Source of the DNA: Limnoperna fortunei
Lineage: Eukaryota; Mollusca; Bivalvia; Mytilida; Modiolidae
Assembly (NCBI GenBank): GCA_944474755.1
Contig: OX104114.1
Coordinates: forward strand, 43,713,070-43,777,069
DNA: 64,000 nucleotides
Reading direction: 5' to 3'
The notes under the pieces were generated by a model, which was given only the letters and a program-made list of their open reading frames with translations, ran no database searches and was not told where the DNA came from. Shown here one piece after another: positions 1 through 64,000 of this stretch. The translations under genes and the position numbers were made by a program. Position 1 is the first letter of the stretch. Every line of letters starts with the position of its first letter.

Positions 1-266
1 GTACATTCTTTGATTGATCTACTAACAGTCTGTCAAAATACGTGTTGTACACTAATCTGATCTGATTCCCTATGTTAAACAATTTTTAGGCAATGAGAAA
101 ACATGTTGCACTTTGATATTCTTCCCAATTTATTCTAACATGAAACATCATATTCATTTTTTTATGCAAGTTATTAATTTATTTGGGCATTATATTGAGA
201 TAAGTGTAAAGCAGATTAATTTTATCTTTTAAGCTTATGATACACTAGTAAAATCATACCTTTCAG

Positions 267-361
267 CTGATATGGATAGCGGCCTCACATTGGCAAATAC
301 AATCTTTTGTTTGGGCTGTTCTGATAGCAAGCAAACCATCGCAGTTCGATACAAAAAGTAA
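267..361 (+). CDS. Candidate terminal coding exon of a gene entering from the left
   Basis: A consensus acceptor (pyrimidine run then CAG) at 258-266 is followed by 2 bases completing a split codon and 31 codons ending in TAA at 359-361. The peptide (DMDSGLTLANTIFCLGC... ending VRYKK) looks like ordered globular protein. Two overlapping AATAAA signals lie 43 bases past the stop, as expected for a last exon. I do not recognise the family. The upstream exons would lie outside the window, and another frame is also open through part of this stretch, so this is a moderate call. Confidence 0.42.
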
Positions 362-403
362 CCAAAGTAAGCTAAACAAAAACAGTTTTAAAATTGATCA
401 ATT

Positions 404-413
404 AATAAATAAA
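404..413 (+). terminator. Overlapping polyadenylation signals AATAAATAAA
   Basis: Two AATAAA hexamers share bases at 404-409 and 408-413, 43 bases downstream of the stop of the candidate terminal exon. In AT-rich DNA such hexamers also arise by chance, so the weight comes from the position. Confidence 0.4.
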
Positions 414-2203
414 ACAAGTTATTTGTATTCTATGGTAATATACAGACCCAAATTAGTTGTATCCCTCAATTTATCTGGCTTTATTAGTTTTTTTTCATCC
501 GGTCATCATTTTTCCTTGTATACCTCTTTTAAATTTCAGAAATTAATAACAATATATGATTCATCTACAACGTTATTATTAGTAAAGGTGCTATTAAAAA
601 AAATATTTATTTACACTTTTCAAGTCAACATACAATGTAATTAATACAGTAAAATGAGGTAAAAATGAAAGAATTTTGCACAATGCTGTCCACTACACCT
701 TGGGAGTTTAAAGAAGTAAACTTTCATTTCCCCAAAGTTTTGGAAAAGATGTCTTGGACATGATTGGATATCAAATAACTTCCAAGAGAATTCCATTAAT
801 AAGACTTCAGCTTAAAAGTAATGGATAAATATTGAAATTTTGGACAGATTCTTATGTGAACTACGTATTATAGTGCAGTAAACAAACTCATAATAATGAT
901 TTTCATTAGTGTAGTTCTAGTTCAGTAGTTAAACAAATAAACTAGAATATTAATCAATCTTTCTACAGTTAAGAGTTTACTATTTATATATAATAGTTAT
1001 AATTAGTGAAGATGAAGTTTGGGGATTAGTCTTAGGGATCACTGTTTGTGTCACTTTTATCACGTGTCTCATAAATCTACAACTACAAGAGAAATTGAAA
1101 TCTTGCTTGTACAGCTTCTCCATGATGAACCAGTAATGTGCACTAACTGTTTTTGTGGTTCTTAAACGGATACAAAATGAGCTTCTATACTTAAATTGTA
1201 TACTTCCAGTTTTACAGCACTATTACCAGTCTAGGAGAATTAAAACAATCATGCATAGCTCCATTTCTATGAACTGTTGATGTAATTCTTGTCCCTGTTA
1301 ACGTAACTTCTTTTAAAGATGAATATTTCTACAGTAAATGCAAGTGTCGTCACTTTTCACATTTAATCTTTCTAATTGTAGTACATTTTGACTGATGCAT
1401 TTCATTTTAACTTGGGGGGTATTCTTTTGCAGGCAACGCTACAGGAATGGAAGCATCACATCTAAACCAAATTTTGCATATTTCTAAAATATCCGACAAT
1501 AATATATTTGCATTTATGTTATGAAAAAATCGGACACGAAAGTCACAGCACTAGCTTGCTTGTTTCATAATTTACTTGTACCAATATACATCTTTACAGG
1601 TATATTGGTAAAAATAAAACATGAAACAGTTGCCCGTGGAAACTGTAACTAATAACACATTTTACATCTTTTCAATTTTTTTAAAAATACCGTATTAAGG
1701 TTGGTTTCTTTCAATGGTTCACTGATATCAATGCTAAACATAGCTTTTTGTTTTATTGTGTTTTCGTTATTAAATTAAATAAAGCTTGAATTCATGTAAA
1801 GCATGAAGTAAATAGTCTTTTTAAGGTATTGTCATAACTTTTCGTCCGCCATCGTCTTGTGTCTACATTCATTCAAACAATAAAGCAATGCTGGTCACAG
1901 CAAGTCATGTTCAGACATAAAGCACTTGCTCAAAAAATTCTCTGAGAAACAAATTGATGGATTAATTGAATATCATGTATCTCCAACAAACGTTTGCTTT
2001 GTTTAAATTCATGCAGAAAATTAAGCACGAATCAATGATTTAAAATGCTTTCCCGAAATAGGTGTATTTGTCTTTAATAATTTGTGTGTTCACTTGTAAC
2101 CCATAAGGGCTTTTGTAATGCAGACCTTAAATTGTTGTTTTCTGTGAAGCATTATGTTCTGTGTTTATTTATTTATAATTTAGTACCCTGTTTTTAGTTT
2201 TTT
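414..2203. other. AT-rich stretch with no recognisable gene
   Basis: I see no long open frame, no convincing splice pair and no repeat in this stretch. AATAAA motifs occur around 1774 and 1881 without an associated coding exon. Confidence 0.5.
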
Positions 2204-3556
2204 GTCTCACCTGCGACGAAAGTTGCTGGAGGCAAGACATATGTATGGGAATCCGGCGGCGGGAGCAGCGTAAACGCTTGGACATCTCGCTTCATATATT
2301 TGCAAGCATAAGCCCTAGGTCCATCAAATTTGGTCCAATGGTAGCTTATGGTGAGTACTTGCCAGTCAGTCACCCGACCTTGACCTCAGTTTCACGGTCC
2401 AGCGACTACATTAAAGTTTTTGGATTAAGCCAGTTCCTCTGTAACCATGCATGGTAGGATGATAATATTTGGTATATAGGTTGCTGATGAGAAGTACATG
2501 GCTGTCCGGTAGGTGTCACCTGACCTTGACCTCAATTTTAAGGTCCAACGACTATGTTAAAGTTTTTGGATTACGGCAGCTCCTCAATCCATGCATGGTA
2601 GGATGAAAATATTTGGTATATATGTTGCTGATGAGTAGTACATGGCTGTCTAGCAGGTGTCCCCTGACCTTGATCTCAATTTTACGGTCCAGCGACAACG
2701 TTAGTTTTTGGATAACGGCAGTTCCTCTGTAACCTTGCATGGTAGGCTGATTATATTTGGAATATAGGTTGCTGATAAGAAGTTCATGGCTGTCCGGTAG
2801 GTGTCACTTGACCTTGACCTCAATTTCACGGTCCAGCGACTACGTTAAAGTTTTTGGATTACGGCAGTTTCTCTAACAATGCTTGGTAGGATGATAATAT
2901 TTGGTATATAGGTTGCTGATGAGTAGAACATGGCTGTCTGGCAGGTGTCACCCGACCTTGATCTCAATTTCACGGTCGAGCGACAACGTTAGTTTTTTGA
3001 TAACGGCAGTTCCTCTATAACCTTGCATAGTATGATAATAATATTTGGAATATAGGTTGCTGATGAGTAGTACATGGCTGTCTGAAATGTGTCACCTGAC
3101 CTTCACCTGAATTTCACGGTCCAGCAACTACGTTAAGTTTTTGTATTAGGGAAGTTCCTCTGTAACCATGCATGGTAGGATAACTATACTTGGTATATAG
3201 GTTGCTGATGAGAAGTACATCACTGTCGTGTAGGTGTCAACTGACCTTGTCCTCAATTTCACGGTCAAGCGACTGCGTTAAAGGTTTTGTATTGGGGAAG
3301 TTCCTCTGTAACCATGCATGGTAGGATAACAATATTTTGTATATAGGTTGATGATAAATAGTACATGACTGTCTGGAAGGAGTCACCTTACTTTGACCTC
3401 AATTTCACGCTCCAGCGACTACGTTAAAGTTTTTGGATTAGGTCTGTTTCTTGGTAACCACGCATTTTGTATTTCAAATGATAACAATTTAATGCTATTT
3501 ACGTAATGCTTATGACGAAATTTATCTTCGTTACTGATGCGGAATGCAGGCGAGAC
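2204..3556 (+). mobile_element. Tandem-core hairpin-ended element, family A, copy 1
   Basis: This is one of three copies of the same family in the window (others at 43779-45070 inverted and 61137-62084). It begins with GTCTCACCTGCGACGAAAG, continues through a unique leader, then carries about eight tandem units of roughly 145 bp. Each unit contains the phrases CACGGTCCAGCGACTAC and GTAGGATGATAATATTTGG. It ends with a unique module closing on GCAGGCGAGAC, the inverted copy of the start. Similarity between copies continues about 25 bp further (to CCACACTTGTT near 3583), so the true end may be there. There is no coding capacity. The layout resembles the bivalve pearl-type, Helentron-derived non-autonomous elements. 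Confidence 0.8.
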
Positions 3557-4023
3557 ATTTTTTCTGTGTCCACACTTGTTTATCATTCGAAACACTCTTA
3601 TATGGATTCCTGCCTTCACTTTGACAGTTCAATTTATATTTTTTAAGCTAATACAAATAAAAAGAATAATACTAGTATGCCATTCCTTAAATACATTCAT
3701 ATATGGCTATCATATAACAATGTCTTATCTTCTACTACAACAATAGTGTGTAATTTCTTTAAGCTAAGAATTTGTTGTTAAACGATTAACCCATGACTGA
3801 TCAACAGACGATGAGGTACATTGAATTTTTTGAAACCGTTGCCAAACTGTATTGATCAAACTAGGATTTGCTTTAATTTTGTATTTACAAGTTTCCGTAG
3901 ACAACGAGCCTCGATGTTTATGACTACGAGTCTATTTAACTAAGATTGGACCAATAATTCATTCACTTAATTTAAAAAAAAAAGATGCAAATTACACCAC
4001 AAAGATCAAATGATTATATGGTT

Positions 4024-4200
4024 GTTCGTGGTTTATTGCCTCTTTCAGCAATTTTTTCAGCTATATCACGGAGTCCAGTAATACTTGTCAGAGGAATGAG
4101 GTGTACCCGTATACAACTCCGACCTTCGGCAGGAAAACTGAAAATCCTGATCTGCCGATAATATGTACGTTTTAATTTTAGCTGCGGCACTCTTAACGGC
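4024..4200 (-). mobile_element. SINE 3' part, decayed
   Basis: Read on the minus strand this matches the body and tail of the SINE at 4548-4803: an internal TTTTCCTGCCGAAGGTC phrase and, near the 3' end, GAAATAGCTGAAAAATTGCTGA-like sequence. The tRNA-like head is missing or unrecognisable. Confidence 0.55.
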
Positions 4201-4547
4201 TGCAAAGATTTACATTTATTATCTGATTTTCAGTTAACGTCAATTTCATTACCACATTATTTGTTTGTATATTTGCAAGTAGAGTTTAACGTCTTGAGTC
4301 TGTGTAACGGGATGATAACAAAAAGAGATACTGCAACATTAATAGATCAAAAGCGTTATGAAGGATGTCTCAACAAAAAATTAGTATTTCGTTCCTTTTA
4401 AACATCAGAGACTTAAACATGAAAGCTAAACAAATGGTATGCCAATATGCTGTTTCAAGATAGGTAGTTATATGTATCAGATCACGTCATTTATGATTTA
4501 TGGTATCACGTGATTATATTTTGGACACTTTTCTCAACGCACCGTCG

Positions 4548-4803
4548 GGGCCTCGCGATCGGTGGCCGAGTGGTTAAGGTAGTTCGTCTACTACTAATCA
4601 CGTGGTCTGTCAACAATGAGGTGGAGGGTTCGACTCTCACTGCATGCAGGGTATTCTCGACTCCAAAATTAAATGACAATGATTGCCAGTTTTCCTACTG
4701 AAGGTCTAGGGGTTTTCTCCGGGTACTCAGACTTCCTCTCACATTAAAAACTGGACGCCATGAAATAGCTGAAAAATTGCTAATAGTGGCGTTAAACACA
4801 ATT
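4548..4803 (+). mobile_element. tRNA-derived SINE (V-SINE / RUDI-like)
   Basis: The head holds a Pol III A box (TGGCCGAGTGG, from 4565) and a B box (GGTTCGACTC, 4627-4636) spaced like a tRNA. The body includes the phrase GGTTTTCTCCGGGTACTC, and the 3' end is GAAATAGCTGAAAAATTGC followed by GGCGTTAAACACAA. Molluscan genomes carry a widespread V-SINE family called RUDI with such a layout. The family name is my inference; the SINE structure is visible. Confidence 0.75.
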
Positions 4804-4950
4804 CAAACAAAATCTTCTTTTTACATCGTGTGAACAATATGAAACGGCATAAAACTCGAGCCCTGCTATAAATTTATTTTTAGTGTGGGCTTTGCACCCC
4901 TGCACAACACATAACAGGTTTCCTTGCCGCTTACCACTAAAAGTGCCCTT

Positions 4951-4980
4951 AATTCTATAAAACCGACGTTTTATAGAATT
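4951..4980. repeat. Perfect 13-bp inverted repeat with 4-base loop
   Basis: AATTCTATAAAAC and its exact reverse complement flank the loop CGAC. It stands alone, with no identified element around it. Confidence 0.7.
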
Positions 4981-6945
4981 TACCATTTCCACGTCCTCAA
5001 AGGGAGGAACGTCGCGAAAAAATTGCAAATTTGATATGTTATTCTGCAAATAAAAAGAAAAACTTGTGCCTCTTGATGCTTTATTGTATTTTCAATTGTT
5101 AAGTTTCTCCATTATACTTAACGGTGTAAAAATGCACTTATGGTGGTCCGCCATCTTGTCACTATCTCGTCACTAGATACTATAGAGATACCTTGACAGC
5201 CAAGAACCTAAAGGTCGCGTATGATAATTACGAGAAACGGTTAATAACAGAAGATTGATTGTATGTTTAAGGCGAGGTTCTAGAAATATGTTTGGTATTC
5301 CTGGTCTAAGCAAATACCCCTACTCTTGTAACAAGTAGTTCACTGGTTTAAAGACTTCTACTTAAGACTATGTCATGTATACATGTCCACAGCATTAACG
5401 TATGCTAAGATCATTTTGCAGAATGTGGCATGGATGGTAGTTTAATTGTAAGGAGACATCATTTTTCAGTTTTCATTTTCCCTTGAATATTAGATTGAAT
5501 TCTTTCCATAAATATGAATAAATTTTTCGTATTATTATTTTGTAACTTGTATCGTGTAATCAGAATATGCAAGTTATTAAACGAAACTTTTTTATACAAA
5601 ATATTTGCAGAGTTGACTATTTAAGAAATAACGGTCATTAAATGAAATATTTTTAAATACTGTTTTCGCGCATCAAAAGTTAATTTCATGTTTGGTACAT
5701 TTATTATTATCATTATTATTATTATTGTGCGTGTGCATTATACACAGTTTCCTAAATTTTACGTGTGAATATGTGTGTCAACGTGTCAGTTTTACGTTTC
5801 ATGTGACCTGGCATCTAAAGGTATTCGAAATCTTTTATACATCCTATGCTCTGACAGTGTATTTAAATCATACCTGTCCTTGGCAGGAGAGGGACTTGCC
5901 GTTTTTCGAATTACATTATTAACCTTTAATATGGTTAGCTTTTGAATTTGTCCGAATATTCATACTTCAATGTCAGCGTCAAATGATCTAGAAATTGCAG
6001 TAAACATCCTGTTTGTTTACCTGCTGTTAATTCTGTTAATTAACGTTCCTAATCGAGAAATGATTAACATTATGACGTATTTTGTAATGTTATCAGCAGC
6101 TGGTCATAATTCATCGCCCTAGTTTTTATATTCTTCAAACATAAAAGGCAGAAAGATATTTAAAAAACTGGATTATTTATCAGGTTATTGCGTCACAACC
6201 TGCAATCTCGTGGTAAATACTGCAATATGGCGACCTCCATATACAAAATTGTACCACATTTAATCCACTCTACAAGCGTAAGGGTAAAGAATACAATTAA
6301 ACATCAAAATGCAAATATGTTTCTTTTTTTTAAGAATATCATATTAAAATATATTATTTAAATTTTGCGAAGTTTCCCTTTCAACGAGAGCGATTATATC
6401 TCGAAAACGACGTATTATATATACCCAAACTCCAACAGAAAATTGAAGAAAATGATATACAAATGTATAACAGGTATAAATAGATATCACAATATTTAAT
6501 ACAATTTACGTAATAATTTGAATGGAAGACGATAAAACATACGTTTAAAATAGTACACAATTTATAACACAAACAAAGAAACAAGAAGCTTATGATACGG
6601 TTTTAACAGAAGATACAATTAACACATGCAATAAGTATGGAAAAGCTGTATGTGTATTTATTTTGCCTTGTCTAAACACAGATAGCTACTAAACAAAATT
6701 GGCACACACTATTTGTAACCTATCTCATAACCACGAAAATTGGAAAACTAGTTAACTTATAAAATTGTAAAAAATAACAAATTTAACGGTTTTCATACCA
6801 AGTTGTCAATTAATTGTAATATCAATTGTTATTTATGAAAACAACAACTCAAACTATATTAAAATGGTTACTTTGTGGTTTAAGCACATGATAATAATGA
6901 TTACTACATGGTTCAATGTGTAAAGGGATAATCGCCTGAACTAAA
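4981..6945. other. Spacer without identified genes
   Basis: AT-rich sequence. Short open frames here lack splice consensus or recognisable protein character. A TTATTA microsatellite-like run lies near 5700-5727. Confidence 0.5.
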
Positions 6946-7018
6946 TATCCATGGTCTAGTGTAAAGCGTATAATGTATGATCATGACACATTATACGCTT
7001 TACACTAGACCACGGATA
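6946..7018. repeat. Near-perfect 31-bp inverted repeat (foldback)
   Basis: The arms 6946-6976 and 6988-7018 differ at one position and enclose an 11-base loop that is itself partly palindromic (ATGATCATGA). It lies just past the predicted 3' end of the HEPN-nSTAND-ankyrin gene. It may be a miniature foldback transposon or a folded transcript end. Confidence 0.85.
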
Positions 7019-7136
7019 TACAGAATATGTTGTGGCAGCAAATTTCCTTGCAATAACAAATTGCATCTTATAGAACCCATCTCTCAAGCCCATTGTACTA
7101 GATAAATTGTACTTTCTTTGTTTTCATCTTATTGGT

Positions 7137-7142
7137 TTTATT
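7137..7142 (-). terminator. Candidate polyadenylation signal of the HEPN-nSTAND3-ankyrin gene
   Basis: TTTATT on the plus strand is AATAAA in the direction of the gene, about 550 bases past the stop codon. Use of this site would put the decayed ankyrin tail in the 3' UTR. Confidence 0.35.
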
Positions 7143-7239
7143 GTTGAGAGAACAAAAAATAACATAACTCATAACTGAAAAAGGTGGTTATGAATTAACA
7201 GTGATTCAATAAATTATACAGTTTCCGAATGCATTATGT

Positions 7240-7690
7240 ACGGTTATAGAATCTCTGTAATAGTAATGTAGCCTTCGTCTGATGCTATTAATAGTGATGA
7301 TAAACCATCTTTTTCACATAAAATAGCCCCAATTTCTGTGTTCATTTAGAAAACAACACAACCTTTTTTACCATTTAGTTATGATATTAACAATGATGAC
7401 TATCCATTATTTTCACACAAATTAACATCACAACTGTTAAAAAGCATCTGCTCAATTTTTTTGGCCTTTCTTGATGCTGCAAATATTGGAGATGCGCTAT
7501 AGTTGGAATAATTACTAACAATTAAATTGTTCAGTAAAACATCAACTCTGTATTTGTGTCCATTTAATTATACTGTCAACAAAAAATACCTATCCATCAT
7601 TTGTAGAACATGTCCACAATATAATTATGATCTATTTCTGATGTTGCATATATTGGCGATGCGCCGTTTTCATATTTTGTTAACATCAAC
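7240..7690 (-). pseudogene. Decayed ankyrin-repeat tail beyond the stop codon
   Basis: After the stop the 99-bp ankyrin period continues for four to five more units. Reverse-strand phrases such as GGCGCATCGCCAATATATGC and the CVDFLL-type segment remain readable, but the frame shifts a few codons past the stop and further stops follow. The similarity fades near 7240. This is an eroded extension of the neighbouring array: the stop at 7691-7693 falls exactly where intact repeats have K-(R/G/S)-VDVNK. Confidence 0.75.
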
Positions 7691-10600
7691 TTATTTGTTT
7701 ATTAAGAAATCAACACATTCTTTGTGTCCCTTTAATGATGCTATTATCAACGGTGAGTATCCATACTTTGTAATTATATTGACATCTCCTCCAATGTTAC
7801 ATAGCATCTCCAGAATAGTAGTGTGACCTTTCGCTGATGCTGCATGGATTGGTGATGCGCCATCGTTATTGACTTTATTAGCATCAACTCTTTTGGTCAG
7901 TAAGAAATCAACACAGTCTTTATGTCCATTCAATGATGCTTGCCATAACGGTGAGCATCCATCCTCATCGCATAGGTTGACATCCCCGCCACTGTTATAG
8001 AGCATCTCTATAATATTAGTGTGGCCTTTAGCACATGCTGCAAAAATTGGTGATGCCCCATTGTTTGTACATTTATTAATATCAACTCCTTTGCTCAGTA
8101 AGAAATCAACACAGTTTTTGTGTCCATTCAATGATGCTATAAACAATGGTGAGTATCCATCCTTTGTACTTAAATTGACATCTCCTCCAATGTTATACAG
8201 CATCTCCAGAATAGTAGTGTGACCTTTCGCTGATGCTGCATAGATTGGTGATGCGCCATCGCTATTAACTTTATAAGCATCAACTCTTTTGGTCAGTAAG
8301 AAATCAACACAGTCTTTATGTCCATTCAATGATGCTTGCCATAACGGTGAGCATCCATCATCATCGCATAGGTTGACATCCCCTCCACTGTTACATAGCA
8401 TCTCTATAATATTAGTGTGGCCTTTAGCGGATGCTGCACAAATTGGTGATGCCCCATTGTTTGTACATTTATTAATATCAACTCCTTTGCTCAGTAAGAA
8501 ATCAACACAGTCTCTTTGTCCATTCAACGATGCTATAAACAATGGTGAGAATCCATTCTTTAAATACACATTGACATCTCCCCCTCTGTTATAGAGCATC
8601 TCCAGAATAGAAGTGTGACCTTTTTCTGATGCTGCATAGATTGGTGATGCGCCATGTATGTTACATTTATTAACATCAGCTCTTTTGCTCAGTAAGAAAT
8701 CAACACAGTTTTTGTGTCCATTAAATGATGCTAGCAACAATGGTGAGCATCCATTCTTTACACACAAATTGACATCACCTCCACTGTTATAGAGCATTTT
8801 CAGAATAGTAGTGTGACCGTTCTGTGATGCTACATAGATTGGTGATGCGCCATCGTTAGTACATTTATTAACATCAACGCTTTTGCTCAGTAAGAAATCA
8901 ACACAATCTTCGTGTCCATTTAATGATGCTATTATCAACGGTGAGTATCCATACTTTGTACTTAAATTGACATCTCCTCCAAAGTTAAATAGCATCTCCA
9001 GAATAGTAGTGTGACCTTTCGCTGATGCCACATGGATTGGTGATGTGCCTTCGTTATTAACTTTATTAACAGCAACTCTTTTGGTCAGAAAGAAATCAAC
9101 ACATTCTTTATGTCCATTCAATGATGCTTGCCATAACGGTGAGCATCCATCCTCATCGCATAGGTTGACATCCCCGCCACTGTTATAGAGCATCTCTATA
9201 ATATTAGTGTGGCCTTTAGCACATGCTGCAAAAATTGGTGATGCCCCATTGTTTGTACATTTATTTACATCAACACTTTTGCTCAGTAAGAAATCAACAC
9301 AATCGTCGTGTCCATTTAATGATGCTGTCAACAATGGTGCGTGTCCATTTTTATTACACAAATTGACATCTCCTCCACTGTTATAGAGCATCTCTATAAT
9401 ATTAGTGTGACCGTTCTTTGATGCTACATAGATTGGTGATGCTCCATCGTTACTACATTTATTAACATCAACGCTTTTGCTCAGTAAGAAATCAACACAG
9501 TCCTTGTGTCCATTTAGTGATGCTACCAACAATGGCGAGAATCCATTCTTCAAATACAAATTGACATCTGCTCCACATTTATAGAGCATTTCCATGATAT
9601 TAGAGTGGCCGTTTATTGATGCTAAATAGATTGGTGATTCGCCATTGTTAGTACATTTATTAACATCAACTCCTTTGCCCAGTAAGAAATCAACACAGTT
9701 TTTTTGTCCGGTTAAGGATGCCATCGACAAGGGTGAGTATCCACCCTTTGCACACAAATTGACATCTCCTCCACTTTTATGAAGCATCTCTAGAATATGA
9801 ATGTGACCTTTTCCAGCAACTACAAACAGTGATGATGCACCATTGACGTCACATTCATTAACATTAGCTTCTTTGTTCAGTAAAAAGTCAACACAGTCTT
9901 TGTGTCCATTAAATGATGCTGCCCACAATGGTGAGCGTCCATCGTTATTACACTTGTTAATATTTCCACCCTTTAGAAACAAAATTTTAAGAATATCGAT
10001 ATATCCGTTTTGTGAGGACACGTATGTGGGCCTGTTACCATATTGATCTGCCTTATTCACATTATGCTCAATGCATTCTAAAACGTTAATTAGTTTTGAC
10101 CGATACAGTTTAAATTTCATTTGAAAGGCTGAGAATACTTCATGGACTTTACTTTCAATTATGTCTTGCTTTATTCGTTCGAAGAAAATATTTTCCATAT
10201 CTGTTGGAATTATAATTTTGCCATATGCAACTTTTTCTCTGATGGACTGTAATAAAGCGCGATCACAAAGTAAGCGACTGTCAGCAAATTGTACAATACA
10301 CTCCATCATAGTTGAAGATACATGAGTACAATAAATATCAAACATATAGTCATGAATACTTTTGAATCCGGTGTCCGTTTTAGAAAAAAACGATCCTACC
10401 ATTGATTCAAACTGTTTTGAAATTGTAATTCTTGGAGTGTTTATTTCACAGGAGAACAACACGGCTTTAAATAGTTTATTTACTTGGACATTTAATCGGG
10501 ATGTAAATATATCAAAAGGCACACAATCATTATACATAACACATAAAGCAATACATGCATACTTAGTCTTGTCTGGTTTCTTTTTTAACTCGGATAATTC

Positions 10601-11241
10601 AGTTTCAATGTAAATCTTAGGCTGTTCAAAGAACACAGTTCCTTTATCTGCGTGATCTTTGAACAATAAACAAAGTAAGGGAAAACAATCGGATTTCTTT
10701 ACAGTATCATCACTGAGGCCTGCTATTACTTCCTCTGATAAATATTTTCTACTAATCATACGCTTTTCAGTAACAGACAATTGGTGGCTGCCAGACAAAT
10801 CACACACATTGACTTTATCAAGAGATAAATGTTTAAAGAACAAATCATTATAAATTTGCAATCTACATGTGAAAATGCACTTTGATGAAGAAGCCTTAAA
10901 AATTTCATTAATTTTTTCTTCATTTCGTTCCCATTCTTCAATCTCATTATAAGAAAAATTATACTTTCCAAAAAAGTCATCAATATAGAAAACTTGTCGC
11001 GTTTTTTTAGAACAGTACTTCACCATATCTGATGCTGTTGTTAAAGGTATTATGTCATATCCCTTTTCTTTCATGGATAACAGTACATGTTGAGAAGTGA
11101 ACGATTTTCCGCAACCGGGGGATCCTGTAATTATGACAACGTTATCTTTATTGATTATCTCTAAAATAGCTTTATAGGCATGTGTTTCCACAAATCGTTC
11201 ATGTCTGGGTATCCATCGGTTGATCATACTCACAATCTGTT
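7691..11241 (-). CDS. Exon 5: nSTAND3 NTPase and ankyrin array
   Basis: A TTTGTATTGCAG acceptor precedes the exon. Its first two bases complete a GAA codon begun in exon 4, giving ...NIR-E-QIVSMINRW..., the usual run into an nSTAND3 domain. The frame is also open upstream to a stop at 11267-11269 but has no ATG before 11227, so a single-exon gene starting at 11227 would lack HEPN. The phase match to exon 4 makes the spliced form far more likely. The ankyrin part (about 10050 to 7691) alternates two repeat types: one with GHT-I-EML-GGDVNLC and one with GHKDCVDFLLSK-VDVNKC. Confidence 0.9.
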
Positions 11242-14200
11242 CTGCAATACAAAGGATCGCATGGTATCAACAATGTAAATAGAAGGTAAATAAACAAGCT
11301 ACAAAAGATACTATTTCAATTGAGAGAGCAAGAAACTGTGATCATTTGATCAACATTACGGTTAAAAATTTGTCAATTTATTGTGGCATGGATTTTCAAA
11401 CCGAGCAATGATATAATTACACATTTTAATACTGTCATATTTTTGCTTACACAGCGACATTTAAAACCAGACAGCAGGACCTTGACATACTACATAATTA
11501 TATTATCATGTTTATGGTATCATTCATGCGGCTTTAGATTTGTTTACGCGTTACTTTTTGCGTTATGTTATTATATTACAGCAGAACAATTTTCTGTTGA
11601 AATTCAACGAAAACCATGAGAAATCTTTATTTACTGTCTACAAATATCAAATTCTAACAGTGTTGGGTTAATCTGTATTACCACCTTTATTTCTATTGCT
11701 CAGAAATCAAATAGATTGATATATAATATCGTTGTAGCAATACTATATTTTAAAAAAATAATTGCTTTGATTGCTGTAAAGTAAATTTGTCATGCTTTCT
11801 ATTATATAAAAAAAATTACTTCGATTACTGTCTGATTATGACGTGTTTATTAAAACAAATGACATCGTCAAATCTAGTACATATGTACTATCCTCTAGAT
11901 TCACAGCGGATTTTGGCGAGTATTAAATTTCTTATTCTGATTTCTTACAGGTTGGGTTAAATAAGTCTCTATTCTTATGTTGAGAATGCAACTAATATTA
12001 GTTAATAATCTTTCGTTAATCCTACATAACTTGGTCAAATTTTTAATTTTTTAATCTCTTGACATTTTATACACTTAAAACTTGTATTCATAACAGATCG
12101 CGTAACATCTTCGAAAAAACAGGTGGAATAAAATTTTTGTCTTAAAATCTTTAAACTCAAATTATATTTCAATTAAAACATCAATTAAAATTAAATAAAT
12201 AAAAAATAAAAAATAAATATAGCAATTATTAAGAAAAAATACAAACAAGAGAAAAAGAAGTAACTTTCCTGTAATGCACATATCTGCATAGATCTTGTCA
12301 CTGTACCTACGGGCCCAATTTCCAAATTGATAATGTCATAAAAATATCAAGTATATATAATTTACAAACCACGACGAAGGGCGTTTCTTATAATCAAGAC
12401 TGATCAGTGATTCACAAGCTAAACATATTAGAAGCTCACATAAGATTTTGAAGAGCTTTTACATCCAAAATTCCATAAAAGTAATTACTAATCCACCTAA
12501 GGCCATTTACACACTGAGAATATAGAAAGCTTTTCTTTCGAAAAAATAACGCCGCAATGACGTGATGTGCGTGGGCCGACTTTAAGAATCAATAGGCCAA
12601 AACAGCGAAGCTTAAAACAGGGCTGATTGCTGTAAGATGTTTCATAGTTCCTGCTCTCTGAATTTAGCAAATAAAGTTAAATCATTTGCTAATATTTTCT
12701 GTTGAAATTAAAAAAAAACGTAATCCCTTTACTGAAGTATTGGCTAATAAAAAAGCTCTTAGAATTTAATACTAGCTGGTAAAATGATAGTATAGGAAAG
12801 AAAGATTATAGGGTAAAATACTAGCTAAATAGTACGTGAGAATGTTGCAGTGAGAAACACTCCGTTGTTAAAAGTTGCCTTTAAACTAAATATGAAATCA
12901 ACTAATTTTTCTTTCAGTTCAATTTACTATCTACTGAATTACTTATTAACAAGACGATGTTACGATTGGTAAAGAAGATTGTTTATTCTAAAATAACTGA
13001 ACAGAAAAAGGTTTTTGAAGATTTATGTATCATTCCACCAGGAACATAAAACGTAAATATTAAGCATACTAACAAACTAAATCTGTTTCACTACAAACTT
13101 ATGCCAAAACTCACTAAGACGGTGCACAAGGACATAAAAATTTAAAACATTAATCGTAATTTTTAAACGAGTAATTATTGTTATAGACATGGTACTGTAA
13201 ACCAATAAAATTTCACGTGATATAAACTTTCGCGGATTTCGCGAGGAGGTAACAAACGCGAAAGTTTATATCCGCGAAAAGGTTTGGGAAAATGAATGAT
13301 GAGGAATGGCGACACCACTAACGTCGTGTAAAATACCAAATGTGTGTGTTAACCCTTATTTAGAATTACTAAACTACGATTTCATAATGACAACTTCCGG
13401 TTGATAAAACAGTTATCTTTGTTAGGTTTTAATTAAAATCTGATTATTTGTCTTTTATCGTCCTGTTATTGACATCTGTTTGGCACTTGAAACGACGAAT
13501 TAATTATTTAATTATGTCAGGTGTTAAAAGATCAAACGACTTATTAGCCGTTATGCAAACAGCAATCTCCCTGGTAATTAACAACTATGTACACCTACAG
13601 GCATGACAGGCCAAAAAAGTAAAACGGTTCATTAAATTGTCGACTTAAAAATGATTCTATTCAATGTGTTTATTATGCAAACACGTGTTTAGATCTTTCG
13701 TTTTTATTTGTTGTACAAATTAAATATATTTAGTAAACTCAACTAAACTACATGTACTTGAGTTTATGTTCACGTGAATCAGTCAGCTATAAAAATCGAT
13801 CGACAATAAAAAACAAAAGATATCAGGACGACAACTCAAATATTTATTATTTATTGTGTGCTCATTTTCTATACAAAGATCTGTAGATCCGCGAATATTT
13901 ATTTTTTATGATATCAATTTCGCGAAAGTTTGTATTCGCGAATCAGTCCATCGAATACAAACCGCGAAAGTTTGCTCACGCGAATATTAATTGGTTTACA
14001 GTATTTCATATCAGTAAAGTGAGACTTATGAACGTTTTAAAAATCTCTGTGGACTATTCGTAAAGGCATGACGCAAATTATAGTTGTGTTACAGCATGCT
14101 AGCAATGTCATTTGAGACAATGTTTTAAACACCCGTTCAAAATTAAATTGATTTAAACCAATTTAAGCAACTGTATTTGTTCATTCTACATCAAACAGTT

Positions 14201-17200
14201 TATATATTGATCATTTTAGAGATTTTACCAAAGTAAACTGGCATTGGCAACATTTACTTTTAGAAATCGGGTATTTTAAGATTTCAATTTAAATCAGTTA
14301 ATACTTAATACTAATTTATGAAATCGTTTGAGTTTAAGGAAAAGAAAATCTTGTATTGGAAAGAAGGCAAAACAGAGGTGTGTGTTATTTATGGATATTG
14401 CAGTACTCGGTATCTAAATTAAACAAATAAAGGCTTTAATTTGTCACGGACGTGCGTTGTGATTTATATATTGATATATTTGATACAAACGTGATATTCT
14501 ACTAAAAGGAGCACGTGAAATCGTTTAAGGAAAAATCATCATTTACTAGAAAGAAGGAGTGGGGTTGTTATTTATGGATATTGCAGTACTCAGTATCTAA
14601 CTTATACAACGAGGCTGATGCAGGGCTAAATTGGTTGTGCGTTGTGACTTTCCGATATATTTGATACAAACGTGATATCCTACGACAAAAACTGGCAAAT
14701 AAATGACCCAGTGATTTATTTATGTTTAATGAGACGCTGTCACATGGCTCAAAGTTCTATGTTTGTTTGTTGACTATTTGCATTCTTTACAACATAAACT
14801 ATAATCATACAAAACACCTATCTTTCTACCATATAATGATAAACTTCAACAGATTGAAGATAATGTCACGTAAGGAGTTGCATACTAACAAGGATTTAGA
14901 TCACATATTTATAATGGATGTGGTATTTAAAATTATAGAAAACATGAGGAATTTATTTATTGTTTTTTTTATTTTTGAATGGCTAGCATGAAAGAGTTCA
15001 CCAAAGGGGCAGCTTTGATGACGTAGCCAGGGAGAGTGTTCCATTCTCTAATTGTTCTGGGGAAAAATGAATATTTTCTGTAGTCTGTTTTACATAGAGG
15101 GATTTGATAGCTCTGTGTGTTTGTATGCGTTGTTTAAGTGGTGTTGATCTGTTTGTATGTTGGATTGCTACCTCTTAGTGTGCTATTTTATAGAACATTG
15201 TTAGTCAGGAGTTTGTTTTCAAATTTTGGACAGTGTGTTAAAACAAACATTACTGACGGATTTTAAAGAAAATAGTACAGTCGCTTCGACCAAATATTGA
15301 TATTACTAATTGCTAGAACCTAAAAATCAGACGGACAAAATTTTTTTGCCACCTTTAGATACAGATCAGTGGCGGATCCAGGGGGGGGGAGGGCGTAGCG
15401 GCGTACGCCCCCCTTTAAAAAAAAATAAAAGGAAAAATAGAGAAAAGGAGGGTAAAAACCAACGCCAAAGGCAAAAATGTAATCCCCGCTCGTCCTCGCC
15501 ATAAATTAATGCATTAACGGTACTAATTAGTTTATTATGATATCTCAGTTGTATATACTGTACCAAATAAAGGTTACTGAACACTATAAAAACCTTGTTC
15601 GTGGCCTTCCTATTCCGATATCCCCTTTTTACGCCCCCCTTTCGAAAATCCTGTATCCGCCCCTGCAGATGTAATTGGCCATTTAAATGACACTATTAAC
15701 TGTGACAATACGATAGATGAGATTATAAATGCAACAAATATAACAAAATAAAGTAGGCAGTTAATGAATATGTAAATTCAACATGTGGTAAATTTGAGAA
15801 CTTATTTTATCTTATAATAAAGACCGTTATACCTAAAATTGAGGACCATTGGGAAAGTTTCACCTTTTCACAAAAATAGATGAGATTAATCGGATACTAA
15901 AAAATTCCAATAATAACAATTTAAAGCTGATTAGGGAAGCTTTCTACGGCAGTTTTATGCGAAAGGTTAAACGATTTTTTCAGATGATTTTCTGTTACTT
16001 AATGAATGCCGGTGTAGATTTCGTATACCGTAATGCAGTTTGTATGATTTTGATTAACACCTTTCTAATATTCTGATACATAGGAAGAAGGAGATGTTCT
16101 GTGTCTTTGTACATATCAAAAAAGCTTTTTATAATTGTGACGGACTCCATATAAAATGTTATTAAATAATACTAAAGGAAGATTGTTTGCCATAATTTCT
16201 ACTATCCATAAAAATATTAAGTCCTGTGTATCCTAAAATAATAAAGCTGCATTTATTTCCCTGTGAAACTTGTGTCCAAGAGAGAAAGTTTGTCACCACT
16301 TCTTATTTATCTTGATGATTTAAAACTATTTAAGAATTTCTGTAATAGATCTCGATACCAAACTACGAATGATTCATTTTGGACACGTACAAGTGAAAAA
16401 GGTTTTAAACTCTATGCAGTCTCGAATAAGTCGCTGTTTAATTTACCTAGCCTTATTTCTCTTTGTTTAAAGCATTTAAAAGCACTACTCAATGAACGTA
16501 TAAATTGTTGTTGGATTTAATTAGTTTTTGGTTAAAGCATATAAAAACAAACTTCAATTGACGTGGCTTGTAATATATTTACAATTATTAAACTTTTAAT
16601 ACAACTTTTTCTTCAAGATCAATTGTAACAAACATAGTTTGCAAATACTTAAAATAGAACCAAAGTTCATAATAATTGATTATTTAAAGAAGAAATAAGT
16701 TTGGGATACATTAAGCAAGTTTAGAACTTTATACTGCAGGCTGCAGATCAAATATTGACGGTGAAAAAAGAATGTTTCACATTGACAAAATATCTTTAAA
16801 ATGTTAATGTTATCAAATTGAAAAAACTCATGACTGTAACAAATAAAAACGCTAAACTACGGAAAATGTGTGCTTCATTTTGGATATAAACAAAATTTAT
16901 AATCCCTTGACTCTGTCCGGTTATTATTTGTTAAAAACAAGATCGAATAATCGTACCATTGTCTTTTAGGGTACAAAGTTAGTTCCATTGAGAATCCCAA
17001 ACGGTGTGTTTCACTGTATATGTTATTTGCTACACTAAGAGTACTAAGACTAAACTCTGCCATTATTACGACAAATCACATAACTAAAATCGGATTTGTG
17101 ACAAAAGTAAAATTCGGCCTACTAAAAAGGGAAAAAGTGATGTTGAATGTTTTGATATATATGTATTTATGCTTGTATACCAATGTCAACAAAGGTTTAT

Positions 17201-20200
17201 CAGAAATAAAAAAAATCTAGATAAATTGTATATAATTATAGGGATTACAGAAAATGCTCAAACCAAAAGAAGGATTAGAGGTTGCATTGTTCAATAAACA
17301 ATCGAACTGATTTTAAATAAAATACCATAAAAAAATATACAACGTTTTGTATTATCAACGCCTGGCAGATCAAGCACAGTTTATTAATGCAAATTCCCAG
17401 CTAATTAAAAAGTAGAATTATTTGTTTTTTTTAAATAAATGTTGTAGTAGATTGTACAGTATTTTCGTACTCCATAATGTCAAATCACCACTATTTTGTT
17501 TTGAGCACCACCGATTAGTCTTGATAACCTTTTGTGTTTAAAAACGTTCCCTAATAATTAAGTGTGCATTGTGAGCATGTTCACAAAGGGATACCCCACC
17601 GCTTCGCTTTTTAGTCCATTTATCTCCCCTTAAATATATCCGAGGTCAATAAAAATCCTTCTTGCACATCTACATATAAAGTACTTCCTTTATGTTAAGT
17701 TATGTCATCAAGCTGTTTGGGAGGAGTTGCGCTTACAAGGGATATGGACAGACGGACACACAGACAGACAGGCAGGGTTGTTTCAAGAAACATTTCTTCC
17801 AAAATTTTGGTTAAATACAATAACTCCTATAAGGTGCTATCAGACAATTTCTGAAAATTAAATGGTTTTTAGGCATTGTCCTTTAGGATACTTTAAAAAT
17901 TTGCAGTTTTACTCTACTAATAGGTGTGTTATAGACTAATTTATAATTCAAAAACTGTTCATTTGTCCAAATTCATAATGAAGGGCAATAACTCCTATAA
18001 AGAGTCATCTTGCAATTCTGGACTAAGCAATCATTTGTAGGGCTTCTAATGCTGATCATTGCTGCAATTTACAGTTTTAATCTAGCTTCTATAGTTTTCA
18101 AGTTACAGGACAAAAATGGAAAATTTCATAACAAAATTGTCATTTAAGGGCAATAACCCCTATAAGGAGTCATCTGGCAATTTCATACCAATTAAGTGAA
18201 TTGAAGGGCTTTTATTGGTGATCATTTTTGCAATTTATTTATTATTTCACTCTAGCTGTAATCGTTTTTAAGTTACAGGACAAAAACGGAAAATTTCTTA
18301 AAAAATTACCATTTAAGGGAAATAACTCATATAAGGAGTCATCTGACAATTTCAGACCAATCCAGTGAATTGTAGGGCTTTTTTTGCTGATCATTTTTGC
18401 CATTTACAGTTTCACTCTACCTCGTATAGTTTTCAAGTTATATTGTAAATACCAAAAATTTTGTCAAAAATCGTCAATAAAGGGCAATAACTCCTACAAG
18501 GAGCTAATACACAACTTCACACTAATAGCAACTATTGTAGACCTTAACGTGCTGATCAATTTGAAGTAACGGTTTTCTCTATAGCTATTATAATTTTTGA
18601 GATAATGATCAAAAACCTGTGTTGACCCCCACGTTCTATTTTTAGTAACAGCGGCCATATTTGTCTGTTGATCAACACCCTGGATACAAACTTGAAACTA
18701 GGAACCCTAAGGATGATTGTGGCCAAGTTTGAAAAAAATTGGCCCAGTGGTTTCAGAGGAGATGATTTTTGAAAAATGTTTACGACGGACGACGGACGAT
18801 AGACGACGGACGACGGAAGCCAAGTGATAGCAAAAGCTCACATGGACCTTCGGTCAGGTGAGCTAAAAACCGCACTCCAGTGGCTTTTACTATAAACTAC
18901 TTTTTTAAACATTAAGAATATACATCTAAACCGTAACTTTATTTTTTTTCCTCTCAACGGCTAAGTGCAATTCACTTTTTAATATGTTTTACACCGAACT
19001 ATTTTACCTCTGATATTTTGTGGTAATGGATCTTTCATCATTGCCTCAAGGCTTTGCAACCTTTCTGTTAGTGCAGCTTTTTCCATAAAGAAGTTTCTGT
19101 ATACATCCATAAAGGATGGATCTAGATTACAATTCAATAAATTGGAACTCTCTAGCTCATATCGTTTTCCTCCAATTCTGCTCACAGCCTGTAATATTCA
19201 GTTGCAATAGATTTATTCTTCATTTACTACAACGTGTGTATAATATTATTAACAAACAGTTTTTAAACACAGAGGCATTCATAACTATTTCATATAAGTG
19301 CTCTAGATTTGAGATATGGAATATATAGTCCACCCTCCACATTATTTGCGTATGGTTAATCACAGTAATAATATTATTATAATACTCAAGCAACTGATAT
19401 AATGCATCAGATTAACAATTAAAAGTCTGTATGCAATTAGTGCAAATTAAGGGACGTCCTATAATTGTCTATAGTCTTGACAAAAACACCGTCATATATT
19501 GTTTGTGTGTTAAACTATACATCATTTCTCGTCCAAAAATGTTTTTAGAAGTTTTAAGGTTTTAGGAGTCCTCACTATATTATATATTCGTACATTCCCT
19601 GTTCAAATGACCCAATAAAGGTGACAGATGAGCTCACACGCACTTATCTGTACTCGTGTAATCAAATCAAAACACCTGAAACTAGATCGTTGTCTGTTGT
19701 TTCTGGTGTTTTGATTGGATAAAGTTGTTGGTTAATGGAAGTAATATGTACTTCCAAAAGCGGTTGGAAAAGGCCCTGTGATCTTTAACTTGTATTATAA
19801 TTTTTCACGAGCGGAGCTCAGCAATCTGAGCTTAAAGTTTCTATCACTTGTGTAAAATCTACCGGTCTTTCCTTAAAACGTATGTAAGAACCTATTAATC
19901 TCCACATTGTCACGAAATTTGTTTGCATGACTGACAGCGAAGTCAGTAGTGTTTGAAACGGGAATCAATACTATTAAAGCACATTTTTTTTGAGTGAAAT
20001 AGTTTTCATTAAAAAATGTTACGAATGGCGAAAGAACAAAACAACTTTCTTACAAAAAATATAGTAATACATAATTCATTTTATCTAAGAATGTAGTAAT
20101 TTATTAGATAAACTTTTCTCGCGATGGATAAAGCTGAAGGTAGATGAAAGGTATATACCCTTCTAATTGTAATATTCATTATCATAATAAAACAATGTGG

Positions 20201-23200
20201 TCTCAATTAAAACGTGAAGCTTGTTGTTTAACTTAAACTCTATCAATTCATATGTGGTCTTTTAAATGTGTGTCATCAATTATAGGTAGGAAAGACTGAA
20301 CTAATGTAAGATTATATAAATTTGAAATGGTTAAATTGACAAGCGGATTGAATAGATTTCCAAGATGGTTCTGGAAAACATATATTTGAACTGATAGTTC
20401 AAAACGAGACTTAACAGAACAGTAAAAAATTCCATTTACGCTAAGATAAAAGAAACAAAGACTAAGATAAAACTATTGCTTCAGACGAACGGGAAGTTTA
20501 CAACAGGGAAATAGAAGTCATCACGCTTGTCGAAAAGTTGTGTATGTAATTTTTTTCTTGATTCGACATTTGTCAAATTTTCTCTTCCGGAAACAGTTTA
20601 AAGCAGTCAAACAAGAAATCAAGAAATGCCAAGAAAAGCAAATGAACCTGGATCGAGAAACGATGCCATGAAAGCCTGAAGAAAAATAAATGCAAAAAAA
20701 CTCAACTCGTGACAGACCAGAACAAAACAATGACGCAAGATAATTTGAAGAGACAGAAATAGTAGTGTTATACAAACGTACAATCACACAGCCTCAATGG
20801 ATTCAAACAAAATGAATATCGCTCCGGTAACCTACACCGACAGCTTTCCCATCCGTTGATAAATGTTAGAACCAGCTATGAAGTCATAAAAAAGACGATG
20901 AAAGTACCAGAATTAGACGCAGAAAATTAACCAACTTGTCGTTTGCTGACGACATTCATGCCGTTGCATAAAGAGAAAAAGCTCGCTCACTAGATAATAT
21001 AGCTGCTGCATACAGCATGGAAATAAATGTCGAAACGACTAAACCTATGACCAAAAACACCAATACCATCAATAGTGAAATAATAATAAATTCTCAGAAA
21101 CTGGAAATATTTCTTGTAGCCATTTTAACATATGAACCTGAAATACTAAGATAACAACACGAACATAAAGATAAAAAACATAATCCATCAAGCCATTATA
21201 AAGACCTACTGACCACATAAAAAACGAAAATGGTATTCACATGTCACACAATCATCAGGACACGGTTAGACATTCGTGCAAGGCACATGGGCGGACGGAT
21301 GGATGGATGGGTGGGTGGGTGAGTGGGTGGGTAGGTAGTTAAATAGGTGGTGATGTAGGTAAAGAAATAGACAGACAGACAAAATAGATAGTTAAAAAAA
21401 AGAAAGATAGATTTTCATATTATCTAACACCTAACCGACCTCAAAATAAGTTCTAATAATTTGATATAAATTCCAGCCATTACACAAAAATACTGTATTA
21501 GATCATAATTCCAATATAATTAGCATATGTATTTTTCCTGTGTTTGGATTGGTTGCTTATATTACCAGTAACAAACTATTACATTCCACTTTTTACAACT
21601 GTGCAAAATCCAATTCAGAATTTATCAATGTGTAAAACACTTACAAACTTGACATAAAATAGCTTGGACTGCATTGTTTCATTCCATAATACAAATATCG
21701 AACATAAAATCAAAAACATTTATTTCTGTAAAATAATAGTTTGATTGGAGGCATGTCAGACTACAACTATAAAACAGTTCTTTTTGACATATCTCGATGC
21801 GTTCCAATTACACGGATTTTTTTTTTTAGGTTTTGCAGTCAAACAAATTTTTGTGCCTTCAGGAACATCAACATCAACATTGTCGACATCAACAACCTGT
21901 CGAAAAATTCAAAGTTAGTGTAATCCAGTTCATGTGTACAATCTTCGACGTCTATAAATTTTTTCTTTTGAAACCACGCAAGTAACATATGCCTTCAGAT
22001 CACTAAAACACGATGGGTGTCCTTAAGGATGCAGAATGACTTGTTTTTACCTGTCCTTCAAATTATGAGTCATTATCTCACCAATGATTACTGTGTTCGA
22101 CTATTAAGCTACTCAAAGAAGGGTTTATTGTACCTAGGTTGATATTATCTCTTCAGAAGTTCTATTGCCGTCACTATGACTTGATTAATATAGGAAATCC
22201 ACCACCCTAATACGATCGATCATTTTCTCTGAGTCATCTGTAGTCTTTCTTATTCCTGAATGTGACATGCCCTAGAGGTGACATTGACTAACTCAACGGG
22301 TGTCTAATTAGAGGCAGGCGTCGAGTTAGTCATTATCACCTCTAGGGCATATCACAGTAATTCGAACCCAATATAAAACCCATGGCTTCACTCAGGACGA
22401 GTAAGCCATGGTTTTTATATTGGGTTCGAATTACTTACTTTCTGTTTTTGTGATATTGTCTTTGTTTCCTTTTGTATATGTTTGTCTAAAACCGGATTTG
22501 TATTTGTACTTTTACCTTAATCTCTTGTTTTCGGTAGGTTCCCTGTCATCTTTTAACATGCTATTGCTCTTACTGCTCTTATATTTTATCATTGATACAA
22601 AATCCTTAAAAGAACCCCAAGCAAAGTTGACAACTCAAACGGATTTTTGTCCAATTACTCGTACATAGTAAGTACAGTTAAGAAAATAAATATAAATAAA
22701 AGTTATCATTTAATAATTAAAGTTTAGGCCGCAATTATAATGCTGAAAAAAATATGGACGTTAAGGAATGGAAGAATTTAAATAAGAGTTGTTAAAAAAA
22801 AATTAGACATTTGATTAAATATGGTTTGAACTTGTGACAGCTTTACATAGATTTTAATTTTAACATGACGTTCTCTTCAAATTGTTTAGTAAGAAATGAT
22901 CGATTGCCTGTTTAGTTGTTTGGCTAAATAGTCTGATAAATCATGTGAACCAAAAATACCGATTGTTAGCATTTACATTTTATGTTTACTGTGGATATAA
23001 TTATTTTTGCTGTCTTTAAGCTTGGTTGTTTGTTTAAACATAGATTTACGCTACTTCTAGAATTTTTGCAGATATATAATAGGGTTCAGTTTTTATTTGG
23101 AGAGGAAGCCGGAGTACCCGTATAGAATGTAATACATTGTTTGCAATTTCAATGGGGAAATGATGCATTGCGAAAGAAAATTTAGCCAATTGACCTCTAT

Positions 23201-26200
23201 AAAGAAACCAAGTGGTTACACAGCAAACTGTTACACACATTACACCAATATTCATCTAGACTGATGTTATTGTTCGTCATTGAATATAAAGGACTGATAA
23301 ATTCAACGTAAGTTTTGAGTAAAATTTTAAAAAGAAAATTATATGACTGCATAATTCGTAGGAATTTACTGAACTAAGTTCATCGCAAAGAAATATAAAA
23401 TATTCTCTCAATTTCATATTATAGACTATTTATATTTATAACTCACCTTACTGATAGTTTCCCAGCAAATTGCAAATTCGAAATTGTCCAATTTTCTGTC
23501 ATTTTCTAAACAGTGTGAAATGTAGTTTCTGTAATATTTAATTCGGGCCAAATCTGCACCAGGACTATCATCACTGGGTTGTGGTAATTCGTCGTAATTG
23601 CAATATTTTGGAGCTATTGCTGACAGATGCCGGAAAAAAATTATCATAAGTGTTACGTCAAAATTAAATGACGTGATCTTGGCACCTTAAAGAAGATAAA
23701 GAAGATATGACCACTATGGAATATTTCATTGTCGCATTACAGAACGAAATGTATATAAACTGCAGGAACCTAATCAAACACATAAAAAATATCCCACCAT
23801 CCTCGCGTCTGTGTAAACATACATTGTTTTATCCATTTTGGGCAATTTTAAAAGACTTGTTCGCAGTGTATCTGTATAACTTGGTACAAATAAAAGAAAT
23901 TTAACTATTCACCTGGAAAAATGTTGAGAACACCCTAGTTTTTTCAAGGCATCTATATTCAAACACCTTTGGACTAATATTGAACTGCCATTCGTTTTTA
24001 ATTTATATAGCAAACAAAAATATGCATTGTGACACAATAAACATTATTTTAACCAAAAAAAATCATTTTTTTATTTACATATCCTTTCATCAAAATATGG
24101 ACGGTCTTTGTTCTTTCACGTAGGCTTTAAAAAGTATTGTCACCGAAAGCTCCCTAACTGTTCTTAATTGTCCAATCACACTTAAAAACGTCAATTATAA
24201 ACACCAAATAGATAATTAGCCGTCGAGGTTTAATATCGGGTATATCCGTTAGCATGAATGACAGCTAAAACCCTGCGTCTCATACTGCCAGTAAGGCGTC
24301 TTATTTGTTAAAGAGATATATGTCCGGTGTAATTGAGTTTCTAAATGTGGTAAGTTCTGTGAAAGAGGTTTCAGGCTTGTAATCGCCTACCCAATTGATC
24401 CCATAGATGCTCTATTTGGGTTTTGATCAGGACTTCTTGCAGGCCACGGAAGAGTGGTCAGAGCTTCGTTCTCGAGATATGCCCTTACTGCCCATGAAAC
24501 GAGGAGGCCTATTGTTGTCATCCATAACAACAGGTCTTGACTCCAACGGGTGGTTTTCGAGGCACACCTTCAGGTGTAAGCACGTCCCGGGTGTACTTTC
24601 GCCATAAAAGCTGCCATTGATTGTTACAAGATCCAGTTTGAAATCATGTGAGATACAGCTCTACAATATAACTGAGCCCTCACCAAAAGGCATTGTTCCA
24701 ATTATGTTTTGTTCTGCACCAGGCCAACCTGTCCCTGCGATGGCGATCGATCATCAAGCATTGGGAGTTTAATGACTCTCCTGGACCTCAATCCTACAGC
24801 TTTAAGTCCATTTCGTACTCTTTTGGCTGACAGATTACGACCAGGTAACCATTGTTGCTTGAGACAGGTGCTTCCTGCAAACTGTGTTCGCCTAACCAAT
24901 CTACCAAGTCTCCTATCTTTACGTTGGGTTGTCACAGATGGTCGACCAGATCCGGAACTGTCTTTAACATCTTGCATGGCAGCGTGTTTTCTGACCAAAC
25001 GACTAATGACTGTATAATGATATCCAAGCTGACGTTCTATTGCCTTGTAAATCATAAAAGTGGAATGCATGCCGATGATTTGCCATCTCTGTGCTTCTGA
25101 TATCCGCCTCCTTGCCATGCTTACTTTAAATGATTTGGCAATAAGAAATTCGGGATTTAAATACCGATACGTACGAAAAATAGTGCACTTTGGACGGGAT
25201 GAAGGAAGCAAGCTTCAAATGACATGGCCGTAGCATCCATTGAGGCAAGTTAGGCAGTTGCCTCACTAAAAATTATACCAAGTATGGTTTTGACATACGG
25301 ACAAATTTTGTTTACTATAAAAATAAAATATAAAAATCATGTTTTTTTTACTTTCTATAAAACTGTATATCGCTATAACTAATACGGACGTCGGTATCTT
25401 TAAAACAAACAACGGTCTTAATATGGAATTCTAATATGACGAGCTTCACAGGCTTTGTGACCACAACTGTGGTCAAAAAAATGATTTATGTATGACAACA
25501 CGCGACGAGGAGGGAGTGTTGTGAAAGCTGTTCCAATTACAAAACTGTAACTCCCACCGGAAATCTTTTGCGTATAAGATATTAATTTTTAAAAAGCCCC
25601 CAGACCCCCTGCGGATTGCCTCACTAAAAATTGGACCTTAGCTACGGGCATGGATGAACAGAAAACCGCGCATGATTAAAATTTAACACCTGAACGCTCA
25701 CATACCTTTAATTGTACATTAAAGATTTGACTGACCAAAATCATTCAAATTAAACTTTATTTACAATAAACGAAAATCAACAATATTCGGGGGTGCTTAA
25801 CTTTTTTTCAGGTGTATATTACTGTCTGATTAATACGTCTTTGTTGCTAAAAACCACGGTTACAAGCTAGTCTTATGTACTATGTATGTCTCTAGAACTC
25901 AAAATACGAAGTTATACACGTGACAGTTCACAGGTCCGCCTAGCACTTGTATTAACAGTACAACCTTTTCTGTAAAACAGAATATGCAAAATGCTTTTTA
26001 AACCACATATTAACGACTTCATTTAAATATTGCCGAAGAGTCATATTAACAGCACCTTTTTCATATTGTACAATAAAAACAATAAATATACATATTATTT
26101 AAGCATACCAGATGGTTGAATGAGATTCCACTGCGATTTTGTAAGAACTCTCTGATTATGCAATTCCTTTAACATGTTCAGGTTCTTTTGTATAATTCTA

Positions 26201-28369
26201 TTTAGTTCACTTGGAGGAAATTTCTGGTCAAATAGACATCTCATTGCTTGCGGAGCAATCTTCAGAACAAGATGGCAAAATCTCAAGAAGTTGGACTCTG
26301 CATCGGTTAGGCATGAAAATCTAAAAAAGTAGACATGGGTTCCAATTATATTGACACTAATGATTATTCCTTAAATTTGTAAATTATCTTTGTGAATAAA
26401 GCTTGGGTATCATTAATGGCTGATGTTGATATGAAATGAAATCATGCCTCAAGGAAAATGTTCACTTTAAAATTAAGCCTGTAGATATATTAAATATTTC
26501 ATTAAACACTGCCATTTTTATTCAATGAATATTCACGAATGACAAAAGAAGCATTAAAGTAATATCAATACATCTTCTTATCATTTTATGAATATGCATT
26601 GAATAAAGACGCCAGTGGTCGTCGAAACGTTAGCCATACATGTGTTTATATGGTATAGTTTTTTTTTATTACTCTAATTAATTTATTTAACTTGGATAAT
26701 TAAATATAGTACCTAAACAACTATTGCGGGGCAGAACCTGCAAATTAAGTACGAATTTTACTTGTTATAAATAAAATTCTGTATAATTATTTCAAAATAC
26801 CACTAGTTACTTATTGCAAAACAGTTATTTATATAAGCACATTGTTAACATTTATTAGAATTCGTACAGAAGTCGTCTGGATCACAATATCTGATACTTT
26901 GCTTTATTTTCAAGAACTTAAAAATTGTGTGTGCAATCATTGTCAAGTAAACTGTCATCAAGGATACCAAGGTTAATATAATTTACTATGCCAGACGCGC
27001 GTTTCATTAAATTAATACTAATCATAGGAACTCAGACCCAAACAATTTTAAAAATCTAAATGATTAATATTTTTAAGAGATTGTTTCATCAAAATTCCAA
27101 AACATTATACCAAATCCGGCTACGGCTATCTTCAACCTTTAAAATAGAACAACCTTCAAATTAAAATAATTTAGAAATTTCATGACAGCAAATTTAGAAA
27201 ATGACTATATCATTGAAAGAGTCAATGATATTTCTGTCAACACCGAAGTGTGACTATTGGGCTACTGATATCCTCGCGGACTAACAGTCCACCAGCATAA
27301 GAATCGATCTAAGTAACAGTTATAGTCATAACAATATATCAGTGCCAGAGCGCTAACGATGTAAAGATCTTGAAACATGAGATGTCAATAGGTATCGTAT
27401 ATATAGCTTCTGAGATAATTTTCTTAAATCAATAATTTTCAAAATCTTAATTTTGTCATATTTTTAAGCCAAAATTAACAAAAAGTAAATAGATTAGGAT
27501 TGAAATGTACTTGCTACTAACAAATGCGAAAAAGACCACGGCTAAAGGCAAAAAGAGGGTCCAGTTTATATTGTCTTACTTGTGGGCCTGAAAATATTTT
27601 CGAGTCAATTACATCCGGTGGTCAAAAATATTTTAAATTGTTACAAATATAAATATAAATGCTATTGTACCATAATGCATAAGAGTCATCATGCTTGGTA
27701 AGCGAAATTAAAAACTTTCATTCGAAATACGACAAATACTATAAGTATTTAAATATGGTCTTTTCGGCCTCGCATAAACCAATTAACTTCTAATTTTGGT
27801 TAGTTGTTCTCAAGTTCTTTTATTTAAATTTTACAAACATAGATTAACCAATTTTTAAAAACATCATGCTATGCAATACTAACTAAAACCTACGTATTAA
27901 AACAATCTGTTTGGCTGGAAGTTGTCTGAAAATCTATCAGGCATAATGAATCTGTTTTCTCGTGTGTGTCCTCAGTACAAATTGTTTGATCAATCTCAGT
28001 GAGGTTATGAGAAGCATTACAGAACACTTCTTGTTGTACATACATCTGAGCCTCACCCAATGATTTCTGCTGTATATCGCACGCCTGATCCAGTGATTTT
28101 CCTGAATCCATCCGATTTTTACTTTCTAAATTTTGTCGTTGTGATTGTTCGTCTGAATTCATCTCAAATGTTATCTCTTGTGAATGTTGTCCCACATCCG
28201 TTTCTGGTTTGTTACAGGACAGGTTATCAATTTCAGTCTTTTTTCTTTTAGCAGATACCTCCGTTTGACTTTCAGAGTCATTTTTCCGCTTTGAAACAGC
28301 CGATAGTATAATCGTCTCACCTACTTCGTCCTTTAATGCTTTAGGTTGTGTATCAGTGTCTGGGTCCAT
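7691..28369 (-). CDS. HEPN-nSTAND3-ankyrin protein (NLR-like sensor), five exons, predicted 1552 aa
   Basis: Joined exons: 28369-27894, 26320-26109, 23685-23447, 19188-19008, 11241-7691. They sum to 4659 bases (1553 codons), and all four junctions agree in phase with GT/AG ends (donors GTAGGT, GTATGC, GTGAGT, GTAAAA). Layout: residues 1-159 polar and disordered, with a bipartite basic signal (27-29 and 41-44); 160 to about 340 DZIP3-like HEPN with R282-N-Y-I-S-H287, matching the R-x4-H RNase motif; about 375-765 nSTAND3 NTPase with Walker A GSPGCGKS (409-416), Walker B YIDDFFG (455-461), a sensor stretch CIFTCRLQIYND (491-502) and an IHDYMFD motif near 665; 768-1552 about 23 ankyrin repeats. 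In known STAND proteins repeats sense a ligand, the NTPase switches, and the N-terminal domain acts. HEPN domains are often RNases. A role in innate defence is inference. Confidence 0.85.
7700..10050 (-). repeat. 99-bp ankyrin-coding tandem array with 198- and 396-bp higher-order units
   Basis: Two ankyrin types alternate, so the basic unit is a 198-bp pair. A four-repeat (396-bp) block recurs: the phrase TATGTCCATTCAATGATGC starts at 7921, 8317 and 9109, offsets of 396 and 792 bp. The stretch 7921-8077 is identical over 157 bases to 9109-9265, 1188 bp (twelve repeats) away, while intervening units differ. Confidence 0.9.
13195..14001. mobile_element. TA-flanked foldback/MITE with CTGTAAACCAAT ends
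   Basis: CTGTAAACCAAT at 13195-13206 is matched by its inverted copy at 13990-14001, and TA dinucleotides flank both ends, as for Tc1/mariner-type target duplications. Next to each end are palindromic phrases of the type CGCGAAAGTTTATAT / ATATAAACTTTCGCG, so each terminus can fold into a hairpin. No coding sequence is seen; the core 13300-13860 is ordinary AT-rich DNA. Confidence 0.8.
14328..14690. repeat. Diverged direct repeat of about 180 bp
   Basis: Two adjacent segments share, in order, GTTT-AAGGAAAA, TGTTATTTATGGATATTGCA, GTACTC-GTATCTAA, TGCGTTGTGA and ATATATTTGATACAAACGTG. Units start near 14328 and 14520. This is an old tandem duplication of unknown origin. Confidence 0.7.
14975..15200 (-). 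pseudogene. LINE reverse-transcriptase C-terminal relic
   Basis: On the minus strand the sequence reads Y-SFFPRTIREWNTLPGYV, preceded by QSYQIPLCKTDYRK and followed by a SFMLAIQ-type end. This is the characteristic C-terminal signature of a common invertebrate LINE ORF2. An in-frame stop lies upstream and no RT core remains, so it is a 5'-truncated dead copy. Confidence 0.7.
15310..15740 (+). pseudogene. Coding-like relic split by a MITE
   Basis: The frame reading EPKNQTDKIFLPPLDTD up to 15366 continues after the MITE as VIGHLNDTINCDNTIDEII and stops at a TAA near 15750. The target duplication CAGAT keeps the frame. The peptide style (polar, paired helices) resembles the linker between endonuclease and RT in LINEs, but I cannot prove the family. 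Confidence 0.45.
15367..15665. mobile_element. hAT-type MITE with CAGTGGCGGATCCAGG ends
   Basis: The left end CAGTGGCGGATCCAGG pairs with the right end CTGTATCCGCCCCTG. CAG-GGCGGATCCAGG is a common hAT-type terminus. CAGAT directly precedes and follows the element, a 5-bp target duplication. There is no coding capacity; the G-rich and C-rich runs inside belong to the element. Confidence 0.8.
17575..18868 (+). mobile_element. Tandem-core hairpin-ended element, family B, copy 1, with a fragment of another element at its left
   Basis: From about 17800 there are five units of roughly 166 bp, each with GGCAATAACTCCTATAAGGAGTCATC, a TTTTCAAGTTACAGGACAAAAA phrase and TGCTGATCATT. Then comes a GACGGACGACGG run and a terminal hairpin at 18833-18863 (AGCTCACATGGACC, loop TTC, GGTCAGGTGAGCT), followed by AAAAA. 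The same right-hand module ends the element at 33096-34577. The part 17575-17790, ending in GGACAGACGGACACACAGAC, looks like the tail of a different tandem-core family, as at 37085-37890. Confidence 0.75.
19008..19188 (-). CDS. Exon 4: end of the HEPN domain and helical linker
   Basis: The acceptor ATTACAG and donor GAG-GTAAAAT bound 60 codons plus one base. The peptide starts AVSRIGGKRYELE, matching the RLGG-type strand that follows the RNase motif in DZIP3-like HEPN domains, and continues as a charged helix toward NIR. It joins exon 3 in phase 0 and exon 5 in phase 1. Confidence 0.85.
20800..21300 (+). pseudogene. LINE reverse-transcriptase relic with FADD box
   Basis: Across frameshifts one reads LSFADDIHAVA, then SLDNIAAAYSMEINVETTK, INSEIIINSQKLE and finally KKRKWYSHVTQSSGHG. 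This is the order of RT palm, thumb and the RKW-HV tail of a familiar invertebrate LINE class. Stops and shifts are frequent, so it is long dead. It lies in intron 3 of the HEPN gene, in the opposite orientation. Confidence 0.7.
21291..21412. repeat. GGAT/GGGT/AGAC microsatellite tract
   Basis: Imperfect GGAT and GGGT repeats followed by GTAG and AGAC runs, directly after the LINE relic. This is a common place for simple-sequence growth. Confidence 0.8.
22261..22435. repeat. Two abutting long hairpins (twin foldback)
   Basis: Hairpin 1 has 34-bp arms (22261-22294 and 22323-22356) with three mismatches and a 28-base loop. Hairpin 2 has 33-bp arms (22356-22388 and 22403-22435) with one mismatch, and its loop adds an inner ACTC/GAGT stem. 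The two share a boundary base. It lies in intron 3 of the HEPN gene. Confidence 0.9.
23447..23685 (-). CDS. Exon 3: HEPN core with R-x4-H motif
   Basis: The acceptor TTCTTTAAG and donor AAG-GTGAGT bound two bases plus 79 codons. The peptide reads FDVTLMIIFFRHL, then LPQPSDDSPGADLARIKYYRN, then YISH, the signature of DZIP3-like HEPN domains. The RNase motif RNYISH is encoded at 23530-23513. The split Gly codon from exon 2 (G plus GT) restores the family's PSG run. Confidence 0.9.
24230..25118 (-). pseudogene. Broken Tc1/mariner transposase
   Basis: The start ATG is at 25118. The N-terminal helix-turn-helix region is clear (MARRRISEAQRWQIIGMHS, then YHYTVISRLVRKH and a GRPSVTTQR linker), followed by RRLGRLVRRT and RSRRVIKLPMLDDR. 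The frame breaks at 24702. Later catalytic pieces lie in shifted frames: VVMDDN near 24520, and an NPK-SI-GINWVGD stretch where NPIEHLWDQLGRR is usual. It cannot encode an active enzyme. Confidence 0.85.
25223..25652. mobile_element. Insertion with CATGGCCGTAGC inverted ends inside the mariner relic
   Basis: CATGGCCGTAGC at the left and the inverted form GCTACGGGCATG at the right bound about 430 bp. Inside, GCCTCACTAAAAATT occurs near both ends in direct orientation. It lies between the transposase start and the right mariner terminus, so it is younger than the mariner. The superfamily is unresolved. Confidence 0.6.
26109..26320 (-). CDS. Exon 2: start of the DZIP3-like HEPN domain
   Basis: The acceptor CTTTTTTAG and donor CTG-GTATGC bound one base, 70 codons and one base. 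The peptide FSCLTDAESNFLRFCHLVL, then FDQKFPPSEL, then RVLTKSQWNLIQPS is the classic N-terminal half of DZIP3-like HEPN domains. The first base completes an ACA codon begun by exon 1. Confidence 0.88.
26990..27370 (+). mobile_element. Relic of a common molluscan repeat (ATGCCAGACGCGCGTTTC type)
   Basis: The phrases ATGCCAGACGCGCGTTTC, AAAATTCCAAAACATTATACC and GACAGCAAATTTAGA, and then GAAGTGTGACTATTGGGCTAC with ATATCCTCGCGGA, follow one another as in an interspersed repeat I associate with bivalve sequences. The class (SINE or Penelope tail) is not certain. It lies in intron 1. Confidence 0.4.
27894..28369 (-). CDS. Exon 1: disordered N-terminus with bipartite basic signal
   Basis: The first ATG has a good context (ACAATGG). 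The exon gives 158 codons plus two bases and ends at AATAC-GTAGGT; reading through would meet a stop at once. It is rich in Ser, Thr, Gln, Asp and Glu. KRK (27-29) and KRKK (41-44), 11 residues apart, form a bipartite nuclear localisation pattern. I recognise no folded domain. Confidence 0.75.
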
Positions 28370-28415
28370 TGTTGCAATTTCACTTGTTTCAAGACTTTCT
28401 TTTTCAAAACAAAAA

Positions 28416-28450
28416 CTAATGAGGCACAAGTTTTTAGTTGTCTTTTTATA
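28416..28450 (-). promoter_or_regulatory. Core promoter of the HEPN gene: TATA box and initiator
   Basis: In gene direction TATAAAAAG (28450-28442) is followed about 30 bases later by TCATTAG (28422-28416), which fits an initiator. This places transcription start near 28420, about 50 bases before the ATG at 28369. TATA-initiator spacing is as expected for Pol II, but both motifs are short. Confidence 0.5.
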
Positions 28451-31400
28451 ACTAAATAGAATTTCAGTACGTTGTTACATGAAACTATATCATTAACAAG
28501 ACACATTCGAAAGTCTTATCACTAGTAGAAGCTTGCATTTTACATCATTATATGATTTAAACAAAGCAGCAAGATGGCATAATGTCGTATACAAGACAGT
28601 CTTTATTTCAATTCACTAGTAAATTCTTATCCTAAAGTTGATATGAAAGTATCCAACCTACAACTAATTGTTAAATTAGCAATTAGTAAAAATAGTTAAT
28701 GAATGAGTGATTATATCACGTTATACCATGTACTTGCCATGTGAAATGACAAATTGATTAAAAGCCGTTACATATGCTTCAAATAAGTAAGTATTCGAAC
28801 AAAAAATGGCTTGCGTTCGAATTAAATTTGTCAAAATCTGAGAAAGCTAATTTCACGTTCGGTAATACTCCATAAGGAGTTGCTAAAGAAAAATCCCTTC
28901 ATTGAAACTGGAAATTAATAAAGGGGAAATTTATGTTGTCTACCTTGTATTATAATTTAGATGTGAAATTAAATTATATAGACATTTGATCACAAATTTT
29001 AATATTATCTTTCTCTGTTGAAAACCTTAAATCAATATTTAGTGTATAAAATTTACTTTTGACAAGAAACAATGATATAAAATGTTAAAATATTTTTGGT
29101 TTTCTTATTTTTAATACATGGCACGACAATGGATTAAATTTGATCAAACGCATGAAAATTTATTTCCAATCATCTTAATAATTTTAGATGAGACCTTTTT
29201 AGAATTATTTTTTAAATGAGAATTTTCTACAAATATTAAGCAATTTTATTATCTTTTTTCGGAAAACCCTTTTACATATAAACCATTATATGATGAGGCT
29301 ACAAATCAAATATGAGCCTACTATGCTAAAAATAAGAAGCTGTGGAGGTCTGAAAAATTCGATTTAAATGGTTTTTTTTACATTGACAGCTTCTATGTTG
29401 GTTGGAAGGAGGTGTCATTGATATAAGTGTGTAAGAACACTGGTTGGTTCCAGTTGCATTTTTCGAAATTAATTTTAAACTACATTTAAATGTTGTAAAG
29501 TCGAAGTTTATGTGGCTGAAACAAAATATTGAAATAAAAAGTTGGGGTCAACCGGCTTTGGCTTGTTGCATAATGAATTTACGCGTTACACATGTTACAA
29601 TTTCGTACATGGTTTATGCATAGAGCATAAAGTTAAAATTATATTTACGTACTTTAGCCAGAGAACACTATCGAAAAAGATTACCATGGAAATGTATCAA
29701 AAAAGCACTTAGAGATCATCAAATCACATTGAACACTACACACTGTTAAGTAAATGCACATGGATACACTTACAAAATCTTTAATGGAACAACTTGAAAC
29801 GAGTTAAGTCACGTAATTTACACTTGTAAATCTTAGAGCAAGTTCAAGTTTCGATAAGTATCAGTTTTAGTTATACATTACACAATATATATTAAGGTAT
29901 GAATGAGCGGGTTATCAGTTACCTTTCAGAGAGATTATAATTCGCTTTATTGTCTATTCAAATTGTAATAACCAATCAATAATTGACGAGTGTTCACTCT
30001 TAGAAAACTTCTGTTTTAAAGTTAATGACGGGCGACTTGTGAGGAAACAGACAGACAGACGGATGACTGGCCAAAATAATTGCAAAAGGTCCCATTTACT
30101 GAGTCATGCATGCTGTAAAAACTAATAAGCGCTGTCGATGATGACGACCCCGGTCGCGCCAAAGTGATGATTGAAATATGGTCACTGAAAACGGCATTTC
30201 GTGCGATTTGCATTCTGAATCTGGACACTGGATAAATATAGGCATTGATAGTAAACTATTTTAGAGTTGCGAATGAAAAAAGGAATCGACATAAAGTAGT
30301 AACATGTCAACATGTCAAAGCCCTCGCACAAGCTACACATACGATCATTCCACATCAAATTCGGTACCTGTTACTGAACTAATGCAACCAAGATTTTAGA
30401 TTGAACTACCCATATGTGTACATTCCTACACAATGTTCTTAAAAGCAAGCAAATACAAATGTCATAGTTAAGATCTTTAAAAAAAACTACTTTAGTCCTG
30501 TATTATATTTTGAAAATTCAAAAACGTCTAGTGTGTTACGAAAGAAGAACACACAATTGTTTAAACGCTATTTGGGAAATTAATCAGAATTATTTTTATC
30601 AAATCTTTAAGCAGACACATAACATTTATGATAAATATATAGTACAAGCAAACCTTTAAGCTTTATCTCCATTTTCTTGTTTTTTTTGTCCAAATCATGC
30701 ATATGGAATACAGCACCATGTCAACTTGTCATATAATTAAACGCCACCTATCAACATTCCTTTACATAAACGACGTCTCCTAGTCAGTTTAAACTATCAA
30801 GTAAAACAATAGCCTTTATTTACTCAATGAAATTTAAATTTGTATCACTTGTATCTGACACAATCTTCTTTTTGACAAAAGATTAACAATAAACACATTG
30901 TTATTTTAAACACAATATGTTTGGTCAACAGTAGAACTGACAATTATATATGGTATATTATTTTTTACAATAACAAAGAGAAATAAAAAATTCACAGTTA
31001 ATATCTATTTGCTAAATTTAAAATTAAATTTTTTTTTTAATATAAATTGTAATTCATGAATGAATTTGTATTTTAAATCTGTGTTATTTCCCGATATTTT
31101 CAGGGCGAACGCTATTTTTTTGCCAATCTAATTAACATTAAATCTTTCACTTGGCCCCCCCCCCTTCCCCTATGTGCAACAACGCATTGAAGGAAGGGTG
31201 GGGAAGAAGCAAGTGAGATATTTAATTTTAATAAGATTACGATATGCATCAAATAATAACAAAAAGGGGAGGTGAGTGAAAGATTTAATTTTAATTAGAT
31301 TCAACTCAGCAACCAATAACAAAAAGACTGGAAAGGGGGGATTACAACGCAGCGATCAATAACAAAAAGGGTGAGCAAGTGAAAGATTTAATTTTTATTA

Positions 31401-32614
31401 GATGGTTTTCGGCCCCCTTTCTGACTTTACCTATATTTAGTGTGAATATTATTAATATAGAATAGAACAGATTGTAGATTTTCGTATTTGTTTGTTGCTT
31501 ACGGGTTGTCAGTATATAAAACACACACTACATACATCTAGTTAGGGGCGTATCTATGGTTGAAATGAAGTGGATGCACAAAAGAAGGTTCTGCAATTAT
31601 AATATTTAACAGTGTTTAACAGATTTAAGCAGACCCATAAGCCATAATGGAAAATGTACATTGTTACAGAATTTTATATTCTTCATAAAGATCAGAATTG
31701 GTATAGGAATACCTGAAAAGTGAGGTGTTGTTGGGTTTTAGTCTTGTTTTTCGCTTTTTGGTGTTTTGTGTTTTTTGTATGACACCGAGGTTGAAGCAAG
31801 TACCTTTGTGCCTCCGAATAGGCATATTAGGGCCCCCATATCATCAAGATACAGTGCCACGTGGAAAATTCCCATTAGAACAGTGGTCACATTTGTAACA
31901 TTTTATAAACATTAACCCATAGACTGTTATGATACCATTTTATGTATCCAGAGTACACTTCTAACAGAAGAATGTGACTTCATTTAAAAATGAAACTTGA
32001 ATACTGCAAACATTAAATAAGTACAAAGGGTACTTCTAACACCAGAACATGTTATCTACACCAGGAAAATATAAATTATACTAATCCCAATCTACATGAG
32101 GTCACCTTTAACATGACAGCATGAAGCAGGGATTCAAATTAGAACCACCTACACATTTTTACCAAAGTCTGACTCAAAAGGGCAACTCCTATTTTGACAA
32201 GTCAGTAAAAAAGTGTTGATAAAAGTAATTACCTAACTCACTTGGCAACCAAATACAATTTGAAATGATTTGTAAAACATCATATTTACTGAAAATGATA
32301 AAAAAAATAAAATTAAAAAAACTTAAAAAATTAAAGCAAAAATGTGGAAGCACATTAATACCCTTTGACTGTGGCATCATCAATGTTTTACACCATTCAG
32401 AAAGATTTCAGTTATTTTATGGCATTCTGTATTTATTGGGAGAGCCATCTACTTTTGGCAAGATAACATGAAATCCTTGTACATTAGGGCTTCCACAGTC
32501 TTGATCTCAACAGTAAATTTAACCGTTTAAAACTAAACAAAGATTACTCATCTGTACTTTTAATGTCTTAATACAAACGACAACACCAATAATTTAATTT
32601 ATATTTTATTACTA
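28451..32614. other. Spacer between the HEPN gene promoter and the TADA1 3' end
   Basis: About 4.1 kb of AT-rich sequence without convincing exons. A short element end (GACAGACAGACGGATGACTGG) is at 30045-30070, and a repeat cluster at 31128-31405. AATAAA motifs for TADA1 read on the minus strand at 32610-32605 and 32437-32432. Confidence 0.5.
31128..31405. repeat. Short repeat cluster with inverted ends
   Basis: GTGAAAGATTTAATTTTAATTAGATT-like units with AATAACAAAAAG recur near 31215, 31276 and 31378. The left edge (TCTAATTAACATTAAATCTTTCACTTGG) is their inverted form. A C13 run lies at its left. It may be the wreck of a small foldback element. Confidence 0.6.
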
Positions 32615-32776
32615 CTATCTAATCGCTGACTGGCTGTGTAATTGTCTTATTGCAACTTCCTGTTGATGTATTAACTCTTGATTAACATCCTCTCGACTCG
32701 GATGCCAAAGTTTATGAATTACTCTCTCCACTGCTGGGGCATACACTGCATGAGATGCTATAGAACTTCTGTACAA
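32615..32776 (-). CDS. TADA1: TADA1 exon 10 (C-terminus)
   Basis: The acceptor GTTTTACAG precedes 53 codons and TAG. It contains HAVYAPAVERVIHKLWHPSR, the conserved C-terminal Tad1 signature. An AATAAA begins five bases past the stop, and another lies about 180 bases on. Confidence 0.92.
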   Translation of the reverse strand: MYRSSIASHAVYAPAVERVIHKLWHPSREDVNQELIHQQEVAIRQLHSQSAIR

Positions 32777-35700
32777 CTGTAAAACCAAAACAAAAAATGG
32801 TATGAAAGCACCGGCAGTAGTGTGTATTGTGTAAAAAAAATCATATTATAGCACTGGTAGAACAATGTGTATTGTATAAAGGAGAGAATGAATAAAAGGC
32901 TGTTACACAAGCTTTGTTGGATGAGATTTGATGCCACTATCAGCTTTATTAAAGACAAATCCTACTATTGTTCTGGATTTTAAACGTTATTGTTCATAAT
33001 TCGTTTATGACATGGTGGTCGTAAAAATTCCTCGAAACTTCCATTTCAATTCCGTACACTTTATGGATCAACTAAAACGTTATTTTATAGGTAACTAGAG
33101 GCTCCCAGGAGCCTGTATCGCTAACCTGAACCTGAAACCAAACAACCCTTTTTTATCCAGCTTTTCTTTGCTATAAGGAATTGCCCAACACTTCTGCAAA
33201 AGTTATTTATTTTGACCTTTTAAGGAAAATAATTCCTATAAGAGGAGCTTTTGATGCTTAGAGGGAGAAGGGAGGTTCACTTCAAATTTGCTGCACCTGT
33301 TATACTTTTTATAACTATCTGTCGAAAACTCTCTTGACTCCCCCCCCCCCCCCCCATTTTCTATTTTAAGCCAACGTAGCTATGTAGGTAGTCAGGTGTC
33401 ATGATTTGCACAATTTTGGTAGAGGATGTCCTAAAGATGATGTGTGCAATGTTTCAAAGCAGTCCTTTAATGAGTTAAAGAGAAGATTTTTTAAAATCAA
33501 GTAAAATTGATTAAAAAAATGTTCAAGGAGAATAATTCCTAAACCGTTCATCAGACAATCTTGACACTAAGTCATTTTTGTAGCCCTCATAGAGCAGAAC
33601 AATTAAGCAATGCTAACTTTTTCTCTAGTTCTAATAATTTTCAAGATTTTGAGGCAAAAATGTCAAAATTAATCAATTTTGACAATCAAAGGGCAATAAC
33701 TCCTATAAAGGAGTCCTCATACAACTTCAACGCAATGGAGTGTTTCGTAGAGCTCTTGATGCAGATGAAGGTATGTCTCTTCGGTTTTCCTGTATCTGTT
33801 ACACTTTTTTAAATATAAGCCAAAAACTGTATTTACCCCCCTCCCCTCAATTCTATTTTTAGCCATGGTGGCAATGTTGGTTAATCTGCAGCCATGGTTG
33901 GTGCAAACTTGGTTGAGGACATTTGACAGATGATGTGTACAAAGTTTCAAAGCAGTACTTTCAGTGGTTTAAGAGGAGAAGAGTTTTAAAAAATCAATTA
34001 AAACAGATTAAAAAAACAGTTCAAGGGGAATAACTCTTAAACGGTTAATCAGACAATCTTGACTCTAAAGCCAATTTTGTAGCCCTCATAGAGCAGAACA
34101 ATTAAGCAATGCTTACTTTTTTTCTAGTTCTAATAATCTTCAAGATTTTGAGGCAAAAATAGCAAAAATTATCATTTTCAACAATTAAAGGGCAATAACT
34201 CATACAAGGAGTCGTCATACAACTTTGACCCAATGGAGTGTTTTGTAGAGCTTTTGATGCTGAAGAAGGAAGGTGCGGTTTTCCTGTATCTGTTATACTT
34301 TTTGAACTATTAGCCAAAAACTGTATTTTGACCCCCCTGTTCTATTTTTAGCCATGGCAGCCATGTTGGTTGGTCTGACGCCATGATTTGTGCAAACTTG
34401 GCAGAAGACATTTAACTGATGATGTGTGCAAAGTTTCAAAGCAATCCCTTCAGTGGTTTTGGAGGAGAAGACTTTTAAAGAAAAGTTAACAACAACAACG
34501 ACGACGACGGACGACGACGACGGACGCCAAGTGATAGCAATAGCTCACATGACCCTTCGGGTCAGGTGAGCTAAAAAGCTATACAGCCTTTTAGAATTTG
34601 GGAACAAACAAAATTAATCACTTTGGAATAGCAAACCTACACCAAAAAGAACTATTATACTTTCGTGATTGTATTTTATCAATATTGTATTATAAGAAAC
34701 TTCTATTTTTGTTCTGGAACCCATTCCTCAACCCACATAACTGCCCAGTACGTCCCAAGGTGGGGGATAGAGTAAGCGGTCTGGTTGAAGGGTTGCTAAA
34801 TTATAATGGAGAAGTATATTGTGGACTATTAGTTGGTAAAGTGTTTGGCGAGTGCCATGTCAATGGCATATTAAGATCCACTTTTTGCAAATTTAAAAAA
34901 AGAGTATGCTCATTGTAGCCATAACAAAATTCTTAATTTTCCATCCCTACCCAATACTCTATACTTTTCCAGTGACAGTCTAAATTTTCCTTATGTCCCA
35001 CCCCTTTTTCCCATTGATTTATTGTTAGTTAACTTGTTCTTATCCTAAATACAGTTGAAATATTGCTTACTGGACCTTAAGCAAATATGCAATCAATCTA
35101 TTTTGTTACAATCTTCCCTCTCTTATTTTTATAAATCATAAACTGGCTCAATCCAGGATATGTTGTTCACCTTGTTTAAAAATTGAAAATCTTTTTAAAA
35201 ATACTAATGTGAATTAAGTTACTGTTTTATTACCTGTAATGTTTCTAGCAATTCAAACAAATTCACTGGTCCTTTACTAGCAGGAAATTGTGCTGTTGAC
35301 AGCTGCTCTGCAGCTCTGGCATCGCCAATGGCAACAGGTGGTTTACGACTTGGGATGTGTAGTGCATTTGGAGTTATGGAGGTGGCTTCACTTAAATACA
35401 AACAAAGAGATTAAGAAAAATGTAAAATGTTTAAAACTACACTTTTGTCAGTTTTATTGATGTCTGTTTTCTTCTAAAAACAAACGAGCAACAGTATGTT
35501 GATTTTCAACTGGCTTGGAAGAAAATGCGGACAAAAATTCATTTTATTCACATGTTTTGTTTGTTTTTGTTTGAAGGTTAATGCCACAGTGAGCAATTTT
35601 TCAGTTATATCATGGTGTGAAGTTTTATTGGGGGAGGTAGCGGCAGTGTACAGATAAAACATCAGACCTTCGGTAGGAAAACTAGTACAATACAAATGAA

Positions 35701-38700
35701 TAAAAATGATTAGAAAAAACTCACAAAGGATCTTGTGTATAAAACTGCATAGCTAATCATGAGGTTTAATTGAACCAGACCACAAGGTATATTTGTGTTT
35801 AATATGACAATGCTCATAGCTATTTGTTCTAAATATAAACATGCTAAACAACTCTTATGTAAGATGAAACTGAAAACGAAAAGTAAAAATTATTATCCTT
35901 TTGATATAATATTGTCATTTCAGCCATCAAAGACATAGACCCATTTATCTCATGCTCCTAAAATTCTACTAATATAAATACCTTTCAACAGAACTATCAT
36001 CTATAAGATCTGAATGTCGTAAATATGGATTCTTCACTTGAGTTCCCATGGCATACCTGAACTTTTTCTCCCGCACTTTATATCCACTTCTTTTAGATAA
36101 TAATTGTGTAATTATGTTCTTTAACTGGTTCTGAAATGTTGATAAAAAATCATTTATGTATTTGTTTTTTAAATATAACAAGTTTCTAAATAACATGGTT
36201 TTTAACGGTTTTTACCATCTATAAAATATGATACAGCTTCAAAATAAGCAACAAATAATAATGAATCAATCTGCTTATTTATTTTTAGATATAGCCAATA
36301 AAAAACTTGGTGGGAATAAAGTTTGGTTTCTTAAAAGCCATGAAAAAATATCAAGATATCACTGTATGTTATTACCTGGTGTGTGAAGATTTTTAAAATG
36401 AAATTTTAAACAGAAAGTTGGCAGTCAATGAGCAAAAAAATTTAGGCTAAAATGGATAAAGCCAGATAAGTATCTGGCAAGACAATATTGTAGGAGGTCT
36501 GAATTACTTCAAACTCTATGGGTAAAATGTGAATAGTTGGTTTTTGGTTTTATTAAATCACTTGACCATAAGGCTCTTGATCTTTTGATAAGTTCTGATT
36601 TATAATTAATTTCTGCACTTATAACTGAGATTCACTAACTCCCATAAAAAGTGTTAGTAAGACAAATGCTGAATAACAATCAATATAATAATCAATGTAA
36701 CCTGGCATATAAAAATTACACATTCAACAGGAAATGATTTTACAAAAATGCTTTTAAAGTGACCATCTGAGTAAAGGGGAGGTAAATCAAACAGAATATG
36801 GCAGTGGAAATGTGAGGTGTTCATCAGTAAATAGATTGATTTATAAATCATAAAAATATTACACAATTTCTGCGTTAACATTATTCATTTAGATCATGCA
36901 CTAGACATCTCACAAGTACAGGCTGAAGTATGAATTCCATTGTTCTGATAACAGAATTTGTGTGTATATAAAAACATTTTTAACATTAAACAAAGTCTAG
37001 AGTGGAGTTTTTTACTTTTTAACATGAACTGAGGTCATAAATGGTAATATATATGTTTATGTTTCAAGCAAAAGCAAGATTGCTACATGTAGCTAAATGT
37101 CCCCCCCCCACCCCCACTGCAGGGAGGTAACAGAAACTAAAGATCAAAACATTTTGTTTGTGATATCTTTAGTTATGGACTGGCAAATCAGAATTGCAGT
37201 GGGGTATTCACATCAACATATCATAAAAATTAATCCTACCAAATATCAAAGCAATCCATTAACCAGTTTCAGAGGAGATGCATCCACAAGATCTAAGATT
37301 GTATTAAATTACTGAAATGATTAAAATCCTATAACTCCTACAACATTAGAAGAATCAAGATGGCAGTATAGTATGCACATCTACATATTATAACAACTGA
37401 TCCTTATAAATATCAAAGCAATCTTTGATAAAATGGTTTCAGATGAGATACCACTTCAAGAAGTAGTAGTGCATTATTTTAAAGTACTGAAATGGTCAAA
37501 GTCTAAAAACTCAGATAAAATTTGAAAAATCAAAACGGAGGTACAGTATGCAAATCTACACATCATAACAAATTAATCCTAACAAATATCAAAGAAATCT
37601 GTCAAATTGTTTCAGAGAAGTTGCATCCACAGATCTACCACTGTATTATTTACTATATTAATGAAATGGTCGAAGTCCCATAACTCTACAAAATTTGACG
37701 AATCAAAATTGGGGTATGGTATTCACATGTATGTGTCATAACAATTAATCCAATCAAATTGGGGGTTGAGTATGCACATGTCATAAAAATTGTATAATAA
37801 TACCAAATATCACAGCAATCCGTCAAGCAGTTTCAGAGGAGTTGCTTCCACAAAAAGTGCTGCGGACAGAGTGACGATGAGCAAAACAATGTCCCTCTGA
37901 TGCTAATAATTTCACATTATTCATGCTATTTTTTTTAAACCTTTGGCATTAATTTAAAAATTGATGAAACAACTGTTTTACAGATATATACCCTAAGGTG
38001 TTTTATGTCATACAAAATTGAGAGGTACGAAAATTATGAATGTTCCTTTAACTGTAGTTCTTACAAGGTAATTTTGAAAGCTACAAACAATATCTATTAA
38101 AAATTATTTTATCTTAACATCTAATCTTGACATGTCATCATCTATTTGACAAAAATAAAAATAAAATTTAATAAAAGACATTTTTTTTCTGGCAGTAAGA
38201 CAATTTAATTTCTTCATCAACGGTTTAATTAAATTAAAATTTTTCTTTCAATATAAATCTCAAAACTTATCTTAAAAATTGCTTTCAGATGACTACATAG
38301 AAACTTAAATTTTAAGTCACTTGAATTTCAGACAAAGTACTGCCCCTATTATTGACAGAAATTAATTCATATATTTTAAACATAAGGGCTATTCCAGAAA
38401 AAAATGTCTCCTGAGAGCAGAACGCACTGGAAATTAAGGGTTACCACTAATAGATTTAAATTAAAATTTAACCCCCCCCCACCTACAATTTTCCTATATC
38501 AAATTATTATTATTATTTTATTTTTTTGACACCTCACCCAACAAATTTCAATATACAATTTTACCCCCCACCTACACATTATTTTATTGACAGTGTCCTG
38601 CCCCCAGGGTATATTTTTTTCTGGAATAGCCCTAAGGAATAATCAATTAACTACACAGTCTATGGTTCTATTGGTTACCTCAATAGATTGCATTATAAGT

Positions 38701-41700
38701 TTGACGGCTGAATCTGACACTTCATCCAGACCTGTTTCCCAGGCACACACTAACATTCTGCCATGCACCATAGAAATATCAGGAACAGAAAACTCCCGGG
38801 ATGCAAAATCTGAAAAACAAAACAAGCAAAAAACAATTTCTAAAAAGTGCCAGGAATAAAATAATTCTAAAAAGTAAAAAAATACCAAAATTACAAGAGA
38901 TTTAAAGTAAAAATATACTTGATGATGTCACATGCCACGAATCAGTAGCCATTAATTGGTCATTAGTTTGTTAGTAGCAGTATATTAAACAAATGTATGA
39001 TATTCAAAGGATTAAGTACAGAATGTGGCTCGCTTTACTTAAGTCTCTAAACATTTGGGCCCTAGCCCATGACGAGTGCAACATGACATATCAAGCAATT
39101 ATCTGGTAGCCAAATGTGCGTTGTATCATTGGCAATTGTTGTGAAGTTTGTTTTGTTTTTGTTTGAATATTGTTTAATGCCACTTTCAGCAATTTTTCAG
39201 CTATATCACGGCATCACTTTTTATTGGAAGTGGATCCGGAAGACAGAGTACACGGAAAAAACAATGGACCTGTGGAAGGAAAACTGGCAATCCTTGTCAA
39301 TTAAGATTGGAGTTGAGTACACCTTGCCTGCAGTGAGAATCGAACCTGCAATCTACATGTATCTCAGTGTTGAGAGACCATGTGATCAATAGTAGAAGAA
39401 CTACCTGAACCACTCAGCAACCCAGCCCCCTGGCAATTTAGAAAAAATGATGTTATTATAGTGGGTCCCATTGCTGAACTACCAAACTGATAGATGTCTT
39501 TTTCAATTATATAGATATTGAAAAGAACTAATACTTGTGAATTGTTTTCTTGACTGTGATTGTTATCGGAATAATCCAGTTGTTAATATCTTTTGAGAAT
39601 GATTTCAGAAACACATTAGAATTGTGTGTAATCTCAAGAAGTAAATGCATAAGTTAAACAGATTTTGAGTTGGTAGAACTGAGACAATAATTCTCGTTTT
39701 CTTTAAAGCTATTTAAGCATAGATCAGTATTGTAATAATTATTTGTGCCCAAGCAAATCTAAAAAAAATAATAGATATCCGATAAGTGTACTTAATTTCT
39801 TCCCTTGCTTATAGCTCTATAATGTTAAATAAAACGGATGGTATGATGGAAATGATGACCATATGTAATGTGATGAAAACGAAAAAATGCCTTTAAATGA
39901 TTTGTTTTCAACAATTTTGTGCCAACTCCCCTAAAAAATGATTACTTTTATCCAGTATTGCATTTGGCAGCTATATGTATGATCTAAATGATCAGAACTG
40001 TAATTTGATTTCTATAAACCATTAGTAAAAACTTATGCAAGTTAAAGCAATGAATGTTGAGAAACTGTAGATGAAAGAAACATTCATATATTTACCCTAT
40101 GTCGACAATGCTGTTTGTGCTTATATCAATAAACCATTATGATAAAACTTGTCTTGACTGAAACCTTGGAAGCTACGATATTTGTTTAAAGTAGACAGGT
40201 ATTTTTGTATAATAGGTTCAATTTACATTGATTCCAAATCTTAACTTATAGTTCCTATTCTGGGTTGGGATCAGTCAAACAGGTATCACTGTTCTTATTA
40301 AACATCCCTTACAGAAAATGTTTTAAAGTCCAATTAGCATTTTTTTCCAGGTATTTGCTGAAATGTTTAATATGCAGATAAAGTGACAATTTTAAGTTTT
40401 TTTAGTATAGTATTTTTAGTACCTAGTCAATTCTACTAAGTTAACCCATTACAAGTATGTCAAGAGAGGGGTTGTGAGTTATAATCTAACTTAGGGGTAA
40501 TTGTGTGTTGGGCTCCAAATGTAAATGACAAGAATTGCCAATCTTCCTGTGCAAGTCTTTTTTTAGTTGGTAGTCTGGCAATAAATACCTGATGCCATGT
40601 TATAGCAACTAAATAACTGAAAGTACTGCAAACAATACTAGACAAAGTCGATCTAGCGATCGCTGATACCCCCGCTTTTGTGAAAATTTCTAATGTTTTT
40701 CGTGGATTGTGACCTTGAAATTGGATGGATTTCCACCAAAATCAATAGGCTTCTTACCAACAAAATATATAAGAATATTTTACAGTTTCATTAAAATCGG
40801 ATGGAAACTTTTTGAGTTATTTTCCGGAAACAACTTTTTGTAAAAATTTCTAACATTTTTCGTGGACTGTGACCTTGAAATTTGACAGATTTCCCCTAAA
40901 ATCAATAGGCTTCTTACCAACCTGATATATAACAATATCCCAAAGTTTCATTCAAATCACATGCAAACTTTTTGAGTTGTCATCCGGAAACAACTTTTTT
41001 GTAAAAATTTCTAACATTTTTCGTGGACTGCGACCTTGAAATTTGATGGATTTCCCCCAAAATCAAAAGGCTTTTTACCAACCTGATATATAACAATATC
41101 CCAAAGTTTCATTCAAATCGGATGCAGACTTTTTGAGTTATTGTCCGGAAACAACTTTTATGTTAAAATTTCTAACGTTTTTCGTGGACTGTGACCTTGA
41201 AATTTGACGGATTTCCCCCAAAATCGATAGGCTTCTTACCAACCTGATATATGACAATATCCCAAAGTTTCATTCAAATCGGATGTAAACTTTTTGATTT
41301 ATTGTCCGGAAACAACTTTTTTGTTAAAATTTCTAACGTTTTTCGTGGACTGTGACCTTGAAATTTGACGGATTTCCCCCAAAATCGATAGGCTTCTTAC
41401 CAACCTGATATATGACAATATCCCAAAGTTTCATTCAAATCGGATGTAAACTTTTTGAATTATCATCCGGAAACCAAATGTGGACGGATGAACGGACGGA
41501 CGGACGGACATGAGGACCACTATATACCCCCGACTCTGTCGAGCGGGGGTATAAAAAGTAAGACATTATTCTGCATGCTAGAAGGACATGGTTTAACATT
41601 CATGCTATATTAACTGTCCACAATTTAACTCTTTGTTAATACATTGTTGTAAATGACAACTATTATTGATGAGTTCGTCTACAGCTGGCTAACTTACTGA

Positions 41701-44700
41701 TTTCTTCTGCACCTCTGTAATTAGCTTGTGGTGCAAATGTGACTGGATTTGAAGGAACAAATTTCTGGAGAAAAAAAACATGCATGTTTTTTTTATTCAT
41801 CAATGTATTAAAATTGTTGAACAAGAAAGGGTTTGGTCATAGTGTACAACAGTCTGACCCACACATTTTAGAGGTGTTTGGGATGTGATAAACAAATGAT
41901 TTATTAATTACAGTACATTGAAAGTGCCTTGTCATGTATCATGTAATCCTTGTGAATACAAATGTGTTTTGCTAAAGTTGTTCACACCTAATCAGCACAG
42001 TTATCATTAAACCACCATGGTGGATTGTTGGGAGACATGGGAAATAAAAATTGCTTCACTTCCACCATTGTGAGTGGACTATACAACCTTAGAGTACTGT
42101 GTGATATGTGTGGAAGTAAGATTAAATCTATATTGTGTAGGTGTAGTTTATGTTTTGTGGTGTGATCTGTTAATTCATGTCTGTGTTCAAGTAATAAATA
42201 AAATATGATGGTTTAGATCCTCTAACTTATACAACACATGACATCATTGTTTTATGTGACTGCTCCTAAAAGTTCCAGTCACATGGTCGAAGTGAGTACT
42301 TAATCACCTTGTATTTGTCCTATCTGTTATACATACATTTGTATTTATTTTTCATTAATTTTTGGTAAATTTATTCTGTCATTTTGTGAGTAATTAAAAG
42401 GAGTTTTGTTTTTGTTTTAGCTCCTCGTCATATACACTAATTTATATATTTTTGTTATCCCTATTTTGCACTATTTTCCTTTGATTTTTATATGTATTTA
42501 TCCCATCTCAATCTACAATACCTAGTTAAGTAAACATCATGATGTCACAATGTTAAAAAACAGCGATAAACATATTATTTATGTTTTATGAAAATTGATT
42601 CATTTTCTTGTCATCTCATCTCAGGGGTGCCACTTTCGATGAAATAAGGATGAGAAAATGCATCTCATTTAAAAAACTTAAATAGTCTATAAATATTGAA
42701 TAAAAACAAATTCAAACTTAAAAAAGTACCATATGTATTCCTTGTATTATTCCATTTAGTCATTGTGTGCAAAAACTTTGTAAATTGTGTTATGGATGTA
42801 CAGAGAAGAAATCAAAACTAACAGCTAAAGAAACAAAGAAATGATTCAGCTATCATTGTACAAAGACCTCACAAACAAGAATATTATAGTTTATTTATAT
42901 ACCTGCATTACACTTCTACTACTTGTAGACTTTCTCCGTAATTTACTTTTCTGCTTTGATAGACTAGACTTTGTTTGGTCTGGCAGTTTGCCAGATATAC
43001 TGTTGTCTCTAGGAACTAAGATTATAATACATTTTTGAATTATTCATCAATAATATGTAATCAACTATAAACTGTTCAAACATCCAGTTTTATCTGAAAG
43101 ATTTGGGAAGACGATGGTACATGGATTCTCTTATTGATATATGTCATAAAGTATATAAAGTAAACATTTATAATGGAAGTTATAAATAATATAAACCTTA
43201 TTACCTTTTAATATCATTCAACATATTGTGTACATGCTCAAAAATATTAGTTTGTTTGGTGTTGCACACCAATCACAAATATTATAACTATTTTATAAGT
43301 CTGCTACTTGTGTGTAATTTAGTCCAATTATCATGACCAAGTGATATCATATTCAGTTTGAAGCTTGAAAATGTAAATAAGTATTAAACAAAAAAAAACA
43401 CTTATGCCTTTCAGTGAATATAAAGATATATAGAGATGAATTATGCACTATGTAGAATCTCACTTGAATGTAATTTATAGAATAGATGAAAAAAAAAAGC
43501 ATGTCAAACAAACAATTAGAAGCATAGCTTCAAATATTTTAAATGCTTGACAGATCATTTCTGATCTGATTTTCTATATACTTACCTAATGATGAACTTA
43601 AACTCTGACACCTTGACATAATAGCTAGCAGAAATTCATTGTGGAGATGAACTGTAAAATTAAGTAACAAAAATGTTAAAATTAAAAAAATGCATAAGTG
43701 TTCAGCTTGTTTTATTGTTTCAGCAACAAATACACTGTTTCCACAACATAAATATAACAAGTGTGGACACGGAAATATGTCTCGCCTGCATTCTGCATCA
43801 GTAACAAATAAAAAGATATGTCATAAGCATCACGTAAATAGTATTAAATTGTTATTATTTAAAATATACAATGCATGGTTACAGAGTAACGGACCTAACC
43901 CAAAAACTTTAACTTAGTCACTGGACTGTGAAATTGAGGTCATGGTCAGTTGAAACCTATGAGACACTCATGTACTAATCATTAGCAATCTATATACCAA
44001 ATACTGTCATCCTACCATTCATGGTTACACATGAACTGCCCAAATAAAAAAACTTTAACATAGTTGCTGGACCATGAAATTGAGGTCAAGGTCAAAAGAC
44101 ACCTGCTAGACAGTCATGTACTCTTCAGCAGCAACCTGTATACCAAATATTGTCACCCTACCATGCATGGTTACAGAGAAACTGTCGTAACCAAAAACTT
44201 TAATGTAGTAGCTGGACCATGAAACTTAGGTCAAGGTCTGGTGACACTTACCAGACAGTCATGTACTATTCATCAGCAACCTATATACCAAATATTGTCA
44301 TTCTACCATGCATGGTTACAGAGGAATTGCCGTAACCCAAAAACTAACGTAGTCGCTGGACCGTGAAATTGAGGACAAGGTCATGTGACACCTACCAGAC
44401 AGTCATGTACTATTCATCAGCAGCCTATATACCAAATATTTTCATCCTACCATGCATGGTTACAGAGGAACTGTTGTAACCCAAAAACTTAACAACCTGT
44501 ATACCAAATATTGTCTTCCTACCATGCATGGTTACAGAGGAACTGTTGAAACCCAAAAACTTTAACATAGTCGCTGGACCGTGAAATTGAGGTCAGGGTC
44601 AGGTGACACCTACCACACAGTCATGTACTATTCATCAGCAACCTATATACCAAATATTGTCATCCTACCATGCATGGTTACAGAGGAATTGTCGTAACTC

Positions 44701-47700
44701 AAAATCTTTAACGTAGTCACTGGACCGTGAAATTATGGTCAAGGTCAGGTGACACCTACCAGACAGTCATGTACTGTTCATCAGCAACCTATATACCAAA
44801 TATTGCCATCTTACCATGCGTGGCTACCAAGGAACTGCCCTAACCCAAAAACTTTACTGTAGTTGCTGGACCCTGAAACTGAGGTCAAGGTCAGGTGACA
44901 AGTGACTGACTGGCAAGTACTCATCATAAGCTACCACTGGACCAAATTTGATGGAATTAGGGCTTAGGTTTACAAAGATATGAAGCAAGATATCCAAGTG
45001 TTTATGCCGCCGCTGCCGGATTCCCATACATATATGTCTTGCCTCTAGCAACTATCGTCGCAGGTGAGACAATCATAATAATATATACTGTAGTAAGCAT
45101 AAAATATTATGAAACACTAAACAGAACTGTAATGATATAAATAGTTCCAGATTTGAATAGATTTTAAAGCTAATTTAAATTGTTTTCTGTAAGATATAGC
45201 CAGGAAAAAAAGCTAACAAAGATTAATTAAATTTTATTTGAAATAATGTAACACATAAATGACAAATTTTAATGGGAAGCATAGAGTGAATTTTTTATTT
45301 CATATATGGAAAATTTTCTTTTGGATTCCAACCCATCACAACTTTCTTTTGTTGAGACCAGATATCTTCCCCTTCTATGTCTGTCTGGCATTTTAAACTT
45401 ACTAATATTGTATACTTCCCCACTCATCATGGTGAAATTAAATTAATTAATCCTTGCTTTATGCAGTGGTAGATGTTATTATGTTCTAATTTACTGTGTA
45501 CTGCTGGTGGAGTAGCAGTGGTGTGATGAGTCAACACATTGGAGGCAGTAGCTTTTAATAGGAGATAATCTACTGTTACCTGTATCAAGGTGTAGGACCA
45601 CCAAATACTTGGAACCATTCCTAAAGTTGTACTTAAAAGTAGTGTTATTTAAAAATAGCTGCTGACTGTTATAATTATAACTTTTGAACCACAATAGATA
45701 TTGGAACAAACTTGGTATTTTTTGAAAGCTGAATAATTCAGGAAACAAGAAGATAAAAGTGTAACTGATGTGTACTAAAGTTAAAAATGATGTGAGTCAT
45801 TGGATGATTTACACTATTTTGGGACTTAACTTGAAAGTGAATGTAGATTTTTCACAGTGTTGACTTCCGGTTGGTCATTCGTTCTTATATGCAATGAAAG
45901 TGGTCCTGAAATTTTGAGAGAATATTTAGAGGTTACATGTTGACATGTGACAGGAATATTTCTTTACTTGAAACAAATGTAAAATGTTCAGAAAAATCCA
46001 AAATCAACTAATTTTATATAGCTGAAGAGGCGATAAACAATGGTGGTCCTACCACTAAAAAGTAATTTACTTTCAAGGGGGAGATAATAAATTGTAGGCA
46101 TTACAGACCTGTATCTTCAGTAAGTAACTTTCTTGCCTCCAAGTCAAAATCCTCTTTTGAAATCTGAGTAATGTAAAGAAAAAAGTATATTAGTTTGTAA
46201 ACAAAAATTGATTGGCATTTTTTTTTACAAGAGTAAGTGTTTAATTTCATAGCATCCTCCATTTTTTACAGCAGTGTAACAACATTCACTAAAGATCACA
46301 CTATTTAAAAAAAAAGGATAACAACTAGACAATGCTATAATTTATGATGTCAAATAAGAAAATGTGTCACTGTCACACTGACGTCCCACTTCGCACATAC
46401 TGATAACCCCCTCCCCTCCCCCTTTTTCTTAATTCAATCAAGTTTGAAATATTTGGCAGAGCCCTACATATTTTTGCCAGTGAAGAGATCTCATCATGTT
46501 GTAACTGTGAATCAAATTTCATGAAGATGTGAAGTCATCTTCATTAAATAAATGGCTTCAACACAAAGTAAAACCTCAGTTGGGAAGAATGGACTAAAAG
46601 ATAAAAAATCTATGTTCCCAAACTTTTTTGGAAGGAGACAAATAATCTACTTTCTGATAGTACCAGTAGTAATATATATATATTTAGGACATGTACATTT
46701 ATATTACACTTTTTATCTCTGAAGGCAAATTTGTAAGATATCAACAGGAGAGAAACATCATGCAAAAATATATTATCATAAAGAATGATACAATTATACA
46801 GCTAATAAAACCATACAGAAGGCTTGCTTGTTTTTTTGTAAATTTAAGAATGCTGGTTTATTGTCGTTGCAAATAGATGGGAGATAACTCTATAGTTCTA
46901 TCAAGTTGCTAAGGGTATTGAATTATCTCCTAGTTCTTCAGTTTCATTCCCTCCCCCAGAAAACAACTTTCAAGATGTTCATGCAAAGTACTGTTCAAGC
47001 AGGGAGAAAAAAAACAGACTTAAATTGGAGAAAATCTAACTGGACACCAAGACTAAGGGATATATAGAAACTTTCAGCCACAATATTTAAAAAAAAAGTT
47101 ATATGTTAAAAACCGTTAAATCTAATCTAATGGGTTCATGAAAAGAGCCTAGACTGACTTACCTTCTGTTTGAACCAAAGCTTTAAATTCTGTAAGTATC
47201 TGCAACAAATAGTAAATATTATATTGTTATTTTATGTCTTGATTTACTGTGAGAATTTATTATAAGAGCATACCCTAAGATATGGTCTGAAAGCAAGTTT
47301 TCAAATTTTTTCAATATTTTACCTACAAATAAAACTTTCATAAATTAGAACATACTTAAATGTGAACAGATTTTTTTTATGTATAAAAATCACAGGAAAG
47401 ATGACTGACCTTTTTCAGGCAATTTTGCAAAATTACCATCTCAGCATTTAAATAGTCCTTTAAGAACATTGCTTCTTTTGTTTGTCTGAAATTCTTTTTG
47501 AAGTAAATTTTGGTTTGGAACATGACAAATTTACAAAGAAAGATTATTAACTAATAGACTGATACTTTATTCATGTAATACGTAATTTTCCAATAGCATT
47601 TTCAGTACCAATTACACCTAACATAAGATCTTTATTTCAAGAGTTATTTTGATAACAGTAGGTTTCCTGTCAAGGAATTATTTACTGTTGGTTGTTAGGT

Positions 47701-50700
47701 CACACGATGTTAACATTTTGCATTACCATAAAACTGAATTTGTGTGTGTGTAAATTTTAAGGTTTTTTATGTCCTATCAAACAGTAAGCAACTGTATAAT
47801 TCTACAACCAAATTTGGGATATGAAGACATTTTTCAAAACAGTCTTTGTACATGCTAATATCTTTTATTATATAGATAGAGATGAAATATCAAATTTTCC
47901 GAGTGACAGAAATCATGGTAAATCACATGTGAAAATTATCGTTTATTTTCACTCTCGGGGTTTTTTCCCACCAAAATGTCAAAACACAAAAGCTATTATA
48001 GATGTGATTGTGTTCCAGAATTAAAGTAGGTGACTTCTCCAAGAATTAAATTATTATCTCTTTATTTGTAGACATGGAGTGAAGGTATCAGTCATTTTTT
48101 GACATTTCCAGTTGTCAGTACAGACCACAAACAATTGCTAAATAATATAGAATAAATGTATTCAGTAGCTATTCTGTGCTAAGAGTAACAAAATGGGGGA
48201 CGGACAAAATCCCTTCCGTGTAATTTAGCATAGGCGGACAAAATCCCCCTCATTAAATTTACAAGGCGGACAAAATCCCCCTGAAAATTTTTCAAGGCGG
48301 ACAAAATCCCTCCCGAATCGAATTATGGTAATATCGATAAGTATTGTGCATCGTGTTTTATAGTTTTTTACTTGGTACTTGAAATGATGAATGTGACAAA
48401 GATAAAAACATGGTTATTATTTTTTTCACTGAAACGCATCGAGTCGATATGGTTTGTGTTGTACGACATGTGTTAATAAAGGAACCGCGCCATTTGATCC
48501 CTTTCATTATTATTTACCGAAAAAACAATTCAAGTTATTGAACTAAATTATACCATTATTTTACTAAATTTTAACTTATTAGTAAAAGCCATACCCGTTT
48601 CAATTTTCTATAAGATATAGAGAATGTTTTGCTCAAGTAAGCGATATTCGTTTGATCATAAACATATTAATTAACAAGCCACCAATTAAGCACTGCAAAT
48701 GAGACAAACAATTATTATTATCAAGTAATTAAAAATCTGGGTATTTTTGAGTAAAATATAAGGTCCTTTTTTGAAGGTTTATCTATATATGTATGAGACT
48801 GTACGGTGTGACAGGGTTAGACATTAATTTTTTTAATGACTTGTCCTTTCGGACAAGTGGTGTAAACAGTTGACCTGTCCGAAATTTACATTCACTTGTC
48901 CTAACTTTCTTTCAATATTATAAACTAATAGTACATGTCACTTGCCTTTTATGATTCTCAATTAATTCAATGAATTAAATATGCTGTATAATTGAGTTTT
49001 AAAAAATATATTGTTGTATAAAGTAATCAGATTTAAGAGAAAGCTCAGAAGTTACATCTTTATAGCTACTGGTAGAAAAAAATTAGGATGATTGTTGTAG
49101 AAATACAGTACAAAGGTGTAAAAGCCGTACAGCTTACACAAGGGCACCCATTATCTTTTAAAATTGATTTGAATCAAAGAAGTAGTTTAAATTATAGTGT
49201 GATAAAGTATCATTGGAAGAAGAGAACAAACAGTTTTTTTAACTTTCCAGTCTTCTCTTTACAAAATAAAATATATCACACATTTCCATGTTAATTTCAA
49301 TGAAATGAATCAAATGTCACAAAACTGTACAATAAAATAAATGTTTCTTTGTCATGAGTAAGTACACAAGTTGATTGAATATCAAATGAAGAACTAGAAG
49401 TAGAAAATGGCATAATTGTGTAATATTTATTATATATTCAATAGAAAAATGCACTATTACAAATACTTAAACAGATTTAAAATGATTGTTTTAAAGTGAC
49501 TACCAAAATACTAATTTATTATGTTTGAATCTTTGCAGTAATAATTATCGTATTTGCAATCTCCGTAACCGACTTCTTATCCTATCCGGAGACTTGTCGT
49601 ATTTTCGTGTTTTCTTTTTTACTGGTTTCCTCAACAGATATTATACTACGCTTTATGTACACTGTAAAAGTCACGCAGGAACCAGCTTACAAATGGCGCG
49701 TCAACATGATAAAGGCATAACAGTAGTAAATGTGTACCAGTAACAAGTTACCAGATTGTGCACCCTACATTAAGTACAGTACTGAATACTTCGTTGTGTT
49801 CTGATTTGGTAAATAGTGGTTAGATGTGTACAATTTTTTAGCTGTAAGCTCCTGCATAAATTAAGTTTTAAAAAGTGGTAAAATTTTTCTCAGATCTTGC
49901 AAGATAAAATTTTGGTAATTTTTTAAACAATGTAGTATTTTTACATTCACTGCATTAGAAATTGCATGTAAAAGTGGGAGCGTCTCAAAATGTTCTAACT
50001 AGCCAAAAAAGGAATTGGTCACGGATATATATGGCATATATTTTTTAAATGGTAAATGAAAGTTTATTAATTTCCTAGTCCAGGTAAATGCTGATCAATG
50101 TTAGAAAGGTATGCAAATCACAGTAATGTTAGTGTTTTCGACTATAGCCAAAACATTTACTACTGTGCTACCTATATGTCAGATGATGTTTTGTGGATTT
50201 TTATTTCTGAGAGTACATCAAGGTTATTTTTTGCATAGATTGTGGTATATCTTGTTGAAACTAACTGAAGGCAGTACTCAAAAAGAAGGTATTGTCTAAT
50301 GGACACTATAAAAACTGCTAAGTCAGCACTTTTTGCATTTTTCTATATACACATATTAAAAAACCACACACAATCACAGTAAAGTGTTCTCCTGTCTTTA
50401 TTCCATTTTAACTTTCTTTCTGTATGGTCATCTTAACTTTTGGCAATGAATTGGGCATATTCATGGGCATAAAATTATATTTCGATAAAAAAAATTAGGC
50501 CAAAAATAAGGTAAATTTTAAACCGTACTGATCAGTTTGAACTTTGGATCAATTTCTCCCAAAGTTTTGATATGACAATGAAAACCTTTGGCTGAAAACT
50601 AGATTTTGTCCCCAATTGCTGAATTTAGGGCCACAATAAAGCAAATTAATAGGAACAATTTCAAATTTTTTAAAAATTTTAGTCCAAAATAAGCAAAAAT

Positions 50701-53700
50701 TAGCCAAAAATGGTAATGTATTGTCTATAAAAGTGATTATTGTGCACATGATTTAACAAAACCTGTTCAACAGATGGTTTGTAAAGGCATAATTAGAGTA
50801 AAAATATCCAACTTAAAAGAGAAAACAGATTTCCTTTACTTAAGTAGAATTTTTTGTGGAATTTAGTGTTATCAACAGCCTTTGAGTGAAATATTGGTAC
50901 TTTTATTTCGCACTAATTGAAGGTATAAAACAGGTTAAATTAAAATTTGTTCATTTATTTGTACTTGTTTAATAGGTTTCTTGTCTACAAGCACCATCTT
51001 GTTAATTTGAAGCCACTTTGAAACAATTTAGGGGTCAATATGGCATAGTTTAAAAGATGGAGTGGTCAGCTATTGAAAGCCACCATATCTTAGTGGGCCA
51101 GCATAGATTGGGCTGGCCAATAGTATAATATAAGGCTAGTGCATTTAAAATGTATCTGTTATAGAACTTTGATATTATTTTCTTGTTTAAAAGTGCAGGG
51201 GCAGTGACAGTAAAGCAAATTTTTATTCTGAAGATGTCTTCAAACACATGTTAGATACAAATGCAATTTTTCTCCTTGGGTAGGGCTAAAGAATAGAAGA
51301 ATTTTTCAAGAACACTTTGAATACCAATATATCTTTTATTGATTTTAATTCAAATATGACCTATGTACTTGATGTAGAAATATTGGCTAAATTGGTTCTC
51401 TTGCAAACTTGGTATAGGCATAACAGTAGTAAATGTGTACCAGTAACAAGTTACCAGATTGTGTACCCTACATTAAGTACAGTACTGAATACTTCGTTGT
51501 GTTCTGATTTGGTAAATAGTGGTTAGATGTGTACAATTTTTTTAGCTGTAAGCTCCTGCATAAATTAAGTTTTAAAAAGTGGTAAAATTTTTCTCAGATC
51601 TTGCAAGATAAAATTTTGGTAATTTTTTAAGCAATGTAGTATTTTTACATTCACTGCATTAGAAATTGCATGTAAAAGTGGGAGCGTCTCAAAATGTTCT
51701 AACTAGCCAAAAAAGGAATTGGTCACGGATATATATGGCATATATTTTTTAAATGGTAAATGAAAGTTTATTAATTTCCTAGTCCAGGTAAATGCTGATC
51801 AATGTTAGAAAGGTATGCAAATCACAGTAATGTTAGTGTTTTCGACTAGCCAAAACATTTACTACTGTGCTACCTATACATAACGGGGTGACAGAAATAC
51901 AACGATATCTGATCCAAATGGCTATAAAAATAAAAGGTGATCTACAGCAACTTCAAAATCGCTTCTTTAAGATGAAGAAGGCAATCAGGACTATGATTTT
52001 AAAATTACTAGCCTATAAGATTGTTTCAAGCTTTTTACTTGTCTGATCGGACACGTACAAGATCGGTTTTACTTGTCCGAACCAGACTTTAACCTGTCTC
52101 GGGCGATCGGACAGCCGTTAATGTCGAACCCTGTGTGAACATTTAAAAAACATGCATTTTAAAAAATCATATTCGGGAGGGATTTTGTCCCCCTTGAAAA
52201 TTTTACAGAGGGGATTTTGTATGCCTTGTAACGAGGGGGGATTTTGTCCGCCTATGCGAAATTACACGGAAGGGATTTTGTCCGGGGGGATTTTGTCCTA
52301 CACTCTAACAAAATATGTTTCCAGTTTTACATGATTTATCTCCCTTTTAACTTCCAGTTAAAAAACTACAGCGATCATCACAAAAAGACTATGATATTGA
52401 AATTAAGATTTTGCATTGTTTTTGTATTGTTTATCTATGCCAATTAAATTATCATCTAATTAACCCAATTTTTACATGTAGATGTTACTATAGCCATAGG
52501 CAACAGGTGAGTTTGAATATTGGAACACAGATGTCACTGGTAAGCTTGTTTAATCAAGCTATTAAACAGCTGGGGTTCTACCTTAGATTAGCATCAGATA
52601 AATGGGGTAATAAACATCAGTTAATTAATTAACAATCATGCTTACACAGCAGGGAGTTTTAATAACATCCTCACTCAGATTTTGACACCTGTCATTAACA
52701 TGAAGCGTTAAAATTTATCAAAGACAATTGTCCATTTCAAAAGTTTTAAACAATACAAACTGCGGCTGTAGCAGCAGTTTTTAGTACCGGAAGTAGAAAC
52801 ATGGTGGCATTTTTTAAATTGGAAAGTTGTCAATTCAATATATATATATATATAAAATTGACAAATTTCCAATTTTAAAAAATGCCACCTAGTATCCACT
52901 TCCTGTACTAAAAACTGCCGCTACAGCCACAGTTTTTCCTGTTGAAAACTTTAAATGGACAATTGCTTTTGATAAATGTTCATGCTTCCAGTCAATGACA
53001 GGATATTATTAAAACCCCTGCTGTGTATGATCATTAATTAATTAACCAATGTGTATTCCCCCATTCACCTAATGCTTATCTGAGGTAGAACCCCAGCTGT
53101 TTTATAGCTTTATTAAACAAGCTTACCAGTGACATCCATCATGTCCATGTTCTAATATTCAAATTCACCTGTTGCCAATGGCTATACAAACTCACCTGTT
53201 GTCTATGCCTACAGTAACATCTACTAATGAGATTATTCAGATGATAAAGTAATTGGCATAGACAAACAATAAAAAAACAATGCAAAATCTTTATTTCAAT
53301 ATCAGTCTTTTAGTGATCATAGCCGTAGTGTTTTAACCGAAAATAAAAAGGGAGATAAATTATGTAAAACTGGAAATGGGTCAATTGTTTTGTGGAAACA
53401 GTTTTGTGCCTAGAAAGAATATTTTGAAAAAATTTAAATGTAAATTTCTTTGATATAAAAAGAGATATTTGAAAAAATTAGCCGTTTGAAATTGTCAATT
53501 TTTACACTTTCAAATGATGTGTAATATATTTAAATTTTGCAAGACTGAAAATTTTATTTTGCGTCCCTACAATGTGCGATACTTGCAATTAAGCTGTGCC
53601 AATATTCATATAAATAAAAAATGTAACTCACAGTTACCAAGCCATACAAATGTGGATATATCAAATTAAGAATACATTTCTGGACACAAATGACTTGATA

Positions 53701-53898
53701 GCTGATATACACTGTTTTATACTAGCATATATCCTTGTATTTTACAGCAGAATTCAATACATTTGTTAGGACATGTGATGGAAATGTGGTAAGATGAGGA
53801 AGTTATTTTCTATTTTTAAAATCTAACAATGTCATGTCATTTCCGAGGCTCTCTTGAAGTTGTTTTCTTGCTGTACTCAAATCCAAACTTCCAGACAT
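32615..53898 (-). CDS. TADA1: TADA1, SAGA complex subunit, ten exons, predicted 335 aa
   Basis: TADA1 (Tad1/Hfi1) is a structural subunit of the nuclear SAGA histone-acetyltransferase coactivator. Ten exons (53898-53828, 47199-47163, 46163-46109, 43651-43586, 43015-42903, 41764-41698, 38809-38679, 36130-35982, 35390-35234, 32776-32615) sum to 1008 bases. All nine junctions are GT/AG and in phase. The 335-residue length equals that I recall for vertebrate TADA1. Diagnostic stretches: N-terminal LGND..[26 protein letters not shown] and VHLHNEFLLAIMSRCQ (residues 18-72); a basic linker (about 92-107); a histone-fold-like segment GRMLVCAWETGLDEVSDSAV (about 151-190); NLFELLETLQ (273-282); and AVERVIHKLWHPSRED near the C-terminus. 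Introns are loaded with transposons but the exons are clean. Confidence 0.93.
33096..34577 (+). mobile_element. Tandem-core hairpin-ended element, family B, copy 2
   Basis: The left end starts with a small perfect hairpin (AGGCTCC, CA, GGAGCCT at 33099-33114) and GCTAACCTGA. The core has a roughly 500-bp period (GTAGCCCTCATAGAGCAGAAC near 33580 and 34079), three times the 166-bp unit of the copy at 17.8 kb. Then come a GACGACGACGG run and the terminal hairpin TAGCTCACATGACC-CTTC-GGGTCAGGTGAGCTA, followed by AAAAA. It lies in TADA1 intron 9. Short open frames inside are not genes. Confidence 0.8.
35234..35390 (-). CDS. TADA1: TADA1 exon 9
   Basis: One base completes a Ser codon, then 52 codons end in NLFELLETLQ before GTAATA. 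The middle part is a Pro/Ala-rich linker. Confidence 0.9.
35565..35690 (-). mobile_element. SINE 3' part, minus orientation
   Basis: Contains the reverse of the SINE tail (TTAATGCCACAGTGAGCAATTTTTCAG) and the TACCGAAGGTCTGATG phrase of the body, as at 4024-4200. It is truncated before the tRNA-like head. It lies in TADA1 intron 8. Confidence 0.6.
35982..36130 (-). CDS. TADA1: TADA1 exon 8
   Basis: The acceptor CATTTCAG precedes 49 codons and two bases ending at GAAAG-GTATTT. The peptide continues the histone-fold region (NQLKNIITQLLSKRSGYKVR) into FRYAMGTQVKNPYL, a conserved Tad1 block. Confidence 0.92.
37085..37890. mobile_element. Tandem-core repeat element, family D
   Basis: About five diverged units of roughly 140-180 bp carry CATATCATAA-AAATTAATCC, CCAAATATCAAAGCAATCC and GTTTCAGAGGAG-TGCATCC. 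It begins near ATGTCCCCCCCC and ends near GCGGACAGAGTGACGATGAGC, with AATGTCCCTC just beyond. No terminal hairpin is clear, and the ends are eroded. It lies in TADA1 intron 7. Confidence 0.65.
38386..38632. mobile_element. PIF/Harbinger-type MITE
   Basis: The termini GGGCTATTCCAGAAAAAAA and its inverted copy TTTTTTTCTGGAATAGCCC bound 247 bp, and TAA flanks both sides (38383-38385 and 38633-38635), a TWA-type target duplication. The right end is 46 bp from the donor side of TADA1 exon 7. C-rich and T-rich runs fill the interior. Confidence 0.85.
38679..38809 (-). CDS. TADA1: TADA1 exon 7
   Basis: The acceptor TTTTTTCAG precedes two bases and 43 codons ending at GAG-GTAACC. It encodes HGRMLVCAWETGLDEVSDS, the start of the histone-fold-like region, matching the GRMIVTAYEHGLDNV block of vertebrate TADA1. 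Confidence 0.93.
39160..39430 (-). mobile_element. tRNA-derived SINE, near full length, minus orientation
   Basis: The inverted B box GAATCGAACC is at 39337-39346 and the inverted A box region CCACTCAGCAACC around 39410-39422. The SINE tail (TTAATGCCACTTTCAGC, TATATCACGGC) is at the left. It has the same family body as the copy at 4548. Confidence 0.7.
40510..40640 (+). mobile_element. SINE body, decayed
   Basis: CTCCAAATGTAAATGACAAG, ATTGCCAATCTTCCTG and a GATGCCATG-TAACTGAAA-like tail follow the order of the SINE at 4548 but are diverged. The head is not recognisable. Confidence 0.5.
40666..41552 (+). mobile_element. Tandem-core hairpin-ended element, family C
   Basis: The left end is ATACCCCCGCTTTT. 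Five units of about 155 bp follow, each with TTTTTCGTGGACTGTGACC, GGATTTCCCCCAAAATC, GGCTTCTTACCAACCTGATA and CAAAGTTTCATTCAAATCGG. The right end is a GGACGGACGGACGG run and a hairpin at 41524-41552 (ATACCCCCG A CTC, loop TGTC, GAG CGGGGGTAT). One hairpin arm equals the left terminus. The last two full units are nearly identical. It lies in TADA1 intron 6. Confidence 0.85.
41698..41764 (-). CDS. TADA1: TADA1 exon 6
   Basis: The acceptor TTTCTCCAG and donor ATCA-GTAAGT bound 22 codons plus one base (KFVPSNPVTFAPQANYRG...). It is less conserved, but phases on both sides are exact, and it corresponds to the QKF-HRFQPQNP region of vertebrate TADA1. Confidence 0.85.
42903..43015 (-). CDS. TADA1: TADA1 exon 5 (basic linker)
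   Basis: Two bases and 37 codons between AATCTTAG and CAG-GTATAT. The Ser/Lys/Arg-rich stretch KQKSKLRRKSTSSRS matches the basic linker of TADA1 in position and charge. Confidence 0.87.
43586..43651 (-). CDS. TADA1: TADA1 exon 4
   Basis: Between TTTTACAG and TTAG-GTAAGT lie 66 bases encoding VHLHNEFLLAIMSRCQSL, one of the most conserved Tad1 motifs. Confidence 0.93.
43779..45070 (-). mobile_element. Tandem-core hairpin-ended element, family A, copy 2 (inverted)
   Basis: GTCTCGCCTGC at 43779 and GCAGGTGAGAC at 45060-45070 bound about eight tandem units of roughly 142 bp carrying the reverse of the family A phrases (GTCGCTGGACCGTGAAATTGA, ATGCATGGTTACAGAGGAA). One unit is internally deleted near 44490. 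It sits 127 bp from TADA1 exon 4, inside intron 3, in reverse orientation to copies 1 and 3. Confidence 0.85.
46109..46163 (-). CDS. TADA1: TADA1 exon 3
   Basis: Between ACTCAG and ACAG-GTCTGT lie 55 bases encoding [18 protein letters not shown], nearly the same as the vertebrate ISKEEFDLEAHRLLTQDN. Confidence 0.95.
47163..47199 (-). CDS. TADA1: TADA1 exon 2 (37-bp microexon)
   Basis: Between TTGCAG and AAG-GTAAGT lie one base plus 12 codons, [12 protein letters not shown], matching [12 protein letters not shown] of vertebrates. It is too short for ORF finders. Confidence 0.94.
49713..50176. repeat. 464-bp direct duplication, copy 1
   Basis: From AGGCATAACAGTAGTAAATG to GCTACCTATA this is nearly identical to 51416-51878; the few differences include one extra T and a missing TA in the second copy. 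The copies lie 1703 bp apart inside the hAT-like element. The ends do not look like LTRs (no TG...CA). Confidence 0.92.
51416..51878. repeat. 464-bp direct duplication, copy 2
   Basis: Second copy of 49713-50176, same orientation. Flanking bases differ on both sides, so the junctions are sharp. Confidence 0.92.
52318..53376. repeat. 1.06-kb long inverted repeat with about 520-bp arms
   Basis: From TTTCCAGTTTTACAT at the left to ATGTAAAACTGGAAA at the right the two arms mirror each other around a TATATATA centre near 52847. Matched landmarks include GCAACAGGTGAGTTTGAATATT / AATATTCAAATTCACCTGTTGC and CAGTTTTTAGTAC / GTACTAAAAACTG. Arms differ by scattered substitutions and small indels. It starts 12 bp from the end of the foldback element and lies in TADA1 intron 1, so the pre-mRNA could form a long double-stranded stem. 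Confidence 0.9.
53828..53898 (-). CDS. TADA1: TADA1 exon 1 (start codon)
   Basis: ATG at 53898 opens MSGSLDLSTARKQLQESLGN and ends ...DMT plus two bases at a GTTAGA donor. The join to exon 2 gives LGNDMTLYLQNLK, aligning without gaps to LGDNVKQYWANLK of vertebrates. The donor is weak outside GT, but the alignment leaves little choice. Confidence 0.88.
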
Positions 53899-54283
53899 TT
53901 TACACCGGAAGTGTATGTAGTTATCTATCCTTGTGGTAACTTTTATTACCACCGTAAGAGGTCAGCCTGTGCAGACGTGGCAAGCATTCCAGTAATGAAA
54001 CATTCTCCCTCCAACTAGTCCAAATTATATTTATAGTAATTGAATAAAGACTAGTCTTTGAACAATTTTATTAAAATTTATTTAATAAATATTTTTTCCC
54101 ATTAATGATGAAGTGCGTAGAATTCAAATGAATGTAGGAATATTGCCTGCAATAATTTATTTTCATACATTAAGCGCACGCCTATTTGTTTATTTCAATG
54201 ACGATAATAAATTTGACTTCCGGTGAATACATGGGGGTACGTGGCTGAAGAAAATAAAGTGGAAAATCGGTGTTTCTGCCAAA
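53899..54283. promoter_or_regulatory. Head-to-head promoter region between TADA1 and a plus-strand gene
   Basis: Only 385 bases separate the two divergent start codons. I see no TATA box at a convincing distance on either side, as is usual for paired housekeeping promoters. Transcription starts cannot be placed from sequence alone. Confidence 0.5.
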
Positions 54284-54334
54284 ATGCCACGTCAAGGAGA
54301 GCTTATGGATAAAGCTGAAGATGTTGCTGATCAG
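54284..54334 (+). CDS. First coding exon of an unidentified plus-strand gene
   Basis: ATG in fair context (CCAAAATGC) opens 17 codons, MPRQGELMDKAEDVADQ, ending in CAG-GTATAA, a good donor in phase 0. The position, head-to-head with TADA1, supports a real first exon. I do not recognise the protein. The next exon must lie beyond the 5.6-kb transposon in the intron and was not identified; candidates near 60477 and 62695 are weak. Confidence 0.5.
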
Positions 54335-55128
54335 GTATAACCATTTGGACTATCTGGTTAGATTAACAGACCATTTTATCCCGGAATTTAATGTACCGGC
54401 TTTTTTATGGCACTTTCTGAGGTTGTCCAGTGACAGCGAAACCCTCTTATCTATTTTAGCACAAATTCCTATATTTTTGTGTGTGCAAAGATTACATTAT
54501 GATTCTATGTAGAAGTCATTATCATTCAGGTTATTTCTAAGCTTAGATGTGTGTTTTTTTTTGTTTTCTTAACATCACATTTTTGGATTCAATATGTTGC
54601 ATCTCTTCAGTTTAAGTTGAAAGATAAATTTAACATGTTTAAGACGGGTTCACCACTTCTCCAGCACTTCACATTCCTGTAACTGTACAAAGGGCAATTG
54701 TATCACCTGAACTTGGAGAAAACTATACTGGTATACGAGTATTGCATACAGTACTCGTATATAAAATAAAATGAGTACATGTAAAGGTTTATTTTTTCAA
54801 ATTTTACTAAAATATATGTCTTTATGGTTAAATGGTATCATTGCGGAATATATATCGACTCGCCCCACTCTCGAGTTGCCCCATATTAATGACGTGTCGC
54901 CCCACATTTAATAACGACTCGCCCCATGTTAAATATTTAAATTTATATATTTAATACTTTATAATATAAATAAATATATTATACTTTGAAGATTTATTTT
55001 TCAATGATTTCTTTGTAAGCATAAACAGTCCATATAATCGTATATAGACCGGCTGAAGTATATGGAACGGTCCATATAATGTAAATGGACCGGCTGTGTA
55101 TATAATGTAGATTAGATTTACACAAAAT

Positions 55129-57815
55129 ATGAAAGGAACTAAGGTCTCTAGTCTACCTACGCTTGTCCAAAACCAAAAGCAAGCGGTAACTAATAAACAG
55201 AAAGCTAACTTGTTGGCACTGTCCTTCGCGGAAGATAGTAGCGACCAAAATCTAGAACCTGAATTTAAATTGCATAAGGAAAAATTTGAAAAGGAAAACC
55301 CAATAGAAAAAGATCTAAACCCCGATAATAATAAAAAATATATTAATAAACCCTTCACGAAAGAGGAACTAATTACGGTACTTAAAACCAAAAAAACTAC
55401 CGCACCGGGAGACGACCGGATCTCATATGAAATGTTTAAACACATGCCGGATAACATGATAAACATCGTGCTAGATCTAATAAACCAAGTTTGGGACTCT
55501 GGACAATTACCATCCTCTTGGAAAAATGCAAATGTAATCCCAATCCTTAAACCAAATAAAAATAAATCAGACCCTAAATCATATCGCCCAATCTCACTGA
55601 CCTCAAACTTTTGTAAACTAATGGAAAGCATGGTAAATGAAAGACTTAAATACATCATAGAAAAAAATAATATTATCAAGGACAACCAGAGTGGTTTCCG
55701 TAAAGGTCGGTCAACTATTGACCATTTAATCAGATTAGAAACAGAAATCCAAACAGCTAAAGCAAGAAACCAGTATCTTTTGGCGGTATTTTTAGACATT
55801 GAAAAAGCCTTCGATCTCGTATGGAGAAAAGGTCTTCTTTACAAAATTAAACAATTTGGAATAAGCGGTAATATGTTTAACTTTAAATCAGACTTTTTAC
55901 AGGATCGCAAAATTCAAGTAATAGTAAATAACGAAACTTCAGACGAACGCGAACTCCAAAACGGCACCCCCCAAGGCAGCGTTATCAGTCCGACACTGTT
56001 TAATATTTTAATAGATGATTTAGTATATCAAGCTGAAAAATCCGCTAAAACTTCGCAGTTTGCCGATGACAGTGCAATGTGGCACAGAGGCCATAACCTT
56101 AAAATACTTAGAAATAAAATGCAACGAACTTTGGATAATGTAAGTAAATGGGCCATTAAATGGGGCTTTAAGATCTCAAAAACTAAAACAATAGGTGTTA
56201 TTTTTGGAAACAGGAAAGTAACATCAACCAACCTCACATTAGTCAACCAGCCCATAAAATTTGAAAATCATGTTAAATTTTTAGGGTTGATATTTGACCG
56301 TAAATTAACATGGAAAAAACACTTTGATTACCTAGAGGAGAGATCTAAACCTATACTCAACCTTATGAGATATGTTCAGGCTAATAATTTTGGAATGGGC
56401 ACTGAAACTCTGATGATGTTGTATAAATCTCTACCCAGGTCCATACTAGACTCAGATGCCAGGTTTTCAACTCCGCCTCTAATAGTCTTAAACTTAAACT
56501 AGATAAAATACAATACAAGGGTCTCCGAATAGCTTTAGGCGCTTTAACGTCCACGCCAGTGGAAAATCTATTAGTTGAAGCAGGGGAAAAACCGCTGCAA
56601 CTTAGGCGCGACAAATTTTCATTAAAATATTACGCTAGATGCTCGCAAAATCCAAAAAATCCAGCAAAAGAAACCCTCGAGGATTGTGTCGCATATAGAG
56701 CAAAATCACAAAAATGGAAAAATGACACAATCCCTTTTGGCTACAGAGTAAGGAAAGAATTAAAACTAAATAAATTAGATAAAATTTAAATAGTAAAACA
56801 CAATCCTCCGACTCTTCCACCTTGGATTGTAAAAACCGCAAATACATCGTGTGAATTAAAAAATAAAATAGATAAAAGAGACGACCCTAATATAATAAAA
56901 ACAATAACCCTAGAACACATAGATAGTAAATATAAAAACTTTGAAAAAATTTATACCGATGGTTCAAAGGACCCAATCACCGGTAAAACCGCTTGCGCAT
57001 TTGCCATGCCTAGGGCAAAATATGTATTCCACGAATGCTGCACCGATAATATCTCGGTATACACCACCAAAATGATAGCAATTCAAAAAGCATTAGAATG
57101 GATAGTGGACTCTGACTATCCATATCAAAAGGTGGTTATACTTACAGATTCACTGAGTGCCATCCAATCAATTGATAACAACCAATCGAGTAGACCGGAT
57201 ATTTTAGAGGCTATTCAAATGCTAGCATTTAAAATAAGAAATAAACAAATCGAATTAATAATAGAATGGATACCAGCCCACGTAGGTATCTTAGGAAATG
57301 AACTCTCAGATAAACTTGCAAAAGCAGCTTTAAAACAAGAAAACATAAATATAAACATAGCCTATAGTACATCTGAATTCTACGTGATCGTCAAAAATAT
57401 ATTTAAAAAGAAATGGCAAGATATTTGGGACACACATCGAAATTCATGGTACTACCGGCTTAATCCATCAGTTAATTCAAAGCCATTTTTCTATCTAGGA
57501 AATCGAAACCATGCAAAAACTTTAACTAGGCTCAGACTTGGCACCACCCTTCTACCGGGTCAAATGGGGCAACACATCAAAAATATATCGCCGCTCTGCA
57601 GTGTATGCAACACCAAAGAAGACATCGAACATGTCATTCTGCACTGTGTAGCCCACAACAACGCGAGAATAAAACTTAACACAGCGCTCACTAAATTTAA
57701 CATCAATGCCATTGATATCAAAATCTTGTTAGACCCTCCTAAAGAATTTAAAAACCAAATATATAAAGAGCTCGTCGATTTTATTACGGAAATTGACTAT
57801 CACAAATGTATATAA
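55129..57815 (+). pseudogene. 5'-truncated LINE (I/Jockey-like): reverse transcriptase and RNase H
   Basis: The RT domain is well preserved: NVIPILKPNKNK-YRPISL, the QSGFRKGRSTIDHL and FLDIEKAFD boxes, GTPQGSVISPTLFNIL, and the catalytic FADDS (near 56063). A frameshift near 56445-56460 moves the reading frame, an in-frame TAA sits at 56787-56789, then YTDGSKD (from about 56955), TDSLSAIQS and EWIPAHVGILGNELSDKLA give RNase H. It closes with a CSVC-H-C knuckle and stops at 57815. The endonuclease is absent: typical 5' truncation. RNase H after RT places it in the I superfamily. Confidence 0.92.
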
Positions 57816-57915
57816 CTATCTCTTTCGTTTCTTGTATACACCACTTACCTAGGTGTCTCCTGCGATGGTCGCGCCCTACAACAATCTAATAAATAAAAGT
57901 AAAATCCTCGGTACA

Positions 57916-58806
57916 GTAAGCCAAGAGCTTCGTCTCGGGGACACGAGGGACATAGGAAATTCCCAAATAACCAACCCCTATAACTTAATAACAAACCTAC
58001 TCCTCAGTAAGGTAAGCCAGGAGCCTCGTCTCGGGCACCCTATGAGGAAAACGCATAATAACGGCAATAATAATCATGAAAAAGTTAAAATTACACCTAA
58101 GTAGGATATGCCAAGAGCATCGTCTCGGGCAGGGGCCTACTTCCGATTACAAATTAAAGTCAAATCTACGGTAGAGTAAGCCAAGAGCTTTGTCTCGGGC
58201 TATTACTGAGGGACATAGTAATTCATTAAAACCCAATCCCTATAACATGTAACAACCCTACTCCCCAATAAGGTAAGCCAAGAGCTCGTCTCGGGCACCT
58301 TATGAGGAACACGCGTAATAACGGCAACAATAATAACGAAAATGTTAAAAATACACCTAAGTAACGTACGCCAAGAGCATCGTCTCGGGCAGGTGCCTAG
58401 ATCGGACTACAAATTAAAATCAAATCCTCGGTAGAGTAAGCCAAGAGCTTCGTCTCGGGTAGCTTCTGAAGGACATTCATAAATGCCCAATCCCTATAAC
58501 ATATAACAAACCTACTCCTCAGTAAGGTAAGCCAAGAGCTTCGTCTCGGGCACCATATGAGGAACACGCGCAATAACGGCAAAAATATAATATTAAAAAA
58601 AAAAAATTATTAAACCGAAGGAGGGTATGCCAAGAGCATCGTCTCGGGCGGTTCCCTACTTCGGAATACAAATAAAAGTCATCGGTAGAGTAAGCCAAGA
58701 GCCTCGTCTCTGGCAGCTATACTGATGAATACGCATAATACCGACAATAATAATAATAATAATAATAACAAGTAGGGCATGCCAAGAGCTACGTCTCGGG
58801 CGGGTA
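57916..58806 (+). repeat. LINE 3' UTR: eleven CCAAGAGC-TCGTCTCGGGC modules in a 260-bp higher-order repeat
   Basis: Modules start (CCA) at 57921, 58017, 58111, 58181, 58278, 58371, 58441, 58532, 58630, 58695 and 58782. Three types, told apart by what follows (about GGGACAT; CACC-TATGAGG; CAGG-GCCTA), rotate in the order A-B-C with a 260-bp period (58181, 58441, 58695). The last cycle lacks B. CC-AGA / TCT-GG can pair around GC-TCG, so each module could be a small RNA hairpin whose varying bases fall in the loop. Confidence 0.88.
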
Positions 58807-58861
58807 CCTACTTCTGAACATTAAACCCTGTACATAATGTTTATAGCAATCTTGTATATAT

Positions 58862-58905
58862 TTAAAAAAAAAAAAAAAACAAAAAAAAAACAAAAATAGA
58901 ATAGA
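58862..58905 (+). repeat. Poly(A) end of the LINE
   Basis: A16 and A9-10 runs separated by single C bases end the LINE. A second A13 run follows at about 58931. Confidence 0.7.
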
Positions 58906-59139
58906 ATACTTTAATGGATTTCTTAAAAATAAAAAAAAAAAAACATCAGAACATGTATATCATTCTTATCTTATAATTTACAAAAATATTGTACATAAAA
59001 AAAACCTAGTTAGTGAAAACTAACAACAAATATAATACAATTCCACATTGAAATGTATATAACTGAGCTACTTTATTATTTTCAAATTCAAATTAATCAT
59101 GCAAGGCCATAGTAATGTATATATACATGTAAATAAATT

Positions 59140-59400
59140 TTTTTTCCGTCTGTCAGATGAGACGTAAAACTGGTGCCTCGTGTACAGTATTCCATCAACT
59201 GGCACGTAAAAGATCCCATTGGCAGTATTCGATAAGAGTAGGTGCACGCGCCGCTGCCATGGCTGCTAGCGTCTTGGTTCTCTAGCTGGATGCAGCTTGA
59301 TAGATAAATCTACTTCCACTAAGTCTTTTTGGTTGCGGCATTTCTGCCCCCTTTTATCATTTCACTTATAATATTTATGGCCTATAAATCCCCAAAAATA
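59140..59400. mobile_element. Possible relic of a widespread interspersed repeat
   Basis: GTCAGATGAGACGTAAAAC and GGCACGTAAAAGATCCCATTGG resemble a phrase that recurs in many invertebrate genomes as part of interspersed repeats. No ends can be defined here. Confidence 0.3.
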
Positions 59401-59827
59401 CAAATAAATAGTTAAAAAAAAAATTTATATAAAAGCCATTAGGCAATAAGTGCGTGCGAGACTGTTTTACGGTAGTCAAGGACGTAAAAAAAACCCATAA
59501 GTAAGCACATCTGTTCGAAAAACACAAATAACCAACTAATGTGATTAGTAATCTCAGTGAAGATTATTTACGACAAGTGATTGATTAGGCCGAATTTTAC
59601 TGCTGTTATAATCCTAAGTTAGTTTTGTGATTTGTCGGATTCCTAAAAAAAAACAAAAACAAAACGCGAGGGTACGATTATTCGTTCTAGTAAATGATAT
59701 GCAAAATGAGTTTCCAGAACAAAAATAACCTAAAATTATCAGTAATGACAGTACCTGTTGTACATACATGTACATGTATGGAGCAAATAAGTGAGCATAG
59801 AAGCTTAAAAAAAGTACAAGTATAATA

Positions 59828-59976
59828 TAACAAATAGTTCATGGCACTTCGGGTCAAATGGCAGTATACGGACCAGTTGGTGGCCCCAATAAATATATGG
59901 ACCGAAGCGCATTTTTGGGGCCACCAACCCGTCCATATAATGCCATATGACCCTCAGTGTCCTGAACTATTTGTTA
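59828..59976. repeat. Foldback with about 63-bp arms
   Basis: TAACAAATAGTTCA / TGAACTATTTGTTA, GGTCAAATGGCA / TGCCATATGACC and GGTGGCCCCA / TGGGGCCACC are nested inverted pairs around a centre near 59902. Similar GTCCATATAAT phrases occur at 55028-55100, on the other side of the LINE, suggesting a shared origin within the host element. Confidence 0.85.
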
Positions 59977-61136
59977 AATATTTATAGTTTTCTTTTTTTT
60001 TTTTAATTTGCGTATATTTTACTGTTAGGTGTTTTAATTGGTGTGGATCTCTTGAGATTAAAGTGAACTCGTGTTCACTTCTTTAATTAATTATGATAAT
60101 TATAATTGAATGTTTGCTTGTTTTCAATCATGATTAACTTTGATGGGATTAGGAGTTCTAAGGAATGAGACGTTAACCGTTGTAGTTAATATTATTAGAC
60201 GGTAGACGACTGGAGTTTATTGCTGTTTTGTTGTCTATATTTGCATTTCATTTTTCTTCGTCATCAGTATAAGCATTGTCATCCTCATCATATTGTGTAA
60301 ATATATTATAAATTTATATATTTTACATATGTGGGGCGAGTCGTTATTAAATGTGGGGCGACTCGTTATTAATATGGTGTGACTCATGATGGGGCGATTG
60401 AGAGTGGGGCTAGTCGTTACGATACCTCATTGTGAAGGTAACCAAATTCTTAATATACTGCATACTCAACTACAGCACCAGTGTAGCTTGCTAAATGCAG
60501 ACTCAGCCAGGAAAAACCTTATCAATGCAGATTTCATTTTCTCCAACATACCTAAACCAAACAGGAACTCTTTTCTAAGAAATAAATGCTAGTTATATCA
60601 TAAGCACTGTTATTTGGCAACAATAATTATACTGACCATGACAAACAAAATGTTTCTTGGAAGCAGTCAAGGTTAACTAGCTAGGTCGTTGTCTTTTTCC
60701 TTCTCTTTTTTCATTTCTGACATAATACAAGTGTCTGTTTTCTTTTTTTCTTTTCCTGTTTTTTTTATAAACAATAAGTCTTTCATTTATATCATTGTAT
60801 ATGTTGTATTGCCTACTCTCATGAAATGTCCTAGTATGTGTAAATATTTTAGTAGCAGCCTTAACTTTAGTTGGTATAACTTGTGTCGAATCCTGTTACC
60901 TTATTCAAGAAAATAATATTTAACTAAACTTATGGTTTAATGTTTATTGGCATGTATATTTTAGGAATTACCGCTAGAAAAATCACTGTAGTATATATTG
61001 ATAGCTTGTGTAAATGGATACAACTTGTGTATATCTGTTCCAATATCTTCATGCATATTAATATAATGATATCCATCAATATTCTAATCACTTTCATGTT
61101 TAAACAGAGGTGTCTTCATAATTACCAGTAGTTTTT

Positions 61137-62084
61137 GTCTCGCCTGCGACGAAAGTCGCTGGAGGCGAGACATATGTATGGGAATCCGGCGGCGGCGGCA
61201 GCGTAAACACTTGACATCTTGCTTCATATCTTTGTAAGCCCAAGCCCTAGGTCCATCAAATTTGGTCCAGAGGTAGCTTATGATGAGTACTTGCCAGTCA
61301 GTCACCTGTCACCTGACCTTGACCTCAATTTCACGGTCCAGCGACTACGCTAAAGTTTTTGGGTTACGACAGTTCCTCTGTAACTACGCATGGTAGGATG
61401 ACAATATTTGGTGTATAGGTTGCTGATGACTAGTACATGACTGTCTGGTAGGTGTCACCTGACCTTGACCTGAATTTCACGGTCCAGCGACTACGTTAAA
61501 GTTTTTGGGTTACGACAGTTCCTCGGTAACTACGCATGGTAGGATGACAATATTTGGTATATAGGTTGCTGATGACTAGTACATGACTGTCTGGTAGGTG
61601 TCACCTGACCTTGACCTCAATTTCACGGTCCAGCAACTACGTTAAAGTTTTTGGGTTGCGACAGTTCCTCTGTAACTACGCATGGTAGGATGACAATATT
61701 TGGTGTATAGGTTGCTGATGACTAGTACATGACTGTCTGGTAGGTGTCACCTGACCTTGACCTCAATTTCACGGTCCAGCGACTATGTTAAAGTTTTTGG
61801 GTTACGACAGTTCCTCTGTAACTACGCATGGTAGGATGACAATATTTGGTGTATAGGTTGCTGATGACTAGTACATGACTGTCTGGTAGGTGTCACCTGA
61901 CCTTGACCTCAATTTCACGGTCCAGCGACTACGTTAAAGTTTTTGGGTTACGGCTGTTCCCCTGTTACTATGCAGGGTATGGTGACAATATTTTGTATAC
62001 AGGCCGCTGCTGATATTTAATGCTATTTACGTAATGCTTATGACGAAATTTGTTTTCGTTACTGATGCGGAATGCAGGCGAGAC
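61137..62084 (+). mobile_element. Tandem-core hairpin-ended element, family A, copy 3
   Basis: It starts with a perfect compound hairpin at 61137-61172: outer stem GTCTCGCC / GGCGAGAC and inner stem GCGAC / GTCGC closed by a GAAA tetraloop. Five tandem units of about 146 bp follow, then GCAGGCGAGAC at 62074-62084 and the shared TTTTTCTGTGTCCACACTTG tail. Its units are more alike than those of copies 1 and 2, so it is probably the youngest copy. Small open frames across it are not genes. Confidence 0.88.
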
Positions 62085-62903
62085 GTTTTTCTGTGTCCAC
62101 ACTTGTTATACACGTATGTAGAATAATAATTCTACATTTTTGATTTGGTTCAATGTGGAGTTAATTTGCCAAAGTGCACTACCTTTAATGCAGAATATAG
62201 CAAAAGCAAACATGTTTATTAACTAAATTTTTAACCGTACCTGACTTGTTTTGTTTAACCTAACATGCACATTTAAATTTTGCTTGATAATAATTAACAT
62301 TTAATATTATCATTGCCTTGAAACTTCACTTCAAATGATATTATTTTGAAATAACGAGGTATAAAAATCTAACTTGTTTTCATAAAAAGAGCCTAGTTGG
62401 AGAAATAAAGAGGAAAAACTACTATAATCTGCACTATGTACTGCAGCAGATTAGTTTTATTTTAAACTCGGAATTGTACAACTGTATCATGAATCCAGTA
62501 GAAAATTGAACACCTATGATTTGATGTATTTTAATTCTTAATAAACAGACTTGCGTACTACAGTATTTCTTTAGAGTAATTGTGTTGAATTTTTTTTTTG
62601 CACAGTGTCACACACAGAAATTTTAATAGTGTGGACACTGAAGCACACCTGCAAGTCATCTCTACACAGAAGGCAAACAATTGTTTTTTGAATTCATTGC
62701 TACAATAATGCAGCTCATGTCAAGATTTTATCTCGGCAGAGCGGCAAAGAGGGGTCGCTTCACATAATGGAGCAGCCTGGGTGTGCTTCACACCCAGGGA
62801 TTTATACATATTACCTGTTAAAATGTTTTATGGTTTAATGAAAAATTTTTTTTAACCATTTTATAGTTAACATTTCAAGTGTCAATTTTATTAGTATTAA
62901 CAC

Positions 62904-63044
62904 TTGAATCATAATCATGTCTTTGTTGACAATCAACTCGTCAAGTCTTTCCCATAAAATTTTACATGATTGGTGTGCTTGAGGTGCATTCGGATCTATG
63001 CCCTTATAACAAGGCCTTATGGAATGAACCTGTTCACACATACA
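62904..63044 (-). CDS. Exon-like stretch of unknown protein
   Basis: A strong acceptor (branch point TACTAAG, then TATATTCAG) precedes 47 open codons: CMCEQVHSIRPCYKGIDPN, then QAHQSCKILWERLDELIV. A possible donor CAA-GTGTTA closes it, although the frame stays open to 62835. Its Cys/His content and codon flow look like real protein. I recognise no family, and it may belong to a minus-strand gene or a mobile element. Confidence 0.4.
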
Positions 63045-64000
63045 CTGAATATATCTTAGTAAAAAAATAAAGAGAATGTAATTTTTACTAGAATGGATTT
63101 AACACATTTTAAAATTAAATGGCTAAAAAGATAAAGCAAATGTGCAGGGTGTACTGAAGTAAATAGTAGTACATGTCTTATACTCAATTATTCAAACAGT
63201 TCTTTATGGCATAAAAAGATTTTAGATTCATTTCTAATATATGTACACTACAGCTATGGTTGATTTGCTTTTTTCCTTCTACAACTTTTTGCATGCTTAC
63301 CCGCATGCTCTTTGGAGTAGATATTTTGTATGTTGTTTTCATAAACTTGCATGTATATTTATCAATTATACTAGTAGGAAAAATTTGATGGGTTTTCTTT
63401 GATTTGGTTTCTTGCGGATATTAGCAATTAAATTTTGTGTTGAAGATCAGAGCCCAGATAAACTGCGTATTTGCTTTATTACGCAATTAAATTTTCATAA
63501 AACCTAATTATTTTTATAGCTTTCCGTTGCAAAACGCAATATCAAAGGCCTAAAACCCAATCATTTTTTAGAAACATGCTTAATTCACTCACTGAGTGCT
63601 TAAAATTGTTCAGTGATTGCAGTTATTCATTCAAATAAATACACAAAGTTGCGTAATTACGATTCCATTATTTTGCAACACAACAACCAAGGTATTCCGA
63701 ATGTAATGTAAAATATTTCATGCAGCATACCATGCTCCAGGTATGGAGATTTATTTCACAAGAAGAGATGCATGTTCCCTGTTGAATATATTTTTCTTCC
63801 AAAATTTTATTCATGGGTGAAAACCCCAATTAACTTATTTTTGAGTGTGTTAAAAATAAATGATAAAAGTGGTATATAAAAAAATACCCAATGAAAAAAA
63901 TCATCAGATGGGTGAAAAACCCAATGAAAAAAATCTTTTCTGGACCTCTGGAAGATTTTAACAAAATAAAAGGTTAAACTGGATGGAACGTTGTTGCAGT
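63045..64000. other. Right edge, nothing identified
   Basis: AT-rich sequence with no convincing exon or repeat boundary. A short direct repeat of GGGTGAAAA-CCCAAT occurs near 63813 and 63910. Confidence 0.45.

Follow-up and report, generated by a model that had tools for sequence, protein, structure and literature searches.

The gene described here occupies the minus strand of a 64-kb window, by which we mean the whole stretch of 64,000 nucleotides that was analysed, and consists of five exons (Table 1) whose introns are bounded by GT donors and AG acceptors, with phases 2, 1, 0 and 1. The coding sequence of 4659 nt encodes 1552 residues and a stop codon, and the five-exon model, which joins a HEPN domain, an nSTAND3 NTPase and an ankyrin array in one protein, was confirmed. 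The in-phase joining of five exons into a protein of this length, as given in the original prediction, was reproduced exactly; the gene start it had placed at 28420 was corrected to the first ATG of exon 1, at 28369, the former position lying 51 bp upstream.

Table 1. Positions of the exons, domains and motifs of the gene in the 64-kb window
Feature	Position	Strand	Basis or remarks
Exon 1	27894..28369	-	Start codon and 158-residue N-terminus; no relatives found
Exon 2	26109..26320	-	HEPN_DZIP3 begins here
Exon 3	23447..23685	-	HEPN core including RNYISH; HEPN_DZIP3 E 5.9e-16 on its own
Exon 4	19008..19188	-	End of HEPN, then linker
Exon 5	7691..11241	-	nSTAND3, helical/WHD-like region, ankyrin array, stop
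R282-x4-H287 (RNYISH, residues 282-287), putative RNase motif	23513..23530	-	Sequence and alignment
nSTAND3 NTPase domain, residues 386-537	10739..11194	-	Pfam profile
Walker A GSPGCGKS, residues 409-416	11102..11125	-	Sequence and alignment
Walker B DDFFG, residues 457-461	10967..10981	-	Sequence and alignment
H666 in IHD motif, winged-helix role inferred	10352..10354	-	H in 47/48 relatives
Ankyrin array, 24 units of two alternating types	7694..10048	-	396-bp (4-unit) higher-order repeat
Decayed ankyrin repeats past the stop codon, with stops inside	7243..7690 (to about 7240)	-	Longer matches 65-70% identical

Fifty related proteins were compared with the whole window using tblastn (E<=0.01). 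Exon 5 was matched by 48 proteins, exon 3 by 47 of the 50 (best E 1e-16), exon 2 by 36 (best E 1e-15) and exon 4 by three (best E 2e-5), and the small exons were therefore recovered independently of the earlier gene model. Beyond exons 2-5 and the decayed repeats adjoining the stop codon, the same search returned no match anywhere in the 64 kb. A second copy of the gene was not found in the window when its own protein was used as the query (E<=1), and an Rfam scan gave no match at the gathering cut-off.

The possibility that exon 5 is a stand-alone gene was rejected, since HEPN and nSTAND3 lie on a single chain in 45 of the 50 matches and since the HEPN profile spans the exon joins. The relative of highest identity (P0006, 42%) is without a HEPN domain; however, it derives from a contig of 3044 bases, which could accommodate the big exon only, and therefore provides no evidence for or against a stand-alone exon 5.

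The weaker part of the model is the join between exons 1 and 2. Exon 1 had no match from the 50 relatives (tblastn, E<=0.01), and all 48 aligned relatives have at most 12 residues ahead of the HEPN start, compared with the 158-residue N-terminus here. A search with residues 1-330 for a relative of exon 1 identified three proteins with a query coverage of 48-51%, as expected from the HEPN part alone. The open run at exon 1 extends over 194 codons, against a longest run with a median of 135, a 95% point of 171 and a maximum of 198 in 100 order-3 Markov simulations of 64 kb. Its codon score of 0.193 lies above that of every one of the 933 intron windows (maximum 0.028), but the measure is noisy where exons are short, and exon 2, read in its own frame, reaches -0.134. 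The N-terminus contains the basic clusters KRK and KRKK, which appear nuclear-signal-like by eye. Real transcripts could use another first exon instead.

Several repetitive elements were also observed. A relic resembling a Tc1/mariner transposase lies within the intron that separates exon 2 from exon 3 (24252-25214, minus strand), where the ORF at 24702-25211 matches HTH_Tnp_Tc3_2 with an E value of 1.3e-4, below the cut-off. A probable non-LTR retrotransposon on the plus strand (55129-57815) contains a reverse transcriptase ORF (E 9e-42) and an RNase H ORF (E 2.3e-08). A satellite of 144-146 bp occurs in three places that look alike by eye (2369-3465, 43867-44900 and 61307-61993), and a distinct one, of 161 bp, at 40676-41474.

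Domains and conserved residues

The HEPN_DZIP3 profile (PF18738) was matched by residues 195-338 with 100.4 bits (cut-off 27.0, E 1e-28; Pfam, hmmscan). The match spans positions 1-143 of the 144-position profile and continues over the joins between exons 2 and 3 and between exons 3 and 4. Scored singly, exon 3 gave a partial match (Table 1), exon 2 reached an E value of 0.023 and exon 4 had no match, indicating that the exon joins make the HEPN domain whole. The nSTAND3 profile (PF20720) was matched with 120.1 bits (cut-off 27.2, E 9e-35, profile positions 1-153 of 155), and the ankyrin families Ank_2 and Ank with E values of 3e-203 and 2e-137 (hmmscan). The three domain assignments of the original prediction were thus borne out by the profiles, and the RNYISH, GSPGCGKS and DDFFG motifs it had named are all present.

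RNYISH conforms to the Rx4-6H pattern of HEPN_DZIP3. Conservation was counted on the relatives alone, with the window gene left out; in the HEPN domain, where P0049 and P0050 were also excluded, R282, N283 and H287 were each invariant among the 45 aligned relatives that have a HEPN, against a mean majority share of 0.71 across the domain. When a coral row was added (46 rows), the arginine and asparagine were still invariant and the histidine was kept in at least 90%; the coral motif is RNTVYGH, with x5 spacing. At S286, beside H287, the window gene departs from the relatives, 43 of the 45 having alanine. With regard to the helical-bundle fold of HEPN_DZIP3, helices are seen in the structure model of one relative, P0014. 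The HEPN part matched no family in PADLOC.

RNase activity of this HEPN domain is predicted from its sequence. The same gene might instead employ its HEPN domain to bind RNA or to dimerise, signalling through partners such as degradation or death adaptors without cutting RNA, an explanation we regard as unlikely but the foremost of the alternatives. In favour of this, a CARD, which is an adaptor and not an enzyme, occupies the same place in certain relatives described below. Excerpts of the 2013 HEPN survey describe the motif of the DZIP3 family as 'mostly conserved' and list fusions to RING, CARD and DEATH among others (PMC3710099). However, the arginine and histidine are invariant in the 45 relatives in a domain with a mean majority share of 0.71, and the Rx4-6H motif is reported to be kept by 194 of 202 HEPN_DZIP3 proteins of the pearl oyster (PMC9646362).

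In the NTPase, the P-loop K415 and the Walker B D457 were each found in 48 of 48 aligned relatives and the second Walker B aspartate in 44 (asparagine in the other four); F460, beside Walker B, is replaced by cysteine in 46 of the 48. All 29 positions that are invariant among the relatives (positions with at least 40 rows) are also present in the window gene, which deviates at 10 of the 71 positions of at least 95% conservation, including S286 and F460.

The modelled NTPase core (pLDDT 89.8) is predicted to have a STAND-type fold. Its best eight matches in Foldseek were all chains of Avs5, SAMD9, CED-4, NOD2 or NRC4, the best being bacterial Avs5, with AAA+ proteins close behind from an E value of 3.3e-06 and with low TM-scores by query (0.26-0.45 among the 50 matches listed). 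The ranking by VIA-align fails to single out STAND proteins, because NLRC4 (best 12.8) is on a par with proteasome and Clp ATPases of the AAA+ class (best 12.7). A sequence search for solved structures returned one match, a heavy chain, at E 0.54. In PADLOC, the nSTAND3 region matched mad8 (4.1e-05) and, more strongly, the candidate PDC-S73 (3.1e-20). None of the 22 families matched by residues 1-800 at E<=1 (all 22 listed) was NACHT (PF05729), and no LRR family was among the best 25 of 33 families, down to E 0.16, the repeats being ankyrins. The protein is therefore NLR-like and, with neither NACHT nor LRR, falls outside the strict definition of an NLR; the sensor of the original prediction holds for its HEPN-nSTAND3-ankyrin architecture, intact residues and predicted STAND-like core.

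The ankyrin units are 33 residues long, and the predicted count of 23 is correct for full units; a further unit, stopped after 26 residues, brings the total to 24. Blocks within the array are up to 94% identical, which suggests recent unequal exchange, and the array was probably longer formerly and has since been cut. Among the 23 full units, the overall dN/dS of the two repeat types was 0.41 and 0.80, with values of 0.99 and 0.81 at presumed contact positions, which we take to be those of designed ankyrin proteins, and of 0.28 and 0.72 elsewhere; repeat pairs are not independent. The contact positions are thus clearly freer in just one of the repeat types, and these values do not demonstrate positive selection.

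That the gene is a decaying copy, shortened by a stop codon and possibly silent, is very improbable. The dead repeats behind the stop codon would agree with decay; against this, five exons with canonical splice sites are open across 1552 codons, and all 29 of the positions unchanged in relatives are kept. Array lengths and ends vary among the relatives too (rough motif count), and the array of P0001 likewise ends within a repeat.

Relatives of the gene

The combination of HEPN, nSTAND3 and ankyrins was counted by eye in 45 of the 50 matches, 43 of these 45 being named Mytilus proteins; nSTAND3 was counted in 48, and two, one of them from a coral (Oculina), have HEPN without nSTAND3. Some full-length relatives are annotated in public databases as 'DZIP3-like HEPN domain-containing protein', and with full-length HEPN and nSTAND3 relatives already deposited the gene is less exceptional than originally proposed. 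When ten nSTAND3-ankyrin sequences served as the query of a profile search, 123 matches were obtained, of which the best 120 were counted. At least 63 of the matches listed contain nSTAND3, combined with HEPN in 29 and with CARD in two. The matches listed include proteins from Crassostrea angulata and C. virginica and, at lower ranks, ankyrin proteins that lack nSTAND3, some of them fungal.

When seven selected proteins were scanned, a CARD in place of HEPN was confirmed in P0055 (M. galloprovincialis) and P0056 (Crassostrea virginica). The proposal that the position before nSTAND3 in the bivalve-type family can be HEPN or CARD is supported by these sequences, and the presence of CARD at the place of HEPN argues for a modular receptor. 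A Bcl-2 domain was considered in P0058 and P0085 as an additional effector and rejected, as the matches (28.0 and 31.5, cut-off 31.4) lie inside the ankyrin array and no separate stretch passes.

In a FastTree analysis of 49 rows, drawn rooted on the window gene by choice, the window gene paired with P0006 with a support of 1.00; unrooted, this pair joins P0046, P0028 and P0029 (Mytilus) with a support of only 0.53, too weak to place it within or outside the diversity of the Mytilus proteins. Judged from these sequence comparisons, the gene is one member of a deep, many-membered bivalve family, and the window is likely to be molluscan.

Proposed mode of action and comparison with known systems

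The original interpretation was partly supported. The best reading, to which we assign a probability of roughly 0.6, is that the gene, if transcribed, would encode an NLR-like sensor and effector on a single polypeptide; since effector, STAND switch and repeat sensor are all parts of one chain, a ligand-triggered RNase is the reading that fits best. The ankyrin array would keep the protein inactive or bind a ligand, upon which the nSTAND3 NTPase would swap its nucleotide and oligomerise. HEPN RNases work as dimers, and STAND oligomerisation would therefore be the activating step, uniting HEPN domains such that paired R-x4-H sites would form the RNase. This RNase may then cut host or invader RNA, whereby virus growth would be blocked or the cell killed. 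Counted against this reading are the closeness of AAA+ proteins and the tie in VIA-align, the departures at conserved positions, the cut array, an exon 1 for which no relatives were found and dN/dS values that do not demonstrate positive selection.

A housekeeping or stress regulator, acting in RNA decay or as a scaffold rather than as an immune sensor, is improbable, less so than decay of the gene. It draws on the immune role of this gene being one that we infer, and on ankyrin arrays being general binding modules. The many divergent members in Mytilus, the immune and apoptotic switches that are the best Foldseek matches of the STAND core and the exchange of HEPN and CARD among relatives all speak against it, as do the HEPN and NACHT clusters of the pearl oyster, reported in the excerpted study to vary in copy number (PMC9646362).

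The ligand-triggered RNase can be set beside several known proteins. The Mytilus HEPN_DZIP3-nSTAND3-ankyrin proteins (for example P0001 of M. coruscus and P0014 of M. trossulus) agree with the window gene in their three domains, in the order of these and in the catalytic and NTPase residues; the named Mytilus proteins are 23-35% identical to its protein, and relatives of this type begin at HEPN, whereas the window protein has 158 additional N-terminal residues. P0055 and P0056 have nSTAND3 and the ankyrin array in common with it and differ in having CARD for HEPN, with an additional SAM-like domain in front in P0055. RNase L, of the KEN family, also combines ankyrin repeats with a HEPN-superfamily RNase, but has no STAND NTPase, contains a kinase-like domain and has the opposite domain order.

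The remaining comparisons are drawn from excerpts of the papers cited. The HEPN survey lists the KEN family with ankyrin fusions, reports ankyrin and NACHT fusions of the DZIP3/hRUL138 family, with expansions in Nematostella, oyster and Capsaspora, and proposes defence roles for those members of the CXorf38 family that are fused to NACHT or DEATH (PMC3710099). The HEPN_DZIP3-NACHT proteins of bivalves and cnidarians (PMC9646362, PMC8260672) share the HEPN Pfam family and a STAND-class NTPase with the window protein, and those of the pearl oyster, in addition, an N-terminal HEPN that has Rx4-6H as well as repeats at the C-terminus; they differ in having NACHT for nSTAND3 and LRR, TPR or WD40 for ankyrins. 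More than 50 such proteins are reported from the pearl oyster, where they may serve against the RNA of viruses and transposons (PMC9646362), and HEPN-NACHT expansions occur in anthozoans (PMC8260672). Crassostrea TRADD-N proteins combine with HEPN, STAND NTPases or ankyrins (PMC8195603), Aplysia has one NACHT-LRR protein with a DZIP3-like HEPN (PMC9334734) and HEPN_DZIP3 is among the expanded families of the Manila clam (PMC11592408). No description of molluscan HEPN-nSTAND3-ankyrin proteins was found in the searches made of the open-licence PMC literature. The nSTAND3-ankyrin architecture is nevertheless already annotated in databases and the idea of a sensor RNase already printed for bivalve HEPN-NACHT proteins (PMC9646362), such that both the architecture and the hypothesis for this single gene follow earlier annotation and proposals on bivalve relatives.

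More tentatively, and with less confidence than we place in the reading of this one gene, bivalves may run an Avs-style immunity in which nSTAND3-ankyrin receptors carry their own HEPN RNase or CARD on one chain, sensing would lead to RNA destruction without a signalling cascade, and arrays would lengthen or shorten by unequal exchange of four repeats, changing specificity. If the RNase prediction is right, the gene would offer a testable animal case of a STAND receptor acting as its own executioner. Bacterial Avs5, in which nSTAND3 resembles SAMD9, has nSTAND3 and the tripartite plan of effector, NTPase and repeats (SIR2-nSTAND3-repeats) in common with the window protein and differs in its SIR2 effector, its other repeats and its place in a prokaryotic antiphage system (PMC12931631, excerpt); the gene is a clean, open-frame animal counterpart of this plan, in which a single chain unites an effector with an nSTAND3 NTPase and a sensor made of repeats.
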